This document shows positions 1 to 64,000 of a stretch of 64,000 nucleotides of DNA, piece by piece. Source of the stretch: Catenuloplanes niger (GTDB lineage: Bacteria; Actinomycetota; Actinomycetes; Mycobacteriales; Micromonosporaceae); assembly GCF_031458255.1 (NCBI RefSeq), contig NZ_JAVDYC010000001.1, positions 496,001 to 560,000 of the forward strand, read 5' to 3'. A program made the translations under genes and the position numbers. The notes under the pieces are model-generated. The model was not told the DNA's origin. It searched no databases and was given only the letters and a program-made list of their open reading frames with translations. Numbering within the stretch: position 1 is the stretch's first letter; the number at the start of each line of letters is the position of its first letter.

Positions 1-200
1 ACGATCTCGTCCTGCCGGACGTGCCGCGCCTCGAGGATGCCGGAGATCCAGCCGCAGAGCAGCCCGTACGCCGCGTCGTTCTGTGCGATGTTCGCGCTGG
101 CGCCGTTGACCGGGCCGAAGCCCTCGCGAACCTTGTCGATGCTGCCGGCGTGCGCGCGGATCTGGTCCGCGTCCGCCACCCAGCCCTGACCGGATGCCAT
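1..200 (-). CDS. ESX/type VII secretion-associated protein, EspC-like (partial)
   Basis: The C-terminal part lies beyond the left edge. The visible 66 residues begin MASGQGWVADADQIRAHAGS and form a predicted amphipathic helix followed by a second helical stretch (YGLLCGWISGILEARH). This resembles the short helical proteins that accompany type VII (ESX) secretion in actinobacteria, such as EspC-like secretion targets. It starts 3 bp after the stop of the YbaB-like gene, whose last codons supply a G-rich ribosome binding site, so the two are probably cotranscribed leftward. The family call rests on pattern and neighbour only; no WXG motif is visible in this fragment. Confidence 0.6.
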   Translation of the reverse strand, partial: MASGQGWVADADQIRAHAGSIDKVREGFGPVNGASANIAQNDAAYGLLCGWISGILEARHVRQDEI

Positions 201-203
201 CCG

Positions 204-656
204 TTACCCCCGCCAGCCGTGACCGTCGTATCCGGCGCCCGGCCCCCACTCGTCCGGGTCCGGCTCCGGGCGCAGCTTGCGGTCGACGCGTTCGGCGATC
301 GCGCGCGCGGCCGCGGACTCGGTGCCGACCGTCTCCGCGATGATCTCCTGGGAGCGGTCCGCGACCTGGCCCTTCGCGGTCCGGATCGTCTCCATGATCG
401 TGCGGGCGACCACGTCCGGCGCGACCCGCTGGATGCCGCGGTGCAGCGTCAGGTCCAGCAGCGCACCGGTGTTGTCCACCGTGACCTCGCACAGGTTGTG
501 CTCGTCGGCGACCGTCACCCGGAGCGCGTCGAGCCGCTCGCTCATCACCCTGGTGTCCGCCGCGAGCTTGTCGATCCGGCCCTTCCAGGCACGCATCCGA
601 TCCATGGCGCCCTCGGGATCCAGAATCCCGCCCCCGCCCAGAGCTCCGGTCTCCAT
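204..656 (-). CDS. YbaB/EbfC family DNA-binding-like protein
   Basis: 150 residues. An N-terminal helix (about residues 14-45, MDRMRAWKGRIDKLAADTRV) is followed by a beta-rich centre (VTVDNTGALLDLTLHRGI) and a long C-terminal helix (about 82-126). This is the helix-strand-helix order of YbaB/EbfC nucleoid-associated proteins. In Micromonosporaceae such copies often sit upstream of ESX-type secretion genes, and the next gene here (3 bp downstream) fits that. The start is the ATG at 656, the first one before the helix. The role is either DNA binding or a part in the secretion locus; this cannot be decided from the sequence. No gene is seen from 657 to 908. Confidence 0.75.
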   Translation of the reverse strand: METGALGGGGILDPEGAMDRMRAWKGRIDKLAADTRVMSERLDALRVTVADEHNLCEVTVDNTGALLDLTLHRGIQRVAPDVVARTIMETIRTAKGQVADRSQEIIAETVGTESAAARAIAERVDRKLRPEPDPDEWGPGAGYDGHGWRG

Positions 657-908
657 GCGCCTCCCCTCACCGGTCCGCGTTTCGCCGCGGACATCGTAAG
701 TGCCCGCCGCCACCGCCCCGGCGGCCGTCCCGCCGCGGCCGGCATCCGCGCGGCCGGCGCACCGTGCCGGTTGTCGGAATGCGGGTTCCGCTCCGCAAGA
801 ATTCGACGAGATGACGACAATTTTGCGCAGGCGCCTTGCGACGGCATCGGTGAGCTTCGTAGCGTCACCGCGTCCATCGACACGGAGGACTCTCGTCGCG
901 TCCCTGCT

Positions 909-1226
909 GTGCCGCGCCGGACGGGCGATCGTGACCGCCTCGCGCGGCTCCTCGACGACCCGGAGCCCGCCGTGCGCCGGGCCGCCGCGGCCGGCCCGGC
1001 CCCGCCGGTGGACCGGATCATCGCGCCGCTCGACGACCCGGATGCCGGTGTGGCCGCGTCCGCCGCCGCGAATCCCGCCCTGCCCGTACCGGTGATGTGG
1101 TCGCTCCTGGGTGTCCGGGCCCCACCGGCACGGACACCCGGGAGCCCTGACCGGCCGGGCGGTCAGGGCTCCGGGATGAACGCGGCCGCGAGCTCGGTGG
1201 CGACGGTCCAGCCGAGGCTGCGGTAG
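909..1226 (+). pseudogene. Leucine-rich variant (LRV) repeat fragment
   Basis: In this frame the peptide holds two tandem segments, LARLLDDPEPAVRRAAAAGP and IAPLDDPDAGVAASAAANPA, each with the LL-DDP-x-VR-x-AA-NP pattern of LRV/HEAT-like repeats common in actinomycetes. Third positions are mostly G or C across the repeats. Only about two repeats are present, no good ribosome binding site precedes the GTG at 909, and the frame runs about 64 bp into the convergent acetyltransferase gene. I read it as a decayed remnant of a longer LRV protein. A small functional gene is possible. Confidence 0.35.
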
Positions 1227-1801
1227 AGGGCGTGGCCGTCCGCGGTGGCGGCGAGCACGCCGGTCCGGATGCCGCGGCGGGCCGCGTGGTCGCTCAGCGC
1301 GCGGATGACGACGGTGCCGAGGCCACGGCGGCGGTACTCGGGGACGGTCTCGACCTGGTCGATGACGCCCCAGCCGCCGCCGGGGGCGAGCCGGCCGGAG
1401 GCGGCCAGGTCGCCGGTCCGGTCGTGGCGGACCTCGGCGGTGAGCACGCCCGCGTGATCGGCCTGGACCGTGACCTCGAACGGCCGTGGCGCCCGGACCG
1501 CGCCGGTGGTCAGCGACGCGGTCATCAGCGGGTTCGACTCGAACATCTCCCAGTGCGCCGGCAGCGCCGCGCGCAGGTCGTGCGCGCTGCCGTCCAGCTT
1601 GATCCAGGCACCGGGCGTGGTGACCTCCTCGCCGAGTTCGCGAAGGTAGGCGGGGTCCCAGGTGTGCAGCAGGTAGCGCAGGCGGTGGCCGGGCCGGCCG
1701 ACGTCGAAGAGCAGGCCGCCCGGGATGGTGACCACGGCCGGGATCCGCCGCGACCGCGCCCAGCCCCGGCCCCACCCGACCACCAGGTCCTCCCGGCTCA
1801 C
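1163..1801 (-). CDS. GNAT family N-acetyltransferase
   Basis: 212 residues. The C-terminal half carries the GNAT fold: strand VIDQVETVPEYRRRGLGTVVIRAL (about 146-169) contains the acetyl-CoA pyrophosphate-binding loop of the R-x-x-G-x-G type, followed by LYRSLGWTVATE, the usual last strand and turn. The N-terminal ~100 residues (LLFDVGRPGHRLRYLLHTWDP) are a separate region seen in some two-part actinobacterial GNATs. The substrate is unknown. A tandem 18-bp repeat lies directly upstream of its start codon, so its leader and promoter are unusual. Confidence 0.85.
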   Translation of the reverse strand: MSREDLVVGWGRGWARSRRIPAVVTIPGGLLFDVGRPGHRLRYLLHTWDPAYLRELGEEVTTPGAWIKLDGSAHDLRAALPAHWEMFESNPLMTASLTTGAVRAPRPFEVTVQADHAGVLTAEVRHDRTGDLAASGRLAPGGGWGVIDQVETVPEYRRRGLGTVVIRALSDHAARRGIRTGVLAATADGHALYRSLGWTVATELAAAFIPEP

Positions 1802-1832
1802 CGCGGGCCCCGGCCGGCAGCCGCCGCGACAG

Positions 1833-1967
1833 CACGGGAGGCCGGCGCCACGCGGGAGGCCGGCGCCACGCGGGAGGCCGGCGCCGCGCGGGAGGCCGGC
1901 GCCACGCGGGAGGCCGGCGCCACGCGGGAGGCCGGCGCCACGCGGGAGGCCGGCGCCACGCGGGAGT
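1833..1967. repeat. 18-bp tandem repeat (minisatellite), about 7-8 copies
   Basis: The unit CGCGGGAGGCCGGCGCCA is repeated head to tail with almost no variation (one copy has G for A). It lies between the 3' end of the VOC gene (2042) and the start of the GNAT gene (1801), so any GNAT transcript from further upstream runs through it. The unit is divisible by three, which creates an artificial open frame (minus strand, repeating Arg-Val-Ala-Pro-Ala-Ser). I see no evidence that this frame is translated. Confidence 0.9.
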
Positions 1968-2041
1968 GGGAGGTGCGGGTCAGCGGCGGCGCGGGGCGTG
2001 TGGTCCGGGTGCGGGCGGCGAGCACTGTGGACACCGGTTGA

Positions 2042-3373
2042 TCATCCAGCACGCCTCAGTGAATCATGCGCCGGCCGGGTCTCCGGCGCGGCGGGGTCCG
2101 GGTGCGCCAGCGCTTCGGGCGCACGGAAGACGATCGCGGCGCCCAGCGCGGCCGCGGCCGGCACGACGATCTCGCCGGGCCGGGGCGCCGTGTGCGGGAC
2201 GTTCGCGGAGGCGAGGTGCCGTTCGGTCTGCCGGAGGTCGGCGACGGCGACCGTGAAGGCCGAGAAGACCAGCGAATGGCCGGTCAGCAGCGTGATGACG
2301 GCATCACCGGCGCGGAGCCACGCGACGCCGTCGGCGCGCTCGGCCCGCCGCCCGACGAGGCGCTCGTAGCGCGACACCACGCCGGGGAACGCCGCACGTG
2401 GCACGCGGAGCATGCAGCCGGTCAACGCCGTCGCGCCGTTCGGGTGGCCGACCGGGTGCTCACCGGCCGCGATGCTCTCCGCGATGCCGATCCGGCCTTC
2501 ACCGCCGCCGTGATCGCCGGTGCGACCGGCACCGCCGGCGCGTTCCCTACCCTCTGCGCCGTGATCGTCGCGGTCGCAGCGGTCGCCGCAGCCGTCGCGG
2601 CCATCGTGGTCACCGCGGCCATCGTGGTCACCGCGGTCACCGCGGCCATCGCGGCCATCGCGGCCATCGCGGCCATCGCGGCCATCGCGGCCATCGCGGC
2701 CATCGCGGCCATCGCGGCCATCGCGGCCATCGCGGCCATCGCGGTCAACGCGGCCATCGCGGCCATCGCGGCCATCGCGGTCAACGCGGTCAACGCGGCC
2801 AACGCGGCCAACGCGGCCATCGTGCTCTCCGCCGGAACCGCGGCGATCAGCGGCGCCGGGATCGGCGGCGCTGCGGTCGTCGTCGAGTTCGAGGAAGTGG
2901 CCGGCGGCCATGCCGCCGGGGACGCGGCGCTGGATCGGGTGGACGCCGCCGTGCCCGAGACCGGCCTCGTCCAGGCGGGTCGCCGCGGCGTGCACGTCCG
3001 GTGCGCCGAGCATCAGGATGCGCAGCCCCGGGCCGTGGTCGAGCCATGCGGTCAGCCGCGCCGCGGCCGCGCGGGCGGCGGCGAGCAGGGCGGGGAGGCG
3101 GTCGTCCGGTACCGCGATCGGCCGCGGTTCCGCGTCGTCCGGGATCGGCTGGTGATCGTCGACGGCGGTCACCAGCTCCACGAACGATCGGTCCAGGTAG
3201 ACGTGGCTGTTGGCGGCGCCGATCGGGCGGGCCGCCGCGCCGGGCGCGTCCGGCAGCATCGGGTAGGCCGGCGGCGCCACCGTGAAGCCGAGCCGCCGGT
3301 ACGTCTCGATCGCCGCGGCCAAATTCGGCACGACCAGGCCGACGTGGTGCAGTCCGTCGACGTCTCCACGCAT
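2042..3373 (-). CDS. VOC (glyoxalase/bleomycin-resistance fold) protein with Asp-Gly-Arg repeat insertion
   Basis: The N-terminal half (MRGDVDGLHHVGLVVPNLAA, then FVELVTAVDDHQP, up to about residue 165) is a VOC/glyoxalase module ending in HFLELDDD. The C-terminal half (GCMLRVPRAAFPGVVSRYER to the end) is a second, divergent VOC half. Between them lies a very long run of Asp-Gly-Arg triplets encoded by a 9-bp DNA repeat. The reading frame is intact across the whole repeat. VOC proteins are metal-dependent lyases, dioxygenases or drug-binding proteins; the substrate here is unknown. I chose the ATG at 3373 because the fold starts there; an upstream in-frame ATG at 3445 would overlap the divergent promoter. 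Confidence 0.75.
   Translation of the reverse strand: MRGDVDGLHHVGLVVPNLAAAIETYRRLGFTVAPPAYPMLPDAPGAAARPIGAANSHVYLDRSFVELVTAVDDHQPIPDDAEPRPIAVPDDRLPALLAAARAAAARLTAWLDHGPGLRILMLGAPDVHAAATRLDEAGLGHGGVHPIQRRVPGGMAAGHFLELDDDRSAADPGAADRRGSGGEHDGRVGRVGRVDRVDRDGRDGRDGRVDRDGRDGRDGRDGRDGRDGRDGRDGRDGRDGRDGRGDRGDHDGRGDHDGRDGCGDRCDRDDHGAEGRERAGGAGRTGDHGGGEGRIGIAESIAAGEHPVGHPNGATALTGCMLRVPRAAFPGVVSRYERLVGRRAERADGVAWLRAGDAVITLLTGHSLVFSAFTVAVADLRQTERHLASANVPHTAPRPGEIVVPAAAALGAAIVFRAPEALAHPDPAAPETRPAHDSLRRAG
2639..2822. repeat. 9-bp microsatellite-like repeat coding for (Asp-Gly-Arg)n
   Basis: The unit GCGGCCATC occurs about twelve times in perfect tandem from about 2641 to 2750. It then continues with variants (GCGGTCAAC, GCGGCCAAC) to about 2820, and looser copies extend from about 2595. 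On the coding (minus) strand it reads GAT-GGC-CGC. Variant units give Asp-Arg-Val and similar. The period of nine keeps frame, so copy-number slippage would lengthen or shorten the protein without breaking it. Confidence 0.95.
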
Positions 3374-3405
3374 CGCGTTCCACCTCCGGCGACCAGGATA
3401 GGACC

Positions 3406-3449
3406 ATTGACTTTCCAAGACGGAATGTGATTGACTTTCCGTCATGGAA
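3406..3449 (+). promoter_or_regulatory. Two TTCC-N5-GGAA dyads, candidate operator
   Basis: Two dyads TTCC-N5-GGAA lie at 3413-3425 and 3437-3449, their centres 24 bp apart. They are embedded in a direct repeat ATTGACTTTCC (3406-3416 and 3430-3440). The second dyad overlaps the ATG at 3444. The position suits autoregulation by the winged-helix protein encoded by the second gene of this operon; the binding itself is inferred. Confidence 0.5.
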
Positions 3450-3887
3450 AACGACCCGGCGGCCCAGCTCGCCGCGATCTCCGAGGCCCGCTCGACGCTG
3501 GCCGACCGGCTGGTGACCCCGTGGTGGTACCACCCGGTCTTCGGTCTCGCCGTCGCCGGCTTCGTCGTCGGCTACGGCTTCGGCAACACGGTTGTCCGGT
3601 TCGCCTCCGCCGCGGCGTTCATCCTGGTCTGCATCGGGCTGGCGCAGGTCTACAAGCGCCTGACCGGCGTCTGGGTCTCCGGCCTGGACGCGGGCCGGGC
3701 CAGCCGCTGGGCGAAGGCGACGGGCGCGCTGATCGGCATCGCCGCGATCTCGTCCTGGTCGATCGGCAGCTACACCGACCTGGACTGGCTGATCTGGTGC
3801 ATCGCCGCGCTCGCGTTCGCCGTGATCGTCGTGGTCGGCCGCCGGTTCGACGCCGCGCTGCGCGCCCAGTTGCGGGCGGGCGCGTGA
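3444..3887 (+). CDS. Small integral membrane protein
   Basis: 147 residues with three to four hydrophobic segments (about 31-46 FGLAVAGFVVGYGF, 53-67 ASAAAFILVCIGLA, 93-110 and 117-133 WCIAALAFAVIVVV), separated by short charged loops. There is no recognisable domain. Its stop codon overlaps the GTG of the following winged-helix regulator, an arrangement common for membrane proteins of unknown role paired with PadR/MarR-like one-domain regulators. A dyad overlaps the start codon, suggesting repression of the pair. Function unknown. Confidence 0.8.
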   Translation: MENDPAAQLAAISEARSTLADRLVTPWWYHPVFGLAVAGFVVGYGFGNTVVRFASAAAFILVCIGLAQVYKRLTGVWVSGLDAGRASRWAKATGALIGIAAISSWSIGSYTDLDWLIWCIAALAFAVIVVVGRRFDAALRAQLRAGA

Positions 3888-4168
3888 CCGAGCCGTTCGA
3901 CGAGACGATCCACGCGCCGCACCGGCTGCGGATCTGCGCGTTCCTCGACGCGACCAGCAGCGCGGAGTTCGGCGCGCTGCGGGAGATGCTCGGCGTGGCC
4001 GACTCCGTGGTCAGCAAGCATCTGAAGGTGTTGCAGGAGGCGGGTTACGTCACCATCGCGAAGCCGACCGGGCGGGGCCGCGTCAAGACCTGGGTCAGCC
4101 TGACGGCCGACGGCAAGGCCGCCTACGCCCGCCACGTCGCGGCCCTCCGCGCCCTGATCGACGGCTGA
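3884..4168 (+). CDS. Winged-helix (MarR/ArsR-like) transcriptional regulator
   Basis: 94 residues, a single winged-helix domain. IHAPHRLRICAFLDA leads into the helix-turn-helix FGALREMLGVADSVVSKHLKVLQEAGYV, and the wing is IAKPTGRGRVKTWVSLTADG. It matches the stand-alone winged-helix group in which PHRLRI and SVVSKHLKVL are typical. It starts at GTG 3884, overlapping the stop of the membrane protein by 4 bp, so it is translationally coupled. It probably represses its own operon through the TTCC-N5-GGAA dyads. The last 17 bp including the stop codon are directly duplicated just downstream. Confidence 0.85.
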   Translation: MTEPFDETIHAPHRLRICAFLDATSSAEFGALREMLGVADSVVSKHLKVLQEAGYVTIAKPTGRGRVKTWVSLTADGKAAYARHVAALRALIDG

Positions 4169-4194
4169 CCCTGATCGACGGCTGACCAGGGACA

Positions 4195-4277
4195 ACCGGC
4201 CGCACCCCGCCCCGCACACAACCGGCCCGCACACGACCGCCCCGCACCCAACCGGCCCGCACACGACCGGCCCGCAC
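4195..4277. repeat. Short ~15-bp tandem repeat between convergent genes
   Basis: Units close to CCGGCCCGCACACGA recur about five times with substitutions, in the gap between the winged-helix regulator and the convergent LysR gene. Immediately before it, 17 bp ending in the regulator's stop codon (CCTGATCGACGGCTGAC) are present twice in tandem at 4155-4187. No gene is seen here. Confidence 0.7.
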
Positions 4278-4311
4278 GCTCGGACGCCGGGTTCCGCGGT
4301 GTCACCGCGGG

Positions 4312-5151
4312 TCAGCGGCCGGTGGCCGCGGTGTTTCGGAGCCGGGTGGCCACCCGGACGAGCGCGGCCACGGTCAGCGACCGGCTGTGCGCCGGCCAGG
4401 CGATGCGGGTGGTGACCGGTGGCGCGCCGTCGAGCGGAACCGCCACGACGCCGCCGGGCAGGGACGGCCGGGACGACTCGGGCAGGACGGAGAACGCCCG
4501 GCCGAGCGCGATCAGCTGGAGCAACTGCGTGCCGTCGCGGACGTCCAGCTCGGCGCCGGGCCAGCACGGCTGCGGCAGGTCCGGCAGTTCGTCAGCGGTC
4601 ATCGCGCCACGGGCGGCGAGCGGGTGCCCGGCCGGCAGCACCACCACCTGCCCCTCGGTGGCGATGTCCTCGTGATCGAGGCCGCCGAAGCCGTGCCCGT
4701 CCGCGAAGAGGAGGGCCACGTCGGCCCGGCCGTCGCGCAGCATCCGCTCCGGCTCACCCGGCGTCAGGTCCGCGAGGACCACCTCGACCGCGGCCGCGTC
4801 CGGCTCCGCGGCGTAGGCGTCGAGCAGCGTGGCCAGCAGTTCCACGGACACGCCGGCCTTCGCCACCAGCACGATGCCGGGACGCCCGCCCGGTGCGGCG
4901 CGGCGGGTGCGCCGGTCGGCCGCCTCGACCGCCTCCAGCGCGTTGCGCCCCTCGTCCAGCAGGACCGTGCCGGCCGCGGTGAGACTGACCGTGCGGCCGG
5001 CGCGGACGAACAGCGGCGTACCGAGGCGGCGCTCCATCTTCTGGACCGCGCGGGACAGCGCCGGCTGCGCGATGCCGAGCCGCTCCGCCGCGCGCCCGAA
5101 GTGCGACTCCTCGGCGACGGCGACGAAGTAACGCAGCTCCCGGGTCTCCAT
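4312..5151 (-). CDS. LysR family transcriptional regulator
   Basis: 279 residues. The N-terminal winged helix METRELRYFVAVAEESHFGR and AAERLGIAQPALSRAVQKME is typical of LysR proteins that start 'M-E-x-R-x-L-R-Y-F'. The rest is the periplasmic-binding-like effector domain (IVLVAKAGVSVELLATLLDAY onward). It is divergent from the SDR gene with about 110 bp between starts, so it probably regulates that oxidoreductase in response to an unknown small molecule. Confidence 0.9.
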   Translation of the reverse strand: METRELRYFVAVAEESHFGRAAERLGIAQPALSRAVQKMERRLGTPLFVRAGRTVSLTAAGTVLLDEGRNALEAVEAADRRTRRAAPGGRPGIVLVAKAGVSVELLATLLDAYAAEPDAAAVEVVLADLTPGEPERMLRDGRADVALLFADGHGFGGLDHEDIATEGQVVVLPAGHPLAARGAMTADELPDLPQPCWPGAELDVRDGTQLLQLIALGRAFSVLPESSRPSLPGGVVAVPLDGAPPVTTRIAWPAHSRSLTVAALVRVATRLRNTAATGR

Positions 5152-5261
5152 GAACGAAACGATAACCGCGCGGCATCGGTCGCCGCCCGATCGGTATTGG
5201 AGGTCACGCCCGGTACGGCCGCAGGATCGATCCCGGAGAGAAGACCCGATGGGAGCAACAC

Positions 5262-6051
5262 ATGGATCTGCAACTGGCCGGCAAGCGCGTCCTGGTCACC
5301 GGCGCCAGCAAGGGGCTCGGGCTCGGGCTCGTGCGGGCCTTCACCGACGAGGGCGCCAAGGTGGTCGCGGTCGCCCGGCGCAGCACCCCGGAGCTGGACG
5401 CGACCGGCGCCACGTTCGTGGCGGCGGACCTGACCCGGCCGGACGGCCCGCGGCGCGCGGTGGAGACCGCGCTCGAGGCCGACCCCCGGCCTCGACGTGG
5501 TCGTCAACAACGCCGGCGGCGGCAACCTGCCCGGCGCGGCCTTCGGTGACCTGCTCGAGGGCGACGACGACGTCTGGACGGAGATCCTCGCGCTGAACCT
5601 GTTCGCGGCGCTGCGCGTGATCCGGGCCGCGTTGCCCGCGCTGACCGAGGCGCGCGGTGCCGTGGTCAACATCAGCTCGAACACCGCCCGGCTGGCCGGT
5701 GGGGGCCCGCTGCCGTACGCCGCCGCGAAGGCCGCGCTCAACCTGTCGTCCCGGGTGCTCGCGGAACGGCTGGCCGGCTCGGGCGTACGGATCAACACGG
5801 TGTCGCCGGCCGGCGTGCGCTCCTACACCCAGGAGGGCCCGGACGGTTACGTGGCCACGCTCGCGGCGCATCTGGGCATGGATCACGCCACGCTGCTCGC
5901 CGGCCTGCCGGCGCAGGGCGGCATGCTGACCGGGCGGCTGGCCGAGCCGGACGAGATCGCCCGCGCGGTGCTGTTGCTCGCCTCCCCGGCCATGCCGAGC
6001 GCGATCGGCCAGAACTGGAACGTGGACGCCGGCGCGGTCAAGGTGGTCTGA
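5262..6051 (+). pseudogene. SDR family oxidoreductase, frameshifted
   Basis: The first frame (from ATG 5262) has the Rossmann start LAGKRVLVTGASKGLGLGL (T-G-x3-G-x-G). The second frame continues with VVVNNAGGGNLPG, NISSNTARLAGG, the catalytic Y-x3-K (PYAAAKAALN) and the C-terminal GRLAEPDEIARAVLLLASP. The two halves are joined by a +1 shift in a run of five C at 5483-5487: four C would give continuous coding of about 262 residues, the normal SDR length. No other defect is visible, so this may be a sequencing error or a recent mutation. The LysR gene upstream is the likely regulator. Confidence 0.8.
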
Positions 6052-6059
6052 GCCGGACG

Positions 6060-6091
6060 ATCCAGCGGGGGTACGCGTACCCCCGCTGGAT
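6060..6091. terminator. Perfect 32-bp palindrome, bidirectional terminator
   Basis: The arms ATCCAGCGGGGGTACG and CGTACCCCCGCTGGAT are exact reverse complements with no loop bases between them. It sits between the convergent SDR gene (ends 6051) and putA (ends 6101), followed on the plus strand by a T-rich stretch (TCTGCTCTTCT). It probably terminates both transcripts. Confidence 0.85.
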
Positions 6092-6100
6092 TCTGCTCTT

Positions 6101-9100
6101 CTAGAGCGCCGCGGCCGCGACGCCGTCCGGGTTGCCGAACCGGTGGGCGGTGATGCTGATCGCCTGCTCGCGCAGGAACGGCAGCAGTTCGATCCGGCCG
6201 GACTCGGTGACCGGGCCGCCGTAGACGGCCAGGTCGGGCCGGCCGCCGGTGGCGGTGACCACGTCGGCGGCGGAACCGCCGACCAGGCGGGCCCGGCCGG
6301 GACCGAGACGCGCGGTCCACGCGTCGGCCGGTTCCACCGTGTGCGCGATGCCGAGCGCCTCCGGCAGCGGCGTCGCGGACGACACGGTCAGGTCGGCGCC
6401 GGACAGCGTGCCGGCCGCGACCAGCCGGACCAGCTCGGCGACCGAGCCACCGGCCTCCAGGCGGAGGTCTACCGGAACCGGCAGGTAGCGCAGCACGTTG
6501 CGCTCCGCGGCCAGCGCGGAGACGTCGGACGGCGCGAAGTGCGTGGCCCAGGCGTTGGCGTCGCTGCGGGCGGCGCGCTCCAGGTAGGCGGCCTCGTCGC
6601 CGGTGAGCACGCCCTTGGCCCGGCCGATCAGGTGGCGCACGCGGGTGGACGGCTCGTCGACCGCGGTGGCCGGGCGGGAGTCCCAGGAGCCGAGCCCGAC
6701 CAGGTAGTTCGGGCCACCGGCCTTGGTGCCGGGGCCGACCGACGAGCGCTTCCAGCCGCCGAACGGCTGCCGCTGGACGATCGCGCCGGTGGTGCCGCGG
6801 TTGACGTACAGGTTGCCTGCCTGGATGCGGTTCAGCCAGGTGCGCAGCTCGGCGACGTCGAGCGAGTGGATGCCGGAGGTCAGGCCGTACTCGACCTCGT
6901 TGACGATGTCGATGGCCTCGCTCAGCGTGTCCGCGGTCATGATGCCGAGGATCGGGCCGAAGTACTCCGTGTGGTGGTACGCCGAGCCGCGCCGCACGCC
7001 GTCCCGCACGCCCGGGCTCCACAGCTTCCTCGAGGAGTCCAGCGCACGCGGTTCGATCAGCCAGGACTCGCCCTCGCCGAGCGTGGTGAGGCCGTCGAGC
7101 AGCTTGCCGGACGGCGGCTCGATGACCGGGCCGACCTGCGACGACGGGTCCCACGGGTAGCCGACGGTGAGCGAGGAGACCGCGTCCATCAGCTGGGTGC
7201 GGAACCGCTTCGACCTGGCGACCGAGCCGACCAGCACGACCAGCGACGCGGCCGAACACTTCTGGCCGGCGTGCCCGAACGCGGAGTGGACCACGTCCTT
7301 CACCGCGAGGTCCAGGTCCGCGCTGGGCGTCACGATGATCGCGTTCTTGCCGCTGGTCTCGGCGAGCAGCGGCAGGTCGGGGCGGAACGAACGGAACAGC
7401 TCCGCGGTCTCGTACGCGCCGGTCAGGATGGTCCGGTCGATGCGTGGGTGCGCGATCAGCTGCGCGCCGAGCGTGCCCTCGTCGACCTGGACCAGCGTGA
7501 GCACGTCGCGGGCGACGCCGGCGTCGTCCAGCGCCTCCCAAATCGCCTGCGCGAGCACGGCGCCGCAGCGTTCGGCCGGGCCGGCCGGCTTGAGCACGGC
7601 GGTGGACCCGGCGGCCAGCGCGGCGAGCACGCCACCGGCCGGGATCGCGACCGGGAAGTTCCACGGCGGCGTGACCAGCGTGATGCCGGCCGGGGTGAAC
7701 GCGGCGCCGTCCACCGAGTCGAGCTCGCGGGCCAGCTCCGCGTAGTAGTGGGCGAAGTCGACGGCCTCGGAGACCTCCGGGTCGGCCTGGTCCGCGGTCT
7801 TGCCGGCCTCCGCGGCCATCACCTCGATCAGCGCGGCGCGGTGTGCCTCGATCCGGTCGCCGATCCGGTGCAGGACCTTGGCCCGGTCCTCGCCGGAGAC
7901 GGTGCCCCAGGTGGTGGCGCCGGCCTTCTCCAGCAGGTCGTTGAGCGCGGCCGGGCTGTCGATCCGGGCCGCGTCGATCCCCGCCGTACCGATGTCGGAT
8001 TTTTCGGCTTTGATCACGGCGGCCCGCATCCAGTCGCGGTTGGTGCGCACCGACGGGTCCGTGTCCGGCGTGTTGTGGAAGTGGCCGATCGTGGAGACCG
8101 GGACCACGGCGTGCCGGTCCGCGACCCGGTGCGGCGGCGGCACGTCGGTGTCCAGCGCGGCCAGCGAGGCCTCGAACCGCTTCTGCTCCCGGTCGAACAG
8201 CTCCTCCGAGGAGTTCAGCTCGAACACCGCGGACATGAAGTTCTCGCTGCTCGCACCCTCCTCCAGGCGGCGGATCAGGTATGCGATCGCGACATCGAAC
8301 TGGGCCGGCTCGACCACCGGGGTGTAGAGCAGCAGGCCGCCCACCTCGCGCCGGACCGCCTCCGCCTGCCCCTGCGCCATGCCGAGCAGCATCTCGAACT
8401 CGATGCCGTCCCGGACGCCGCGCTCGCCGGCGAGCAGCCACGCGTACGCCACGTCGAACAGGTTGTGACCGGCCACGCCGAGCCGGACGTTGCCGATCCG
8501 GTCCGGGTGCAGCGCGTAGTCCAGCACCCGCTTGTAGTGCGTGTCCGACTCCTGCTTGCTGCCCCAGGTGGCCAGCGGCCAGCCGTGCAGCGACGCCTCG
8601 ACCTGCTCCATCGGCAGGTTCGCGCCCTTGACCAGGCGCACCTTGATGCCGGCGCCGCCCCGGGCGCGCCGGGCCGCGGACCACTCCTGCAGCCGGATCA
8701 TGGCGCTGAGCGCGTCCGGCAGGTACGCCTGGAGCACGATGCCGGCCTCGAGCGACAGGAACTCCGGCCGGTCGAGCAGGCGGGTGAAGACCTCGAGGGT
8801 CAGGTCGAGGTCCTTGTACTCCTCCATGTCGAGGTTGATGAACTTGTGCTCGTCCCGGGCGCGGGTGAACAGCGGTGTCAGCTGCGTCTCGATGTGCGCG
8901 ACCGCCTCGTCGAACGCCCACGGGTTGTGCGGCGCGACCGTGGCCGAGACCTTGATCGAGACGTAGTCGACGTCCGGGCGGGCGAGCAGCCGCTCGGTCT
9001 CGGTCAGCCGGTGCGACGCCTCGCCCCGGCCCAGCACGGCCTCGCCGAGGAGGTTGACGTTGAGCCGTACCCCCTGGCCCTTGATCTTCTGGATGGCCTT

Positions 9101-9478
9101 GCCGAGGCGGGCGTCGGTGGCGTCGACGATCAGGTGGCCGACCATCTCGCGCAGCACGCGGCGGGCGATCGGCACCACCACGCCGGGCATCGTGGGGGCG
9201 AGCGCGCCACCGGCCTTCACGGCCGCGCGCAGCGGCGCGGGCAGGAACGACGGCACGTCGCGGGCGAGGCGGCTGAGCGCGCGGGCACTGACCTGGAGAT
9301 CCTCCGGCCGGACGACGCCGTCGACGAAGCCGACCGCGAACGACAGGCCCTTGGGGTCGCGCAGCACGCCGGCCAGCTGCGCGGCGGAGCCGGAGACGGG
9401 GTACGTCTCGGCCTCGCGCAACCAGCGCCGGACCAGGGTGACGGCCTCGGCGCTCAGCTGGGGGTCGGTGGCGTTCAT
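6101..9478 (-). CDS. putA: Bifunctional proline dehydrogenase / 1-pyrroline-5-carboxylate (glutamate semialdehyde) dehydrogenase
   Basis: About 1125 residues. The N-terminal proline dehydrogenase barrel has FINLDMEEYKDLDLT, VLQAYLPDA, VRLVKGANLPME and the FEMLLGMAQGQAEAVRR helix. The C-terminal aldehyde dehydrogenase has TPPWNFPVAIPAGGVLAAL, LAETSGKNAIIV and the catalytic cysteine in FGHAGQKCSAASL. Together they oxidise proline to glutamate via FAD and NAD+. No N-terminal ribbon-helix-helix is present, so it does not autoregulate like enterobacterial PutA. The ATG at 9478 is preceded by GGAAGGA about nine bases upstream; an earlier in-frame ATG (9514) lacks such a site. Control is probably by the divergent LysR protein. 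Confidence 0.95.
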   Translation of the reverse strand: MNATDPQLSAEAVTLVRRWLREAETYPVSGSAAQLAGVLRDPKGLSFAVGFVDGVVRPEDLQVSARALSRLARDVPSFLPAPLRAAVKAGGALAPTMPGVVVPIARRVLREMVGHLIVDATDARLGKAIQKIKGQGVRLNVNLLGEAVLGRGEASHRLTETERLLARPDVDYVSIKVSATVAPHNPWAFDEAVAHIETQLTPLFTRARDEHKFINLDMEEYKDLDLTLEVFTRLLDRPEFLSLEAGIVLQAYLPDALSAMIRLQEWSAARRARGGAGIKVRLVKGANLPMEQVEASLHGWPLATWGSKQESDTHYKRVLDYALHPDRIGNVRLGVAGHNLFDVAYAWLLAGERGVRDGIEFEMLLGMAQGQAEAVRREVGGLLLYTPVVEPAQFDVAIAYLIRRLEEGASSENFMSAVFELNSSEELFDREQKRFEASLAALDTDVPPPHRVADRHAVVPVSTIGHFHNTPDTDPSVRTNRDWMRAAVIKAEKSDIGTAGIDAARIDSPAALNDLLEKAGATTWGTVSGEDRAKVLHRIGDRIEAHRAALIEVMAAEAGKTADQADPEVSEAVDFAHYYAELARELDSVDGAAFTPAGITLVTPPWNFPVAIPAGGVLAALAAGSTAVLKPAGPAERCGAVLAQAIWEALDDAGVARDVLTLVQVDEGTLGAQLIAHPRIDRTILTGAYETAELFRSFRPDLPLLAETSGKNAIIVTPSADLDLAVKDVVHSAFGHAGQKCSAASLVVLVGSVARSKRFRTQLMDAVSSLTVGYPWDPSSQVGPVIEPPSGKLLDGLTTLGEGESWLIEPRALDSSRKLWSPGVRDGVRRGSAYHHTEYFGPILGIMTADTLSEAIDIVNEVEYGLTSGIHSLDVAELRTWLNRIQAGNLYVNRGTTGAIVQRQPFGGWKRSSVGPGTKAGGPNYLVGLGSWDSRPATAVDEPSTRVRHLIGRAKGVLTGDEAAYLERAARSDANAWATHFAPSDVSALAAERNVLRYLPVPVDLRLEAGGSVAELVRLVAAGTLSGADLTVSSATPLPEALGIAHTVEPADAWTARLGPGRARLVGGSAADVVTATGGRPDLAVYGGPVTESGRIELLPFLREQAISITAHRFGNPDGVAAAAL

Positions 9479-9507
9479 CTGACTGGTTTCCTTCCATGAC
9501 TGAGCTT

Positions 9508-9589
9508 TTTTCAACCCGGCGGCCCCGGGCCGTCGAGCCGTGCCGGGCGAGGACGTCTCAGGCGGGTTGAAAAGCGCTCATCTGAGATG
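9508..9589. promoter_or_regulatory. putA-lysR intergenic operators
   Basis: An 11-bp perfect inverted repeat, TTTTCAACCCG (9508-9518) and CGGGTTGAAAA (9563-9573), is separated by 44 bp. Just beyond it is the dyad CATCT-G-AGATG (9579-9589). Both lie between the divergent putA and LysR starts, the expected place for a LysR-type regulator and its DNA-bending sites. Protein binding is inferred. Confidence 0.5.
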
Positions 9590-9682
9590 CCCAGTTTCGG
9601 TCCGCCCTTGCATTAGGAAAAGCGATCGTTTGTGACGGGTACTCTTCGGTTTTGGTTAACCGTCTCTCAGGGAGTGGGCGTT

Positions 9683-10582
9683 GTGCTGGAGATTCGCCGT
9701 CTCGTGCTGCTGCGGGAGCTCGCCATCCGGGGCACGATCGCGGCCGTCGCGGAGGCGCTCAACTTCTCCCCGTCCGCCGTCTCCCAGCAGCTCAGCCAGC
9801 TGGAGAAGGAGACCGGCATGGTGCTGCTGCGCAAGGCCGGGCGTCGGCTGCGGCTCACCCCGCAGGCCGAGGTGCTGGTCGCGTCCGCCGGCGAGGTGCT
9901 GGACACGCTGGAACGCGCCGAGGCGGCGCTCCAGGCCTCGCTGACCCGGGTGAGCGGCCGGGTGCGCGTCGCGGTCTTCCAGTCCGCCGCGCTCGCGCTG
10001 ATGCCGGTCGCGCTCAAGACCATGGCGCGGCAGCATCCGGACGTACGGGTGGAGATGGTGCAACGCGAGCCGGAGGAGGCGCTGCGGGAGACGTGGGCAC
10101 GCGACTTCGACATGGTGGTCGCGGAGCAGTACCCCGCGCACGCGGCGCCGCACCACCCCGGCCTGGACCGGCGCGACCTGACCACGGACGCGATCCGGCT
10201 CGCGCTGCCACCGGTCGCCGAGTCCCTGAGGCCGGTGACGAACCTGCGGGAGGCCGCGGAGATGCCCTGGGTGATGGAACCGCACGGCACCGCGTCCCGG
10301 CACTTCGCGCTGCAGACGTGCCGGGTCGCCGGCTTCGAGCCGGACGTCCGCTACGAGACCGCGGACCTGCAGTCACAGATCCGGCTGGTCGAGTCCGGCA
10401 ACGCGGTCGCGCTCATCCCGGACCTGGTCTGGGCCGGACGGTCCACGTCGTGCCGGCTGATCGAGCTGCCCTCGGCACCGCGCCGCACGATCTTCACGGC
10501 GCAGCGGATCGCGGGCGCGGCCTCACCGGCCGCCCGCGCGTTCCGTCAGACGCTGGAGCGCGCGGCCGCCACGACCGGGTGA
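9683..10582 (+). CDS. LysR family regulator, probable putA activator
   Basis: 299 residues. The N-terminal LEIRRLVLLRELAIRGTIAA and ALNFSPSAVSQQLSQLEKET form the LysR winged helix; the rest is the ligand-binding domain (GRVRVAVFQSAALALMPVAL to the end). I chose GTG 9683 because GGGAG lies eight bases upstream and the family normally starts just before 'LEIRRL'. The divergent arrangement with putA, about 205 bp apart with dyads between, makes it the likely proline-responsive regulator. This is inferred from position. Confidence 0.88.
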   Translation: MLEIRRLVLLRELAIRGTIAAVAEALNFSPSAVSQQLSQLEKETGMVLLRKAGRRLRLTPQAEVLVASAGEVLDTLERAEAALQASLTRVSGRVRVAVFQSAALALMPVALKTMARQHPDVRVEMVQREPEEALRETWARDFDMVVAEQYPAHAAPHHPGLDRRDLTTDAIRLALPPVAESLRPVTNLREAAEMPWVMEPHGTASRHFALQTCRVAGFEPDVRYETADLQSQIRLVESGNAVALIPDLVWAGRSTSCRLIELPSAPRRTIFTAQRIAGAASPAARAFRQTLERAAATTG

Positions 10583-10593
10583 TCCGCCACCGG

Positions 10594-12180
10594 TCACAGC
10601 CACTGCACCGTGGTGACCTCGCCCCGCGGGTTGAACGTGAGCGTGAAACCGCGCCCGCGGTCCTCGCGCGCGCCCAGATCGGAGAACAGCTCGTCGACGT
10701 CGCTCGGCGTCCGGTCGGCACGCCACACCTCGGCGTCCGGGTCGACGCGCACGTTCACCCACCGCCCGGTGCCGTCGATCGTCCGGCGGTCCTCGCCCAG
10801 CGTGGCCTCGCGCACCCGCAGCAGCAGCCGGCCGCTGGCCTGGTCCCGGCTGGCGCTGTCGATCTGCATGAAGAACTCGCCGTTCCAGCCGCTCTCCGTG
10901 ATCACCGCGTCGCCGTTCGGCACGCGCTCCTCGTCGCCGGACGGCCACGCCGCGGCCGCCGCCCCGCCGGCCGCCGCGATCACCAGCGCGGCCGCGACCA
11001 GGAACACGGTCCGCCGACGCCGGCGCCGGACCCGCTTGGCCGGCTTGCCGACCGGGATCTGCGCCGCACCGTAGATCTTGGTGCGTTCCAGCGGCCGGGC
11101 CGCCTTCACGGTCAGCTCCGCGTCCGGGCCGCTCGCGTCCTCGGCCGTCACCGCGCCGGACGCGACCGCCAGCTCCGGCGACTCGACCGCGGTCGGCGCC
11201 ACGCCCAGCGCGCGGTGCAGCAGCGTCGCCAGCAGCGGCACCCGGCTGCCGCCGCCGACCAGGAACACGCCGAACAGCGCGGACGGGTCCACCCGCGCCT
11301 CCCGCAGCACCGCGCGCGTCGCGTCCACGGTCCGGTCCAGCACCGGGCGGGCCAGCGTCTCGAACTGCTCGCGGCCGAGCGGCACCTCCTGCTCGATGAT
11401 CGGCAGGTGGATGTGCGTGCCCGGCGACCGGGACAGCGTCTCCTTGCCGACCCGCACGCCGGTCCAGAACGCGCGGGACGCGGCCTGGTCGCCGGGCGCG
11501 GACGGCGCGATCAGCCGCGACCAGGCGCCGCCGTGCCGGGACGCGTAGACCGTGCCGAGGTGCGCGACGATCGCGGCGTCCAGATCGAGTCCACCGCCGT
11601 CCGTCAGGCCGGCCGTGGTCAGCACCTCGAACCCGGTCGGCCTGCGCCGGACCACGGACACGTCGACCGTTCCGGCGCCCACGTCGCAGATCAGCGCGGC
11701 ACCGCCGACCGGCAGCGCGTCGCCCGCGGTCGCGGCGAAGTGGGCCGCGGCCGCGACCGGCTCGCTGACCAGGCGCACCGAGTTCAGCCCGGCGCGCGCG
11801 GCCGCCTCCCACAGCACCTCGCGGCGCTGCGCACCCCAGGCCGCCGGGTGGGTGAGCGTCACCCGCTGCGGCGGCGCCGGCAGCTGCCCGACCACCCGGC
11901 GCAGCACGGCCGCGATCAGGTCCGCGACCGCGACCTCCACGCCGCCGAGCAGCACGGACTTCTCGTCGATGCGCTGTTTCGGGTACGGCTCGTACCGCTC
12001 CGGCGCGGTCGCGGCCGCGAACAGCACGTCCGGGCCGGCCACCGGTCGTCCGGCCGGGTCCGCGCAGACGCCGGACGGCAGCGACGGCCGGCCGTCGAAC
12101 AGCACGGGGCGAACCCCCTGGCGGCCGGCCAGCACCGCCACCGTGCTGGACGTGCCGAAGTCGATGCAGAGGTGCGTCAC
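10594..12180 (-). CDS. Hsp70-like ATPase with transmembrane segment and extracytoplasmic C-terminus
   Basis: 528 residues. Residues 1-345 are an actin/Hsp70 ATPase domain: phosphate-1 loop CIDFGTSSTVAV (5-16), phosphate-2 ICDVGAGTVDVSV (164-176) and adenosine motif VFLVGGGSRVPLL (305-317). The DnaK peptide-binding domain is missing. Instead a basic stretch (KRVRRRRRR, 382-390) precedes one hydrophobic segment (391-411), then about 115 residues without a known domain, probably outside the membrane. Positive-inside topology puts the ATPase in the cytoplasm. It is divergent from a serine hydrolase by 35 bp. DnaK nomenclature would mislead here; it is likely a membrane signalling or scaffold ATPase of unknown partner. 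Confidence 0.85.
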   Translation of the reverse strand: MTHLCIDFGTSSTVAVLAGRQGVRPVLFDGRPSLPSGVCADPAGRPVAGPDVLFAAATAPERYEPYPKQRIDEKSVLLGGVEVAVADLIAAVLRRVVGQLPAPPQRVTLTHPAAWGAQRREVLWEAAARAGLNSVRLVSEPVAAAAHFAATAGDALPVGGAALICDVGAGTVDVSVVRRRPTGFEVLTTAGLTDGGGLDLDAAIVAHLGTVYASRHGGAWSRLIAPSAPGDQAASRAFWTGVRVGKETLSRSPGTHIHLPIIEQEVPLGREQFETLARPVLDRTVDATRAVLREARVDPSALFGVFLVGGGSRVPLLATLLHRALGVAPTAVESPELAVASGAVTAEDASGPDAELTVKAARPLERTKIYGAAQIPVGKPAKRVRRRRRRTVFLVAAALVIAAAGGAAAAAWPSGDEERVPNGDAVITESGWNGEFFMQIDSASRDQASGRLLLRVREATLGEDRRTIDGTGRWVNVRVDPDAEVWRADRTPSDVDELFSDLGAREDRGRGFTLTFNPRGEVTTVQWL

Positions 12181-12215
12181 CGGACCAAAATAGTGCGTCC
12201 GCTATACCTGTCCGC

Positions 12216-13163
12216 GTGGGGTCTTCTCTGCTCGACGTCGTGACGCGGTCGCCCGCACCGGCCACCGCGGTCGCCGTGTTCGGCCCGGACCGGGTGGACG
12301 TCCGGGTGGTGCACGGCACCGCGGACCTGTCCACCGGCCGCCCGGTCACCGCAGACCACTGGTGGGACCTGGCCAGCCTCACGAAAGTGCTGGTCACACT
12401 GCCGGAGGTGCTCGCCGCGGTCCCGTCCCTGGACCTGCCGCTGGCCGAGCTGTGGGCACCGAGCCGGGGGTACGGCGTGGGCCGCGCGACGATCCGCGCG
12501 CTGCTCACGCACACGGCCGGCCTGCCCGCGTCGGTCCCGTTCTTCCGCACCGTCACCGGGCGCGACGCGATCCTGGCAGCCGTGCTCGCCACGCCGCTCG
12601 GACCGCCCGCGGAGGTCTACAGTGACCTCGGTTTCCTGCTGCTCGGGCGGATGGTCGAGGACCTGACCGGGCGTTCCCTGTCCGAGCTGGCACGCGACCG
12701 CACCGGCCTGCGCTTCGGCGCGCCACCGCACGAGTCCGTCGCGACCGAGCTGGACCCGTGGCGCGGCCGGCTGATCGTCGGCGAGGTGCACGACGAGAAC
12801 GCGGCCGCGATGGGCGGCGTGGCCGGGCAGGCCGGCGCGTTCGGCACGCTGTCGCTGGTCACGGCCGCGGCCCAGACCTGGCTCCGGGATCCGGACGACG
12901 CGGTCCGCACGCCGTCGGCCCCGGGCGCCCGGTTCGGCCTGGGCTGGATGGTCACGCCGCGCCCCGGCCTGGGTTCGGCCCGGCTCCCCGGCTTCGGGCA
13001 CACCGGATATGTCGGCAACCGGCTCTGGCTCTCCCCGGCCCGCGGCCTCGGCGTCCTCGTCCTCGCCAACCGCGTCCACCCCACCCGGGAGGGCACCGCC
13101 GAGCCGTACACCCGCTGGTGCTCCGCGCTCTTCGAGGCCGTCGCGGAGGACCGTCCGGCCTGA
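12216..13163 (+). CDS. Serine hydrolase, class C beta-lactamase/DD-peptidase family
   Basis: 315 residues. The S-x-x-K active-site motif is SLTK in WWDLASLTKVLVTLPEVL (about residues 51-68). Other family landmarks are RALLTHTAGLPAS, PPAEVYSDLGFLLLGRMVED, HDENAAAMGGVAGQAG and FGHTGYVGNRLWLSP, which matches the H-x-G third motif. There is no signal peptide, so it is probably cytoplasmic, acting as an esterase or peptidase rather than on the cell wall. The GTG start at 12216 lies 35 bp from the divergent Hsp70-like gene. Confidence 0.88.
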   Translation: MGSSLLDVVTRSPAPATAVAVFGPDRVDVRVVHGTADLSTGRPVTADHWWDLASLTKVLVTLPEVLAAVPSLDLPLAELWAPSRGYGVGRATIRALLTHTAGLPASVPFFRTVTGRDAILAAVLATPLGPPAEVYSDLGFLLLGRMVEDLTGRSLSELARDRTGLRFGAPPHESVATELDPWRGRLIVGEVHDENAAAMGGVAGQAGAFGTLSLVTAAAQTWLRDPDDAVRTPSAPGARFGLGWMVTPRPGLGSARLPGFGHTGYVGNRLWLSPARGLGVLVLANRVHPTREGTAEPYTRWCSALFEAVAEDRPA

Positions 13164-13261
13164 GCACGCCCGGCCGCGCCCGGCCGCCGGCCCGCCGGTG
13201 CGCGAAGGGGGGATCGGCGAGCCCTGGATGGGGTCCGCACCGGGACGGTACACAGGAGGCC

Positions 13262-14110
13262 ATGCTGATCGATCGGGCCGGACTGGCCGAGTTCCTGCGG
13301 CGTCGCCGGGCGGCGCTGCAACCCGAGGACGTCGGCCTGCCACGCGGGTCCGGCCGCCGGACCGCCGGGCTCCGGCGCGAGGAGGTGGCCGCGCTGTGCC
13401 ACATGTCGATCGACTACTACGAGCGGCTGGAACGTGAGCGCGGGCCGCGGCCGTCCCCCCAGATGGTCGCGTCGATGGCGCAGGGCCTGCACCTCACGCC
13501 GGCCGAGCGCGACCACCTGTTCCGGCTCGCCGGGCACCAGCCACCGGTCCGCGGCGTGACCGGCGAGCACGTCGGCCCCGGTCTGCACCGGGTACTGGAC
13601 CGGCTCGACGACACGCCCGCGGAGATCGTCACCGAGCTCGGGCAGACGCTGCGGCAGACCGCGCTCGGCGTCGCGGTCTTCGGCGACGCGACCGCGTACA
13701 CCGGGCCGATGCGCAGCCGCGGGTACCGGTGGTTCGCCGACCCGGACAGCCGGCTGATCTACCTGCCGCAGGATCACGCGACGCTGTCCTGGACGTACGT
13801 GGCCGGGCTGCGCCGCCTGGTCACGCTGCGCGGACCGGACTCCGAGGCGGCGTACTTCGCCGACCTCCTGCTCGCCGAGAGCGCGGAGTTCCGCGAGCTG
13901 TGGGCCGAGCACCAGATCGGGGCGCGGCCGGACGAGGTGAAGAACCTGCTCCATCCCCGGGTCGGCCCGCTGGTGCTGCACTGCCAGACGCTGGTCGACG
14001 AGGCCCAGTCCCACCGCCTGCTGGTCTACACGGCCGAACCCGGCACGGAGAGCTACGAGAAGCTGCACCGGCTGTCGCTACGCGACGCACCCGCGGCTCA
14101 ACGCTCGTAG
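13262..14110 (+). CDS. XRE/MmyB family helix-turn-helix regulator
   Basis: 282 residues. The N-terminal HTH (LAEFLRRRRAALQPEDVGLP, RRTAGLRREEVAALCHMSIDYYERLERERG) is the standard MmyB-type start. The C-terminal two thirds (from about residue 100, GLHRVLDRLDDTPAEIVTEL) is the MmyB-like ligand-binding PAS-type domain seen in actinobacterial regulators thought to bind lipids. AGGAGG precedes ATG 13262 at ideal spacing. Its 3' end overlaps the convergent PEBP gene by 13 bp. The usual target is an adjacent SDR or reductase, which is absent here, so the target is unknown. Confidence 0.9.
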   Translation: MLIDRAGLAEFLRRRRAALQPEDVGLPRGSGRRTAGLRREEVAALCHMSIDYYERLERERGPRPSPQMVASMAQGLHLTPAERDHLFRLAGHQPPVRGVTGEHVGPGLHRVLDRLDDTPAEIVTELGQTLRQTALGVAVFGDATAYTGPMRSRGYRWFADPDSRLIYLPQDHATLSWTYVAGLRRLVTLRGPDSEAAYFADLLLAESAEFRELWAEHQIGARPDEVKNLLHPRVGPLVLHCQTLVDEAQSHRLLVYTAEPGTESYEKLHRLSLRDAPAAQRS

Positions 14111-14643
14111 GTGCCGGTGAGCCGGCCGCGGGCCAGCACGTGCCCGTCGACCGTCCGCCGGACCGCACCGATCGAACGCACCCCGGCGGGCACCGGCCGC
14201 TCCAGCGCGTACAGCGTGAACTCGTAGTGGTGCGGTCCGTGGCCGGGCGGCGGCATCGGCCCGGCGTAGCCGGTCGCGCCCAGGCTCGCCCGCAGCGACC
14301 GCACCGACGGGTTCCCCGGCCGCAGACCGCCGCGGGCGAGCGTACGCGTCTCCGCGGGCAGTAACGCGACCGTGTGGATCAGCGGGCGCGGGAACGGCAC
14401 GTCCGCGTCCTCCAGGATCAGCAGCAGTTGCGCGGTGCCGTACGGCGGCGCGGTCCAGGTCAGCTCCGGCGACACGTTCTCGCCGCCGGCCCGCCGGCTC
14501 ACGTGCGCGTCCGGGATCGGACCGCCGTCGGCGAAGTCGGAGCTGCTCACGCCGATCGTCTCCGGCGCCTGGAACGCGGGCGCGTTCCAGACGCTGTGTG
14601 CCGTCCCGGCGCGCAGCCATCGGATCAGGTGACCCGTCCTCAT
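14098..14643 (-). CDS. YbhB/YbcL (PEBP, Raf-kinase-inhibitor-like) family protein
   Basis: 181 residues. PEBP signatures: GGENVSPELTWTAPPYGTAQ, LLLILEDADVPFPRPLIHTV (the D-P-D-x-P equivalent), YAGPMPPPGHGPHHYEFTLYAL (G-P-x-P-P-x-G-x-H-x-Y). These build the small anion-binding pocket. Bacterial members have no established substrate. The N-terminal ~25 residues are family-typical and there is no signal peptide, so it is cytoplasmic. Confidence 0.9.
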   Translation of the reverse strand: MRTGHLIRWLRAGTAHSVWNAPAFQAPETIGVSSSDFADGGPIPDAHVSRRAGGENVSPELTWTAPPYGTAQLLLILEDADVPFPRPLIHTVALLPAETRTLARGGLRPGNPSVRSLRASLGATGYAGPMPPPGHGPHHYEFTLYALERPVPAGVRSIGAVRRTVDGHVLARGRLTGTYER

Positions 14644-14709
14644 GTGTGCCTCCTCGTCTGCCGAACACCACCGTCGCCGGCGGCCCGGCCATTCACGTCG
14701 GTACGGGGC

Positions 14710-16107
14710 TTAGACGCGCTCGAGACGCTCGACGGCCGGGGCCGGTCCCACCCGGCTGCCCGGCGGGATGAGCGACAGGCCGAACGCGATCAGGACCAGG
14801 ACGGTCTGGCTGACGAACGCCGTGGTGAAGTCCAGCTCGCCGTCGGCACCGGCCGCGCCGATCGCGATCCCGCCCAGGATCGCCACCCCGGCCGCCGCGC
14901 CCACCTGCTGTGCCGCGCTCACCAGGCCGCTGAGCAGGCCCGACTCGCCCTCGGTGGCATCCCGGACCGCGATCGCGATCGCGTTCACCAGGCCGATGCC
15001 GGCCCCCGCGCCGAGCAGCACGAACGCGCCGACGGTGTGCGCGGAATAACCGTCGTCCGCCGGGTTCAGGATCAGCCAGGTGAACCCGGCGAGCAGCAGG
15101 ACCAGCCCGGCCGTGCAGGCGCGGGCCGGCCCGAACGGCCGGGCCACCACGGGGGCCAGCGCGCTGCCGACGATGATCATGAGGGGCAGCGGCGCCTGGC
15201 CGAGCCCGGCCGACTGCGCGTCCAGGCCCTGCACCTGCTGCAGGTACTGCGGGAGCAGGAAGAACATGCTGCCGAACACGCCGCCGAGCGCCATCACAAC
15301 CGCGCTCGCCCGGATGACCGGGCCGCGGCCGAACAACTCCAGCGGCACCAGCGGATTCGCGGCGCGGCGCTCGACGGCGACGAACGCGGCCAGGAACACC
15401 AGGCCGGCCGCGATCGCGACGAACGAGCCCGGCTCGCTCCACCGCGACTCCGAGGCGGACACCACGCCGTACGCGATCGCGGAGATGCCGCCGGTGATGG
15501 TGATCGCGCCGGGCACGTCGATCCGGCCCGGGCGCCCACGCACCGGGGGCACCGAGCGCAGCACCAGCACCATGCTGAGCAGGCCGACCGGCACCGGTGC
15601 CCAGAACACCGCCGACCAGCCGAACGCCTGGGTGAGCACGCCGCCGAGCAGGAAGCCGAGCAGGCCACCGGCGCCGGAGACGGCACCCCAGATCCCGACG
15701 GTACGGGTGCGTTCCGCCGGCGTCACCGAGATGGCGAGCGCGAGCGCCAGCGCGGACGGGATCACGATCGCGCCGCCGATGCCCTGCCCGACCCGGCCGG
15801 CGATCAGCATCGGGCCGTTCACGGCGAACGCGCAGAACGCGGTCGCGACCAGGTAGACGACCATGCCGACGACGTAGATCCGCCGGCCGCCGACCACGTC
15901 CGCGAGCCGGCCGCCGAGCAGCAGCAGACCGGCGAGCGGCACCAGATAGCTGCTCGCCACCAGCGTCAGCTCGGCCGCCGTCAGCCCCAGACCCGCGCGG
16001 ATGTCCGGTCCGGCCAGGTTCGTCATCGCGGCGTCCAGGACGACCAGGAACATCGAACTCGCCAGACCCAGCAGCGCGGCCCCCCGGGGCACCGGTGTCC
16101 TGCTCAT
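14710..16107 (-). CDS. MFS transporter, DHA2-like drug exporter
   Basis: 465 residues with about 14 hydrophobic segments. GLASSMFLVVLDAAMTNLAGPDI is the first helix with the D-x2-x-TNLA motif typical of 14-helix H+ antiporters. LLLLGGRLADVVGGRRIYVVG is motif A between helices 2 and 3, and GAVSGAGGLLGFLLGGVLTQ is the antiporter motif C. The start is ATG 16107, just before the first helix; the frame extends upstream but with no family residues. The substrate is unknown, and no dedicated regulator is adjacent. Confidence 0.9.
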   Translation of the reverse strand: MSRTPVPRGAALLGLASSMFLVVLDAAMTNLAGPDIRAGLGLTAAELTLVASSYLVPLAGLLLLGGRLADVVGGRRIYVVGMVVYLVATAFCAFAVNGPMLIAGRVGQGIGGAIVIPSALALALAISVTPAERTRTVGIWGAVSGAGGLLGFLLGGVLTQAFGWSAVFWAPVPVGLLSMVLVLRSVPPVRGRPGRIDVPGAITITGGISAIAYGVVSASESRWSEPGSFVAIAAGLVFLAAFVAVERRAANPLVPLELFGRGPVIRASAVVMALGGVFGSMFFLLPQYLQQVQGLDAQSAGLGQAPLPLMIIVGSALAPVVARPFGPARACTAGLVLLLAGFTWLILNPADDGYSAHTVGAFVLLGAGAGIGLVNAIAIAVRDATEGESGLLSGLVSAAQQVGAAAGVAILGGIAIGAAGADGELDFTTAFVSQTVLVLIAFGLSLIPPGSRVGPAPAVERLERV

Positions 16108-16255
16108 CGTCGTCCTCTCGTCGGTAGCGTCATCGAGGTCCGTGACGACGAGCGGCGAGCGGCGCTCCGGCACCGCTCCCGCCGTACTCACCGGTCGGGA
16201 CGTCTCGTTTCTACCGGCGGCGCGGATCGCGAACCACGGCCCACCGATCCCCCTC

Positions 16256-16332
16256 TGCGCACGCCCGGACGCGACACCACGCCCGTGACGCGACACCACG
16301 CCCGGACACGACACCGCGCCCGGGACACCGGC
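16256..16332. repeat. Short ~18-bp tandem repeat, about 3-4 copies
   Basis: Imperfect units GACGCGACACCACGCCCG follow one another in the 280-bp gap between the MFS gene start and the 3' end of the flippase-like gene. Apart from these units nothing is recognised between 16108 and 16386. Confidence 0.65.
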
Positions 16333-16386
16333 GGGCGGCGTCACGGGCGCGCGGTGCGGGCGGCGACGGAGGCCGCGGGAACGAAC

Positions 16387-17448
16387 CTAGGCGGCCGCGG
16401 GCTCCAGGGCCTTGAGCGTCCGTGGCGGCACCACGTCCGTGACGATCAGCTGCTCCACCGGGGCCGGTGCGGGCGCCGGCACCGGAGCCGGGTGCGGCAC
16501 TTCCGGTGCCTCCGCGGCCCGATGGCGGGCGACCAGGCGGACGGCCAGGACCGCAACCCCCGGCAGGCTCGCCACCAGGGCGAACAGCCCGTAGACGACC
16601 GCCACCGTGAGGCCCTGCGCGGCGCCGAGGCCGGTCGTGGCGAACGCCCACGCCAGGAAACCCTCACGCGGGCCGAAGCCGCCGATGCTGACGGGCAGCA
16701 CCATCACCAGCAGCGCGGTGACCAGCAGCGGGAGCAGCGTGCCCAGCGGAGCGACGGACCCGGCCGCGCGCGCCGCCAGCAGGAACGTGGCCAGGTGACC
16801 GCCGAGCACGACCGCGGACGCCAGCAGGATGCCCGGCCAGGTGCGGCGGGCGAGCAGGCCCCGCCGGACGTCGCCGGTCGCGGTGCGCCAGGCCCGCCGC
16901 ACACGGCCGGGGTTGCGGCGCAGCCTGACCGCCACGACGCCGGCGGCCGGCACGGCACCGACGGCGAGCACGGCGAGCAGGGCCGGGGAGACCGACACCA
17001 TGTCCGCGACCGCGACCGCGAGACCCGGATGCGCGATCAGCACCGCGGCGCCGACCGCGAACAGCATGATCTGCCCGGCGGTACGTTCCAGCACCACCGC
17101 GCGCACGCCGCGGCCCACGTCGCCGGTGTCGCGGCCGTTGCGGACCGCCCGGTCGACGTCGCCGAGCAGGCCGCCGGGAAGCGTGGCGTTGAGGAACAGC
17201 GCCTGGTAGTAGTCCGCGATCGCACCGCGCAACGGCAGCCGGATGCCGAGGCCCCGCGCGGTCAGGCACCAGCGCCAGGCGCTGAAGACCGTGGTCAGCA
17301 GCCCGATCCCGGCGGCCGCGAGCAACGTCGGCCAGGTCAGCACGCGCAGGCTGTCCAGGAACGCGACCGATCCGAGCCGCCAGAACAGCAGCGCGATGAT
17401 CGCGGCGCCGGCGACCGGCTTCGCCCAGGAAAGGATCTTCTGCAGCAT
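16387..17448 (-). CDS. Lysylphosphatidylglycerol synthase-TM/flippase-like (YbhN family) membrane protein
   Basis: 353 residues, 8-9 hydrophobic segments. The first is VAGAAIIALLFWRLG; the family signature YYQALFLNATLPGGLLGDVDRAV (about 80-102) and VLPVSIGGFGPREGFLAWAF (about 250-270) are those of the MprF/AglD-type transmembrane domain. It lacks the soluble lysyl-transfer domain, so it probably flips a lipid-linked molecule. A Pro/Ala-rich cytoplasmic tail ends it. It is translationally coupled (TGATG) to the methyltransferase upstream, and a CDP-alcohol phosphatidyltransferase is divergent from that pair, which supports a role in making or moving a lipid conjugate. Confidence 0.9.
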   Translation of the reverse strand: MLQKILSWAKPVAGAAIIALLFWRLGSVAFLDSLRVLTWPTLLAAAGIGLLTTVFSAWRWCLTARGLGIRLPLRGAIADYYQALFLNATLPGGLLGDVDRAVRNGRDTGDVGRGVRAVVLERTAGQIMLFAVGAAVLIAHPGLAVAVADMVSVSPALLAVLAVGAVPAAGVVAVRLRRNPGRVRRAWRTATGDVRRGLLARRTWPGILLASAVVLGGHLATFLLAARAAGSVAPLGTLLPLLVTALLVMVLPVSIGGFGPREGFLAWAFATTGLGAAQGLTVAVVYGLFALVASLPGVAVLAVRLVARHRAAEAPEVPHPAPVPAPAPAPVEQLIVTDVVPPRTLKALEPAAA

Positions 17449-18284
17449 CAGGAGGCCTCTCCGGGCAGCGCCAGCAGGTCGGTGTGATGCACGACGACGG
17501 TCAGCTCACCGGCCGCGGCCTGCGCGAGCCGGCGCCGCAGGTACTCGTCGATCTCGTGCTCGACGCTCGCCGCACGGCCGAGCCGGGTGGACGCGGCCGT
17601 GACCCAGCCGCGCAGCCACTCCGCGATCAGCTCCCGGCGGTCCGGACCGAGGTGCCACCGGCTGGGCCGCGCGTGCACCGTCGCCCCACGCTCCTCGAAC
17701 GCCGCGCTGATCACCTCGACGGCCTCCGCACCGAGCAGCGTGCGGCCGGCCACGTGCTGCCGCAGATGCTCGTTGAACGCGCTGTTCAGCGGCCCGTCCA
17801 GCGGCTCGGCCGGGCTCAGCTCCGCGAGCCCGCTGACCGAGAGCGTGAGCAGCGCGGGCGTGCCCGACTCGGCACAGGCCCCCGCGAGCCGGGCGGCGTC
17901 GTCCGCGTCCAGCAGGTCCAGCAGCGCGGACGCGGTGACCAGCGACACGCCCTCCAGGTCGGCCGCGGACAACTCGGTGATGTCACCCTGCCGGGTCTCC
18001 ACCGTGATCGCGCCGCCGCTGCCGATCATGCTGGCCGCGGCCACGCCGAGCAGGTCCGGGTCGCGATCCTGCAGGATCCAGTGCTGGCGGCCGTCGAGCC
18101 GCGGCGCGAGCCACCGGGCCATCGAACCGGTGCCGCAGCCGAGGTCGAGGATCACCGGGTCCGGCACGTCCGCCAGCCGGCCGCGAAGCTCGTCGGCCAG
18201 CTCCGTCGCCCGGGCCGCGGCGTCCGCCGGCTCACGCAGGTCCAGCCACGTCGAGGCGTACCTCGGCGCTTCCGCGACACTCAT
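17448..18284 (-). CDS. Class I SAM-dependent methyltransferase
   Basis: 278 residues. Motif I is VILDLGCGTGSMARWLAPRL (about 45-64), followed by the acidic loop HWILQDRDPDLLG and motif QGDITELSAADLEGVSLVTAS. The target is unknown. It begins about 200 bp from the divergent CDP-alcohol phosphatidyltransferase, and its stop overlaps the start of the flippase-like gene (TGATG). The three genes therefore form one functional group, probably a lipid or small-molecule modification pathway. Confidence 0.9.
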   Translation of the reverse strand: MSVAEAPRYASTWLDLREPADAAARATELADELRGRLADVPDPVILDLGCGTGSMARWLAPRLDGRQHWILQDRDPDLLGVAAASMIGSGGAITVETRQGDITELSAADLEGVSLVTASALLDLLDADDAARLAGACAESGTPALLTLSVSGLAELSPAEPLDGPLNSAFNEHLRQHVAGRTLLGAEAVEVISAAFEERGATVHARPSRWHLGPDRRELIAEWLRGWVTAASTRLGRAASVEHEIDEYLRRRLAQAAAGELTVVVHHTDLLALPGEAS

Positions 18285-18480
18285 CCCGGCCTCCACTGAC
18301 GGTAACGATCCCGGTCCCGCGCACCGGCCGGTCAAGATCTCCGGCGGTTCGCGTCACCTGGAGGTACGGACGTTTCGCGGATCCGGTTCGAAGATCCGGT
18401 GAACCGTCCGCCGGAAGTTTCCGTGTTGACAGAACGCGACCGGCGGTGACCCGCCGCGGTCCCGGCATGGAGGCAGCACA

Positions 18481-19206
18481 GTGACAGCAGGCGTATGGAC
18501 CGGCACCGTCAGTCCCCTTCGCGGCCCCGCGGCCGGGCTGCTCGCCCAGTTCGCGGTGCTCGGTGGCCTCACCGCCGCGGTCGGTCTCGGCGCCACCGGC
18601 TGGATCGCCGGCACGGTCTACGCGCTCGCGCTCGGCACCCTGCTGACCGGCGCCATGCACCGCGCCGGGATGCGGGTCTTCGGCCCGGCGAACGCGGTCA
18701 CGCTGGCTCGCGCCACGCTGATCGGCGGCGTCACGGCACTGGTCGCGGACGTCCAGCGCACGCCGGTCGCGGTCCTGGTGGTGCTCGCGTCGGTGGCGCT
18801 GGTCCTGGACGGCGTGGACGGGATCGTGGCCCGCCGCACCGGCAGCAGCTCACCGTTCGGGGCCCGCTTCGACGGCGAGGTGGACGCGTTCCTGATCCTG
18901 GTGCTGAGCGTCTTCGTGGCGTTCCACCTGGGCTGGTGGGTGCTGGCGATCGGCGCGTTCCGGTACGCGTTCGTGGCCGCCGGCTGGCACCTCACCTGGC
19001 TGCGGAACGACCTGCCGGTGCGCTACTCCCGCAAGACGGTCGCCGCGATCCAGGGCGTCGTGCTGGTCGCGGCCGCGTCGGGCGTGCTGCCGGGCGTGGC
19101 CGCCGGGCTCCTGGTGGCGGGGGCCCTGGCGGCGCTGGTGTGGTCCTTCGGGCGGGACATCGCCTACCTGCACCGCACCTACGGTGCATCGGCCGACGTG
19201 GCCTGA
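18481..19206 (+). CDS. CDP-alcohol phosphatidyltransferase family protein
   Basis: 241 residues with about six membrane segments. The full catalytic motif D-G-x2-D-G-x-x-A-R-x8-G-x3-D-x3-D is in LDGVDGIVARRTG and PFGARFDGEVDAF (about residues 104-131). The enzyme moves a phospho-alcohol group from a CDP-lipid or CDP-alcohol to an acceptor in the membrane. GGAGG lies seven bases before GTG 18481. The acceptor is not identifiable. The divergent methyltransferase and flippase suggest that the product is methylated and translocated. The 3' end overlaps the convergent MerR gene by 28 bp. Confidence 0.92.
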   Translation: MTAGVWTGTVSPLRGPAAGLLAQFAVLGGLTAAVGLGATGWIAGTVYALALGTLLTGAMHRAGMRVFGPANAVTLARATLIGGVTALVADVQRTPVAVLVVLASVALVLDGVDGIVARRTGSSSPFGARFDGEVDAFLILVLSVFVAFHLGWWVLAIGAFRYAFVAAGWHLTWLRNDLPVRYSRKTVAAIQGVVLVAAASGVLPGVAAGLLVAGALAALVWSFGRDIAYLHRTYGASADVA

Positions 19207-20054
19207 CCGTCGCGGTACCGCTCCGAGGCGGAGATGGCCTCGGCGAAGAGCTGCCCCGCGCGTTCCGCACAGCGTGTCCGGGCGGGTGACCAGTCGTACG
19301 GCATCTTGGTGACCGCCGCGCCGGCGCTCATCCGGGTGTCCGCCGGTTCGGTGTCGTCGACGGTCTCGAGGAGCTTCTCCTCCGCCACGTGCAGCCCGGC
19401 CTTCACGGCGGCCCGGTCCAGGGCCATGAGCTGGGCGCATCGACGCACGGCGAGTTCCTCCACGCGCGGGTCGTCGGGCCGCACGCCGTCGTCCAGCGCC
19501 GCCTCGGCCGCGTCCAGGCGGTCCTGCTCCGCCCGCAGGCCGGGGTCGGTGGCCAGCACGATGAACACGCTGGCCTGGATCGCGGCGCCGAGCGAGCCGA
19601 AGATGCGTTCCGTGACCAGCAGCGCGTCCACGTCGTCGGGGCGCAGCGCGCCCGGCGGCAGGTGGTCGAGCCGGCCGGTGACCGCCTCCGAGAGCAGTCC
19701 GAGCGGGCTGCCCACGGCCCGCAGGCGCCGGACGGCCGCGCGCCGGCGGGCGATGCCGGCCTCCTGCTCGGCCAGGGTCCGCTCCAGCCGGGCCAGCACG
19801 TCGTCGATGTCCCGGGTCCCGTCGAACGCGGCCCGCATGTCGTCGAGGCTGATACCGGCGTCCGCCATCTTGCGGATCCACAGCAGGCGGATCATGTCGT
19901 CGTAGCCGTAGCGGCGCCGGCCGTCCACGCCCCGCTCCGGCTCCGGCAGCAGGCCGATCTCGTGGTAGTGGCGGATGGCGCGCGGCGTCGTCCCGGCGAA
20001 GGCGGCGGCGTCACCGATCTTGACCTGGCGCGGCGGCATGACGGCGGAGAACAT
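19179..20054 (-). CDS. MerR family transcriptional regulator
   Basis: 291 residues. The N-terminal MerR winged helix is VKIGDAAAFAGTTPRAIRHY and HEIGLLPEPERGVDGRRRYG, followed by the dimer helix (LARLERTLAEQEAGIARRRA). The long C-terminal region (about 130-291) is all-helical, resembling the TipA/antibiotic-binding type in size but without recognisable ligand residues. The start at 20054 has AGAGG upstream; the next ATG (20039) has none. It probably regulates the divergent nuclease-family gene or itself. Confidence 0.88.
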   Translation of the reverse strand: MFSAVMPPRQVKIGDAAAFAGTTPRAIRHYHEIGLLPEPERGVDGRRRYGYDDMIRLLWIRKMADAGISLDDMRAAFDGTRDIDDVLARLERTLAEQEAGIARRRAAVRRLRAVGSPLGLLSEAVTGRLDHLPPGALRPDDVDALLVTERIFGSLGAAIQASVFIVLATDPGLRAEQDRLDAAEAALDDGVRPDDPRVEELAVRRCAQLMALDRAAVKAGLHVAEEKLLETVDDTEPADTRMSAGAAVTKMPYDWSPARTRCAERAGQLFAEAISASERYRDGQATSADAP

Positions 20055-20152
20055 GACAGCGGGAACCTCTTTCGTGCTGGGGTCCCTCAACGAGACCACA
20101 TGCCGCTACGGCAGGTGCCAGCTCGCGAGCGCGGGCCTGTAATGATCGCCGG

Positions 20153-21073
20153 ATGCGGAAGACGGTCGTGGTCGTACCGGCGGTGGTGTTGGCGGTTCTG
20201 ATCGGTTTTCCCGGGTTGGTGCCGAACGTGGGGCCGCGCCTCGGGAGCCTGCTCGAGACGTTCCTGCCGTGGCTGGGGCTCGGCGTCCCGGTGCTGTTCG
20301 GAGTCGCGCTGGTCCGGAGGTCACGGCTCGCGGCGGCCGCCGCGGTCCTGCCGATGGTCGCCTGGCTGGTGGTCTGCGGCGGGAAGCTGGCGCAGACCTC
20401 GGGGACCCCGGCCGACATCACGGTGGTGCAGCACAACCTCAGCGACGAGAACCCGGATCCGGCCGGGACCGCGCGCACGCTGCTCACCGCGGACGCGGAG
20501 CTGATCGGCGTGCAGGAGCTGCTGCCGGAGAACGTGGCCGCCTACGACGCGGTGCTGGCCACGGCGTACCCGCATCACGCGGTGCACGGCACGGTCGGGC
20601 TGTGGTCGCGCTACCCGATCGTGGAGTCCCGGTTGGTGGACATCCGGCCGGCGAGCCTGGACGACGGCAACTGGAACCGGGGGCTGCGCGCGGTCGTCGC
20701 CACGCTCCAGGGCGACGTGGCGGTCTACGTCGTGCACCTGCCCTCGCTGCGACTCGGGCCCGGTGGGTTCGGCAGTGACCGGCGCGACGAGTCCGCGGTG
20801 CGGCTCGGCGACGCGCTGGCCGCCGAGCCGCTGGAGCGGGTCGTGCTGATCGGGGATCTGAACGGCACCGTCGAGGACCGCGGGCTGCGTCCGATCACCG
20901 ACCGGGTGAGCACCGCGGGCGACCGGTTCGCGTTCTCCTGGCCGGCGCGCACACCGGTGGCCCGGATCGACCAGATCATGGCGCGGTCGATCGCGGTACG
21001 GACGGTGTGGGCGATGGACCGCACCGGCAGTGATCACCTGCCGATCATGGCCCGGCTCATGTTCCTGTCCTGA
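20153..21073 (+). CDS. Membrane-anchored endonuclease/exonuclease/phosphatase (EEP) family protein
   Basis: 306 residues. Three N-terminal hydrophobic segments (about 4-24, 38-55, 60-78) are followed by an EEP domain facing outward: ITVVQHNLSDENPDP, ELIGVQELLPEN (metal-binding Gln-Glu), VVLIGDLNGTVED (G-D-x-N), ARIDQIMA and the catalytic GSDHLPIMA. This architecture is common in actinomycete membrane proteins of unknown substrate, either secreted nucleic acid or phospholipid/inositol phosphates. It is monocistronic between MerR and a convergent hydrolase. Confidence 0.88.
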   Translation: MRKTVVVVPAVVLAVLIGFPGLVPNVGPRLGSLLETFLPWLGLGVPVLFGVALVRRSRLAAAAAVLPMVAWLVVCGGKLAQTSGTPADITVVQHNLSDENPDPAGTARTLLTADAELIGVQELLPENVAAYDAVLATAYPHHAVHGTVGLWSRYPIVESRLVDIRPASLDDGNWNRGLRAVVATLQGDVAVYVVHLPSLRLGPGGFGSDRRDESAVRLGDALAAEPLERVVLIGDLNGTVEDRGLRPITDRVSTAGDRFAFSWPARTPVARIDQIMARSIAVRTVWAMDRTGSDHLPIMARLMFLS

Positions 21074-21082
21074 CCCGCCGCC

Positions 21083-21889
21083 TCACCGCGCCGCGAGCCA
21101 GTCGAGCGCGCGCACCGCGGTCTCCGGCAGCACCGAGATGTGGCCGGCACCGGGGACGATCCACGACTCCGCGCCGGGGACCAGGCCGCGGGCGTGCGCG
21201 GCCGGCACCACCCGGTCGTCCGCGCCGTGCACCAGCAGCACCGGGACCTCGATCGTGGCCGGGTCGAAACCCCACGGCTGCACGTACGCGAGGTCGTCGT
21301 CGATCAGCGGGCCGGGACCGGCCGCGACCGCGGGCTCGACCACCTCGCCGAACCAGCCCCACTCCCCCTCCAGCGCGGCCCAGTCCGCGGGCGTGAAGTC
21401 GGGCATGGAGTCGCCGGCCGCGTGGGCCTCCTTGGCCGCGCGGCCGGCGATCGCGGCGCGCAGTCCGGCGACACCGGCCGGGCCCATGCCGTCGAACCAC
21501 GTCTCGTCGCGGCGCGGCGCCAGCCCGGCGACGGTCGCGGCCGCGGTCACCCGGCCGGGCAGCAGCGCGGCGCAGGCGAGCGCGTGCGGCCCGCCGCCGG
21601 AGTGCCCGAGCACGGCGAACTCCGCCACGCCCAGCGCGTCCGCGACCGCGGCCGCGTCCCGCGCGGCGGACGCGACGTCGCGGCCCGGCAGCGCCGTGGA
21701 CCCGCCGTAACCGGGCCGGTCGTAGCCGATCAGGCGGACACCGAGCCGATCCGCGGCCTCGAACAGCGGCCGGGGTGGCGTGCCGATGTTCGGCGTCCCG
21801 TGATGCCACATGACGACCCGCGTGCCCGTGCCCCGGTCGTAGGCGTGCAGCGTGCGTCCGTCGCCGGTGGTGATATCCATGCGCGCCAT
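21083..21889 (-). CDS. Alpha/beta-fold hydrolase
   Basis: 268 residues. The nucleophile elbow is G-H-S-G-G-G in FAVLGHSGGGPHALACAALL. The oxyanion region is VVMWHHGTPNIGTPP. The acid is in VPVLLVHGADDRVVPAAHA, and the catalytic His is in IVPGAGHISVLPE. This is a standard proline iminopeptidase/epoxide hydrolase-like fold with unknown substrate. The start could be ATG 21889 or ATG 21880; neither has a strong ribosome binding site. Confidence 0.9.
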   Translation of the reverse strand: MARMDITTGDGRTLHAYDRGTGTRVVMWHHGTPNIGTPPRPLFEAADRLGVRLIGYDRPGYGGSTALPGRDVASAARDAAAVADALGVAEFAVLGHSGGGPHALACAALLPGRVTAAATVAGLAPRRDETWFDGMGPAGVAGLRAAIAGRAAKEAHAAGDSMPDFTPADWAALEGEWGWFGEVVEPAVAAGPGPLIDDDLAYVQPWGFDPATIEVPVLLVHGADDRVVPAAHARGLVPGAESWIVPGAGHISVLPETAVRALDWLAAR

Positions 21890-21991
21890 TGTGATCGACG
21901 GGTACGACAGAACTGACCGTCGCGAGGTGGACCCCGAAGATCCGGCTCGTGACGGATGTGCGGCGTGAACAGCGTTAATACGCTTGGGGGC

Positions 21992-22663
21992 ATGACGATC
22001 TCGCTGGCTGAGGAACTGGTTCTGCTCGCCTACGACGACGAGGGTGCCGCGTCCGGCACCAGCACCTGGCTGGACTACGGCATCGCCGGCGCGCACCTGG
22101 TGGAGCTCGCGCTGGCGGAACGGATCGCGCTGACCGACGGCCGGGTCGACGTGGTCGACGCGACGCCGACCGGCTCGCCGCGGGCGGACGCGGCGCTGGC
22201 CACGATCGCGGCGGACGCGAAGCGGCGCAAGCCGGACGACTGGATCTACCGGCTGTCGAAGAAGGCCCGGCAGCCGGTGCTGGACGAGCTGGTGGGGGCC
22301 GGCATCCTGGAGCGGCGCGCGGACCGGGTGATGCGCATCTTCCCGGTCACCCGCTACCCGGCACCGCACGGTGTCGAGCCGGTGGCGGAGACGGAGCGCC
22401 GCGCGCTGCTGCGGGCCGCGATCGACGGTTCGGACACCGCGCCGGACACCCGGACGCTGGTGCTGTGCACGCTGATCGCCGCGCTCGACTGGGAGAAGCG
22501 GGTCTTCCCGGACCTGCCCCGGAAGGAGACCAAGAAGCGCCTGAAGGAGCTGGGCGAGTCGCACTGGGCCGGCAGCGCGGTGGGCCGCCTGATCAAGGAC
22601 CTGCAGGCCGCGATCATGATGACCACGGTCACGATCGCCGTCGCCGCCACGGCGGGCTCCTGA
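21992..22663 (+). CDS. GPP34 (GOLPH3-like) family protein, copy 1
   Basis: 223 residues. Begins MTISLAEELVLLAYDDEGAA, then IALTDGRVDVVDATPTGSPR, WIYRLSKKARQPVLDELVGA and IFPVTRYPAPHG: the helical GPP34 fold known from the eukaryotic Golgi phosphoprotein GOLPH3, which binds phosphatidylinositol-4-phosphate. In actinobacteria the role is unknown but membrane-lipid binding is plausible. A second, divergent copy lies at 27861-28511, and the two bracket the RibA/RibD-PTPS-glycosyltransferase block. Confidence 0.9.
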   Translation: MTISLAEELVLLAYDDEGAASGTSTWLDYGIAGAHLVELALAERIALTDGRVDVVDATPTGSPRADAALATIAADAKRRKPDDWIYRLSKKARQPVLDELVGAGILERRADRVMRIFPVTRYPAPHGVEPVAETERRALLRAAIDGSDTAPDTRTLVLCTLIAALDWEKRVFPDLPRKETKKRLKELGESHWAGSAVGRLIKDLQAAIMMTTVTIAVAATAGS

Positions 22664-22755
22664 TTACGCCCGCGTGACCCCGGCCGGGACCGTACGATCC
22701 AGGCAGGCGCTCTCTCTCGGCCGCCGTGGGGCGTCGTGCACCCGGAGGGGGAGAA

Positions 22756-23337
22756 ATGATGCCACGTCGTGCCACCGCCGTCATCGCGGGCGTGCTGTCG
22801 GTCCTGGCCGCCGCGCCCGCGCACGCCACCGCGGGCGCGTTCTGGGACAGCTTCGAGGAGCCGTGGGCGCCGACCGGGAGCTTCACCACGTACCGTGCGG
22901 GTCAGGTCTTCGGCCCGTGGGCCGTGATCGGCGGTGACGTGGACCTGATCGGCGGCGGCTACTGGGCGGCCCAGAACGAGGCGCAGTCGCTGGACCTGAA
23001 CGGCGCGCGGGCCGGCGCGATCCGGGCGACGTTCGGCACCACGCTGGCCGCGGACTACCGGGTCAGCTACCGCCTGTCCGGGAACCCGGCCGGCCCGCCG
23101 GAGGTCAAGACCGGCGTGGCCGGCGTCGACGGCCGGCCGCGGCAGGACTTCGCCTTCGACGCGACCCGGACCAGCAGGACCGCCATGGGGTACGTGGAGA
23201 TGTCGTTCACGTTCCGGGCCACGCGCGCGGCGACGTCGCTGGAGCTGACCAGCACCACGCCCGGCGCGTACGGCCCGGTGCTCGACAACGTCCTCGTGCA
23301 GAGCTGCACCATCACCGACTGTTCGGCCGGACGGTGA
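22756..23337 (+). CDS. Secreted DUF642/choice-of-anchor C-type protein
   Basis: 193 residues. The signal peptide is MMPRRATAVIAGVLSVLAAAPAHA, with cleavage likely after AHA. The mature part is a beta-sandwich of the DUF642/choice-of-anchor C type: WDSFEEPWAP, FGPWAVIGGDVDLIGGGYWA, SLDLNGARAGAIRATFGTT and LELTSTTPGAYGPVLDNVLV. Such domains bind carbohydrate or cell-wall polymers. GGAGGGGGAG precedes the ATG. Two C-terminal cysteines (SCTITDC) could form a disulfide. It ends 14 bp from the convergent RibA/RibD gene. Confidence 0.82.
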   Translation: MMPRRATAVIAGVLSVLAAAPAHATAGAFWDSFEEPWAPTGSFTTYRAGQVFGPWAVIGGDVDLIGGGYWAAQNEAQSLDLNGARAGAIRATFGTTLAADYRVSYRLSGNPAGPPEVKTGVAGVDGRPRQDFAFDATRTSRTAMGYVEMSFTFRATRAATSLELTSTTPGAYGPVLDNVLVQSCTITDCSAGR

Positions 23338-23350
23338 CGGTGCGGACCGG

Positions 23351-24649
23351 TCAGGCCGTGACGTCCCAGCCGAGCAGCAGCGCGTCGCCCGCGGTGTAGG
23401 CGGTGCGGTTGGTCAGCGTGAGCCCGGTGGGCAGACGCGTGTCACCGGGCGCCTCCGTGGTCGCGGAGATGGCCACGATCAGCCGGTCGGCCAGACCCGC
23501 CGCGAGGAGCGTGGCGATCAGCCGCGTCCCGCCCTCGACCAGCAACGACTGGACGCCGCCGCGCCGCAGTTCGGCGAGGACCGCGGGCAGGTCGGCGCCG
23601 TCCGGGCCGGCCGAGACCTCGCGCAGGCCGACGCCGGCCGCCTGGATCTCGTCGGCACGGGTCGCGTCGGCCTCCTTGGTGGTGAAGACCGTGGTGGCGG
23701 CCTCGCCGCCGAAGACACGCGCGGTGAGCGGCAGGTTGAGCTCGCTGTCCAGCACGACGCGCAGCGGGTGGGCGCCGGGGACCAGCTCGACCGTGAGCGA
23801 CGGGTCGGTGCGGCGGACCGTGCCGGCGCCGACCAGCACGGCGTCGGTGGCGGCGCGCAGCGCGTGCTCCTCGGCCGTGGGGATGCCGGGCTCGCGCTGG
23901 ATGCGGCCGTCGAGCGTCTGGGTGACGCGCACCATCACGTACGGCCGGTCCGCGCGCGGGCGTATCTCGCCGATCAGGCCGCGGACGTCGATGCCGGCCT
24001 CGGGCACCGTGATCGGTTCCGCGCCGATCGGCGCGACGTGGCCCATCCGGTCCGCCTTGGTGGTCAGGTAGGCGGCGTTGCGCGCGTGCGCGGCGGTCTG
24101 CAGGCCGACCATGGTCTGCACGGCCAGACCGCCGGCGCGCAGGCCCGCGACCTTGTCCGGGTTGTTCGACATCAGGTTGACCGACTCGACGCCGATCGCC
24201 CGGAGCACGGCCGCGGACTCGCCGTACGTGCGGGCGTCCGCGGGCAGGCCGAGGCGCAGGTTCGCGTCCAGCGTGTCCGCGCCCTTGTCCTGCTCGACGT
24301 ACGCCCGGAGCTTGTTGACCAGGCCGATGCCGCGACCCTCGTGCCCGGTGATGTAGAGCACCACGCCGCGGCCGGCCGCCGCGACCGTGCGCATCGCGGT
24401 GCGCAGCTGCACGCCGCAGTCGCAGCGCAGCGAGCCGAGCGCGTCGCCGGTCAGGCACTCGGAGTGCAGGCGGGTGAGGACCGGCTCGGCGCCGGTGACG
24501 TCGCCGCGGATGAGCGCGAGCAGCGTGTGCCCCGCGGCGGTCTCGAAGACGCGCGTCGTGAACTCCCCGTACGGCGTGGGGATCACCACGGAACAGACCT
24601 CGACCGGCGCGGGCGCCGGGTCGCCCGTTCGCTGTGGCGTAAGAATCAT
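23351..24649 (-). CDS. GTP cyclohydrolase II fused to RibD-type (DHFR-fold) reductase
   Basis: 432 residues. Residues ~1-205 are GTP cyclohydrolase II: zinc cysteines C65, C76 and C78 in HSECLTGDALGSLRCDCG, then ITGHEGRGIGLVNKLRAY and the GTP-recognition TYGESAAVLRAIGV. Residues ~236-432 are the RibD C-terminal reductase: RPYVMVRVTQTLDGRI, AVLVGAGTVRRTDPSL and QSLLVEGGTRLIATLLAAGL. RibB, the RibD deaminase half, RibH and RibE are all absent here. The protein could take GTP to a reduced ribitylamino-pyrimidine outside normal riboflavin supply. It is divergent from the dehydrogenase/PTPS/GT operon by about 100 bp. Confidence 0.9.
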   Translation of the reverse strand: MILTPQRTGDPAPAPVEVCSVVIPTPYGEFTTRVFETAAGHTLLALIRGDVTGAEPVLTRLHSECLTGDALGSLRCDCGVQLRTAMRTVAAAGRGVVLYITGHEGRGIGLVNKLRAYVEQDKGADTLDANLRLGLPADARTYGESAAVLRAIGVESVNLMSNNPDKVAGLRAGGLAVQTMVGLQTAAHARNAAYLTTKADRMGHVAPIGAEPITVPEAGIDVRGLIGEIRPRADRPYVMVRVTQTLDGRIQREPGIPTAEEHALRAATDAVLVGAGTVRRTDPSLTVELVPGAHPLRVVLDSELNLPLTARVFGGEAATTVFTTKEADATRADEIQAAGVGLREVSAGPDGADLPAVLAELRRGGVQSLLVEGGTRLIATLLAAGLADRLIVAISATTEAPGDTRLPTGLTLTNRTAYTAGDALLLGWDVTA

Positions 24650-24709
24650 GGCACCTTTGCTACCACGTGGATCAGCCGCTGCCCACCGCTCGACCGATAA
24701 ATGCCCCAC

Positions 24710-24735
24710 CGGGCCTATATGGCTATATGTCCATT
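24710..24735. promoter_or_regulatory. AT-rich direct repeat in divergent promoter
   Basis: CTATATG occurs at 24715-24721 and again at 24723-24729, one base apart, in an AT-rich island (24712-24740) within very GC-rich surroundings. It lies between the divergent starts of the RibA/RibD fusion (24649) and the dehydrogenase operon (24753). It is the likely promoter and control region for both. Confidence 0.45.
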
Positions 24736-24752
24736 TAAGAGATCTTTGGGGG

Positions 24753-25706
24753 ATGTCCGTGAAAGCGCGCGCCGTCCGGTTCCTCGCACCGCGCTCGGTC
24801 GCGGTCGAGAACGTGCACCTCGACGACCCGACCGGCGACGAGCTGCTGGTACGCACCGTCTACTCAGGAATCAGTGCGGGCACGGAGCTGCTCGCGTACC
24901 GCGGTGAGCTGGACGCGGCGACGCCGCTGGACGAGACGCTCGGCGCGTTCGAGGGTGGCTTCAATTACCCGTTCGGGTACGGATACAGCGCGGTCGGCAG
25001 AACCCTTGACGGGACCGCGGTCTTCGCGTTCCATCCGCACCAGGACGTCTTCACCGCACCCGCCGCCGACGTGCTGACGCTGCCGGACGGGCTGGACCCG
25101 CGGCTGGCGACCATGTTCCCGTTGGTGGAGACCGCGTTGCAGCTGAGCCTCGACGCGGGCCCGGTGCTCGGCGAGCCGGTGCTGGTGACCGGCCTGGGCG
25201 CGGTCGGATTGCTCACGTCGCTGCTGCTGACGCGCGCCGGCGCGGAGGTCACCGCGCTGGAGCCGGTCGCCTGGCGCCGCGAACTGGCGGCCTCGGTGGG
25301 GATCCGGGCCATCAGCCCGGCCGAGTCGGACACGCGCGCGGCCCTCCTGGTCGAGACCTCCGGCGCCCCGCGCGCGCTCGCGGACGGACTCGGCCGGCTG
25401 CACCACGAGGGCACCGCCCTGGTCGGCTCCTGGTACGGCACCAAGCCGGTCCCGCTCCCGCTCGGCGCCGACTTCCACCGCCGCCGCCTCACCATCCGCT
25501 CCAGCCAGGTGTCCACGATCCCCGCCGCGCAGCAGGACCGCTGGACCCGCGACCGCCGCCGGGCCACCGCCCTGGCCCTCATGCCCACGCTGCCGCTGGA
25601 CCGGCTCGCCACCACCGAGTTCGCGTTCGAGGACGCCCCGGCCGCGTACGAGGCCCTGGACCGGGGCGTGGCCGGAGTCCTGCACGCGGCGCTGCGCTAT
25701 GAATAA
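24753..25706 (+). CDS. MDR (zinc-type alcohol dehydrogenase-like) oxidoreductase, apparently without catalytic zinc ligands
   Basis: 317 residues. The medium-chain dehydrogenase pattern is visible: VYSGISAGTELLAYRG, FNYPFGYGYSAVGR, MFPLVETALQLSLDAG and the Rossmann LVTGLGAVGLLTSLLLTRAG. The usual G-H-E zinc-binding motif is replaced (GYGYSAVG), so hydride transfer may be zinc-free, as in quinone oxidoreductases. GGGGG just precedes the ATG. It is the first gene of an overlapping four-gene operon: its last 8 bp overlap the PTPS-like gene. It probably oxidises or reduces the pathway intermediate. Confidence 0.88.
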   Translation: MSVKARAVRFLAPRSVAVENVHLDDPTGDELLVRTVYSGISAGTELLAYRGELDAATPLDETLGAFEGGFNYPFGYGYSAVGRTLDGTAVFAFHPHQDVFTAPAADVLTLPDGLDPRLATMFPLVETALQLSLDAGPVLGEPVLVTGLGAVGLLTSLLLTRAGAEVTALEPVAWRRELAASVGIRAISPAESDTRAALLVETSGAPRALADGLGRLHHEGTALVGSWYGTKPVPLPLGADFHRRRLTIRSSQVSTIPAAQQDRWTRDRRRATALALMPTLPLDRLATTEFAFEDAPAAYEALDRGVAGVLHAALRYE

Positions 25707-26097
25707 GAGCATGTACGAAGTCGGCACCTCCCGAGAAGTCCGTGCTTACCACACGATGCCCGGAATGCCCCCACCGGAGGGCGAGCGGCACTCCCACGAC
25801 TACCGCCTGGACATCCGCGTCACCCGCCCGCGGCTGGACGAGCGGGACATGGTCGTCGACCTCGACGTGCTCAACGACGCGCTGCGCGGCGTGACCGACC
25901 GGCTGCACGAGGCCGACCTGGACGAGATCGTCGGCGCGGAGACCACCAAGGACGCGGTCACCGTCGAGGTCTTCTCCCAGTGGCTGCACGCGGTGCTCAC
26001 CGACGCGGTCGGCCCGGTGCCGGGCGCCTCGCTGCACGTCCGCGTCTGGGAGGACCCGCGGATGTACGGCGGATACGAGGGCCCGCTCGGTGGCTGA
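25699..26097 (+). CDS. 6-pyruvoyl-tetrahydropterin synthase/QueD-like protein, altered active site
   Basis: 132 residues, the usual T-fold length. Zinc histidines are kept (AYHTMPG and RHSHDYRL, matching H...H-x-H of QueD). T-x-E in DAVTVEVFSQWL and the pterin-anchoring Glu in RVWEDPRMYGGYEG are also present. The catalytic Cys four residues before the H-x-H is missing (PPPEGERHSHD), and the Asp-His pair is changed (RLHEADLDEI). It may therefore run a different reaction on a pterin- or pyrimidine-like substrate from the RibA/RibD fusion. ATG 25699 overlaps the upstream stop; ATG 25711 is an alternative. Confidence 0.85.
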   Translation: MNKSMYEVGTSREVRAYHTMPGMPPPEGERHSHDYRLDIRVTRPRLDERDMVVDLDVLNDALRGVTDRLHEADLDEIVGAETTKDAVTVEVFSQWLHAVLTDAVGPVPGASLHVRVWEDPRMYGGYEGPLGG

Positions 26098-27181
26098 ACT
26101 CGCGGTCACCCTGCTCACGCTCGGCGACCCGGCGACGATGACCGGTGGGTACCTCTACCACCGGCGGGTCGCCGACCGAGCCCCTCAGCACGGCGCGCGG
26201 GTCGACTTCGTGTCGCTGCCGAAGTGGCGGTTCCCGCTGCCCGCGCTGGCCGGCGCGACCATGATCCGCAAGATCCACGCGCAGAAGCCGGACGTGCTGC
26301 TGGTGGACAGCATCGTGGCCGGCCTGGCCGGGCCGTGGCTGGGCGCGGCGCGCGGGCTGCCGCCGATCGCGGCGATCCTGCACCAGCCGCCCGGCGGCAT
26401 CGACCACGCGTCCGGCCGGCAGCGCACCCAGGCCTCGCTGGACCGCGCGCTCTACAAACGCGCCCAGCGGATGATCATCGCGTCCGAGGACCTGGCGAAC
26501 ACGCTGCGCGAGCAGGGCTTCGACCCGGAACTGCTGGCGGTGGTCCCGCCCGGCCGGGACGCGGCCGCCGAACCCGTCGACCCGCCCGGCGACCTGCGCC
26601 AGGACCGGCAGGTCGCGATCCTGTCGGTCGGCAACTGGATGGCGCGCAAGGGCCTGCTCGACCTGCTGGACGCCTTCTCGAACCTGCCGCCGAACGCGGC
26701 CACGCTGCACCTGGTCGGCGACGAGAACGTCGAGCCGGACTACGCGTCCCGGGTCCGCGCCCGCATCGCGCGCCCGGACCTGCGCGATCGTGTCGTCACG
26801 CACGGCGTCGTCACTCCCGCGGAGGTCGCCGGCTTCTACCGCAAGGCCGACATCTTCGCGCTGGCCAGCACGCGCGAGCCGTACGGCACCGTCTACGGCG
26901 AGGCGATGGCGGCCGGCCTTCCGGTCGTCGGCTGGAACGCCGGCAACCTCCCGCACCTCGCGGCGCACGGCGTCGAGGGCCTGGCGGTGCCGCCCGGCGA
27001 CCGGGTCGCGCTGACCGGCGCGCTGCTGCGCCTGGCCACCGACGACGCGTACCGCGCGAAGATGGCGGCGGCCGCGCGACGGAAGGCCGACACGTTCCCC
27101 ACCTGGGACGACACGTCCCGCATGCTCTTCACCGAGCTCCGCGCGCTGGCCGCGGAGAGAGTCAGGGAGGCGCAGCCGTGA
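26090..27181 (+). CDS. GT4 family glycosyltransferase
   Basis: 363 residues. The C-terminal nucleotide-sugar domain has ILSVGNWMARKGLLDLLDAF, THGVVTPAEVAGFYRKADIF and the retaining GT4 E-x7-E element EPYGTVYGE, followed by MAAGLPVVGWNAGNLPHLAAHGVEG. The acceptor domain has FVSLPKWRFPLPALAG and AAILHQPPGGIDHASGRQ. It starts at GTG 26090, inside the last codons of the PTPS-like gene, so the two are translationally coupled. It likely glycosylates the product of the upstream enzymes. Confidence 0.9.
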   Translation: MAELAVTLLTLGDPATMTGGYLYHRRVADRAPQHGARVDFVSLPKWRFPLPALAGATMIRKIHAQKPDVLLVDSIVAGLAGPWLGAARGLPPIAAILHQPPGGIDHASGRQRTQASLDRALYKRAQRMIIASEDLANTLREQGFDPELLAVVPPGRDAAAEPVDPPGDLRQDRQVAILSVGNWMARKGLLDLLDAFSNLPPNAATLHLVGDENVEPDYASRVRARIARPDLRDRVVTHGVVTPAEVAGFYRKADIFALASTREPYGTVYGEAMAAGLPVVGWNAGNLPHLAAHGVEGLAVPPGDRVALTGALLRLATDDAYRAKMAAAARRKADTFPTWDDTSRMLFTELRALAAERVREAQP

Positions 27182-27846
27182 CCCGGTTCGAGGCGGTCCT
27201 GTTCGACGCGGGCGACACGCTCATCCGCCTCTCCGGCAGCGGCGAGACGCTGCTGCACCGGGCCGCGGCCGACCGGGGCGCCGGGCCGCTCGACCCGGAC
27301 GAGGTCGGTGCGGCCTGGCAGCGCGTGCTGGACCGCAGCAGCACGGCCGAGGAGATGGCGAAGGGCCGCGACCTCGACCCGGAGCGGCACCGGCAGGTGT
27401 GGACCGCGCTCTACGCCGAGGCCGGCTGCGACAAGCTGCTGCCCGGGCTCAGCGACGACCTCTACGCGCTGACCGTGGCCGCCGAGTCGTGGGAGGCGTT
27501 CGAGGACAGCCTGCCCACGCTGCGCGGGCTGCGCGCCCGCGGCCTGCGCATCGGCGTGGTCAGCGACACCGGCTTCGACCTGCGGCCGGCGCTCGACCGG
27601 CTGGGCCTCACGCCGTACCTCGACACGATCGTCATGTCCTTCGAGCACGGCGCCTGCAAGCCCGCGGTCACCTGCTTCACCACGGCCGCGGAACGACTGG
27701 GTGTCGCGCCGGAGCGGACGCTGATGGTCGGCGACAACCCGCTCACCGACTCGGGTGCGGTCACCGCCGGCATGTTCGCGTTCCTGCTGCCCAAGCCGTC
27801 CCCGGCCGGCCCACGCGGGCTGACGCACGTGCTCAGCCTGGTCTGA
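27178..27846 (+). CDS. HAD superfamily hydrolase (phosphatase)
   Basis: 222 residues. HAD motif I is AVLFDAGDTLIRL (D-x-x-x-T), motif II is IGVVSDTGFDLRPALDRLGL, motif III is the Lys in HGACKPAVTCFTTAAERLGV, and motif IV is TLMVGDNPLTDSGA. The cap is helical and inserted after motif I (C1 type). It overlaps the glycosyltransferase stop by 4 bp (GTGA) and is last in the operon. Removal of a phosphate from the RibA/RibD-derived intermediate or from the glycosylated product is plausible. Confidence 0.9.
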   Translation: MTRFEAVLFDAGDTLIRLSGSGETLLHRAAADRGAGPLDPDEVGAAWQRVLDRSSTAEEMAKGRDLDPERHRQVWTALYAEAGCDKLLPGLSDDLYALTVAAESWEAFEDSLPTLRGLRARGLRIGVVSDTGFDLRPALDRLGLTPYLDTIVMSFEHGACKPAVTCFTTAAERLGVAPERTLMVGDNPLTDSGAVTAGMFAFLLPKPSPAGPRGLTHVLSLV

Positions 27847-27860
27847 GGCCGGGCGGCGGC

Positions 27861-28511
27861 TCAGGTGGTCGCGGCCGGCAGCACGGCCGCGACCATCACC
27901 ACCGCCTCGACGTCGGCCACGACGCCGGCCACCGGCGGCGCGTCCCGCAGCTCCGCCAGCCGCCGCTGGAGGTGGGCCGCGGGCACGTCCGGAAAGACGA
28001 GCCGGTCCCAGCCGAGCGCGCCGACCAGCGTGCACAGCACGGCCACGCGCGCGTCCACCGGCCCGGCGCCGTCGACCGCGGCCCGCATGCGCGCCCGCAC
28101 GTCGGCCTCCGCCGGCGGCGTCACACCGCCCGGCGCCGGATAGCGCCTCGCCGGGAACACCAGCAGCACCCGGCCGTCCCGCCGCTCCAGCACCCCGCCG
28201 TCGACCAGCCGGTCCAGCACGACCCGGTGGCCGTCCTCGCGGGCCAGCGTCCACAGCCAGTCACGCGGCGTCAGTGACGTCCCGGCACCCGCGATCCGGG
28301 CCAGCACCGCGTCCGGCACGGCCCGGCCGGTCGGCGTCGCGTCCGACACGGCGACCGTGCCGCCGTCGATCGCGATCCGCCCCTCGAGCATCAGTTCCAG
28401 CAGCGACGCGGCGGCGACCCCGTGGTTCAGGCCGCGGACGCCGGCCTCCGTGGTGCCGTCCTCGTCGCGGTAGGCGAGCAGGACGAGCGCTTCGGCCAGC
28501 GAAATATCCAC
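27861..28511 (-). CDS. GPP34 (GOLPH3-like) family protein, copy 2
   Basis: 216 residues starting at GTG 28511: VDISLAEALVLLAYRDEDGT, IDGGTVAVSDATPTGRAVPD, WLWTLAREDGHRVVLDRLVD, VFPARRYPAPGGV. It shares the same landmarks, in the same order, as the copy at 21992-22663 and is clearly homologous but diverged. It is convergent with the HAD gene (14 bp apart). Together the two copies flank the dehydrogenase-PTPS-GT-HAD and RibA/RibD block, which may mean a membrane-recruitment role for that pathway. Confidence 0.9.
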   Translation of the reverse strand: MDISLAEALVLLAYRDEDGTTEAGVRGLNHGVAAASLLELMLEGRIAIDGGTVAVSDATPTGRAVPDAVLARIAGAGTSLTPRDWLWTLAREDGHRVVLDRLVDGGVLERRDGRVLLVFPARRYPAPGGVTPPAEADVRARMRAAVDGAGPVDARVAVLCTLVGALGWDRLVFPDVPAAHLQRRLAELRDAPPVAGVVADVEAVVMVAAVLPAATT

Positions 28512-28566
28512 GACCCAGAGGATATGCCCCGTTCCGGCGTGCCGGCGGGCGGTCGACACGGCCGAG

Positions 28567-28792
28567 TCTGGGATCCGACGGTCAGCAACTGGAAGGTCTT
28601 CGACCTCTACACCTGCAACCGCTACCACTTCTCCTACTGGGACGGCCCCGGCCTCTACCTCAACCACCAGACCGGCAGCGCGGTCTCGTCCGTCTACAAC
28701 CAGTCCGGCGGCGTGCTGCACACGTTCACCCCGACTACCCCACCATCCACCCGTACGACTGGACCCCCGCCTGGTCGATCCGCAACTGCTGA
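28567..28792 (+). pseudogene. Remnant of a secreted small protein, 5'-truncated and frameshifted
   Basis: One frame reads NWKVFDLYTCNRYHFSYWDG, GLYLNHQTGSAVSSVYNQSG and VLHTFTP. After about 28735 the next frame continues with YPTIHPYDWTPAWSIRNC and a stop. Joined, this resembles the C-terminal two thirds of small secreted Cys-containing actinomycete proteins of unknown function. The signal peptide and start are gone (the upstream sequence belongs to the GPP34 promoter), and the shift is near the CCCC at about 28729-28732. It is a dead gene remnant. Confidence 0.6.
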
Positions 28793-28799
28793 CCCCGCC

Positions 28800-28819
28800 G
28801 CGGTCCGGGCCGGGACCGC
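28800..28819. terminator. GC hairpin downstream of the response regulator gene
   Basis: GCGGTCC and GGACCGC form a 7-bp stem with a 6-nt GC loop, immediately beyond the response-regulator stop at 28826 on the minus strand. There is no U-tract, as is usual for actinomycete hairpin terminators. Confidence 0.45.
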
Positions 28820-28825
28820 GAGGGC

Positions 28826-29482
28826 TCAGCGTCTGGCCTCGTCGCGGAGGTAGTGCAGGACGGCGGCGACGCGGCGGTCGGTCTGGTCGTCCGGGGAGAG
28901 CTCGAGCTTCGAGAAGATGCTGCGAATGTGTTTGTGGACGGCACCGTCGGTGACGAAGAGCTTCTCGGCGATGGCGGCGTTGCCCAGGCCCTCGGCCATC
29001 AGCGCGAGCACGTCCCGTTCGCGCGGGCTGAGGCGTTCCAGCTTCGAGTCCGGGCGGGTGCGGGTGAGCAGCTGCGCCACCACCTCCGGGTCGATCGCGG
29101 TGCCGCCGCCGGCCACCCGGTGCAGCGCGGTCATGAACTCCTCGACCCGGCCGACGCGCTCCTTCAGCATGTAGCCGAGGCCGCCGCCGCCCAGCGTGAA
29201 CAGGTCGGTGGCGAAGGCCTGCTCGACGTACGCGGAGAGGACCAGCACGGCGAGGCCCGGCTGCCGGCCGCGGGCCTCGACCGCGGCCTTGATGCCCTCG
29301 TCCGTGTGCGTGGGCGGCATGCGCACGTCCACGATCGCCACGTCCGGCGTGTGCTTGTCCACCGCGGCCAGGAACGTGACCGGGTTGTCCGTGGTCTCCA
29401 CCACGTCCAGGCCCTCCGCGCGCAGCAGCATCGCCAGGCCCTCGCGCAGCAGCGCGTCGTCCTCCGCCATCACAATCCGCAC
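28826..29482 (-). CDS. NarL/LuxR family response regulator
   Basis: 218 residues. The receiver domain has IVMAEDDALLREGLAML (acidic pocket), the phospho-acceptor Asp in VAIVDVRMPPTHTDEG, and LVLSAYVE plus GYMLKERVG (Thr/Ser and Lys switch residues). The LuxR HTH is LERLSPRERDVLALMAEGLG, NAAIAEKLFVTDGAVHKHIR. GTG 29482 lies inside the end of the histidine-kinase gene (13-bp overlap), so they are coupled. It probably controls the divergent ABC operon, as in antimicrobial-stress detoxification systems. Confidence 0.93.
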   Translation of the reverse strand: MRIVMAEDDALLREGLAMLLRAEGLDVVETTDNPVTFLAAVDKHTPDVAIVDVRMPPTHTDEGIKAAVEARGRQPGLAVLVLSAYVEQAFATDLFTLGGGGLGYMLKERVGRVEEFMTALHRVAGGGTAIDPEVVAQLLTRTRPDSKLERLSPRERDVLALMAEGLGNAAIAEKLFVTDGAVHKHIRSIFSKLELSPDDQTDRRVAAVLHYLRDEARR

Positions 29483-30672
29483 GGCAGCTGTACCTCCACA
29501 GTGGTCGGACCGCCCACCGGGCTGGTCAGTGTCACGGTGCCGTCGTGCGCCTCGGCCCGGCGGCGGATGCCGGTCAGGCCGGTCCCACCGCCGGAGTCCG
29601 CGCCGCCGCGCCCGTCGTCCGTGACGACCAGCCGCAGCGTGTCCGCCTCCCGGGTGAGCGTGACCGTGGCCCGGGACGCGCCGCTGTGCTTCGCGACGTT
29701 GGTCAGCGCCTCGGCCGCCACGAAGTACGCGGTCGCCTCCACGGACGCCGCGCACCGGCCCGGCACGTTCGCGTCGACGGTGACCGGGACCGGGCAGGTC
29801 GCGGCCAGCGAGGCGAGCGCGTCGGAGAGACTTCGATCGGACAGCACCGGCGGCAGGATACTGCGCACCACCGCGCGCAGCTCCGCGAGGGCCAGCTCGG
29901 ACGCGGTCTGCGCCCGTTCCAGGATCTCGTCCGCGGTGGCCGGGTCGCGCTGCACCGCGCGCCGGGCCGCGCCGAGCAGCACGCTCACCGCCACCAGCCG
30001 GTTCTGCGTGCCGTCGTGCAGCGCGCGTTCGATCCGGCGGAGCTCGACCGCGTGCGCGTCCAGCGCGGCCGCGCGCGTCGCGGTCAGCTCCGCGATCCGC
30101 ATCGCCATGTCCTCGCCCGGGCCGGGCCGCAGCAGCCGCCGGCCGGGGAGCTCCTGCAGCCGGACCATCAGCGGCACCACGTACAGCGTCATGAACAGCC
30201 AGAAGACGCCGAACAGACCCACCAGCCACGCCCCGCCCTGGGTACGGATCAGCGGCCAGCCGATCGCCGGGACCGCCTCCTCCGGCGGGGTCAGCCGCCA
30301 GTAGAGCGGGAACAGGCCGTCGCGCAGGATGTCGACCGCGATGGTCAGCCCGAACATGCCGAGCAGGAACCCGGACGTGGCGTGCAGCGCGAGCCAGCGC
30401 AGCTCCCGCCCGGTCGCCCGGTCGGTGACGACCGCGCGCAGCGAGGTCTGCGGTGGCAGCCCGGCGGGCAGGCCGAGGCGGCGGCGTTCGATGTCCGCGA
30501 CCGCGCGCATCCGGCCGAGCGCGAACGGCGCGCCGCGGCGGGCGAGCACGGCCACGGCCAGCGGCCAGAACACCAGGCCGGCCAGGAACGCGGTGCCCCA
30601 GCCGACCGCGATGCGTTCCACGGCGGTGATGCCGATCCGCAGACGCCGGCGGACGGCCTCGACGACGGACAT
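29470..30672 (-). CDS. Sensor histidine kinase (HisKA_3 family)
   Basis: 400 residues. The N-terminal half contains about four hydrophobic segments (VGWGTAFLAGLVFWPLAVAV, LHATSGFLLGMFGLTIAVDI, WLVGLFGVFWLFMTLYVVPL). The dimerisation/phospho-acceptor helix is IERALHDGTQNRLVAVSVLL (H in E-R-x-L-H-D). The HATPase has EALTNVAKHSGASRATVTL (N box), VVTDDGRGGAD and GTGLTGIRRRAEAHDG. AGGAGG precedes ATG 30672. The sensing domain is membrane-embedded with little extracellular sequence, typical of envelope-stress or antibiotic-sensing kinases linked to ABC permeases. Confidence 0.93.
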   Translation of the reverse strand: MSVVEAVRRRLRIGITAVERIAVGWGTAFLAGLVFWPLAVAVLARRGAPFALGRMRAVADIERRRLGLPAGLPPQTSLRAVVTDRATGRELRWLALHATSGFLLGMFGLTIAVDILRDGLFPLYWRLTPPEEAVPAIGWPLIRTQGGAWLVGLFGVFWLFMTLYVVPLMVRLQELPGRRLLRPGPGEDMAMRIAELTATRAAALDAHAVELRRIERALHDGTQNRLVAVSVLLGAARRAVQRDPATADEILERAQTASELALAELRAVVRSILPPVLSDRSLSDALASLAATCPVPVTVDANVPGRCAASVEATAYFVAAEALTNVAKHSGASRATVTLTREADTLRLVVTDDGRGGADSGGGTGLTGIRRRAEAHDGTVTLTSPVGGPTTVEVQLPCGL

Positions 30673-30751
30673 GGTGGGTGCCTCCTTAGACAGGCTTCCC
30701 GGCGACCGTAGGGCACGGCACCGGTGCCGCGGCAAGGGGCACGGCCGGAAA

Positions 30752-30767
30752 GTACAGCCTGCTGTAC
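30752..30767. promoter_or_regulatory. GTACAGC-CT-GCTGTAC dyad, candidate response-regulator site
   Basis: This is a perfect 7-bp inverted repeat with a 2-bp spacer, in the 190-bp divergent region between the histidine kinase start (30672) and the small membrane gene (30861). NarL-type regulators bind such dyads, so this may be the site through which the response regulator controls both transcripts. Confidence 0.5.
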
Positions 30768-30860
30768 CACGGCTGGGCAGCGCACGGGATCGTTGCGGCG
30801 GGCCGCCGGTCATAGCGTCGTAGACATCGAGAAACGCCCGTCTTCGAGGGAGTGAACGAG

Positions 30861-31091
30861 ATGGCCACCGACCCGTACCGACTGACCGATCAGACACCCG
30901 AGCCGCCCCGCCGGGAGGACCCGCCCACCGACCGGACCCGGCTGCTGCTCTGGGTGGTGCTGGTGGTCAGCGCCGGCATCAACGCCGCGCTGTCGACCGT
31001 GAACGTGTGGGCCGGCTCCGCGGTCGGCGTGATCGTGCTCGCCACCGCGGTGGCACTGGTCGTCCACTACCGCAAGGGCCGGCGCGGATGA
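30861..31091 (+). CDS. Small two-helix membrane protein, first gene of ABC operon
   Basis: 76 residues. A Pro/Asp-rich soluble start (MATDPYRLTDQTPEPPRRED) is followed by two hydrophobic stretches (LLLWVVLVVSAGINAALS and SAVGVIVLATAVALVVHY) and a basic end. It has GAGGGAG before the ATG. Its stop overlaps the ATG of the ABC ATPase. No domain is recognised. It may assist or anchor the FtsX-type transporter, as small membrane proteins often do in such operons. Confidence 0.8.
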   Translation: MATDPYRLTDQTPEPPRREDPPTDRTRLLLWVVLVVSAGINAALSTVNVWAGSAVGVIVLATAVALVVHYRKGRRG

Positions 31092-31822
31092 CGGCCGTCC
31101 TGACCCGCACCGCGGTCACGCTGGAGGACGTCGTGAAGACGTACTCCGGCGGTGTCCGCGCGCTGGACGGCGTGTCGCTGACCGTGGCGGCCGGCACGTT
31201 CCTGGCCGTGATGGGGCCGTCCGGTTCCGGCAAGAGCACGCTGATGCACTGCGCGGCCGGGCTCGACACCCCGAGCAGCGGACGCACCTTCATCGAGGGT
31301 ACGGAGATCAGCCGCCTCGACGAGACGAAGCGCACGGTGCTCCGCCGGTCCCGGGTCGGCTTCATCTTCCAGCAGTACAACCTGCTGCCCTCGCTCAGCG
31401 TCGCGGACAACATCACGCTGCCGCTGCGCCTGGCCGGGACCGCGCCGGACCGGGAGTGGGTGCGCACGCTGGTCGAGCGCGTCGGCCTGGCCGACCGGCT
31501 GCACCACCGGCCGGCCGAGCTGTCCGGCGGGCAGCAGCAGCGCGTCGCGGTCGCCCGGGCGCTGGTCACCCGGCCGGCCGTGGTCTTCGCGGACGAGCCG
31601 ACCGGTGCGCTCGATCTCCGTACCGCGCGGGAGGTCCTCGATCTTCTCCGCGCGCTCGTCGACGAGCTGGGCCAGACCGTCGTCATGGTCACCCACGACC
31701 CGGCAGCGGCCGCCCGCGCCGACCTGGCACTGGTGATGGCGGACGGCCGGATCGCCGACACCGTCCCGTCCCCCACCGCGGCACAGCTGGCCCGCCGCCT
31801 CACCGAGCTGGAAACGGAGTAA
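31088..31822 (+). CDS. ABC transporter ATP-binding protein (LolD/MacB type)
   Basis: 244 residues. Walker A GPSGSGKST, Q-loop FIFQQYNLLPSLSVADNITL, signature LSGGQQQRVAVARAL, Walker B VVFADEPTGALD and H-loop MVTHD are all intact. The Q-Q-Y-N-L-L and D-E-P-T-G-A-L-D wording is that of the MacB/FtsE/LolD group that works with FtsX-like permeases, which extrude or sense peptides and lipids rather than import. ATG 31088 overlaps the preceding stop (ATGA). The permease starts 7 bp after its stop. Confidence 0.95.
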   Translation: MTAVLTRTAVTLEDVVKTYSGGVRALDGVSLTVAAGTFLAVMGPSGSGKSTLMHCAAGLDTPSSGRTFIEGTEISRLDETKRTVLRRSRVGFIFQQYNLLPSLSVADNITLPLRLAGTAPDREWVRTLVERVGLADRLHHRPAELSGGQQQRVAVARALVTRPAVVFADEPTGALDLRTAREVLDLLRALVDELGQTVVMVTHDPAAAARADLALVMADGRIADTVPSPTAAQLARRLTELETE

Positions 31823-31828
31823 GACACC

Positions 31829-34384
31829 ATGTTCTACCTCGCCGCACGCATGGCCCGGCATCGCGTCGCCGGGCTGATCGCGGTCGCCTGCGCCACGCTC
31901 GGCGGTGCCGCGCTGGTCTCCGCGGTCGGCGTGATCGCGGAGTCCGGACTGCGCGGGCACCCGTCCCCCGGCCGGCTCGCGTCGGCGGACGTGGTGGTCT
32001 CCGCACCGCAGACCTACGCCGTCCCGGAGGATCTGCCGATCACGCTGCCGGACCGGGCCGGGGTGCCGTCCGCGCTCGTCGCCCGGCTGGCTTCGCTGCC
32101 CGGCGTGACCGCGGCGATCGGCGACGTGACGGTGCCGGCCGCGCTGATCGGCGCGGACGGCCGGGTGACCCCGGTCGACGGCCACAACTGGACCTCGCTC
32201 TCCCTCACCGCCCCCTCTCCCGCGCCCAGCGCCTCGCCGGGTACCTCGCCGGGCACCTCGCCCGGCACCGAGGGCGGCGGGCGGCCGACCGGGATCCCGG
32301 ACGGGCTCGCCGCACCGTCGGGTGACTCCGAGATCGCACTGGACGCCGCCACCGCCGCCGCGGCCGGCGTCGGCACCGGCGGCACTGTGCGGCTCTCCGC
32401 CGACGGCCGGACCGGTGACTACCGGGTCACGGCCGTGCTCGACGCCGGCGGCCCGGGCGTGTTCTTCGACGACGCCACCGCGATCGCGCTGACCGGCCGC
32501 ACCGAGGACCGGGTCGACCTGGTCGCGCTGCGCACCGAGCCCGGCCGCGCGGACGAGGTCGCGGACGCGGCCCGCGCGCTCGACGCCGGCCTGACCGTGA
32601 CGACCGGGACCGCGCGTGGCGACATCGCCGACCCGGAGACCGCGGCCGGCCGGAGCATGCTGCCGATCATGGCCGGGTCGCTCTCCGGCGTGACGCTGAT
32701 GATCATCGGCATCATCGTCGGCGGCGCGCTCGCGGTCTCGCTCACCGGCCAGCGCCGCGAGCTGGCCCTGCTCCGCGCGGTCGGCGCGACGCCCCGGCAG
32801 ATCCGCCGGCTCGCCACCCGCCAGGCGCTGATCGTCACGGTCGCGGCCTCGGTGCCGGGCGCGGCACTCGGCTACCTGGTGGCCGCGCGCTTCCGGGAGC
32901 TGCTGGTCGCAGTCGGGCTGGCGCCGGCCGCGCTGCCGCTGCAGTGGAGCCCGCTCCCGGGCGTGGCCGGCGTGCTGCTGATGGTGCTGACCGCCTGGAT
33001 CGCGGCCCTGGCCGCGGTCTCCGGAATCGCCACGATGCCCGCGACCGAGGCGGTCGCCGGATCGCGCACGGAACCCCGTACCCCCTCGGTCCGGCGTTTC
33101 TCCGCGGGCCTGGTCGTGCTGGCCGGCGCGAACGCGCTCGCGGTGACACCACTGATCTCCCGCACCGAGATCGGCGCCGCCACGACCGCGATGGCCGGCA
33201 TCCTCGCCGCGATCGGCCTGGCCATGGCCGGTCCCGGCCTGCTCTCCCGCGCCGGCCGGGTGATGGCCCGGCGGCTCCCGGCGCGGGCCTCGGCCCCGAC
33301 GTGGCTCGCGATCGCCAACACCCGGGGGTACGCGGTGCGCACCGCCGCCGCCGTCAGCACGCTCGCGGTCGCGGTGGTGTTCACGCTCACCTACGCGTTC
33401 AGCCACACCACCGTGCTCGCCGGCGCCACCCGCGACCAGGCCGACGGCACGGTCGCGCAGCTCGCGGTGACGGCGCCGGAACTGGGCCGGGTGCCGTCCG
33501 AGCTGACCGGCGCGGTCGCCGCCGTCCCCGGCGTGACCGGCGCGGCCATGGTGGGCGGCACGACCGTGCTGTGGACGTCCCGGATGTTCGGTGACGAGAT
33601 CGTCGAGCCGTCCGAGGCCGCCGTGCTCACCCCGGAGGCCGCGGCCGTGCTGGACCTGGGCGTGCGCGACGGCGACCTGGCCGGGCTGACCGGCGCCACG
33701 GTGGCGATCGACGCGACCACCGCCTCCGCCCGCCGCGCCGGCGTGGGCAGCGAGGTCACGCTGGTCCTCGGCGACGGCACGTCGGTCACCGCCCGCGTCG
33801 CCGCGGTCTACGAACGTGGCCTCGGCTTCGGCCCGGTGGTGCTCGCCCGCGACCTGGCCGCCGGGCACAGCTCCGGCCTGGACCAGCGGCTGCTGGTCCG
33901 CACGGACGGCAGCGCGTCCGCCCGGGACCGGGTGGCGGAGCTGGTCGCGTCGCGGCCCGGCGTCGCGCTGGACTCGGCCGCGCCGGACCCGGTGGCCGTG
34001 CCGTCCGAGCTGTGGCTCAACATTGCGGTGCTCGGGGTGCTGCTCGGCTACCTGCTGCTCGGCATAGCGAACAAGCTGGTCGCGGCCACCAGCGCGCGCC
34101 GGGACGAGCTGACGCTGCTGCGGCTGACCGGTGCCACCCCCGCCCAGGTCCGGGCCATGCTGCGTCGCGAGGCCGTGCTGATCTGGGTCTTCGCCACCGC
34201 CGGCGGGGCCGGGCTCGCGGTCCTCCCGCTGATGCTTCTCTCGCTGGGCTTCCTCGGCCGCCCGTGGCCGGCCGGCCCGTGGTGGCTCGGTCCCGCGGTG
34301 GTCGCGGTGGTCGGTCTGATCGCGTTCCTCAGCATCGAGATCCCCGGCCGCCGCGTCCTGCGCTCCACCGCCGTCACGGTGTGA
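31829..34384 (+). CDS. FtsX-like ABC transporter permease
   Basis: 851 residues. An N-terminal helix (VAGLIAVACATLGGAALVSAVGVIA) leads to a large extracytoplasmic domain (~30-270). Two blocks of membrane helices follow, each with an FtsX motif: LTGQRRELALLRAVGATPRQIRRLATRQ (~290-325) and ARRDELTLLRLTGATPAQVRAMLRRE (~750-780). A second outer domain lies between. This layout belongs to the bacitracin/antimicrobial-peptide resistance-type and MacB-related transporters. With its ATPase and the divergent two-component system it forms a complete sensing and detoxification module. Confidence 0.93.
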   Translation: MFYLAARMARHRVAGLIAVACATLGGAALVSAVGVIAESGLRGHPSPGRLASADVVVSAPQTYAVPEDLPITLPDRAGVPSALVARLASLPGVTAAIGDVTVPAALIGADGRVTPVDGHNWTSLSLTAPSPAPSASPGTSPGTSPGTEGGGRPTGIPDGLAAPSGDSEIALDAATAAAAGVGTGGTVRLSADGRTGDYRVTAVLDAGGPGVFFDDATAIALTGRTEDRVDLVALRTEPGRADEVADAARALDAGLTVTTGTARGDIADPETAAGRSMLPIMAGSLSGVTLMIIGIIVGGALAVSLTGQRRELALLRAVGATPRQIRRLATRQALIVTVAASVPGAALGYLVAARFRELLVAVGLAPAALPLQWSPLPGVAGVLLMVLTAWIAALAAVSGIATMPATEAVAGSRTEPRTPSVRRFSAGLVVLAGANALAVTPLISRTEIGAATTAMAGILAAIGLAMAGPGLLSRAGRVMARRLPARASAPTWLAIANTRGYAVRTAAAVSTLAVAVVFTLTYAFSHTTVLAGATRDQADGTVAQLAVTAPELGRVPSELTGAVAAVPGVTGAAMVGGTTVLWTSRMFGDEIVEPSEAAVLTPEAAAVLDLGVRDGDLAGLTGATVAIDATTASARRAGVGSEVTLVLGDGTSVTARVAAVYERGLGFGPVVLARDLAAGHSSGLDQRLLVRTDGSASARDRVAELVASRPGVALDSAAPDPVAVPSELWLNIAVLGVLLGYLLLGIANKLVAATSARRDELTLLRLTGATPAQVRAMLRREAVLIWVFATAGGAGLAVLPLMLLSLGFLGRPWPAGPWWLGPAVVAVVGLIAFLSIEIPGRRVLRSTAVTV

Positions 34385-34645
34385 CCTCCCCGGCGTCCGG
34401 CTCCGTCGAGCCGGGCGCCGTGCCGGCGCGGGTCCGGCGATCCAGCGCCCGGAACACCCACCACCCGATCTGGGCCGGCCGGACGAGCCACAGCACCTCC
34501 GGGCGCATCCGGCCGGGCACGACCCAGCCGAACCACGGCGCGGCGCAACCGACCGGCCACGACACCTCGGCCGCCGCGACGAACCACCGCCGGTCCACCG
34601 CCGCCACCACACGGGGATCAGCGCGCTCAGCCCGACCACCCACAT
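34374..34645 (-). pseudogene. Small hydrophobic protein, probably frameshifted
   Basis: Two adjacent frames each show coding-like third positions. From ATG 34645 one reads MWVVGLSALIPVWWRRW. From about 34605 downstream the other reads RWFVAAAEVSWPVGCAAPWF, GWVVPGRMRPEVLWLVRPAQ, IGWWVFRALDRR. Joined by a one-base shift they make an ~85-residue membrane-associated protein. The shift may be a sequencing error or decay. The alternative is that only the second frame is used, from an internal GTG. The 3' end overlaps the permease stop by 11 bp. Function unknown. Confidence 0.4.
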
Positions 34646-34717
34646 GAGAGCGTCCCGCCACACCACCGTAGGTTGTGTCCACTGCGGATGACGACCGGCC
34701 ACGGAAGGGGAAACGCT

Positions 34718-34843
34718 GTGGAAACGCGCAGGCGGTTCGTGGAGCGCGCCACCTCCGGCCCCGGCTACGCCGCGATAGTCACGGTCACCGCGCTCGGCGT
34801 CGGAGTGGCCGCCGCGCTCCTGGAGGCCTGGGCACCCTGGTGA
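34718..34843 (+). CDS. Small single-helix membrane protein (41 aa)
   Basis: METRRRFVERATSGPG (GTG start) is followed by the hydrophobic YAAIVTVTALGVGVAAALLE and AWAPW, then stop. AAGGGG lies eight bases before the GTG. The basic N-terminus and single helix suggest an inner-membrane protein with N-in topology. It lies between the ABC operon and a 17-bp minisatellite. It is short and unsupported by homology that I can recall. Confidence 0.5.
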   Translation: METRRRFVERATSGPGYAAIVTVTALGVGVAAALLEAWAPW

Positions 34844-34849
34844 GCGACC

Positions 34850-35012
34850 GGTCCCCGGCCGGCACCGGTCCCCGGCCGGCACCGGTCCCCGGCCGGCACC
34901 GGTCCCCGGCCGGCACCGGTCCCCGGCCGGCACCGGTCCCCGGCCGGCACCGGTCCCCGGCCGGCACCGGTCCCCGGCCGGCACCGGGCATCGGCCGGCA
35001 CCGGGCATCGGC
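34850..35012. repeat. 17-bp tandem repeat (minisatellite), about 9 copies
   Basis: The unit GTCCCCGGCCGGCACCG repeats nearly perfectly seven to eight times, and the last two copies become GCATCGGCCGGCACCGG. The period is not divisible by three, so the stretch is non-coding. It fills the gap between the small membrane gene and the 3' end of the siderophore-interacting protein gene. Each unit contains the palindrome CCGGCCGG. Confidence 0.95.
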
Positions 35013-35058
35013 CGGCCCGGAAGCGGCGGACGGGCCCGGACCGGCGCCGTGGGCTCGA

Positions 35059-35865
35059 TCAGTCGCCGGAGCCGCCGACCGCACCCTCGCGCCAGTAACC
35101 GCGGACCGCCACCCGCTCGGCGGGTAGACCACGGTCGTGCCGCAGGTGGGTGCGGAGCGTGCGCATCACGGCGGCCTCGCCGGCGCCCCACACGAACGAG
35201 CCCGGCCCGATCGGCACCGCGGCCACGGCCTCGAGCACGACGGCCTCCGGGACCGCGCCGAGCCAGCGGACGTCCGCCGCCCGGCCGCCGCCCAGCTCGC
35301 GCCGCGGGCCGTCGACCAGCACCAGCACCCGGATGATCGCCTCCGCCGGCAGCTCCTCCAGGAAGCGTTCGGCGGCCGGCAGGCCGGTCTCGTCCGCGAT
35401 CAGCAGGTAGTCGTCGCAGTCGGCCGGGAAGACCTGGCCGACGCGCGGGCCGATCACGCCGAGCGCGGAGCCGGGCGCGGCGGTCGCGGCCCAGCGGCCG
35501 GCCGGGCCGTGCGCGTGCAGCACGAAGTCGATGGTCAGCTCGCGAGCCACCGGGTCGAAACGGCGCGGCGTGTAGTCGCGGATCGCGGTCGCGTCCCGGC
35601 GGCCGGGGGCGGGCAGCGTCAGCTCGCCGGTCGCCTCGTCCGGCACGACCACCCGGACGTGGTCGGCCGAGGCCAGCGGCAGCCACGGGAACTCGGCCTC
35701 CAGCTCCGGCCCGCCGAGCACGATCCGGCGCATGGTGGGGCTCAGCGTCTCCACCCGGAGCACCTCGAGCCGCCGCCGTCGTTCCTGGTGGGACACGCGT
35801 CGCACCAGACTGGCGCCCCTGCCTCCCTCGCGCGCCGCGGTGCCGCGGCCAATCGGTTGTGTCAC
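35059..35865 (-). CDS. Siderophore-interacting protein (FAD/NADPH ferric-siderophore reductase)
   Basis: 268 residues. The FAD-binding domain has FPWLPLASADHVRVVVPDE and the R-x-Y-T motif AIRDYTPRRFDP. The NAD(P) domain has GPAGRWAATAAPGSALGVIG, DYLLIADETGLPAAERFLEE, GSFVWGAGEAAVMRTLRTHL and VRGYWREGAVGG. Such proteins release iron from ferric siderophores in the cytoplasm. GTG 35865 overlaps the stop of the upstream GNAT gene by 4 bp, so they are cotranscribed. No siderophore biosynthesis or uptake gene is adjacent. Confidence 0.92.
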   Translation of the reverse strand: MTQPIGRGTAAREGGRGASLVRRVSHQERRRRLEVLRVETLSPTMRRIVLGGPELEAEFPWLPLASADHVRVVVPDEATGELTLPAPGRRDATAIRDYTPRRFDPVARELTIDFVLHAHGPAGRWAATAAPGSALGVIGPRVGQVFPADCDDYLLIADETGLPAAERFLEELPAEAIIRVLVLVDGPRRELGGGRAADVRWLGAVPEAVVLEAVAAVPIGPGSFVWGAGEAAVMRTLRTHLRHDRGLPAERVAVRGYWREGAVGGSGD

Positions 35866-36380
35866 CCGGACATTCTCCCGGCGTGCCGATCGGGCCGGTG
35901 CGCAGGGGCGTGCTTCAGGTAGCGGCGGACCGGCACCAGCAGGATCGTGTCGCCGACCTCGGCCCGGAAGTCGAACCCACCGCCGTCGCGCCAGCCCTGT
36001 CGCTCGTAGAACCGCCGGGCCCGCGCGTTGCCGGGCGCGACCGCCAGCCGGGCGGTGTCGTGGCCGGCCGCCGCGACCTGCCGTTCCGCCTCGGCCAGCA
36101 GCATGCCGGCGACGCCGGTGCCCCGGTGCGCGGCCGCCACGTAGACCTGCTCGACCTCGTCGCCGGCCACCATGATGAACCCGGCCGGCTCGTCGCCGTC
36201 GACCGCGACCGTGATGTGCGCCAGCCGGTCGGTCACGCGCGGCGGGAACGACTCCGGCGTGCGCACCGCGACGAGCGCCTCCGGCACGCTTCCCACGTGC
36301 CCGTCGTGCCATCCGCGGTGCCAGAGCCGCGCGATCGCCTCGACGTCGGCGGGCACGGCGGGACGCAGTTCGATGCCCAT
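35862..36380 (-). CDS. GNAT family N-acetyltransferase
   Basis: 172 residues. IELRPAVPADVEAIARLWHR is the first strand and helix, VEQVYVAAAHRGTGVAGMLL carries the acetyl-CoA loop (H-R-G-T-G-V), and ARLAVAPGNARARRFYERQG is the last helix. It is a RimI-like single-domain enzyme with unknown substrate. It is coupled to the siderophore-interacting protein, which may hint at acetylation of a siderophore or its precursor, but that is a weak inference. Confidence 0.9.
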   Translation of the reverse strand: MGIELRPAVPADVEAIARLWHRGWHDGHVGSVPEALVAVRTPESFPPRVTDRLAHITVAVDGDEPAGFIMVAGDEVEQVYVAAAHRGTGVAGMLLAEAERQVAAAGHDTARLAVAPGNARARRFYERQGWRDGGGFDFRAEVGDTILLVPVRRYLKHAPAHRPDRHAGRMSG

Positions 36381-36419
36381 GCCCCGACGGTACGCATCAC
36401 CGCCGCTCGGCCGCGCCCA

Positions 36420-36466
36420 GGCCCGGTCCCACCGGCCCGATCCGGTCCCACCGGCGCGATCCGGTC
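36420..36466. repeat. 19-bp repeat, two to three copies
   Basis: CCGGTCCCACCGGCCCGAT is followed by a near-identical unit with CGCGAT and a partial third copy, just upstream of the GNAT gene start. Confidence 0.7.
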
Positions 36467-36485
36467 GTCTTCGGAACCGACCCGG

Positions 36486-36565
36486 CGCGGGACCGGCAGG
36501 GAGGCCGCCCGCGGCCGACCGGTGCCCGCGGGAGCACCGAAAGGCGCCCGCGCCGGAAGCGGGAC
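36486..36565 (+). repeat. Dispersed GC-rich element, copy A
   Basis: About 80 bp running from GCGGGACCGGCAGGGAGG through CCGCCCGCGGCC, GGTGCCCGCGGGAGCAC and GCCGGAAGCGGGA. The same blocks, in the same order and with nearly the same spacing, occur on the opposite strand at 50967-51047. The element contains two internal palindromes (GCCCGCGGGC-like and GGCCGCCCGCGGCC) able to fold. It lies in an intergenic region next to the 19-bp repeats. I do not recognise it as a known element. Confidence 0.8.
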
Positions 36566-36603
36566 ATGACCTGCCCTGTTCCTGGTCCGGCGGGAGCCTG
36601 CTC

Positions 36604-36716
36604 TGTTCCGCCCGGTGGGAGCGGCTTGGCCCGGCGGGAGCGGCTTGAGCCGGCGGGAGCGGCTTGAGCCGGCGGGAGCGGCTTGGCCCGGCGGGAGCGG
36701 CTTGAGCCGGCGGTGC
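36604..36716. repeat. 19-bp tandem repeat, about 6 copies
   Basis: The unit CGGCTTGAGCCGGCGGGAG repeats with the variant CGGCTTGGCCCGGCGGGAG. It lies directly beyond the 3' end of ligA (stop at 36718). Each unit contains an internal dyad (CCGGC around TTGAG), so the transcript end of ligA could form a series of small hairpins. Confidence 0.9.
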
Positions 36717-36717
36717 G

Positions 36718-38847
36718 TCAGAAGTCGTCCAGCGCCGGCTCCTCGCCCGCGTCGTGCGCGGCCAGCAGCGCGGCGAACCGGTCGGACGGCATGATCCGCA
36801 GGCCCAGCTCCTCCGCCTTGGCGGCCTTGGAGCCGGCGCCGTCGCCGACCACGACCAGCTGCGTCTTCTTCGAGACCGAGCCGGACGACTTGCCGCCCAG
36901 CCGCTCGACCGCCTCGTTGCCCTCGTTGCGGGTCAGGCCGGGGACCGAGCCGGTGACCACGACCGTCATCGGCGAACCGTCCGCGTTCTGCAGCGGCAGC
37001 CGCGGGCCGTCCGGGACGGCCTCGGCCTCGGCCGCGGCCCGCTCGGACGCCGGCACCACGCCCGGCTCGACCATGTTGACGCCGTGCGCCGCCAGCTTCG
37101 CGATGATCGGAGCCAGCTCGACCAGCTCGGCCGCGATCGTGGCCGCGCGCTCCGGGCCGACGCCCTCGACGTCCTGCAACTGCTCGACGGTGGCGCCGGT
37201 CAGCTCGTCCATGGTGCCGAAGTGCTTGGCCAGCCGGCGCGACATCGACCGCCCGGTCATCCGCACGCCGAGCCCGGTCAGCACCCGGGACATCGGCTGG
37301 GTCTTGGAACCCTCGATGTTCGCCAGCAGCTTCGTGGCGGACGTCGTGCCCATCCGCTCCAGCGCGGCGACCGCGTCCACGTCCAGCTCGTAGAGGTCGG
37401 CCGGGTCGGTCACCATGCCGGCCGCGACCAGCGCGCGGATCACCTTGTCGCCGAGGCCCTCGATGTCCATCGAGTCGCGCGCCGCGAAGTAGGCCAGCGA
37501 CTCGGTCGCGCCGCAGGCCCGCCCCTGCGTGCACCGCCAGCGCTTCTGCGAGCGGTCGATGTCGCCGCCGCAGCGCGGGCAGAACTCCGGTGGCGTGAAC
37601 GCGACCGCGTCGGCCGGGCGCTCGTCCAGCTTCGCCCCGGTGATCTCCGGGATGACCTCGCCGGCCCGGCGGACGAACACGGTGTCGCCGACCCGCACGT
37701 CCCGCCGGACGAGGTCGCCGAAGTTGTGCAGCGTGGCCGAGGTGACCACGACGCCGCCGACCTGGACCGGTGCGATCACCGCGACCGGGGTGATCACGCC
37801 GGTGCGACCGACCTGCACCTCGATCTTGGTCAGCGTGCTGGTCCGGGTGTCGGCCGGGAACTTGAACGCGGTCGCCCAGCGTGGTGCGCGGCTGGACGAC
37901 CCGGCCGCGTCCCGGTCGGCCGGCGCGTCCGCCTTGATCACCGCGCCGTCGATGTCGAAGCCGAGCTTGCCGCGCAGCGCGCCGAGCGCGGTGACCGCGT
38001 CGACCAACTCGTCCGCGGTGGCGCACCGGGGCATGCCGGCCGGTGAGCCCGCGGTGGTGGTGACGCCGAGGTCCGCGATCGCGGCCATCGCGGCGCTGTG
38101 CGTGAGCCCTTCGCCACCCGGCAGGTCGTGCACCGCGTACGCCAGGAAGGACAGCGGCGCCAGGTAGGCCCGGTCCTGCGCGCGGAGCGTGCCGGCCGCG
38201 GCGTTGCGCGGGTTCGCGAACGGTGCGCCGCCGTGCGCGACCCGCAGCTCGTTGGCCTTGGCGAAGTCGTCGTCGGTCATGAAGACCTCGCCGCGCACCT
38301 CCACCGTGACCGGCCGGGTCAGCTCGCCCGGCAGCCCGGCGACCGCGCGGGCCTGCGCGGTCACGTCCTCCCCCGCGGTGCCGTCGCCGCGCGTCGCGAC
38401 CTGCACCAGCGTGCCGTCGACGTAGCGCGCCGCGATCGCCATGCCGTCGATCTTCGGCTCGACCGTGAAGCCGGCGACCGGCCGGCCGATCACCTTCTCC
38501 AGGCGGGCCGCCCACTGTCGCAGCTCGTCGGCGTCGAACACGTTGGCCAGGCTGAGCATCGGCGTGCTGTGCACGACGTCACCGACCACGCCACCGCCGG
38601 CCGCGACCACCTCGGTCGGCGAGTCCGCCACCGCCCACTCCGGGTGCGCCGCCTCGCTCGCGGACACCCGGGCGAACAACGCGTCGTAGGTGGCGTCGTC
38701 CATGACGATGTCCTCGCCCGCGTAGTACGCCGAGGCGGCCTCCCGCATCCGCGTGATCGCCTCCCGGTAGTCGTCGGCGGTCTCGAACGGCGCGGCGTGC
38801 GCCGCGTCGACGACGGGTGCGATCTCGTTGTCGGCGGTCGTGGGCAT
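36718..38847 (-). CDS. ligA: NAD+-dependent DNA ligase
   Basis: 709 residues, full length for LigA. Domain Ia (YYAGEDIVMDDATYDALFARV) is followed by the adenylation domain with nucleophile Lys132 in VEPKIDGMAIAARYVDG. Then come an OB fold, the four-Cys zinc finger (CPRCGGDIDRSQKRWRC...C), helix-hairpin-helix repeats (MDIEGLGDKVIRALVAAGMV, LQDVEGVGPERAATIAAELV) and a C-terminal BRCT domain (LQNADGSPMTVVVTGSVPGL to the end). It seals nicks in replication and repair. It stands alone; the sigma-factor gene upstream ends in a strong hairpin. Confidence 0.96.
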   Translation of the reverse strand: MPTTADNEIAPVVDAAHAAPFETADDYREAITRMREAASAYYAGEDIVMDDATYDALFARVSASEAAHPEWAVADSPTEVVAAGGGVVGDVVHSTPMLSLANVFDADELRQWAARLEKVIGRPVAGFTVEPKIDGMAIAARYVDGTLVQVATRGDGTAGEDVTAQARAVAGLPGELTRPVTVEVRGEVFMTDDDFAKANELRVAHGGAPFANPRNAAAGTLRAQDRAYLAPLSFLAYAVHDLPGGEGLTHSAAMAAIADLGVTTTAGSPAGMPRCATADELVDAVTALGALRGKLGFDIDGAVIKADAPADRDAAGSSSRAPRWATAFKFPADTRTSTLTKIEVQVGRTGVITPVAVIAPVQVGGVVVTSATLHNFGDLVRRDVRVGDTVFVRRAGEVIPEITGAKLDERPADAVAFTPPEFCPRCGGDIDRSQKRWRCTQGRACGATESLAYFAARDSMDIEGLGDKVIRALVAAGMVTDPADLYELDVDAVAALERMGTTSATKLLANIEGSKTQPMSRVLTGLGVRMTGRSMSRRLAKHFGTMDELTGATVEQLQDVEGVGPERAATIAAELVELAPIIAKLAAHGVNMVEPGVVPASERAAAEAEAVPDGPRLPLQNADGSPMTVVVTGSVPGLTRNEGNEAVERLGGKSSGSVSKKTQLVVVGDGAGSKAAKAEELGLRIMPSDRFAALLAAHDAGEEPALDDF

Positions 38848-38937
38848 AGGGCACTCGTTTCCTCAGGTCCTCGTGACGATCTTCTTTCTACTCCACGGGT
38901 ACGACATGTTCCGGTCACGCCTCGCAGTGCGGACGCA

Positions 38938-38973
38938 GTGATGGCGGTGCTCCGTCCGGAGCACCGCCATCAC
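38938..38973 (-). terminator. 17-bp-stem hairpin after the sigma-factor gene
   Basis: GTGATGGCGGTGCTCCG and CGGAGCACCGCCATCAC are perfect reverse complements around a 2-base loop, starting 14 bp after the sigma-factor stop (38987) and before ligA. It has no U-tract. It is a very stable actinomycete-type terminator separating the two same-strand genes. Confidence 0.85.
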
Positions 38974-38986
38974 GAACGTGATCGGG

Positions 38987-39814
38987 TCAGCTGAACGCGG
39001 CGACGTCCATGTGACCGCGCAGCTTGGTGAGGGCCTTGGTGAGCAGCCGCGAGACGTGCATCTGGGAGATGCCGAGCTGGTCCGCGATCTGCGACTGGGT
39101 CAGGTTGCCGTAGAAGCGGAGCGAGATGATCCGCTGCTCGCGCGCGTCGAGCATCGCCAGCGCCGGGCCGATGCTGGCGCGGAGGTCGACCTCGTCGTAG
39201 TCGTTGTTCTCGTCGCTGATCGTGTCGCCCAGCTCGGTGCCGCCGTCCGGCCCGATCGGGGTGGACAGGCTCGTGGCGCTGTAGGCGCGGGCGCCCTCGA
39301 GACCCTCCAGCACCTCTTCCTCGGTGACACCGAGGTAGGCGGCGATGTCCGCGACGAGCGGCGAACGGCCCAGCTTGTGGGTGAGCGTGTTGTTGGCCTC
39401 GCTGATCGCGAGCCGCATCTCCTGGAGCCGGCGAGGCACCCGGATCGACCAGGTGCGGTCGCGGAAGTGCCGCTTGACCTCACCGACGATGGTCGGGATG
39501 GCGTATCCGGCGAAGTCGACGCCGCGCGACGCGTCGAACCGGTCGACCGCCTTGATCAGGCCGACCGTGGCGGTCTGCACGAGGTCGTCGGTGAGCTCAC
39601 CGCGGCCGGAGTATCGCTTGGCGAGGTGGCGGGCCAGCGGCAGCCAGGCTTCGATGGCCCGGTCGCGCAGCGCCGGACGGCCCGGGTGGTCGGCGGGCAT
39701 CGCGGTGAGCGCGGCGATCAGGCCGGTGGCCGCGTCCGCGGAGCGGGCATCGGTCAGCGTGTCACGCTCGGCGACGTCCTGCGCGGTCGCGGCGGGGGCG
39801 GTGGTTATCGTCAT
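38987..39814 (-). CDS. RNA polymerase sigma factor, SigB/SigF/SigG family
   Basis: 275 residues. Region 2 is AKRYSGRGELTDDLVQTATVGLIKAVDRFD followed by VDFAGYAIPTIVGEVKRHFR (core binding and -10 recognition, typical wording of the stress/sporulation sigma-B group). Region 3 is HKLGRSPLVADIAAYLGVTE and region 4 is LDAREQRIISLRFYGNLTQS, QIADQLGISQMHVSRLLTKA. No anti-sigma or anti-anti-sigma gene is adjacent. The leader holds two strong dyads. Confidence 0.94.
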   Translation of the reverse strand: MTITTAPAATAQDVAERDTLTDARSADAATGLIAALTAMPADHPGRPALRDRAIEAWLPLARHLAKRYSGRGELTDDLVQTATVGLIKAVDRFDASRGVDFAGYAIPTIVGEVKRHFRDRTWSIRVPRRLQEMRLAISEANNTLTHKLGRSPLVADIAAYLGVTEEEVLEGLEGARAYSATSLSTPIGPDGGTELGDTISDENNDYDEVDLRASIGPALAMLDAREQRIISLRFYGNLTQSQIADQLGISQMHVSRLLTKALTKLRGHMDVAAFS

Positions 39815-39850
39815 GAGCGTTCCTTCGCTTGTTACCGCCAGCCCGGATGC

Positions 39851-39919
39851 CCGTTCGGCTCCATGACCTTAGCCGAACGGCGGGCAACAAAGATAGCCGA
39901 AAGTATGAGTCACTTTCGG
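39851..39919. promoter_or_regulatory. Two inverted repeats between the sigma factor and GT1 genes
   Basis: CCGTTCGGCT-N10-AGCCGAACGG (39851-39880, perfect 10-bp arms) and CCGAAAGT-N7-ACTTTCGG (39897-39919, perfect 8-bp arms). The first lies within about 40-65 bp of the sigma-factor ATG and may act as an operator or leader hairpin. The second is placed between the divergent starts. Both are strong candidates for regulator binding. Confidence 0.6.
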
Positions 39920-39968
39920 TATTCACCCGAATGCGATTACGTCATCACCCCGCCGTCGAGGAGACCCA

Positions 39969-40940
39969 TTGACCCGCGTGCTCTTCGCCGGGCTCGCGTC
40001 GCCCGGTCACACCTTCCCGATGGTGCCGCTCGCGGTCGCGGCGCGGGAGGCCGGTCACGAGGTGTGGTTCGCGGCCGGTGACCACGTGCACGCGGCGCTG
40101 ACCGCGCACGGGTTGCGGCCGTTCCGGCCGGCCGACGCGTTCTACGAGATCTACGCGGACGACCTGCTGCCCGAGCTGGAGCGCCTCCGGCCGGATCTGG
40201 TCATCCACGGCTGGGGTCTGCCCGGCGTCGCGGAGGCCGCGCGGCGGAAGGGGATCCGGAGCCTGTGGCACGGGTTCGGGCGGCTCTTCCCGGAGGGCAT
40301 CGGTCTCGCCCGGCCGTCGGTGGAGCTGCCGGTGCTGGACATCTGCCCGCCGTCGTTGCGGTCCCCCGAACCGACCGGACCGGCGATCCCGCTGCGGCCG
40401 GTCCCCTACGCCGCGCCGGGTCCACAGCCGACCGCGCGGCGCGGCCCCCGGCCGCTGGTCTTCCTCACCATGGGTACCGCGTTCAACACGCCGGAGGCCC
40501 TGCGTACCGCGCTGCGCGGGCTGGCGGGCCTGGACGCGACCGTGGTCGCCTCGACCGGCGGAACCACCGTCGACGCCGACGTCCCGGACAACGCCCTGGT
40601 GCGGCCGTGGGTGGCGCAGGCCGGGCTGTTCCCGGTCGCGGACCTCGTCGTGCACCACGGCGGCAGCGGCACCATGCTCGGCGCGCTCGCCCACGGCGTA
40701 CCGCAGCTGGTTCTTCCGCAGGGTGCGGACCAGTTCGCGAACGCGGCGGCGCTGTCCGCGGCCGGCGCCGCGACGAGCCTGCCCCCGGCGGTGGTCACCG
40801 CGGACGCGATCGCCGCCGCGGCCCGGCTGCTGCTGGCCGACCGGGGCGGCGACCATCGAGCGGCCGCGCGGGCGATCGCGGCGGAGATCGCCGCGATGCC
40901 GGCACCGGACGAGGTCGTCGGGACGCTCCTCGCCCGGTGA
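39969..40940 (+). CDS. GT1 family (MGT-like) glycosyltransferase
   Basis: 323 residues, shorter than the usual ~390-420. The N-terminal TRVLFAGLASPGHTFPMVPL and AAREAGHEVWFAAGDH are the macrolide-glycosyltransferase start. The donor-sugar site is LVVHHGGSGTMLGALAHGVPQLVLPQGADQ with the HGGSGT signature. Acceptors in this family are natural products or lipids. The start is a TTG at 39969 backed by GAGGAG just upstream. No biosynthetic partner is adjacent, so it may act in detoxification of foreign compounds. Confidence 0.88.
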   Translation: MTRVLFAGLASPGHTFPMVPLAVAAREAGHEVWFAAGDHVHAALTAHGLRPFRPADAFYEIYADDLLPELERLRPDLVIHGWGLPGVAEAARRKGIRSLWHGFGRLFPEGIGLARPSVELPVLDICPPSLRSPEPTGPAIPLRPVPYAAPGPQPTARRGPRPLVFLTMGTAFNTPEALRTALRGLAGLDATVVASTGGTTVDADVPDNALVRPWVAQAGLFPVADLVVHHGGSGTMLGALAHGVPQLVLPQGADQFANAAALSAAGAATSLPPAVVTADAIAAAARLLLADRGGDHRAAARAIAAEIAAMPAPDEVVGTLLAR

Positions 40941-40952
40941 GCGGCACCCGCC

Positions 40953-42776
40953 TCAGCTGATCTGGAAGCTCGGGTGCGGCGGCTGGTTGTAGGCCGTGTT
41001 CTGCCAGGCCACCGCCTCGCGGTACATCCGGTCCTGCATCAGCGACACGCGCGAGATGCCGGTCGGATCGGTGGTCTGGTAGATCCGCAGCGCCGTGTTG
41101 TTCGTGGTCGGCCAGATCACCTCCTCGCGCCAGTCACCGAGGATGTCGGCCTGCAGCGACGGCGTCGCCTTGGTGCCGTTGTTGGAGTGCACGCCGCTCG
41201 CGGTCAGCAGCGTGGTGTCCGACGACGTGCCGTACTTCTTGATGGTGGTGCCGTCCAGCAGCTCGCGCTGGCCGTCGCCGTCCCACCAGATTACGAAGTT
41301 CGCGGACGACGGCTTGCGGCCGACGTTCGCGCCGGACGTGTTGCGCAACCCGTCCACCGCGTTCGACCAGGACTCCGCGCCCGGGCTGCCGGCCCAGATG
41401 TCGGCGGAGACGCCACGGCCGTTGTCGCAGCCGCACGACGGCGCGTTCCAGATGATCGCGCCGGTACGCGCGTCCGCCATGTAGTGCGCGTACTTGCTGC
41501 CGTCCTCGTCGACCTTGAACACCTCGAGGCCGCCGCGGCTCGGGATCAGGTCGCCGACGTGCAGCGCGTCGCCGTGCCCCTGATTGGTGCGCCACAGCCC
41601 GGCGCCGTTGTCGTCGATCGCGATCGCGCCGTAGATGATCTCGTCCCGGCCGTCCGCGTCCACGTCCGCGACGGACAGGTTGTGGTTGCCCTGCCCGGCC
41701 CAGGCCGACCCGTTCGTGGAGGAGTTGCTGTCGAACGTCCACTTCCGGGTCAGCGCGCCGTTGCGGAAGTCCCAGGCCGCCACCACGGTACGGGTGTAGT
41801 AGCCGCGCGCCATGATGATGCTCGGGTACGACCCGTTGAGGTACGCGGTCCCGGCCAGGAACCGGTCCACCCGGTTGCCGTAGTTGTCACCCCAGCTGCT
41901 GACCGTCCCGCGCGGCGGCACGTAGTCCACGGTGGCCGCGGCCCGCCCGGTCTGCCCGTTGAAGACGGTGAGGTACTCCGGCCCCGTGAGGATGTATCCG
42001 GAACTGTTCCGGTGGTCCGCGCTCGCGTTGCCGATGACCGTGCCGCCGCCGTCCCGGGTGCCGTCCGCGGTCTTCATCGCGACCTCGGCCCGGCCGTCGC
42101 CGTCGTAGTCGAAGACCTGGAACTGCGTGTAGTGCGCGCCGGCCCGGATGTTGCGCCCGAGGTCGATGCGCCACAACCGGGTCCCGTTCAGCCGGTACGC
42201 GTCGACGAACACGTTCCCGGTGTAGCCGGACTGCGAGTTGTCCTTCGCGTTCGACGGGTCCCACTTCAGCACGATCTCGTACGCGCCGTCGCCGTCCAGG
42301 TCGCCCACGGACGCGTCGTTCGCCGAGTAGGTGTAGGCGACACCGTCCGGCGTGGTACCACCGGGCGGCACCTGGATCGGCACGTCCTGGCTGGCCGCGA
42401 GCGTCCGCACCGGCTCCTCCGCGGGCGTCCCGAGCGTCTCGGCGCCGCCGGTGACCGGCCGGACCGCGTAGGTCGCGCTCGCCGGCGCGCCCGCGTCCGT
42501 GAAGTTGGTGACCGGCGCGGTGCTGACCCGGACGCCGTCGCGGTACACGGCGAACGCGACGCCGGCCGGATCCGACGCGAGCAGCCGCCAGGACAGGAAG
42601 TTGCCGCGGTCGGTGCGGATGCTGACCAGCCCGCGGTCGAGGCGCTCGGTGTTGCCGGCGGCCGGCGCGGCGGCCGGCGTGGGCGTCTCCGCCGCGTGCG
42701 CCACCGCGACACCGCCGCCGGTGAGCAGCAGCGTGGTGGCGGCGAGTGCGGCGGACCGCTTCTTGATACGTTTCAT
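40953..42776 (-). CDS. Secreted rhamnogalacturonan lyase (polysaccharide lyase family 11)
   Basis: 607 residues. The signal peptide MKRIKKRSAALAATTLLLTGGGVAVAHA is followed by the PL11 eight-bladed propeller. ERLDRGLVSIRTDRGNFLSW is the family N-terminus, and calcium-binding blades are ASVGDLDGDGAYEIVLKWDP, FDYDGDGRAEVAMKTADGT and LSVADVDADGRDEIIYGA; the family motif GDWREEVIWP closes it. It cleaves the rhamnogalacturonan I backbone of plant pectin outside the cell. There is no carbohydrate-binding module. A consensus promoter lies at 42925-42953. Confidence 0.95.
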   Translation of the reverse strand: MKRIKKRSAALAATTLLLTGGGVAVAHAAETPTPAAAPAAGNTERLDRGLVSIRTDRGNFLSWRLLASDPAGVAFAVYRDGVRVSTAPVTNFTDAGAPASATYAVRPVTGGAETLGTPAEEPVRTLAASQDVPIQVPPGGTTPDGVAYTYSANDASVGDLDGDGAYEIVLKWDPSNAKDNSQSGYTGNVFVDAYRLNGTRLWRIDLGRNIRAGAHYTQFQVFDYDGDGRAEVAMKTADGTRDGGGTVIGNASADHRNSSGYILTGPEYLTVFNGQTGRAAATVDYVPPRGTVSSWGDNYGNRVDRFLAGTAYLNGSYPSIIMARGYYTRTVVAAWDFRNGALTRKWTFDSNSSTNGSAWAGQGNHNLSVADVDADGRDEIIYGAIAIDDNGAGLWRTNQGHGDALHVGDLIPSRGGLEVFKVDEDGSKYAHYMADARTGAIIWNAPSCGCDNGRGVSADIWAGSPGAESWSNAVDGLRNTSGANVGRKPSSANFVIWWDGDGQRELLDGTTIKKYGTSSDTTLLTASGVHSNNGTKATPSLQADILGDWREEVIWPTTNNTALRIYQTTDPTGISRVSLMQDRMYREAVAWQNTAYNQPPHPSFQIS

Positions 42777-42924
42777 GAGCGGACATTCCCCTGCCCTCGG
42801 GGTCGCGGTCCGCGAGGGGGGTCAGCCGATGCCGGTCGGTGGCCGGCACCGGCTGCGGGCGTGGCGGACCACGGCCGTGCGATGCGCTTCCCGGTGGAGG
42901 CGGAAAGCGGTTACCCAGGCCGTT

Positions 42925-42953
42925 AACCTAGGCGTTACATTTGTTACTGTCAA
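42925..42953 (-). promoter_or_regulatory. Consensus promoter TTGACA-N17-TAGGTT for the PL11 gene
   Basis: On the minus strand, TTGACA (42953-42948) is followed after 17 bp by TAGGTT (42930-42925), giving a leader of about 140 nt before ATG 42776. Overlapping and just downstream is the block 42902-42915 (GGAAAGCGGTTACC on the plus strand), which may be a sugar-regulator operator. Confidence 0.6.
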
Positions 42954-42962
42954 TACTTGGCA

Positions 42963-42988
42963 GCCCGGCGCCCGCACGGACGCCGGGC
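42963..42988. terminator. GC hairpin downstream of the VOC gene
   Basis: GCCCGGCG and CGCCGGGC form an 8-bp stem with a 10-nt loop, 14 bp beyond the VOC stop (43002), between that gene and the PL11 promoter. Confidence 0.5.
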
Positions 42989-43001
42989 ACCGGGTGGCGG
43001 G

Positions 43002-43418
43002 TCAGTAGGCGACCGCGACGTCGATGACCCAGGTGACGCCGAAGCGGTCCTTGAGCATCCCGTAGAGCGGCGTCCAGCCGGACGGGCCGAGGTCCTGGAT
43101 GACGGTGGCGCCGTCCGAGAGGCCCTTCCAGCAGGCGGTGAGCTCGTCCTGGTCGGTGCCGCGGACCGAGACGTAGACCGGCTTGTCACCGGCGTCGTAC
43201 GACTGGCTCGCGGGCACGTCGAACGCCATCACGTGGAAGCCGTTCGCCGACAGCACCTGACCCCAGGCGACCAGGTCGGCCTCGGCCGGGTCCGTGGTGC
43301 CGTACCCCTGCCGGTGGGTGGCGATCGTGATCTCGCCGCCGAACACGGACCGGTAGAACTCCAGGGCCGCGCGGGCGTCGCCGCGGAAGTTGAGGTGCGT
43401 GGTGGTGGTGATGCTCAT
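43002..43418 (-). CDS. VOC family protein (PhnB-like)
   Basis: 138 residues. MSITTTTHLNFRGDARAALE, FYRSVFGGEITIATH, MAFDVPASQSYDAGDKPVYV, DRFGVTWVIDVA: the PhnB/glyoxalase pattern with an N-terminal strand-helix and C-terminal D-x-F-G-V-x-W. The expected metal or substrate is unknown. GGGAG lies five bases before ATG 43418. It is divergent from a WYL/YafY-type regulator with about 95 bp between, the usual regulator-target pairing. Confidence 0.9.
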   Translation of the reverse strand: MSITTTTHLNFRGDARAALEFYRSVFGGEITIATHRQGYGTTDPAEADLVAWGQVLSANGFHVMAFDVPASQSYDAGDKPVYVSVRGTDQDELTACWKGLSDGATVIQDLGPSGWTPLYGMLKDRFGVTWVIDVAVAY

Positions 43419-43513
43419 GATGACTCCCATCGAGTGTCCGTCCTGGTTGCGAGATGAACTCTGACAGCGGTAGGTGCCAGGGTGTGTCACCTTCTGCCGG
43501 CATGATGGGCGTC

Positions 43514-44470
43514 ATGCCGAAGACCTCCGCGCGCCTGCTCGCGCTGCTGTCGCTGCTGCAGGCCCGCCGCGACTGGCCCGGGACGCTGCTCGCCGACCGG
43601 CTGGGCATCAGCCTGCGGACCGTGCGCCGCGACGTGGACCGCCTGCGCGAACTGGGCTATCCGATCGCGGCCGCGAAGGGGCCGGACGGCGGTTACCGGC
43701 TCGGCGCCGGCACCGACCTGCCACCGTTGCTGTTCGACGACGAGCAGGCGGTGGCGCTCACCGTCGCGCTGCAGGTCGCGGCGACCACACCCGGCAACGG
43801 TACGGGCGAGGCCGCGGCCCGCGCGCTGCACACGATCCGGCAGGTGCTGCCGGCCCGGCTGCGGCAGCGCATCGGCGCGCTCGACGTCACCGCGGTCGAA
43901 CGGCCCACCACCCGGCCACCGGCCCCGGTCGACGGCGACGTGCTGCTGACCCTCAGCGCCGCGGTACGCGCCCGGGAGACGCTGCGCTTCGACTACGGGA
44001 CGCACGACGCCACCGGCCGGCCGCCCCGCCGGGCCGAGCCGCATGCGGTGGTGACCTGGGACGGGCGCTGGTACCTGGTGGCGTGGGACCTGGACCGCAA
44101 CGACTGGCGCACGTTCCGGGTGGACCGGATCACGCCGTGGACGCCGAACGGTCCCCGCTTCACCCGCCGCGAGCTGCCCGGCGGCGACGTGGCCGCGTTC
44201 GTCGCGGGTCGTTTCCAGGGCGGCACGCCCTGCCGGGGCACGGTGATCCTCGCGCTGCCGGCCGCGACCGTGGCGCTCTACACCCGGGACGGCGTGGTCG
44301 AGGAGCTCGGCCCGGACCGCTGCCGCCTCACGCTCGGCTCCTGGTCCTGGACCGCGCTCGCGGCCGCCGTCGCCCGGTACGACGCGGACATCGAGGTGGT
44401 CGGCCCGCCCGCGCTGACCGACGCGTTCGCCCACCTGGCCCGCCGCTTCGCCCGTACCGCGGGCACGTGA
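43514..44470 (+). CDS. YafY/WYL-domain transcriptional regulator
   Basis: 318 residues. The N-terminal DeoR-type HTH is LLALLSLLQARRDWPGTLLA, DRLGISLRTVRRDVDRLREL and GYPIAAAKGPDGGYRLG. The middle is a WYL domain, with RAEPHAVVTWDGRWYLVAWD (the W-Y-L motif) and DLDRNDWRTFRVDRITPW. The C-terminal extension (PCRGTVILALPAATVALYTR onward) is WCX-like. It likely controls the divergent VOC gene. ATGs at 43502 and 43505 are alternative starts. Confidence 0.9.
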   Translation: MPKTSARLLALLSLLQARRDWPGTLLADRLGISLRTVRRDVDRLRELGYPIAAAKGPDGGYRLGAGTDLPPLLFDDEQAVALTVALQVAATTPGNGTGEAAARALHTIRQVLPARLRQRIGALDVTAVERPTTRPPAPVDGDVLLTLSAAVRARETLRFDYGTHDATGRPPRRAEPHAVVTWDGRWYLVAWDLDRNDWRTFRVDRITPWTPNGPRFTRRELPGGDVAAFVAGRFQGGTPCRGTVILALPAATVALYTRDGVVEELGPDRCRLTLGSWSWTALAAAVARYDADIEVVGPPALTDAFAHLARRFARTAGT

Positions 44471-44559
44471 CCGGGGCCGTCCCCCGGCGGCCTGCCGGAG
44501 AACCGCCGGTACGGGGGAATTCCCGCGCGGAGCCGGCGTCCTCGGGACATGATGGCCCG

Positions 44560-46080
44560 ATGTTCTGGACGAGGCGGCCGGCGCCGCAGCCGCACACCGA
44601 CGTCGCGCGCGGGCCCGACCAGGGCCGGGCCGCGCTCGCGGCGACGCGGCGGGCGGCGGGCGGCGACCGGGAGACGCTGGACGCGGCGGCCCGACTGCTG
44701 CTGGACGCGGACACCGCCGAGACGCTGGTGGCGCTGAGCGCGGAGACGCGACTGATCATCCGGCTCGACGACCGCGCCCGCCGGCCCGGCTGGTCGGTCC
44801 GCGCCCCGGCGAGCCCGGAGTTCGGCGCCGGACCGGACCCGTTCACGGACACGGCCGCGCGCCGGCTCACGAACGGCACCGCGGGACCGGTGTCGATCGC
44901 GCTGGCGAGCATGCACCGCGACGGGTGGGTCCGGGAGGACGCGCTGGCCCGGATGGCGTCGTCGCGCAGTCCGATGTGGACGCCGTTCCTGGTGCTGCGG
45001 TCCGGCGACTGGGTGCGGCAGGTCCGCGACCGCGCGCGTACCGCCGTGACCGAGACGCTGGCCACGGCCGACGCGCCGCACCTGGGCCTGGCGCTGGACA
45101 TGGCGCTGTCGATGCGGGTGCGGCACCGCGGCGGGTTCTCGCACGCGCAGGCCGTGGCCGTCGCGGTCACCGCGCACGAGGGAGCCCGCACGGAGCTGCT
45201 GATGTCCGGCCCGCCGTACCGGCGGCGGTTCGTGTTCGCGCTCGGTCAGGGGCTCGGCTGGTGGTCGCCGGAGCGCATGCTGCGGCTCGCGCGCCGCGAC
45301 CGGGACCGGCTCGTGCGCGGCGGCGCGGCCGAGGCGGTCTGCCGGGACGCGCTCTGGACCGGGCAGGACGACCGGCTGCTCGCGCTGGCCGGGTCGCGCT
45401 ACGCCCAGGTGCGCGCGCTCGCGCTGACCGGCCTGGCCCGGCTCGGCCGGCACGAGACCGTGGCCGGCCACCTCGACGATCCCGGCGTGCTGGTCCGGGC
45501 GATCGCCCGGGACTCGGCGCGGCGGGCCGGCCTCGACGCCGCCGGGCACTACCGCGCGGCACTGTCCGCGGCCCGGCCGGCGACCGGCGCGATCGCCGGG
45601 CTCGCGGAGACGGGCACGGACCGGGACGCGGCGCTGCTGCACGGGTTGTTCGGGCACGCCGACGCGCGGATCCGGGCCGCCGCGGTCAGCGGGTCACGGC
45701 GCCTGGGCGTACCCCCGGTGGCGCTTCTGCTTCCGTTGCTGCGCGATCCGGCCGCGGCGGTCGTCCGGGAGGCCGCGACCGCGCTGCTGCCGTTGCCGCG
45801 CGCGGTTCCCGAGTCGCTGATCGGCGAGTTGCTGACGGACCCGCGGGTGGAGCTGCGCCGGGCCGGTCACCGGCTGTCCCGGGCGCGCGGCACGGAGGCG
45901 CTGCTGCGTGCCGGGCTCGCGCTGATCGACGACCCGGACCCGGGACTGGCCGGACGCGCCGCGGCGGACGTGACCCGGATTGCGCGGAGCCCCGGCGCCC
46001 CCGCCGACCTGGCGGATCGCGCACGGTCCGGGATCGACGGCCGTCGGCCCTCGCCGGCTCACCAGAACTTGCGGCGGTAG
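44560..46080 (+). CDS. HEAT-repeat-like protein of unknown function
   Basis: 506 residues. MFWTRRPAPQPHTDVARGPD starts it. The C-terminal half (about 230-500) is a chain of helical repeats with HEAT-like spacing: LARLGRHETVAGHLDDPGVL, GLFGHADARIRAAAVSGSRR, LLPLLRDPAAAVVREAATAL, LLTDPRVELRRAGHRLSRAR, LALIDDPDPGLAGRAAADVT. There is no catalytic motif, signal peptide or membrane segment, so it is probably a cytoplasmic protein-binding scaffold. It overlaps the convergent His-rich gene by 22 bp. Confidence 0.75.
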   Translation: MFWTRRPAPQPHTDVARGPDQGRAALAATRRAAGGDRETLDAAARLLLDADTAETLVALSAETRLIIRLDDRARRPGWSVRAPASPEFGAGPDPFTDTAARRLTNGTAGPVSIALASMHRDGWVREDALARMASSRSPMWTPFLVLRSGDWVRQVRDRARTAVTETLATADAPHLGLALDMALSMRVRHRGGFSHAQAVAVAVTAHEGARTELLMSGPPYRRRFVFALGQGLGWWSPERMLRLARRDRDRLVRGGAAEAVCRDALWTGQDDRLLALAGSRYAQVRALALTGLARLGRHETVAGHLDDPGVLVRAIARDSARRAGLDAAGHYRAALSAARPATGAIAGLAETGTDRDAALLHGLFGHADARIRAAAVSGSRRLGVPPVALLLPLLRDPAAAVVREAATALLPLPRAVPESLIGELLTDPRVELRRAGHRLSRARGTEALLRAGLALIDDPDPGLAGRAAADVTRIARSPGAPADLADRARSGIDGRRPSPAHQNLRR

Positions 46081-46346
46081 TGCCCCTTGTGCCGGTAGTG
46101 CCCCTTGTAGCGCGCGTGCCCGTGGTAGCGCGCGTGCCCGTGGTAGCCGCCACCGTGGTGATAGCCGGGCGGCGGCCCGTACGGGTGGTGCCCGTGACCG
46201 TATCCACCGCGCCCGTGGCCGTGCCCGTACAGCCGGCGATTGATCTCACCCAGCAGTCCGCCCGCGACCGGGTTGCCCCGGTGCGCCTTCCGCTGCAGCT
46301 TCGAGGCCACCATCGACAGCAGGAACCGCTTGACGAAACCGCTCAC
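46059..46346 (-). CDS. His/Gly/Tyr-rich small protein
   Basis: 95 residues. The N-terminal VSGFVKRFLLSMVASKLQRK is amphipathic and basic. From about residue 42 the sequence becomes GHGHGRGGYGHGHHPYG, then HHGGGYHGHARYHGHARY, ending HYRHKGHYRRKFW. About a third of this tail is His, so it could bind Ni, Zn or Cu, or nucleic acid. GTG 46346 has AGGAG upstream; a longer frame upstream has no such site. No similar protein with a defined role comes to mind. Confidence 0.65.
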   Translation of the reverse strand: MSGFVKRFLLSMVASKLQRKAHRGNPVAGGLLGEINRRLYGHGHGRGGYGHGHHPYGPPPGYHHGGGYHGHARYHGHARYKGHYRHKGHYRRKFW

Positions 46347-46561
46347 CGCACCCCATCTCCTCACCAGCTCTGCCACCCACGGTAACCGACACGCTCCACC
46401 GCATCCTGTGCCTCGCCTGCCGGTTCCCTGAGAGCCCACCGGCCCGGCCGGATGGCGCATGCGAAAAATCGGTTGACGACGCCGATATTCTGATCCTCCG
46501 TGTGCGCGGTCGGCCGCGACGTCGGGAGGGGCCCTGTCCCTCCACGACCTCGGAGTCGCAC

Positions 46562-47749
46562 ATGCGCCGGGCACCAGCCCTCTCGTTCCTGCTCGTCACC
46601 GTTTTCCTCGACATGCTCGGGCTCGGCCTGATCGTGCCGATCATGCCGGCCCTGATGGCGGCCGTGACCATGGACGCGGCCTCGGCCGCGCTCTGGTCGG
46701 GCGTGCTCGGGTCGGTCTACGGCCTGCTGCAGTTCGCCGTGTCGCCGCTGCTCGGTCAGCTCGCCGACCGGTACGGGCGGCGGCCGGTGCTGCTCGCCTC
46801 ACTGGTCCTGCTCGGCCTCGACTGGCTGGCGCACGCGCTCGCGGACGGCCCGTGGACGCTGCTCGTGTTCCACGCGCTCGCCGGCGCCTGCGCGGGCACG
46901 AACACCGTGGTCAACGCCTACCTCGCGGACGTCACCCCACCGGCGGGCCGGGCCCGGGCGTACGGCCTGGTCGGCGCCGCGTTCGGGCTCGGCTTCACGG
47001 CCGGGCCGGTGGTCGGTGGGCTGCTCGGCACCGTCGACGTGCGCCTGCCGTTCCTGGCCGCGGCCGTGCTGTCGTTCGCGAACGTCGCGTACGGCTGGTT
47101 CGTGCTGCCCGAATCCCGCCCCGGGGACCGCGGCACCCCGCTGACGCCGCGCGGCGCGAACCCGGTCGTGGCGATCGTCGCCGTGCTGCGCCGCCCGGTG
47201 CTCGGCCGGCTCGCCCGCGCGCGGTTCTGCGCCGACGCCGCCCGGATGACGCACCAGTCGGTCTGGACGTTCTTCGTGGCGTACCAGTTCGCCTGGAGCA
47301 CCGCGCACATCGGCGTCGTGATGGCCGTCAACGCGGTCACCGTCGCGGTCGTGCAGACGCGCGCGGTCGGCCCGCTCGCGCGGCGCCTCGGCGACCGGCG
47401 GGCGGCCGTGGCGGGGAGCGTGGTCGTCGCGGTGTCGTTCCTGGGTACGGGTCTCGCGACCGCGCCGTGGATGCTCTACCTGGCGCAGGGCGTGGGCGTG
47501 CTCGGCGTGCTCGCGGTCGCGGCCACGATGTCCTGGATCTCCCGGGAGATCGGCGACGGCGAGCAGGGCACCGTGCAGGGCGCGCTGTCCGGGGTCGGTG
47601 CGACCGCGGAGACCGTCGTGCCGGTGACCGCGGGCGCGGTGTTCGGCTGGTCGCTGGCGTACGGCCGGCCGGGGCTGGTCTTCGTCCTCGCGGCCGTGCT
47701 CGCCGCCACGTCCGCGGTGATCCTCGCGCGGACCCCGGAACGCCGCTGA
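46562..47749 (+). CDS. MFS transporter, TetA-type (DHA1) exporter
   Basis: 395 residues, 12 hydrophobic segments. The first helix LSFLLVTVFLDMLGLGLIVP (D near G-x-G-x-I-x-P) and motif A GQLADRYGRRPVLLAS are those of the tetracycline-resistance DHA1 exporters. Motif C-like GAAFGLGFTAGPVVGGLLGT follows. The substrate is unknown; actinomycete relatives are commonly mis-called tetracycline pumps. No TetR or other regulator is adjacent. The His-rich gene is divergent. Confidence 0.9.
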   Translation: MRRAPALSFLLVTVFLDMLGLGLIVPIMPALMAAVTMDAASAALWSGVLGSVYGLLQFAVSPLLGQLADRYGRRPVLLASLVLLGLDWLAHALADGPWTLLVFHALAGACAGTNTVVNAYLADVTPPAGRARAYGLVGAAFGLGFTAGPVVGGLLGTVDVRLPFLAAAVLSFANVAYGWFVLPESRPGDRGTPLTPRGANPVVAIVAVLRRPVLGRLARARFCADAARMTHQSVWTFFVAYQFAWSTAHIGVVMAVNAVTVAVVQTRAVGPLARRLGDRRAAVAGSVVVAVSFLGTGLATAPWMLYLAQGVGVLGVLAVAATMSWISREIGDGEQGTVQGALSGVGATAETVVPVTAGAVFGWSLAYGRPGLVFVLAAVLAATSAVILARTPERR

Positions 47750-47860
47750 CCGCCGCGACCCGCCGACTGTCGTACCCACTGTCTACAGTGCGCGCTCATG
47801 GGAAGCGGTTATCAGACCGTGCTCGCGTGCGGGCCGCTGCGGCAGCGGTTCCACGAGACC

Positions 47861-49819
47861 TCATGACAGCGCGGGTGCCGCCCGGTGGGACCACTCCGCC
47901 GCCCACGCGGCGAACTCGTCGGGCGGCAGCGGGCGGCAGAACAGGTAGCCCTGGCCGATCTCGCAGCCCATCTCGCCGAGCGCGCGGTGGGTGCGTTCGT
48001 CCTCCACGCCCTCCACCACGACCTGCAGGCCGAGCGCGTGGGCCAGCTCGACCATCGCGGTCACGATCGGGCGGCCCCGGGGCGTGGAGAGGATCTCCGT
48101 GGTGAACTGGCGGTCGATCTTCAACTCGTCCAGCGGCATCACCTGGAGGTAGCTCATCGACGAGTAGCCGGTGCCGAAGTCGTCGATCGAGAGCAGCACG
48201 CCGCGGTCGCGCATGTCGCGCAGCGCGGCGGTGGCCCGGACCGGGTCGTCGACCAGCGCGCTCTCGGTGATCTCGATGGTCAGCTGTCCGGCGGCGGTGC
48301 CGTAGCGGTCCATCAGCGCGGCCACCCGCGCCGGGAAGCCGGGGTCGAGCAGGTTGGACGCACCGACGTTCACCGACACCGGTGTCAGCAGGCCCTCGTG
48401 CCGCCAGCGCTGGTGCTGGGCGAGCGCGGCCTCCAGCACCGCCTCGGTGAGCGGGCGCATCAGGTCGCTCTGCTCCGCGGTCGGGATGAACAGGTGCGGG
48501 CCGAGCAGTCCGCGCGCCGGGTGCCGCCACCGGACCAGCGCCTCGGCGCCGCACAGCGCGCGGGTGCCGACCCGCACCTTCGGCTGGTAGTGCAGTTCCA
48601 GCTCGCCGTTCTCGATCGCCCGGCGCAGCTCGCCGAGCAGGGTGAGCTGCTCGAAGCTGTTCGAGTCAGCCTCCGGGTCGTACATGCTGATGCCGTTGTG
48701 CCCGCGTTTCGCCGCGTACATGGCGACGTCCGCGTGCTGGAGCAGTTCGGCCGCGCCGGTGCTGGGCTCCGGGTAGTACGCGACGCCGATGCTGCCGCTG
48801 ATGTCCAGCGTGAGGCCCTCCAGCTCGGCCGGCCCGCACAGCCCGGCGAGCATGCGCCGGCCGATCTCCATCACCTCGTCGGCGGAGTCGACCGCGGACA
48901 GCAGCACCGCGAACTCGTCACCGCCGAGCCGCGCGACCACGTCCGTGCCGCGGGACGCGCCGGTCAGCCGCCGGGCGACCTCCTGCAGCAGCAGGTCGCC
49001 GGCGTGGTGGCCGAGCGTGTCGTTGACCTCCTTGAACCGGTTCAGGTCGATCAGCAGCAGGCCGACGCCGGACCCGCCCGGTACCGTACGCGCGATGGCC
49101 TTCTCGATGCCCTCGGTGAGCAGGTCGCGGTTGGCGACGCCGGTGAGCGCGTCGTGGCTGGCCCGGTACCGGCTCTCCGCGGCCTGGCGCTCGGTGCTGC
49201 GCTGGTAGACCAGCAGCACGACGGAGCAGAAGACGACCAGCGCCAGGTCGGCCACGGAGATCACGCCCACCGCCAGCTTGATCCGGTCGCTCTCCCGCTG
49301 TGCCTCCCGGAGCCGGTCGCCGATCTCCAGGTTGTTCCGCGCGATGTTGTTCGAGGCCTGCTTGCGCAGCGCGGCGGCGCTCAGTGCGGCCTGCCGGGCC
49401 TGCTGGCGCACCAGCTCCGCGTCGTCGCCGCGGGTCGCGTCGACCAGGTTCCGCAGCGTGTAGCTGTACCCGCCGTAGGTGTTCTGCAGCGACCGGGCCT
49501 GCGCGCTGTCGTCCGGGCCGCCGTGCGCGTTGAGCCAGCGCAGGTTCTCCTCGGCCGAGCCGATCGAGCCGGTCAGCACCGAGCGTCCCTGCGCGCTCTG
49601 CTGGTCCAGGAAGTCCACCAGCAGCTCGTACTCAATGTTGATTTTGAGGTAGATCTCGTTCCACTGCTGACTGACCTGTTGCCGGGCGGCGACGGACGCG
49701 GAGGCCTGTGCGGCGCTGCGGGCGCTGACGAACGCGAGACCGGCGAGCAGCATCAGGCCGATCATGAGCGCCACGATCGCGCTGCGGGCGACCGCGCGAC
49801 GCTGCAACCAGTGGCGCAT
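47861..49819 (-). CDS. Membrane GGDEF-EAL protein (diguanylate cyclase/phosphodiesterase)
   Basis: 652 residues. TM1 (about 12-32) and TM2 (about 182-204) enclose a helical extracytoplasmic sensor (33-181). The GGDEF domain has intact RLGGDEF (297-303) and an upstream inhibitory I-site RGTD (290-293, five residues before). The EAL domain has EAL at 426-428, NVGASNLLD, the two Asp in SIDDFGTGYSS, the Lys in DELKIDRQF and the Glu in VVEGVED. Both activities look intact, so it could make and break c-di-GMP in response to an outside signal. It is 83 bp from a divergent solute-binding lipoprotein, with a PilZ receptor nearby. Confidence 0.95.
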   Translation of the reverse strand: MRHWLQRRAVARSAIVALMIGLMLLAGLAFVSARSAAQASASVAARQQVSQQWNEIYLKINIEYELLVDFLDQQSAQGRSVLTGSIGSAEENLRWLNAHGGPDDSAQARSLQNTYGGYSYTLRNLVDATRGDDAELVRQQARQAALSAAALRKQASNNIARNNLEIGDRLREAQRESDRIKLAVGVISVADLALVVFCSVVLLVYQRSTERQAAESRYRASHDALTGVANRDLLTEGIEKAIARTVPGGSGVGLLLIDLNRFKEVNDTLGHHAGDLLLQEVARRLTGASRGTDVVARLGGDEFAVLLSAVDSADEVMEIGRRMLAGLCGPAELEGLTLDISGSIGVAYYPEPSTGAAELLQHADVAMYAAKRGHNGISMYDPEADSNSFEQLTLLGELRRAIENGELELHYQPKVRVGTRALCGAEALVRWRHPARGLLGPHLFIPTAEQSDLMRPLTEAVLEAALAQHQRWRHEGLLTPVSVNVGASNLLDPGFPARVAALMDRYGTAAGQLTIEITESALVDDPVRATAALRDMRDRGVLLSIDDFGTGYSSMSYLQVMPLDELKIDRQFTTEILSTPRGRPIVTAMVELAHALGLQVVVEGVEDERTHRALGEMGCEIGQGYLFCRPLPPDEFAAWAAEWSHRAAPALS

Positions 49820-49902
49820 GCGGCCGCACCTCCTTCCGCCTCGCCCATCGACCGGGGCCGGGTTTCCCTGAGCTAATCCGGAACGGTGCCGATGGGACCG
49901 GC

Positions 49903-50943
49903 ATGGACGTGTCCCGCCGGGTCCTCGCCGCGCTGCTCACGCTCACCGTCACCGCCGGCTGCTCCGGCTCCGGCGACCGGCGGACCGGGACGGTGGCGTT
50001 CCTGGTCGCGAGCCGCCAGTTCGGCTTCGTGCAGGAGATGACGCTGGGCTTCGCGCACGGCGTCGACGAGGTCGGCGGCGTGGCGCACCTCGAGTCGGGC
50101 CCGGGCGTGGCGGACAACACCGCGGAGCTCCGGGAGTTCGCCGAGGTGGAGCAGACGTCGCCGGCCGGTCTGTCGATCTTCACACTGAGCCCGGAGCTGT
50201 TCGCCGACTCGCTCGGCAGCACGGTCGCGCGCGGCACGCCGGTGATCGCGGTGCACTCGCCGCCGTCGCCGGGCTCCGGCATCCGGCTGTTCGTCGGCAA
50301 CGACAACTACCAGCTCGGCGCGATGCTCGGCGAGGCGGTCGCGGCCCGGCTGCCGTCCTCGACCGGCGGCGTCATCGTGATCGGCTCGGTCTCGCCCGGC
50401 ATCCCGTCGCTCGACCGCCGGGTGGCCGGCGTGCGCGAGGCGCTCCACCGGCGGCTGCCCACCGCGGTCGTGGTCGGCCCGTTCGACACCAAGCAGGAGC
50501 CCGAGGCGAACCTGCGCGCCTGGCAGACGCTGCGCAACGCGAACCCGGACGCGCTCGCGTTCATCGGCATCAGCGGCCGCGACGTCAGCTCGATCGCCTC
50601 GCTGCGCGAGTCCGGTCGCGATCCGTGGGTCGCCGCCGCGATCGGCTTCGACGACAAGGCGCTGACGCTGGCGAAGAAGGACCGCATGGTGCTGGTCTCC
50701 GCCGAGACCTACCTGCAGGGCGAGGTCGCCGGCCGCCTCCAGGCGCTGACCGCGAAGACCGGCCGGCCGTTGCCGATCGGCTGGATCCAGACGCCCGGCC
50801 TGCTCATCGACTCCGGCAACGCGGCCGCGGTCATCGGCCGGCAGTTCTCCGAGCAGCGCCGCCGCGAGTGGTTCCGCGAGACGGCCGGCACCATCGTGCA
50901 CTCGCCGGAACAGTTCCTCCGCCCGCTCGCCGACGCGGTGTGA
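49903..50943 (+). CDS. Sugar-type periplasmic binding protein, lipoprotein
   Basis: 346 residues. The lipoprotein signal MDVSRRVLAALLTLTVTAGC ends with lipobox TAGC at Cys20. The mature part is a type I (ribose/galactose-binding) fold: TVAFLVASRQFGFVQEMTLG, GTPVIAVHSPPSPGSG, GNDNYQLGAMLGEAVAARL, GVIVIGSVSPGIPSLDRRVA, AAIGFDDKALTLAKKDRMVL. There is no permease or ATPase in the vicinity. Divergence from a membrane GGDEF-EAL gene suggests it presents a ligand to that sensor rather than to a transporter. This link is inferred. Confidence 0.9.
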   Translation: MDVSRRVLAALLTLTVTAGCSGSGDRRTGTVAFLVASRQFGFVQEMTLGFAHGVDEVGGVAHLESGPGVADNTAELREFAEVEQTSPAGLSIFTLSPELFADSLGSTVARGTPVIAVHSPPSPGSGIRLFVGNDNYQLGAMLGEAVAARLPSSTGGVIVIGSVSPGIPSLDRRVAGVREALHRRLPTAVVVGPFDTKQEPEANLRAWQTLRNANPDALAFIGISGRDVSSIASLRESGRDPWVAAAIGFDDKALTLAKKDRMVLVSAETYLQGEVAGRLQALTAKTGRPLPIGWIQTPGLLIDSGNAAAVIGRQFSEQRRREWFRETAGTIVHSPEQFLRPLADAV

Positions 50944-50966
50944 GAGGCCGAGAGCCGTCATGCGTT

Positions 50967-51047
50967 TCCCGCTTCCGGCGTGGCCGCTCCGGGCGTGCTC
51001 CCGCGGGCACCGATCGGCCGCGGGCGGCCTCCCTGCACGTCCCGCGG
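50967..51047 (-). repeat. Dispersed GC-rich element, copy B
   Basis: Read on the minus strand it carries GCGGGAC, GCAGGGAGGCCGCCCGCG, GATCGGTGCCCGCGGGAG and GCCGGAAGCGGGA in the same order and spacing as the plus-strand copy at 36486-36565, with differences concentrated in the spacer after GGGAGCAC. It lies between the ends of two convergent solute-binding-protein genes. Confidence 0.8.
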
Positions 51048-51108
51048 TGGGTCACCACGACCCCGGCGCGCCCGCTCCGACCGGAGCGGACGGGTCGGTT
51101 GACACGGG

Positions 51109-52395
51109 TCAGTTGACGCCGAGGCTGGCGGCGAGGCGGCGGCCCTCGGCGACCGCGTCCCGCCAGGCCTCGGTCTCGGTCTTGTCGCCGCGCTCGAACG
51201 CGCCGAGCTGCCGGATGTAGACCCGCTGCACGTCCGCGTCGGCCGGCGCCTCGTACACGCGGTGCGCGCGCTGGGCCGAGTCGCCGAACACCTCGACCGT
51301 GACCTGGCCGCCGAAGTACGCGTCCGGTTCGCGCAGCGCCGGCATCGTGTAGGTGGCGGGCGCGGCCGGGAACAGCGCGGCGTCCGTGAACGCGCGGGCC
51401 TGGTTCGCCGGCGACAGGAGCCAGGCCACGATCTCGTACGCCAGCGCCGGGTCCCGCCCGTTGACCGGCAGCGACAGGAACGACCCGCCGTAGTTCGCGC
51501 CGGCCGCCGGCCCGGACGCCACCCGCCAGTCCCCGGCCGCGTCCGGCGCCGCGGTCTTGATGTCGTAGCCGAGCCAGGCCGCGCCCAGCTCGGTCGCCAG
51601 CGTCCCGTTCCGCAGCCCGGCCTTCCAGGCCGCGTCGTCCTCGACCGGGATGCCCGCGCTCACACCGGTCCCGACCAGCCGCGCCGCCGTGTCCCAGGCC
51701 GCGCGCACGTGCGCGCCGTCGCCGACGAAGTGGTTCGACTCGTCGATGAACCGCTTCGTACCCTGGCAGATGACGATCGTGAACAGTTCCGGCGCGTTGC
51801 GGAGCAGTTTCACGCCGGGCAGCGCCCGCGCGATCGCGATGCCCGCCTCGAAGTAGTCGTTCCAGCTGCCGAGTTGCGCCGTCACCTCGCCCGGCTCGAC
51901 CGGCAGGCCGGCCCGCTCGAACACGTCCGCGCGGTAGAACATGGCGGTCGGGCCGATGTCGATCGGGAAGCCGATCAGCCGGTTGTCCGGCGCGCTGGCC
52001 TGCTGCCACTTCCACGGCAGATACAGGCCGGCCACCTCGTCCGCGCCGACCCGGTGCAGGTCCGTGAAGAGGTCCGCGCGGGGCAGGAACGAGGCGATCT
52101 CCTCGCCCTTGATCCCGGCGATCGACGGCACCCCCTCGGCCGGCCCGGCCAGCGCCTCGGTCAGCCGCGCCCGGAAGTCGCCCTCGATCAGGGTCGGCTT
52201 GAGCGCGGTCCGCGGCGCGAAGTGGCGCACCGCGTCGGCCAGGACCGTGTCGCTCAGCCCGCCGGGCCAGTACCAGAGCACGGTTTCGCCGGTTTTGTCC
52301 GCGGCGCCGGATCCGTCCGCGCCGCAGGCGCCCATCGCCGGCGAGGCCACCAGTCCCGTCGCGACACGCAGGACTTGCCGACGGGACAGCGACAC
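51109..52395 (-). CDS. Extracellular solute-binding protein (family 1), Tat-type lipoprotein
   Basis: 428 residues from GTG 52395 (GAGGAGG eight bases upstream; an earlier ATG at 52422 has none). The signal VSLSRRQVLRVATGLVASPA has a twin Arg, and the lipobox is MGAC. The mature fold is the maltose/oligosaccharide-binding type: TVLWYWPGGLSDTVLADAVR, SIAGIKGEEIASFLPRADLF, TAMFYRADVFERAGLPVEPG and TRLAAAL-like helices ending EAWRDAVAEGRRLAASLG. No transporter genes are adjacent. It is divergent from the PilZ gene (77 bp), within a c-di-GMP island. Confidence 0.9.
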   Translation of the reverse strand: MSLSRRQVLRVATGLVASPAMGACGADGSGAADKTGETVLWYWPGGLSDTVLADAVRHFAPRTALKPTLIEGDFRARLTEALAGPAEGVPSIAGIKGEEIASFLPRADLFTDLHRVGADEVAGLYLPWKWQQASAPDNRLIGFPIDIGPTAMFYRADVFERAGLPVEPGEVTAQLGSWNDYFEAGIAIARALPGVKLLRNAPELFTIVICQGTKRFIDESNHFVGDGAHVRAAWDTAARLVGTGVSAGIPVEDDAAWKAGLRNGTLATELGAAWLGYDIKTAAPDAAGDWRVASGPAAGANYGGSFLSLPVNGRDPALAYEIVAWLLSPANQARAFTDAALFPAAPATYTMPALREPDAYFGGQVTVEVFGDSAQRAHRVYEAPADADVQRVYIRQLGAFERGDKTETEAWRDAVAEGRRLAASLGVN

Positions 52396-52471
52396 GGCAC
52401 GGACCTCCTCTGCAATTCCCACCCTACTGCGATTAGCCCGTTCTAAACCCTTTTATCGGTACGTTTGTGAC

Positions 52472-53233
52472 ATGGCGGATCTTCAGGGATGGGTGAACGT
52501 GCCGGTCCGGGTCGAGCCCGGCGGTGAGGCGGTCGTGATGGCCGCCGGCGACCGGTCGCTGCACCTGCGACGGGACGCCGGCACCTGGACCGGCCTGGAG
52601 CCGTTCGACACGGTCTCGCTGGTCCGCGTCACGCCGCTCGGCCGCTGGTGGGCCGCGGTCCGCGAGATCGACGGCGCCGACCTGCACCTCGGCGTCCCCC
52701 GCCCCACCGGCGCGGACCGCCGCCGCTACGCCCGGCAGCCGGTCGCCTCCACCATCACGGTCTGGTGGCCCGGCGCGGACGAGCCCGCCACCGGCAACAC
52801 CACCGACATGTCGGTCGGCGGCTTCTCCGCCCGGCTCGACCGCGAGGTCCCGGCCGGCGTCACCGTCGCCGCCCGCATCTTCCTCGGCGAGTCCCCGATG
52901 ACGTGCATCGCCGCCACCGTCGACGGGCGCCTCGGCAAAGCCCGCTTCGCGTTCACCCACCTGCGCCCGACCGACCGCGACATGGTCGCCGCCATCACCT
53001 GGACCACCGGTGCCGACGGCGCCGCCGTGCCCAGCGGCCCGGCCTGGCTCTGGGGCTCCGCCGGCTCCGCCCGGGTCACGTTCGCCGCCACCGCCCTCGG
53101 CGGCGCCATCAGCGGCGACGGCCTCACGGTTCACCGCGGCGAGCGCGTCGTGCTGGCCATCGACGACAAACTGCTCCTCGCGCGCGTCGTCTCGCTGGCC
53201 GGCGGTCGTCCCCGCCTCGCCTGGGACGACTGA
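52472..53233 (+). CDS. PilZ-domain c-di-GMP receptor protein
   Basis: 253 residues. N-terminal YcgR-like beta-barrel (about 1-85, VNVPVRVEPGGEAVVMAAGD) followed by the PilZ domain: RRRYARQPV (R-x-x-x-R, about 90-94) and DMSVGGFSARL (D/N-x-S-x-x-G), both c-di-GMP contacts. The C-terminal 70 residues have no recognised domain. The nearby GGDEF-EAL enzyme is the obvious source of the ligand; what the protein controls is unknown. Confidence 0.88.
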   Translation: MADLQGWVNVPVRVEPGGEAVVMAAGDRSLHLRRDAGTWTGLEPFDTVSLVRVTPLGRWWAAVREIDGADLHLGVPRPTGADRRRYARQPVASTITVWWPGADEPATGNTTDMSVGGFSARLDREVPAGVTVAARIFLGESPMTCIAATVDGRLGKARFAFTHLRPTDRDMVAAITWTTGADGAAVPSGPAWLWGSAGSARVTFAATALGGAISGDGLTVHRGERVVLAIDDKLLLARVVSLAGGRPRLAWDD

Positions 53234-53425
53234 CTCCCGCCCCGGCACCGTCCGAGGTGGCCGGCCGCGTCACCGGCCGGCGGTCGCGCCACCGGCCGGC
53301 GGCCGTGTCACCCGGTGGCGCGGCCGCCGGGACGGGCGTCGCCGCGGAGCAGGCCGGGGACCGGGCGACCGCGGAACGTGGCAGCATCACGATCGGCGGG
53401 TTCCACGGGAGCGGAGGACGGGGCG

Positions 53426-53845
53426 ATGGCGACGGTGCGTGCCGAGGTCTCGGTGGGGGTGCCGGCGGAGCCGGCGTGGGAGGCGGTGGCGGATGTCGGG
53501 GCGGTGCATCGGCGCATGCTGCCGGGACGGGTGCGGGACGCACGGATCGACGGCGACACCAGGATTCTGACGATGCCGGACGGGCACGAGGTCCGCGAGC
53601 TGATCGTGGGGATCGACCACGAGGCGCGCCGGATGGCCTACACCGTCGTGGGTGGACAGCGGTTGCCGATCACCTACCATCACGCGTTCTTTCAGGTCGT
53701 CCCGGAGGACGCCGGCACGTGCCGGCTTCTCTGGGTGACCGACGTGCTGCCACACGGTGCGGCGGCGCACGTCCGCCCCCGCGTGGAACGGGGAATCGCC
53801 GAGATCAGGGACGCCCTGGAGGCCGCCCACCCGGCGGAGCGATGA
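53426..53845 (+). CDS. SRPBCC (polyketide cyclase/START-like) family protein
   Basis: 139 residues. MATVRAEVSVGVPAEPAWEA, VADVGAVHRRMLPGRVRDAR, RMAYTVVGGQRLPITYHHAF, ARPRVERGIAEIRDALEAAH: a single helix-grip domain of the polyketide cyclase 2 type, with the C-terminal long helix. It binds a hydrophobic ligand or acts as a small cyclase or stress protein. It is monocistronic. Confidence 0.82.
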   Translation: MATVRAEVSVGVPAEPAWEAVADVGAVHRRMLPGRVRDARIDGDTRILTMPDGHEVRELIVGIDHEARRMAYTVVGGQRLPITYHHAFFQVVPEDAGTCRLLWVTDVLPHGAAAHVRPRVERGIAEIRDALEAAHPAER

Positions 53846-53984
53846 CCATCACTCGAACGGGTGCAGTACGCAGCGTGACCGCTCACCGTGTCGGCGCAAC
53901 AGATGTGCGGAGAGTGACCACTGTGGTCGTGGCACGACGTGGCCGGCTCCGACGCGGGGAGCGAACGGAGCGCCGGCGGAGTTG

Positions 53985-54048
53985 AGCGGACCGCGAGGTT
54001 TGCCCGCGGGAGCATGCGGAACACAACCCCCCGGGGAGCGGGAAAGTC
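53985..54048 (+). repeat. Possible degenerate third copy of the dispersed element
   Basis: TGCCCGCGGGAGCA (about 54001-54014) is followed by CGGGGAGCGGGAAAG (54032-54046). These are the same two 3' blocks as in copies A and B, with a different spacer between them. The 5' half is not recognisable. The gap 53846-54048 holds no gene; a 13-bp dyad GACCAC-T-GTGGTC lies around 53916-53928. Confidence 0.35.
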
Positions 54049-54297
54049 CTAAATGGCCTGTGGCCTCGACTGCGTCGTGGAGTCGGCGGCGACATAGACG
54101 CCACGGCCCTGGTGGCCCTGGAGTTCACCGAGGGTGTTGAGCATGCGGATGGCCATCTTGACCGGCTCGGCGCTGCATTTGTAGGCGACGGTGAGTTCGG
54201 CGATGGAGGGCAGTTTGTCGCCGGGCTTCAGGTCACCGTTCGAGATCTTGGTGCGGATGTCAGCCATGATCTGCTGGTAGATGGGGGTGGCGGGCAT
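54049..54297 (-). CDS. GntR family regulator, DNA-binding domain only
   Basis: 82 residues. The GntR winged helix is PIYQQIMADIRTKISNGDLK, PGDKLPSIAELTVAYKCSAE and PVKMAIRMLNTLGELQGHQGRGVYVA. There is no effector domain, only a short tail. Its codon use is less GC-rich than its neighbours, possibly reflecting transfer or a plasmid-like origin. It is divergent from the SBP-methyltransferase-permease operon, with repeat-containing operators in between, so it probably regulates that operon. Confidence 0.88.
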   Translation of the reverse strand: MPATPIYQQIMADIRTKISNGDLKPGDKLPSIAELTVAYKCSAEPVKMAIRMLNTLGELQGHQGRGVYVAADSTTQSRPQAI

Positions 54298-54387
54298 GGT
54301 GAGGGGCTCCCTTGGTCAGCGCCTGCCATGACATCACGCTCGACCTCGGATAACAAGCATCCCAAGAATCCTCAGTATCCATAGTTG

Positions 54388-54591
54388 ACTTGGAATGAGA
54401 AGCATTCTAGGTTTTCGACCCGAGGGTCCGCCCGTTCTGCTCTTGGTCAGCAACTTTGGGTGACGATGGCGGGCCCTCGCCCCCGAACGGGCCGGCCCGC
54501 GAAACGGCCACCCGGACGCCGTGTTGCCGCCGGAGATCCCCTCGCCGCGCCCCGCGGCCGCTCCCCGGCAACTTGGAATGCATAGAATTCC
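54388..54591 (+). promoter_or_regulatory. ACTTGGAATG direct repeats with dyads, GntR operator candidates
   Basis: ACTTGGAATG occurs at 54388-54397 and 54571-54580. Each copy is part of a dyad: GAATG-N5-CATTC (54393-54407) and GGAAT-N7-ATTCC (54575-54591). The second lies 16 bp before the GTG of the binding-protein gene, the first near the GntR promoter. This 310-bp divergent region is also markedly AT-richer at 54335-54430. No riboswitch signature was found in it. Confidence 0.55.
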
Positions 54592-54607
54592 ACGAAGGGA
54601 TGTTGCA

Positions 54608-55714
54608 GTGGCATCACTGCTGAACCGGCCGCTCAGCCGCCGGACGCTGCTGGCAGGCAGCGCCGCGGCCGGCGTCGGCCTCACCGGGCTGGCCGCCGGT
54701 TGCACGTCGGACCAGGGCCCGGAGACCGCGGCGCCGAGTGGCGAGCTGCGCAAGACCACGTACATGACCGCGTTCGGTCTGCCGGGTCGCGAGGCGGCCG
54801 GTGCGGTGGCGAAGGGCAAGGGCTTCTTCACCGAGGCCGGCCTGGACGTGGAGATCCTCGCGGGCGCGGCCGGCGAGAAGAACTACGCCGCGATGGAGTC
54901 CGGGCAGGTCGACTTCGGCGCGGTGGACTGGTCCGGCGCGGTCCCGCGGTACGCCAAGGGCGGCAAGGCCGTGAAGATCGTGGCCGCGATCCACTCGCAG
55001 ACGCTGATCTCCATGGTGACGCTGCCCAGCACCGGCATCTCCAGCGCGCGACAGCTGATCGGCAAGAAGATCGGCGTGGGTGCCGGCGCGGCGCCGAAGT
55101 CCGTCTTCCCGGCGTACGCGTCGGCGTTCAACATCGAGCCGGCCGAGCTGAAGACCGTGCAGTGGCAGGAGGTCGCGCCGGATCAGGTCGCGGGGCTGCT
55201 CATCGCGGGCAAGGTGGACGCGATCGGCCTGTTCGTCGCGGGTACGCCGGGCGTGCGCAAGGCCGCGATCGGCAAGGGCCTGATCACCAAGGAGCAGGAC
55301 CTGGTGGTGCTGCCGTACAGCGACGGCCTGACCGACCTGATGGGCAACGTGCTGACCGCGCGCACCCAGCTCATCCAGGAGCAGCCGCAGCTGGTCCGGG
55401 ACTTCACGAACGCGCTGATGAAGGGCCTGGACTACGCGGTCAACAACCCGGAGGAGGCGGCGAAGATCCTGGCCGAGCAGGTGCCGGAGACCGACCCGGA
55501 GGTGGCGGCCGCGGAACTGGTCATCATGAAGAACTACGTCTACCCGCAGGACACCACGAAGCCGGTCGGCTTCATCGACGTGGCGCGGGCGGCGAAGGGC
55601 GCGGCCATCCTCGAGGGCGTGCTGCAGCTGCCGCCGATCGACGTCGGCGACATGATCGACTTCAACTTCGTTCCCGGCGGTACGCCCGTGGCGGCGTCCG
55701 CGGCGGCGAAGTGA
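54608..55714 (+). CDS. ABC-type nitrate/sulfonate/taurine-like (NMT1 fold) substrate-binding lipoprotein
   Basis: 368 residues. The Tat-like lipoprotein signal is RPLSRRTLLAGSAAAGVG with lipobox LAAGC. The mature type II fold (TYMTAFGLPGREAAGAVAKG, GKGFFTEAGLDVEILAG, YAAMESGQVDFGAVDWSGAV, LIGKKIGVGAGAAPKSVFPA) is that of the SsuA/TauA/ThiY group. The ligand is unknown. The GTG start at 54608 follows GGGA. It is followed after 7 bp by a methyltransferase, then by a matching permease; the ATPase is missing here. Confidence 0.9.
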   Translation: MASLLNRPLSRRTLLAGSAAAGVGLTGLAAGCTSDQGPETAAPSGELRKTTYMTAFGLPGREAAGAVAKGKGFFTEAGLDVEILAGAAGEKNYAAMESGQVDFGAVDWSGAVPRYAKGGKAVKIVAAIHSQTLISMVTLPSTGISSARQLIGKKIGVGAGAAPKSVFPAYASAFNIEPAELKTVQWQEVAPDQVAGLLIAGKVDAIGLFVAGTPGVRKAAIGKGLITKEQDLVVLPYSDGLTDLMGNVLTARTQLIQEQPQLVRDFTNALMKGLDYAVNNPEEAAKILAEQVPETDPEVAAAELVIMKNYVYPQDTTKPVGFIDVARAAKGAAILEGVLQLPPIDVGDMIDFNFVPGGTPVAASAAAK

Positions 55715-55721
55715 GGCGCGC

Positions 55722-56546
55722 GTGACGGACATCCGGCCCTACCCGCTCAGCAATTTGCACGCGGCGTCCACCGCGCACCACGACGCGCTCAGCGACCTGC
55801 TCGACGACGACACCATGTACCGGATCACGAGCCTGATCGACCGGGAGAGCTTCCCGGCGACCGGGCTGGCGTCCGGCACCTGGGCCGGCGCGAGCATGCT
55901 CGAGGTCGGCGCCGGAGCCGGCAGCGTGGCGCAGAAGATGCGCTACCTGGTCGGTGACTCGGGCCGGGTGGTCGCGCTGGACCTGCACCCGGCGATCGCG
56001 CCGGACGGCAACCTCGAGGTGGTGCAGCTCGACCTGCTCTCCGGCGATCCACTGCCCGAGGGGCCGTTCCACCTGATCCACGCGCGGCTGACGCTCGGCC
56101 ACCTGCCACCGCGCAGGGAGATCACGGCGCGCCTCGCCGAGCGGCTGACCCCCGGTGGCTGGCTGTGCCTGGAGGACTTCCGGGCGCGGCGGGTGAACAT
56201 CGCGGTGGCCGGTGCGGGCGCCGAGATCGTCGAGGAGTTCCAGCGGACCGTGGGCGAGAAGGTCTTCGACGCGCACGGTACGGATCCGGGCTGGGCGCCG
56301 AGCATCCACGGCGTCCTGACGGACCTCGGGCTGACCGATGTGGAGACGAAGACGTTCAGCTCGTACTGGGGTGGCGGGAACGCGGGCGCGCGCTTCCTGA
56401 CCGCGATCCACGCGCAGACGTACGACAAGATGCTCGCCGCCGGCATGGCCAAGGACCGGCTGGACCGGGTGCCGGACATCATGGCCCATCCCGCGACGCT
56501 GATCCACGGCCACGAGGTGTTCTCGGTCGTCGGCCAGCGCGCCTGA
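55722..56546 (+). CDS. Class I SAM-dependent methyltransferase
   Basis: 274 residues. Motif I is ASMLEVGAGAGSVAQKMRYL (about 57-76), followed by RVVALDLHPAIAPDGNLEVV, HLIHARLTLGHLPPRREITA and LTPGGWLCLEDFRARRV. It lies between a binding protein and its ABC permease, so it may methylate the imported compound or act on a metabolite made from it. GTG 55722 is 7 bp after the binding-protein stop. Substrate unknown. Confidence 0.88.
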   Translation: MTDIRPYPLSNLHAASTAHHDALSDLLDDDTMYRITSLIDRESFPATGLASGTWAGASMLEVGAGAGSVAQKMRYLVGDSGRVVALDLHPAIAPDGNLEVVQLDLLSGDPLPEGPFHLIHARLTLGHLPPRREITARLAERLTPGGWLCLEDFRARRVNIAVAGAGAEIVEEFQRTVGEKVFDAHGTDPGWAPSIHGVLTDLGLTDVETKTFSSYWGGGNAGARFLTAIHAQTYDKMLAAGMAKDRLDRVPDIMAHPATLIHGHEVFSVVGQRA

Positions 56547-56551
56547 GAGAC

Positions 56552-56616
56552 GTGCCGGGCGTGCCCGCGCACACCGGGACCGCCATCTTCCCGGTGTGCC
56601 CGCGCACGCCCGGCAC
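56552..56616 (+). other. Very long intra-operon hairpin (28-bp arms)
   Basis: Arms 56552-56579 and 56589-56616 (GTGCCGGGCGTG...ACACCGGGA and its complement) pair with only two mismatches around a 9-nt loop. It lies between the methyltransferase stop and the permease start. It could attenuate or stabilise the transcript, lowering permease expression relative to the binding protein, or be a small repeat element. Confidence 0.75.
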
Positions 56617-56662
56617 CTCCGAAGTGGACCGAGCCACACCGTGTATGTGAGGAGTGTTCCGG

Positions 56663-57418
56663 GTGTCTCTGCGCGCGACCTTCCTGCCGACCGCCGGGGT
56701 CATCGGCGTCGTGCTGGCCTGGTGGTCGTTCACCGTGCTCGGCGGCGTGCCCGAGTTCTTCCTGCCGTCGCCGCCGCAGATCTTCGACGCGTTCCTGCAG
56801 AAGCCGGAGTACCTGCTCGGCGAGGCGGGCGTCACGCTGATCGAGACGCTGGCCGGGTTCGCGATCGCGACCGTGGCCGGGCTCGCGATCGGCGTGGGGC
56901 TGGCCGCGTCGTCCACCGCCGACCGGATCACGCTGCCGGTCTTCGTGGCGCTGAACGCCGTACCGAAGGTGGCCCTGGCACCGCTGTTGCTCTTCTGGCT
57001 CGGCTTCGGGTTCCCGCCGAAGATCACGCTGGTCGCGATCATGTGCTTCTTCCCGATCCTGCTCGCGGTCAAGCAGGGGCTGACGTCCGCGCCGACCGAG
57101 TCGCTGGAGCTGGCCGCGTCGCTGTGCGCGAGCCGGTGGCAGACATTCCTGAAGATCCGCTTCCACTACGCGCTGCCGCAGATCTTCCTCGGCCTGAAGA
57201 CCGCGATCAACCTGGCCGTGATCGGCGCGGTGGTGGCCGAGCTGTCGAACCCGGAGCGCGGTCTCGGCACCGTGATCAGCCGCAGCACCTCGAACTTCGA
57301 CACACCGGCCGCGTTCGCCGCGATCGCGTTGCTCGCGGTCATCTCGGTGGCGCTGTTCTACGGCGTGGCGCTGATCGAGCGGCTGCTGCTGCCCTGGGCC
57401 CGGGAGATCAGCGGCTAG
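56663..57418 (+). CDS. ABC transporter permease (SsuC/TauC type)
   Basis: 251 residues, six hydrophobic segments. GVIGVVLAWWSFTVLG is the first. The cytoplasmic EAA loop is SLELAASLCASRWQTFLKIR (about 152-171), followed by ALPQIFLGLKTAINLAVIGAVVAEL, typical of nitrate/sulfonate permeases. Start GTG 56663 has GAGGAG eight bases upstream; the earlier GTG 56654 overlaps that site. It pairs with the binding protein at 54608. Its 3' end overlaps the convergent TetR gene by 4 bp. Confidence 0.9.
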   Translation: MSLRATFLPTAGVIGVVLAWWSFTVLGGVPEFFLPSPPQIFDAFLQKPEYLLGEAGVTLIETLAGFAIATVAGLAIGVGLAASSTADRITLPVFVALNAVPKVALAPLLLFWLGFGFPPKITLVAIMCFFPILLAVKQGLTSAPTESLELAASLCASRWQTFLKIRFHYALPQIFLGLKTAINLAVIGAVVAELSNPERGLGTVISRSTSNFDTPAAFAAIALLAVISVALFYGVALIERLLLPWAREISG

Positions 57419-58017
57419 ACCGACGCGCGCCAGCCGCGCAGGACCGCCTCGACCGCCTGCCGGCCGAGACGCACCGCGCGGTCCGGGCCGATCGTGCCGA
57501 GTTGGCCGAGCGACGCCATCCCGTGCAGGGTGCCCCAGACGATCTCGCAGGCCTCCTCCGTCTCCAGCGGGACCGCGTGCGTGGCGGACCAGTCGGCCAG
57601 TGCCCGGTAGGCGAGCGCGATCAGCGGCCCGGCGGCCCGTCTCCGCGCCGCGGCGTCCAGCAGCGTGTTGTTCATCGCCTGGTAGAGGTGCGGATGCGCG
57701 CCCGCGTAGCGGAGGTAGGCCTCGGCACCGTGCAGCAACCGGTCCCCGGTGGCCGGCATCGCCGCGCTCATCTCCCGGTGCAGTTCGTGGTACCCGTGTT
57801 CGACCAGCGCCAGCAGCAGCCCGTCCTTGCCGTCGAAGTGCTGGTAGACGATCGGCGGCGTGTACTCCACCTCGGCCGCGACCCGGCGCACGGTCAGCGC
57901 GGCCGCGCCCTCCGACTCCAGGATCTCCAGCGCCGCCGCCACGATCCGGTCGCGGACGTTCGACCGCTCCCGCTCCCGCCGCCGCACCGCGCCGCTCGTT
58001 GACGTCTTCTCCGGCAC
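57415..58017 (-). CDS. TetR family transcriptional regulator
   Basis: 200 residues. The N-terminal HTH is RDRIVAAALEILESEGAAAL, TVRRVAAEVEYTPPIVYQHF and DGKDGLLLALVEHGYHEL. The C-terminal ligand domain has the WHG-type ending (IVWGTLHGMASLGQLG). The basic start MPEKTSTSGAVRRRERERSN is read from GTG 58017. A dyad lies directly upstream, so it probably represses itself. Its target is unknown; there is no divergent gene immediately next to it. Confidence 0.9.
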   Translation of the reverse strand: MPEKTSTSGAVRRRERERSNVRDRIVAAALEILESEGAAALTVRRVAAEVEYTPPIVYQHFDGKDGLLLALVEHGYHELHREMSAAMPATGDRLLHGAEAYLRYAGAHPHLYQAMNNTLLDAAARRRAAGPLIALAYRALADWSATHAVPLETEEACEIVWGTLHGMASLGQLGTIGPDRAVRLGRQAVEAVLRGWRASV

Positions 58018-58030
58018 GCCCCTTATTTAA

Positions 58031-58055
58031 CAGCGTTCGAAAATCTAACGCCGCT
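58031..58055 (-). promoter_or_regulatory. Dyad upstream of tetR, candidate operator
   Basis: CAGCGTT (58031-58037) and AACGCCGCTG (58047-58056) form an inverted repeat with a one-base bulge around an AT-rich centre (CGAAAATCT), 14 bp before the TetR start. Confidence 0.5.
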
Positions 58056-58082
58056 GGGCGCACCGTACGCGGCGCGGCGGTG

Positions 58083-59342
58083 TCAGCGGGCGGGCTGGCT
58101 GGGCAGCACGTACGGGCTGTGCAGGTGCTGGCGGAGCGCGCGGACGTCGAAGGCGACCCGGTCGCGCGCGTCCGGGTCGCGGATGGCCAGCGACATCAGC
58201 GCGGCGAGGCGTGGCGCGTGGCCCTCGGTGAGGCCGGTGTGGACCGCTTCGGCGACGCCGAGGCTGAGCGCGGGCGCGCCGCCGAGGCCGGGCAGGTCGT
58301 GGCGGATCTCGGCGTCGATGCCACCGGCGGCGAGCCGTTCACCGGCGCGGGCGGCGTCGACCCCGGCCGCGCGGGTGTCGACCCAGAGCTGGTGGCCGCC
58401 GGTGTAGCCGTGCTCCGCGGCCTGCGGCGGGAGGCCGGCGGCCGCCAGCGCGTCGCCGAGCGCGCGGGCCGTGCGGACGATCGCGCGCGCGTAGGGCAGC
58501 CCGGCCCGGGACTGGAACTCGGCCAGGGCCAGGCCGAGCGCGCAGACCGCGGCCAGGTGGTGGGAGGCGATCAGGTCGCGCTCGGCCGCGAAGACCGCCT
58601 CGGCGACCGCCGCGGTGCGCATGGCGAGCAGCCCGTGCTGCGGCCCGGGGAACGCGGTGTGGGTGGACCCGCCGATGCTGTCCGCGCCGAGGTGCAGCGG
58701 GTTGGCCAGCAGGCCGCCGAAGATCAGCGGCATGGTGGCGGAGATGTCCACGTGCGTGCGGGCGGCGCCGGTCGCGGCCAGCAGCTCCGGCAGCGGCAGC
58801 GGGAACAGGCCGCCGTCCTCGAAGATGACCAGCGCCGGGCGGTGCGCCGCGGTCGCGGCCGCCAGCGCGGCGGGATCCGGCCGGTACGGGTCCGCGTGCG
58901 TGAGATGCACGTCCGCGTAGCGCATGCGGCGGACCAGCCGCGCGGTGCGGCAGACGCCCTCGTGCGCCGCGTGCACGATCAGCACGGTCGAGCCCGGCGG
59001 CGCGTCCAGCGAGGCGAGCACGAGCGTGGTCGACTGGGTGCCGGAGAGCGGCCGGGCGGAGACGTAGGAGGCACCGGTCGCGTCGTGCAGCAGCGGCAGC
59101 GTCACGTCGGTCTCGATGCGGGCGGCGTGCCGGCGGGAGGGCAGCGTCCAACCGCCGGGCTCACCATCAATGTTGAAGAACGCACGGGCGGCCGCGTCCG
59201 TGCCGTACGCGGCTCTGGCCAGCCGGGACCCGGCGTTCTCGGTCGGGACCAGCGAGATGATCCGAGCCGCGCGGCGCTGGTGGCTGGAGAGAGCGTCGAG
59301 TCCGGCGGACAGCAGATCCTCAACGTCGACCACGGCGGGCAC
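58083..59342 (-). CDS. Serine hydroxymethyltransferase-fold protein lacking the PLP lysine
   Basis: 419 residues. The fold is that of SHMT: LVPTENAGSRLARAAYGTDA near the N-terminus, SGTQSTTLVLASLDAPPGST, the cofactor region HVDISATMPLIFGGLLANPL and GGSTHTAFPGPQHGLLAM (about 224-241). In true SHMTs that last segment is T-H-K-x-L/F-x-G-P with Lys forming the PLP aldimine. Here the Lys position is Thr229, and the D-x-x-H pair is D-I-S-A. It therefore cannot be a normal PLP SHMT. It may bind another ligand or have become regulatory. No partner gene is adjacent. Confidence 0.82.
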   Translation of the reverse strand: MPAVVDVEDLLSAGLDALSSHQRRAARIISLVPTENAGSRLARAAYGTDAAARAFFNIDGEPGGWTLPSRRHAARIETDVTLPLLHDATGASYVSARPLSGTQSTTLVLASLDAPPGSTVLIVHAAHEGVCRTARLVRRMRYADVHLTHADPYRPDPAALAAATAAHRPALVIFEDGGLFPLPLPELLAATGAARTHVDISATMPLIFGGLLANPLHLGADSIGGSTHTAFPGPQHGLLAMRTAAVAEAVFAAERDLIASHHLAAVCALGLALAEFQSRAGLPYARAIVRTARALGDALAAAGLPPQAAEHGYTGGHQLWVDTRAAGVDAARAGERLAAGGIDAEIRHDLPGLGGAPALSLGVAEAVHTGLTEGHAPRLAALMSLAIRDPDARDRVAFDVRALRQHLHSPYVLPSQPAR

Positions 59343-59513
59343 GGTCCTCCTCGGGGCACGGGTGCTGCGGGCCGCGGCAGCCTAGGGCGTGCAGAGGGAC
59401 TCTACGTGAGTAACGGGATCGCCGCAGTCCGTGCTGTCATCGTGCCGTACCAATGGGTGATATTGAAGCTCTTCCACCGGCACGTTCGACCGTCATCGAT
59501 CCAGAATGGAGGA

Positions 59514-59774
59514 TCAGTAGCTCGTGTAGGTGACCGTCTCGGTGTACGTGACGCTGACCTCCTCGGCGGCCAGCGAGGTGTAGCCGCCCGGCACCTCGTA
59601 GGTCTCCTCCGCGATGCCGTCGCCGTCCACGTCGTAGGTGGCGACGTCCGCGAGCCCGTCGTTGTCGAGGTCCGCGACGGTGAGGATGCTGCCGTCCGCG
59701 TACTCCTCCGCGATCACGTGGTCGTCCGTGCCGTTGCCGTCCGCGTCCATCATGAACTCGTAGATCTCGCTCAT
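59514..59774 (-). CDS. Small acidic DxDxDG-repeat protein
   Basis: 86 residues. Three calcium-binding-loop-like segments, MMDADGNGTDD, ADLDNDGLAD and DVDGDGIAEE, are spaced about 12-25 residues apart, as in FG-GAP/thrombospondin type 3 repeats or EF-loops. The tail is Thr/Tyr-rich (VSVTYTETVTYTSY). No signal peptide, so the location is unclear. The upstream gap (59343-59513) holds nothing recognisable. It is probably a Ca2+-binding protein. Confidence 0.7.
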   Translation of the reverse strand: MSEIYEFMMDADGNGTDDHVIAEEYADGSILTVADLDNDGLADVATYDVDGDGIAEETYEVPGGYTSLAAEEVSVTYTETVTYTSY

Positions 59775-59817
59775 CGCCGTGCTCCTGTCGTGTGGTGCTT
59801 GCTGTGTGACAACGACA

Positions 59818-61266
59818 TTAGGCGGCGGGCGGGCGCGGCGAATCCCGGAAATGTGCCAGCAGGTCGCCCTCCTCGGGCGTGGCGGTCACGAAGCGGCGGC
59901 CGTCCGCCGTGCGGCCGATCACGACGGCGTGCTGCCCGGGCTTGCGGGTGTACGTCTCGACGGTCACCGGGCCGGCCGGGTCGTCGGTCACGTCCACCGC
60001 CGGCACCGCGTCCAGCCCGGCCTGGATCGTCGCACTGTCGTTCGCGCGCCACCGGGCCGGCGCGGTGGAGTAGATCCCGGCCGAGTACTTGCTGAGGAAC
60101 CCGCCGTTCGCCCCGACCAGCCCGAACGTGCCGGGTGCCCGGCGGGCCCGGCGGACCGTCTCCACGATCGCGTGCAGCGCGTAGTTGTTGCCCGGCCCAC
60201 CGAAGAACGGCAGGCCGCCGGTGACGGTCAGCCCGCGCGGATCGTCGGCCGGCAGCCCGAGCCCGTCGCAGACCGCGAACACCGCGATCGGGAAGCAGCT
60301 GTACAGGTCGATCGTGGTCAGGTCGTCCAGGCCGATGCCGGCGACGTCCAGCGCGTGCCGGACCGCGGCGGTCGCGGCCGGGTAGGCGGACAGGTCCGGG
60401 CGGTCGAGCACGTCCCGTTCGCGCAGGTCGGCGTGGCCGTGCAGGAACACCCACCGGTCCCGCGGAATCCGCCGGCGTCGCGCGACGTCCACCGAGGTCA
60501 GCAGCACGGCCGCGCCCTGGTTGACCTTGTCCCGGGAGACCAGGTACCGCGGGTACGGGTCGGCGACCAGCCGGTTCGACGGCGTCACCGTGACCAGCTC
60601 CGCGGCGGTACGCACGGTGCGCACGGCCGCGTGCGGGTGCGCGGCCGCGACCCGGGTGAACGGTGCGAACAGCGCGCCCATCGCGGCCGTGTAGTCCGCG
60701 TGGGACAGGCCGAGGCGGGCGCGCCGGGCGTGTTCGAACAGCGCGTACTGGCCGGGCGGGTCGAGCAGGCCGTGCGCGGCGAGCCGGGGCGGCGCGAGAC
60801 CGTCCAGCCCGTACCCCCGGTCCTCGATCCGGCCCTCGGCGTGCTCGGTGAAGTCGGGGCGGTCGTCGGCGCCGGCCCAGTGCGCGACCGTGGACATCGC
60901 CTCGGCGCCGCAGATCAGCGCGGTGTCCGCGCGCCCGGCCGCGATCTCCCCGGCCAGCTCGGTGACCAGGCGCTGCGGTGCCTGGCCGCCGGTGACCTCG
61001 AGGATCGCCCGCTTCGGGGTCCGGCCGAGCCGGGCCGCGATCGCGCGCGGCACGTTGTCGGCGCGGCCCAGCGGCGCGTGCGACCAGGGCGTGGAGATCT
61101 CGAACTGGCGGACCGCCGCGATGATGTCGACCGGGACGCCGTGCAGCGCCTGCGCTGCGGCCTCGGCCGCGAGGTCCACCGCGGAGCGCCGCCGGTAGTC
61201 CGGGTCGGTCAGCCGCTCGGACACCTCCCCCACCCCGACGATCACCGGCGTGCGGTCCGCGCTCAC
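59818..61266 (-). CDS. Thiolase-fold protein (acetyl-CoA acetyltransferase-like, SCP-x type)
   Basis: 482 residues. DRTPVIVGVGEVSERLTDPD, the condensing segment AILEVTGGQAPQRLVTELAG, PRYLVSRDKVNQGAAVLLTS, IDLYSCFPIAVFAVCDGLGL and the C-terminal GGLPFFGGPGNNYALHAIVE are those of thiolase-like proteins of the SCP-x group. The nucleophile Cys expected in the first segment is replaced (T-G-G-Q), as in several actinobacterial relatives of unknown activity. GTG 61266 overlaps the stop of the upstream flavin oxidoreductase by 4 bp, so they are cotranscribed and probably act in one lipid-degradation step. Confidence 0.85.
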   Translation of the reverse strand: MSADRTPVIVGVGEVSERLTDPDYRRRSAVDLAAEAAAQALHGVPVDIIAAVRQFEISTPWSHAPLGRADNVPRAIAARLGRTPKRAILEVTGGQAPQRLVTELAGEIAAGRADTALICGAEAMSTVAHWAGADDRPDFTEHAEGRIEDRGYGLDGLAPPRLAAHGLLDPPGQYALFEHARRARLGLSHADYTAAMGALFAPFTRVAAAHPHAAVRTVRTAAELVTVTPSNRLVADPYPRYLVSRDKVNQGAAVLLTSVDVARRRRIPRDRWVFLHGHADLRERDVLDRPDLSAYPAATAAVRHALDVAGIGLDDLTTIDLYSCFPIAVFAVCDGLGLPADDPRGLTVTGGLPFFGGPGNNYALHAIVETVRRARRAPGTFGLVGANGGFLSKYSAGIYSTAPARWRANDSATIQAGLDAVPAVDVTDDPAGPVTVETYTRKPGQHAVVIGRTADGRRFVTATPEEGDLLAHFRDSPRPPAA

Positions 61267-62378
61267 AGCGCCCGGCCCAGCTCGGCGATCCGGGCCGCGC
61301 ACTCCTCCGCCATCGTCCGGGTGATCTCCGCGGCCGGGCGCAGGCCGGTGAACGAGCCGACCACCTGCCCGACGAAGAACGACTCGAGCCGCAGCGCGCC
61401 CTCGTGCCCGGCCGCGGCCGCGTCGTCGATGCGCTGCCAGGCCTCGCCGGTCAGCAGCGGCTGCAACGGCAACGGCAGCGGCGCCGGGCTGCCCGGGCGC
61501 TCCCACTCGTCGTGCCAGGCGCTGCGCAGCTGCCGGGCCGGCTTGCCGGTGCGGGTCGGCGAACGCACGGTGTCCGCGCTGGTCACGTCCACGAACTTCG
61601 CCTTGATCGCGGCGTTCGCCACGTCCTCGTGGCTGGACAGCCAGACCGAGCCGCACCACACGCCGGCCGCGCCGAGCGCGAGCGCGGCCGCCATCTGCCG
61701 CCCGTCCGCGATCCCGCCGGCGGCGAGCACCGGCGTGTCCCCGGCCCGGTCGACGATCTCCGGGGTGAGGACCATGGTGGCGATCGTGCCGGTGTGCCCG
61801 CCGGCCTCGGTGCCCTGCGCGATCAGCAGGTCGACGCCGGCCGCGAGCTGGCGTGCCGCGTGCTTCGGCGCGCCGACCAGCGCGGCCACGATCACGCCGG
61901 CCGCCTTGCCGCGCGCGACCAGGTCCGGCGGTGGCGTGCCGAGCGCGTTCGCGATCAGTGAGATCCGGTGCTGGAACGCGACGTCGAGCAGCGCGGTCAC
62001 GCCGGCCGGGCTGACCCCGGCCGCGAACTCGGCCGCGACGTCCCGGGTGGTGGTCGGCGGGATGCCGTAGCGGTCGAGCAGGTCGTCGACGAACGCGAAG
62101 TGCGCGGCCGGGATCTGCGCGCGCAGGCTGGCGATCAGATCGTCCGGGTCGCCGGCGGCGAACCTCTCCGGCACGAGCAGGTCCACGCCGTACGGCCGGC
62201 CGCGCACCTGCTCCTCGATCCAGGTCAGCTGCGCGTCCAGCTCGTCCGGCGCGTACGCGGACGCGGCCAGCACGCCGAACCCGCCCGCGTTGGTCACCGC
62301 CGCCACCACGGCCGGCGACCGGTTGAAACCCACGATCGGATGCCGTACCCCGGTCAGTTCCGTGAAGGCGGTTCGCAT
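61263..62378 (-). CDS. Nitronate monooxygenase/2-nitropropane dioxygenase-like flavin oxidoreductase
   Basis: 371 residues, TIM-barrel FMN enzyme. RHPIVGFNRSPAVVAAVTNA, GGFGVLAASAYAPDELDAQL, the FMN-binding IAQGTEAGGHTGTIATMVLT and PVLAAGGIADGRQMAAALAL, GAAGVWCGSVWLSSHEDV. It belongs to the broad NMO family, which also includes enoyl-ACP reductase-like and fatty-acid/steroid-degradation proteins. Coupling to the thiolase-like gene suggests a lipid or acyl-CoA substrate rather than nitronates. ATG 62378. Confidence 0.9.
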   Translation of the reverse strand: MRTAFTELTGVRHPIVGFNRSPAVVAAVTNAGGFGVLAASAYAPDELDAQLTWIEEQVRGRPYGVDLLVPERFAAGDPDDLIASLRAQIPAAHFAFVDDLLDRYGIPPTTTRDVAAEFAAGVSPAGVTALLDVAFQHRISLIANALGTPPPDLVARGKAAGVIVAALVGAPKHAARQLAAGVDLLIAQGTEAGGHTGTIATMVLTPEIVDRAGDTPVLAAGGIADGRQMAAALALGAAGVWCGSVWLSSHEDVANAAIKAKFVDVTSADTVRSPTRTGKPARQLRSAWHDEWERPGSPAPLPLPLQPLLTGEAWQRIDDAAAAGHEGALRLESFFVGQVVGSFTGLRPAAEITRTMAEECAARIAELGRAL

Positions 62379-62423
62379 CGACGCTCCCCTTTCAGACCAC
62401 GACCCCCCGACCGTACGCGATGG

Positions 62424-63215
62424 TCACTCACGTTCGCTGCCGAAGGCGCGGCCGATCTCCTCCTCGGTCAGCGAGTTCGCGCGGAACGTGGTGGTGCCGG
62501 GGCCGAGCAGCTCCAGCGCGGCGGTGCGGGCCGCGCCGTAGGCGGCCCAGGCGAGAGCGCCGCCGGTGGAGACCCGGCGGACGCCGAGCGCGGCCAGCTC
62601 CGGGACGCTCGGGGCGCCGGCCACCGCGAGCACGTTGACCGGCGCGCCGGCCGCGGCGACCACCCGGGCGATGTCGTCCGGCGTGCGCAGGCCGGGGGCG
62701 TAGAGCACGTCCGCGCCGGCCGCCCGGTAGGCGCGCAACCGGGCGATCGTGTCGTCCAGGTCGTCGTGGCCGTAGAGGTGGTTCTCGGCGCGGGCGGTGA
62801 GCACGATGCCGTGCCGGGCGCAGGCCTCCGCGGCGGCCGCGACCCGCGCGGCGGCGTCCCCGGCCGGCGTGACCGCACCGGTGGCCGGGTCGTAGTCCTC
62901 GATGGAGATCCCGGCCGCTCCGGCGTCCGCGAGCGCGTCCACGGTCGCGGCGACGTCGTCGAAGCAGCGTTCCGCGTCCACGTTGAGCGGCACGCCGACC
63001 GCGGCGGTGAGCGCGGCCACGTGCGCGCACAGCTCGGCCAGCGTCACCCGCTGGTCGAGTCTGCCGAGCGCCGCGGCCAGGCCGGAGGAGGTCGTGGCGA
63101 GCGCGGCGGAGCCGAGACTCTCCAGCAGCCGCGCGGAGCCGGTGTCCCACGGGTTCGGCATGACGAACGTGCCGTCGGTGTGCAGTGCGCGGAAGCGGTC
63201 GCGGAGATCGGTCAT
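62424..63215 (-). CDS. Isocitrate lyase/PEP mutase superfamily protein
   Basis: 263 residues. FRALHTDGTFVMPNPWDTGS and LGSAALATTSSGLAAALGRL open the barrel. PLNVDAERCFDDVAATVDAL carries the metal-binding Asp/Glu, AGAAGISIEDYDPATG and IVLTARAENHLYGHDDLDDT follow. The K-K-C-G-H loop of isocitrate lyase is absent, so this is the PEP-mutase/carboxyvinyl-phosphonate group, often an oxaloacetate- or 2-methylisocitrate-type lyase. It is divergent from the truncated gene (25 bp) and has no obvious pathway partner. Confidence 0.9.
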   Translation of the reverse strand: MTDLRDRFRALHTDGTFVMPNPWDTGSARLLESLGSAALATTSSGLAAALGRLDQRVTLAELCAHVAALTAAVGVPLNVDAERCFDDVAATVDALADAGAAGISIEDYDPATGAVTPAGDAAARVAAAAEACARHGIVLTARAENHLYGHDDLDDTIARLRAYRAAGADVLYAPGLRTPDDIARVVAAAGAPVNVLAVAGAPSVPELAALGVRRVSTGGALAWAAYGAARTAALELLGPGTTTFRANSLTEEEIGRAFGSERE

Positions 63216-63239
63216 GGGGCCCAGCGTACGATCTCCGCC

Positions 63240-64000
63240 ATGCAGGATCGGGTACTCGAGACATCCGTCGACGCCGTCATCGCCGCGCTGGAGGCGCTGG
63301 ACCGGGAGGCGTTCGGCGAGGCGATGCAGGACCTGGCGCAGGCCACGCCGCGGTCCCGGCCGGACGAGGTCGCGGCCGCGTTGACCCGGCTCGCGCCGGT
63401 GCTGGCGGGGCTGCCGATCGGTGTGGGCGGACACCTCGCGCAGCTGGCCGGCAGCATGGTCGACTTCGGTGGCACGCCGGACCTGGTGCTGCCGGTGCTG
63501 GTCGAGCGCGCCTGCGAGGTGCTGGAGGCGGCGGCCCGGTTCCACGCGCTGCACGAGAAGGCGTACGGCGAGACCCCGAGCCCGGACGACCACGAGGCGA
63601 TCGGGCTCGCCATCGAGCGGTTCGCCGAGGGCGCGGCGACACACGGACTGTCCGAGGTAGAGGGACAGACGCTGATCGAGGCGTGGTTCACCGCCGACGT
63701 CTGGGTGCAGCCGGTGCTCTACCTGGCGCAGCGCCGCGACGTGCGGGTGGCGCTGCCGCAGCGCGAGCGGTTGGTCGCGGCGGTCGAGGCGACCCGCGAG
63801 TGGATCGGCACGGCCGGCTGGCTGCACGGGCTGCTGCTGGTCCTCGACGACGAGCCGCTGATCGTGCTGCACCGGGCGACCGGGCGCGCGTTCGAGGTCA
63901 CGATCAGCGGGATCGGTGACAACTTCCAGCTGCACACGCTGCTGGCGGCCGCGCTGCTGGACGGCGACGACCGCCCGTCCGAGGCGGAGATCGCGGCCGC
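63240..64000 (+). CDS. Unknown protein, cut by the window end
   Basis: At least 253 residues, C-terminus not seen. MQDRVLETSVDAVIAALEAL is followed by mostly helical sequence (LTRLAPVLAGLPIGVGGHLA, LVLPVLVERACEVLEAAARF, HEKAYGETPSPDDHEAIGLA) and a stretch with GETPSPDDH and LLLVLDDEPLIVLHRATGRA. The composition is acidic and Ala/Leu-rich. I do not recognise the family. It is soluble, with no signal peptide. Expression is divergent from the PEP-mutase-like gene. Confidence 0.75.
   Translation, partial: MQDRVLETSVDAVIAALEALDREAFGEAMQDLAQATPRSRPDEVAAALTRLAPVLAGLPIGVGGHLAQLAGSMVDFGGTPDLVLPVLVERACEVLEAAARFHALHEKAYGETPSPDDHEAIGLAIERFAEGAATHGLSEVEGQTLIEAWFTADVWVQPVLYLAQRRDVRVALPQRERLVAAVEATREWIGTAGWLHGLLLVLDDEPLIVLHRATGRAFEVTISGIGDNFQLHTLLAAALLDGDDRPSEAEIAA

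Follow-up and report, generated by a model that had tools for sequence, protein, structure and literature searches.

The bacterial riboflavin pathway and the archaeal Arf pathway open with GTP cyclohydrolase II (GCHII), or with GTP cyclohydrolase III (GCH III) and a formamidase, and with a reduction by RibD_C or ArfC. GCHII requires its zinc cysteines, and a tyrosine at the position of Tyr105 is required for full deformylation. The known routes to pterin glycosides start from products of GTP cyclohydrolase I, and we know of no phosphatidyltransferase or flippase in these systems. In the SCO6650-SCO6655 region of Streptomyces coelicolor, we take SCO6655 to be a GCHII homolog and SCO6650 to be a homolog of 6-pyruvoyl-tetrahydropterin synthase (PTPS). 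SCO6655 reportedly has a methionine at the key tyrosine and leaves the formyl group on, while SCO6650 is said, in a Streptomyces study, to lack zinc and the triad and to carry out no PTPS reaction. To our knowledge, the product of this region is likewise uncharacterised, and no explanation has been given for the purpose of the orphan Streptomyces GCHII.

The locus analysed here shares the opening steps of the riboflavin and Arf pathways, but different enzymes come next. It lies in a stretch of 64,000 nucleotides from Catenuloplanes niger (the window), at 0.50-0.56 Mb of the genome, and holds eight genes that look designed to start from GTP and end in a pyrimidine or pterin molecule bearing a sugar and perhaps anchored in the membrane. 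The original prediction, that a GCHII/RibD-reductase fusion faces an overlapping MDR-PTPS-GT4-HAD operon, was borne out, and every gene that it named was found in its place and above the Pfam cut-off, with the sole exception of the MDR gene. The features are:

16387-17448, minus strand: LPG_synthase_TM membrane protein, candidate flippase (Pfam 2.7e-30, 106 bits)
17448-18296, minus strand: SAM-dependent methyltransferase, MT (Pfam Methyltransf_25 1.9e-10, 42 bits)
18556-19206, plus strand: CDP-alcohol phosphatidyltransferase, CDPPT, active-site motif intact (Pfam CDP-OH_P_transf 2.7e-14, 54 bits)
23351-24649 (probable start), minus strand: GTP cyclohydrolase II - RibD_C reductase fusion, 432 aa (Pfam GTP_cyclohydro2 1.5e-56, 191 bits; RibD_C 1.8e-34, 120 bits; single frame)
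24650-24752, no strand: intergenic region between the two divergent core transcripts, conserved in three Catenuloplanes sequences
24753-25706, plus strand: predicted MDR-fold dehydrogenase resembling polyol dehydrogenases but missing the usual catalytic zinc ligands (NCBIfam BchC 4.9e-24, sub-cut-off; AlphaFold; fold matches)
25699-26097, plus strand: PTPS-like T-fold protein (Pfam PTPS 2.2e-15, 57 bits)
26090-27181, plus strand: GT4 glycosyltransferase (Pfam Glyco_trans_1_4 3.8e-26, 92 bits)
27178-27846, plus strand: HAD phosphatase-type hydrolase (Pfam Hydrolase 1.7e-18, 68 bits)

The start of the fusion was moved upstream from 24589 and is probably at 24649, since one of two other Catenuloplanes sequences has a one-base indel just upstream of the in-frame ATG and the downstream frame is conserved. 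The CDPPT reading frame is open from 18481, and its real start is possibly upstream of 18556. In the genus Catenuloplanes, the CDPPT, MT and flippase genes lie 4-8 kb from the core; the five unrelated genes between the blocks in the window (MerR, EEP, alpha/beta hydrolase, GPP34 and DUF642, by Pfam) are mostly present in four other Catenuloplanes genomes as well. In the window, no RNA family reached the Rfam gathering score and no tRNA was found. For counts across genomes we took the best 80 of 531 loci by E-value, 54 bacterial and 26 archaeal as labelled by hand from record titles; many come from MAGs with short contigs, the species are not independent, and the tally HMMs were built from proteins of the same 80 loci. 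For many groups, a single member was scanned against Pfam; c37 (GCHII), c11 (GT4) and c92 (MT) were left out.

The fusion matched E. coli GCHII (2bz0, 3.3e-51), an archaeal reductase (2azn, 5.6e-21) and B. subtilis RibD (2e-15). Alignment to 2bz0 showed that it retains the zinc cysteines (SECLTGDALGSLRCDCG) and the equivalent of Tyr105; this tyrosine was found in all 31 GCHII proteins of the bacterial loci among the best 80, one of them read by eye. Its reductase domain matched the archaeal enzyme more strongly than B. subtilis RibD, but TIGR01508 and the general TIGR00227 gave 111 and 114 bits, respectively, both sub-cut-off. GTP_cyclohydro2 and RibD_C are its only Pfam families, so that it carries the reductase domain without the deaminase domain, and no deaminase, RibB, RibH or RibE was seen by Pfam in the block. 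We therefore rejected its identity as a riboflavin operon, with another GCHII and RibH present at 7.208 Mb. The predicted absence of the other rib genes thus holds for the block and fails for the genome, in which a group of genes at 7.206-7.209 Mb, a long way from the window, comprises RibH, a RibD_C gene and a second GCHII. Because this second GCHII lies beside RibH, the fusion is not the sole source of riboflavin, and its intermediate is probably diverted, as had been proposed. RibD_C was present in 52 of the 54 bacterial loci and in none of the 26 archaeal loci among the best 80, which fits the use of a non-deaminated ribityl pyrimidine; the four archaeal genomes examined each have one RibD_C gene.

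The product of the MDR gene is an MDR-fold protein as judged from its AlphaFold model (pLDDT 92.7) and fold matches. Its sequence matches were sub-cut-off (ADH_zinc_N, 28.1 bits against 31.8; NCBIfam BchC, 85 bits, under its own cut-off). Profile matches were to butanediol, threonine and sorbitol dehydrogenases, whose zinc Cys and His are not kept in the window protein: at the two ligand positions compared with a zinc-dependent alcohol dehydrogenase, the GICG Cys aligned to S41 and the GHE His to Y78.

The PTPS-like protein shares with QueD, 6-pyruvoyl-tetrahydropterin synthase and PTPS-III the T-fold, the zinc histidines (H18, H31 and H33) and the pterin-binding glutamate (E118); in an alignment of 38 PTPS-like sequences, H18 and H31 were at least 90% conserved and H33 and E118 were invariant. 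It differs from them in having GCHII or GCH III as partners and in lacking the catalytic Asp/His dyad, which is replaced in a profile alignment to QueD, and Glu27 replaces the catalytic Cys; a catalytic QueD/PTPS identity was rejected on the Cys and the dyad, and the scores were far under both the QueD and 6PTHBS NCBIfam cut-offs. Plasmodium PTPS likewise has a glutamate at the Cys position (the title of 3m0n names an E37A catalytic-residue mutant). At this position, the 72 PTPS proteins found among the best 80 loci have glutamate in 54 and alanine in 15, with 3 unread. The nearest solved relative is SCO6650 (3d7j), which was both the best PDB profile match (8.6e-25) and the top fold match of the AlphaFold model (pLDDT 96.7).

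In the other block, the CDPPT belongs to the same family as PgsA and the phosphatidyl- and archaetidyl-inositol-phosphate synthases and has their active-site motif, DxxDGxxAR...GxxxDxxxD, read by eye in the translation; under a slightly relaxed pattern the motif was intact in all 29 copies found among the best 80 loci. Its best NCBIfam match, archaetidylinositol phosphate synthase, scored 27 bits, far under all listed NCBIfam cut-offs, and, unlike PgsA-type enzymes, it adjoins pterin-type genes. Profiles built solely from non-actinobacterial loci and run on the whole genome gave the window CDPPT (62 versus 30 bits) and the window MT (84 versus 34 bits) as top matches, and the MT is 33% identical to a gammaproteobacterial cluster member. 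The flippase profile from other phyla matched nothing in this genome and leaves cross-phylum orthology unsupported here; an LPG_synthase_TM gene is also present in loci of other Catenuloplanes, Virgisporangium, Blastococcus and G036. Of the MprF-type flippase that had been proposed, the LPG_synthase_TM domain stood, while MprF identity was rejected because Pfam found no aminoacyl-phosphatidylglycerol synthase domain.

Lack of conservation of the combined set had been named beforehand as the refuting outcome, and gene-neighbourhood comparison showed the opposite: the set is also found in distantly related bacteria and, partially, in haloarchaea. The two blocks are linked, as claimed: they adjoin in Virgisporangium and, in a different family of the same order, in G036, whose joined blocks (L036) lack the fusion within 20 kb; none of the five intervening genes of the window was seen between the blocks in either, and the combined set was found in distant lineages. 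All eight genes occur together in 8 of the 54 bacterial loci among the best 80, in four lineages, with recurrence in Blastococcus, Anaerolineae and gammaproteobacterial loci. In the same 54 loci, GT4 was found in 50, PTPS in 48, MT in 19 (among the MT groups tallied, Pfam gave nothing for c21 and only matches below its cut-off for c27), the flippase in 11 and CDPPT in 10. The 26 archaeal loci among the best 80 gave 19 with CDPPT, 15 with GT4, 11 with GCH III and none with the flippase; haloarchaeal loci have MDR and PTPS beside a phosphatidyltransferase, a methyltransferase or GCH III. HAD was found in only 4 of the best 80. MDR identity tracks the identity of MT, CDPPT, flippase and RibD_C (Spearman 0.73-0.80). 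PTPS is patchy, with 22 of 296 genomes of the phylum at 1e-10 and none of 20 genomes from other genera of the family. Neither CDPPT nor flippase was found in the available stretches of Rubrobacter-type or Chloroflexus loci, and few actinobacterial MAG loci show either; some contigs are short.

Our comparison with SCO6650-SCO6655 rests on Streptomyces-like genomes rather than on the S. coelicolor record. Five of seven such genomes hold GCHII, PTPS-like, MDR, GT4, MT, CDPPT and flippase genes, all also in the window, together with a creatininase (6 MDR places in the 7 genomes, the MDR match missing in 2). These five loci differ from the window in lacking RibD_C, in having a methionine at the Tyr105 position of GCHII and a creatininase (5/5), and in the replacement of one PTPS zinc histidine; CDPPT is present in all five. 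One Streptomyces-like genome, with a PTPS 95% identical to SCO6650, carries CDPPT-MDR-PTPS-GT4-MT-flippase-creatininase-GCHII. A Sinorhizobium protein annotated as creatininase has been shown to deformylate the intermediate of this entry step (PMC9478397), and the Streptomyces-like creatininase is likened to it by annotation.

A reading of the fusion as a back-up source of riboflavin among housekeeping genes would agree with GCHII and RibD_C being riboflavin enzyme domains. We rejected this very improbable reading on the separate GCHII, RibH and RibD_C locus; the missing deaminase domain and the divergent arrangement of the fusion and MDR-PTPS in many actinobacterial loci also argue against it. 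Two unrelated modules, for a pterin-like cofactor and a phospholipid head group, might instead be chance neighbours in the genus, as the five intervening genes, the flippase profile that failed to cross phyla and the absence of the lipid module from most bacterial loci would suggest. This is unlikely and largely refuted: each module would have to be gained independently in each lineage, while the blocks adjoin in Virgisporangium and G036 and the set turns up, in whole or in part, in loci of Blastococcus, Anaerolineae, gammaproteobacteria, haloarchaea and Streptomyces-like bacteria. A CDPPT-type gene would fall by chance in about 2% of 20-kb stretches (this one genome has 10 of them in 9.74 Mb), against 17 of the 35 loci that extend 9 kb or more on both sides among the best 80 of 531, these loci not being independent.

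It is possible, if rather doubtful, that the core (GCH, RibD_C, MDR, PTPS-like and GT4) yields a soluble pterin or pyrimidine glycoside and that CDPPT, MT and the membrane protein are an optional anchoring or export module of some lineages. The excess of GT4 and PTPS over CDPPT, MT and flippase in the bacterial loci speaks for this, as do the known bacterial pterin glycosides, with a dedicated pterin glycosyltransferase described in Chlorobium (PMC5683033). The likeness to pterin glycoside synthesis in Chlorobium and cyanobacteria, a PTPS-fold protein with a glycosyltransferase, is one of analogy. In archaeal loci, however, CDPPT outnumbers GT4; it is constant in the Streptomyces-like loci, its divergence tracks that of MDR, and short contigs hide neighbours.

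We give about even chances to one dedicated pathway from GTP to a membrane-anchored glycosyl pterin or pyrimidine. It is supported by an entry step that occurs in three forms (Tyr-type GCHII, Met-type GCHII with creatininase, and GCH III), each next to a shared set of downstream genes; against it stand the absence of the lipid half from most bacterial loci, the rarity of HAD, the null flippase profile, the lack of a flippase in archaeal loci, the fusion missing from L036, the Streptomyces-like loci without RibD_C and the patchy distribution. Of the original pathway reading, the diversion of the intermediate and the linkage of the blocks are supported, while the chemistry after the pyrimidine stays inferred. 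Family identity and the genomic pattern support a first part in which the RibA domain converts GTP into 2,5-diamino-6-ribosylamino-pyrimidinone 5'-phosphate and RibD_C reduces its sugar to ribityl without prior deamination. The zinc-less MDR may then oxidise a hydroxyl of the ribityl chain, e.g. C2', and the zinc-bearing PTPS-like protein may bind the product and perhaps close or rearrange it to a dihydropterin; such a route to pterins would bypass GTP cyclohydrolase I. GT4 would add a sugar, MT a methyl group, and CDPPT would join a polyol or polyol phosphate to a phosphatidyl or archaetidyl group; HAD may take off a spare phosphate, as in phosphatidylglycerol synthesis, and the LPG_synthase_TM protein may flip the lipid-linked product. 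The substrates of GT4, MT and HAD are not readable from sequence, and their steps are predictions. The most likely product is a pterin or pyrimidine that carries a sugar and a methyl group, is joined to a phospholipid and is flipped; such a membrane-anchored end product would probably be redox- or light-active. More tentatively, bacteria and archaea may share a pathway to a new class of membrane lipids with a glycosylated, methylated pterin-like head group, phosphatidyl- or archaetidyl-linked, flipped outward and redox- or light-active. This wider reading includes a GCHII or GCH III product, a ribityl chain reduced and then re-oxidised, and a pterin independent of GTP cyclohydrolase I.

What is new is the architecture of the pathway; the product itself is putative and unproven. 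Searches of PMC papers turned up no known product for the set, and none of the titles and abstract openings listed names a pterin lipid or this combination of genes; as subscription papers were mostly outside this scope, that is a weak sign of absence. SCO6655 has a single mention in a metabolic-modelling paper. If the pathway is real, Streptomyces-like bacteria, haloarchaea, Chloroflexota and some proteobacteria would have in common a so far unrecognised metabolite derived from GTP, possibly a lipid, whose genes have stayed together across two domains of life, and SCO6650 and the orphan Streptomyces GCHII would be assigned a role. The target to search for would be chemically precise: a UV-absorbing, guanine-labelled, cluster-dependent lipid or glycoside of laboratory strains.

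A defence system was rejected, PADLOC giving one methyltransferase match only (mad2, 38 bits), as was a phage or viral origin, with MDR relatives unconfirmed in viral contigs and none found in phage records. Archaeal GCH III is not always a second copy, since two of the four genomes examined have one copy and the other two have two. FolB was found in 10 of the best 80 loci, in 9 of 15 with an Ala-type PTPS, in none of 54 with a Glu-type and in none of 3 unread. It resembled a replacement, yet it is probably the folate gene rather than a pathway enzyme, since 8 of the 9 genomes examined have a single FolB.

The genes named in the original prediction were confirmed by Pfam and NCBIfam in the window, which lies at 496001-560000 of a 9.74 Mb genome assembled as one contig; only the zinc-less dehydrogenase-like protein (MDR) fell below the cut-off, and it was backed by its predicted fold. 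The relevant features are:

16387-19206: lipid block with a CDP-alcohol phosphatidyltransferase (CDPPT), a methyltransferase (MT) and a candidate flippase
23351-24649 (probable extent), minus strand: GTP cyclohydrolase II (GCHII) fused to a RibD reductase domain (RibD_C)
24753-27846, plus strand: MDR, PTPS-like, GT4 and HAD genes, each overlapping the next from end to end

Five unrelated genes separate the core block from the CDPPT, MT and flippase genes according to Pfam. Both the divergent intergenic region (24650-24752) and the N-terminal part of the fusion show conservation across three Catenuloplanes sequences, and a shared regulatory site may lie there.

Loci from other genomes were chosen by MDR alone, and the best 80 of 531 stretches with MDR relatives in the genome collection were kept. 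Within these fetched stretches we found PTPS in 72, GT4 in 65, RibD_C in 52, MT in 38, GCHII in 31, CDPPT in 29, flippase and GTP cyclohydrolase III (GCH III) in 11 each, FolB in 10 and HAD in 4. The combined set that had been predicted does recur: GCHII, RibD_C, MDR, PTPS, GT4, MT, CDPPT and flippase were all present in 8 of the 54 bacterial loci among the best 80 of 531, from actinobacteria (L052 Catenuloplanes; L053 and L054 Virgisporangium; L058 Blastococcus) to metagenome-assembled genomes titled Anaerolineae (L099), Anaerolineaceae (L103), Gammaproteobacteria (L127) and Pseudomonadales (L128). A locus from a different family within the taxonomic order of C. niger (L036) has flippase-MT-CDPPT-HAD-GT4-PTPS-MDR, all in one direction, with no GCHII/RibD_C fusion within its 20 kb. 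Among the 26 archaeal loci of the best 80 of 531, nine carry exactly MDR, PTPS, GT4, MT and CDPPT, four carry MDR, PTPS, MT, CDPPT and GCH III, and the other 13 hold different subsets (MDR alone in one).

The distribution of the system is patchy. PTPS was found in 4/4 other genomes of the genus, in 0/20 genomes sampled from the rest of the family, and in 22/296 genomes of the phylum at 1e-10. In a Streptomyces-like genus, five of the seven genomes have the cluster at one place each (L149-L153), with CDPPT divergent to MDR-PTPS-GT4-MT-flippase, followed by a creatininase gene on the opposite strand and GCHII; the other two gave no MDR match. A second MDR copy in one of the five (L154) stands without any other cluster gene.

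Whether the two blocks belong together was judged from chance and orthology. The 10 CDPPT-family genes per 9.74 Mb of the Catenuloplanes niger genome mean that about 2% of 20-kb stretches hold one, whereas CDPPT was present in 17 of the 35 loci (best 80 of 531) whose stretch reaches 9 kb or more to each side, this expectation being the rate of one genome and the loci not being independent of one another. A CDPPT profile built from gammaproteobacterial, Chloroflexota and haloarchaeal loci ranked the window gene first in its own genome (62 bits, next 30), where the general Pfam model placed it just fourth. The same test gave 84 bits for the window MT (next 34), while the flippase profile had zero matches in the genome. 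Pairwise identities of MDR correlated (Spearman) with those of GCHII (0.85), flippase (0.80), MT (0.78), CDPPT (0.75), RibD_C (0.73), PTPS (0.68) and GT4 (0.61), with 0/200 permutations as high, and with those of GCH III at 0.39 (2/200 as high), all values being inflated by shared species history.

Gene content points to three different routes to 2,5-diamino-6-ribosylamino-pyrimidinone phosphate, each beside the same downstream genes. The tyrosine equivalent to E. coli Tyr105 is present in 31/31 bacterial GCHII found in the best 80 of 531 loci, one of them read by eye. The Streptomyces-like GCHII has methionine at this position and a creatininase alongside (5/5 for each). According to PMC9478397, a Sinorhizobium protein annotated as creatininase deformylates exactly this pyrimidine intermediate; the likeness of the Streptomyces-like protein to it is one of shared annotation. 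GCH III occurs in 11 of the 26 archaeal loci among the best 80 of 531.

RibD_C was found in 52/54 bacterial versus 0/26 archaeal loci (best 80 of 531), and each of the four archaeal genomes that were looked at carries a single RibD_C gene, outside the fetched loci. In the archaeal riboflavin pathway reduction precedes deamination, so that these archaea, with their one RibD_C gene, would need no second, whereas in bacteria deamination comes first and the pathway would therefore need its own RibD_C. Of all the evidence, this pattern speaks most strongly for a pathway that works on the non-deaminated ribityl pyrimidine. The Streptomyces-like loci (RibD_C in 0/5) are an exception among bacteria; the C. 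niger genome has 12 RibD_C matches, so in actinobacteria the reductase could act from elsewhere.

In a profile alignment, the first two zinc ligands are missing from MDR, and its model has the fold of polyol dehydrogenases (e.g. butanediol, sorbitol and arabinitol dehydrogenases and TarJ), which is consistent with, and short of proof for, oxidation of a sugar-alcohol chain. The PTPS-like protein of the window gave no match at E 0.01 as a single sequence against solved structures, but a 38-member profile retrieved Streptomyces coelicolor SCO6650 (3d7j) as best (8.6e-25), followed by QueD, and 3d7j was also the top fold match of the AlphaFold model (pLDDT 96.7). The zinc histidines align with those of QueD, whereas the catalytic cysteine is replaced by Glu27 and the Asp-His dyad by His-Glu; we take the aligned residues to have the corresponding roles, with E118 as the QueD pterin glutamate. 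Plasmodium PTPS (3m0n) also has glutamate at the cysteine position, where the PTPS of 72 loci among the best 80 of 531 have glutamate (54) or alanine (15; 3 unread). Alanine coincides with FolB, which lies beside the RibD_C gene in Rubrobacter-type loci (L076, L110, L118, L047 and others) and Chloroflexus (L111, L089) and is the sole FolB in 8/9 genomes examined. Rubrobacter-type loci additionally carry a PF01553 acyltransferase.

The most likely reading is that GTP leads to a reduced pyrimidine and then to a glycosylated, methylated, lipid-linked and flipped product. Conversion of GTP to the diaminopyrimidine followed by ribityl reduction is the supported part. MDR may then oxidise the ribityl chain, and the PTPS-like protein may bind and rearrange the product, possibly to a dihydropterin, which would be glycosylated, methylated and transferred to a phosphatidyl or archaetidyl group. 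PgsA-type and inositol-phosphate-type CDPPTs use polyol phosphates as substrates, and the reductase product would be a compound of this kind. HAD could strip a spare phosphate after transfer, and flipping would be the final step. The main competing reading has a soluble glycoside as the product and the lipid module as optional, and seems to us possible rather than probable. It is retained because CDPPT is present in just 10 of the 54 bacterial loci (best 80 of 531). MT was found in 19 of the 54 and the flippase in 11, and these low counts all speak against the combined set.

Among known systems, the closest to this putative lipid pathway is found in S. coelicolor, where the SCO6650-SCO6655 region has been studied in part; the PTPS of one Streptomyces-like locus is 95% identical to SCO6650. 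A literature search of partial coverage found no paper that deals with the combined set or with pterin lipids. The component families are known, and no description of the pathway or its product was found.

A second GT4-type gene lies opposite the first in actinobacterial loci (L056, L059-L063, L065, L072, L074), in a few of them with a histidine phosphatase, which suggests a different sugar decoration. Near haloarchaeal clusters (L090:8695-9069, L120:3066-3446 and related loci) are small DUF7475-related proteins. They form two sequence groups, one in 9 loci and the other in 8, and of the single members scanned per group the second fell below the cut-off. Other genes of the window are:

20153-21073, plus strand: endonuclease/exonuclease/phosphatase-family protein; VanJ-like match (258 bits; cut-off 700)
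21992-22663, plus strand, and 27861-28559, minus strand: GPP34 (GOLPH3-like) genes on either side of the core block, also next to it in other Catenuloplanes genomes but seen in none of the mapped loci of other genera; in eukaryotes the family binds a phosphoinositide lipid
47861-49819, minus strand: cyclic-di-GMP protein (GGDEF-EAL), with no relation to the pathway genes
40953-42776, minus strand: rhamnogalacturonan lyase family 11 protein, a very strong match (783 bits)
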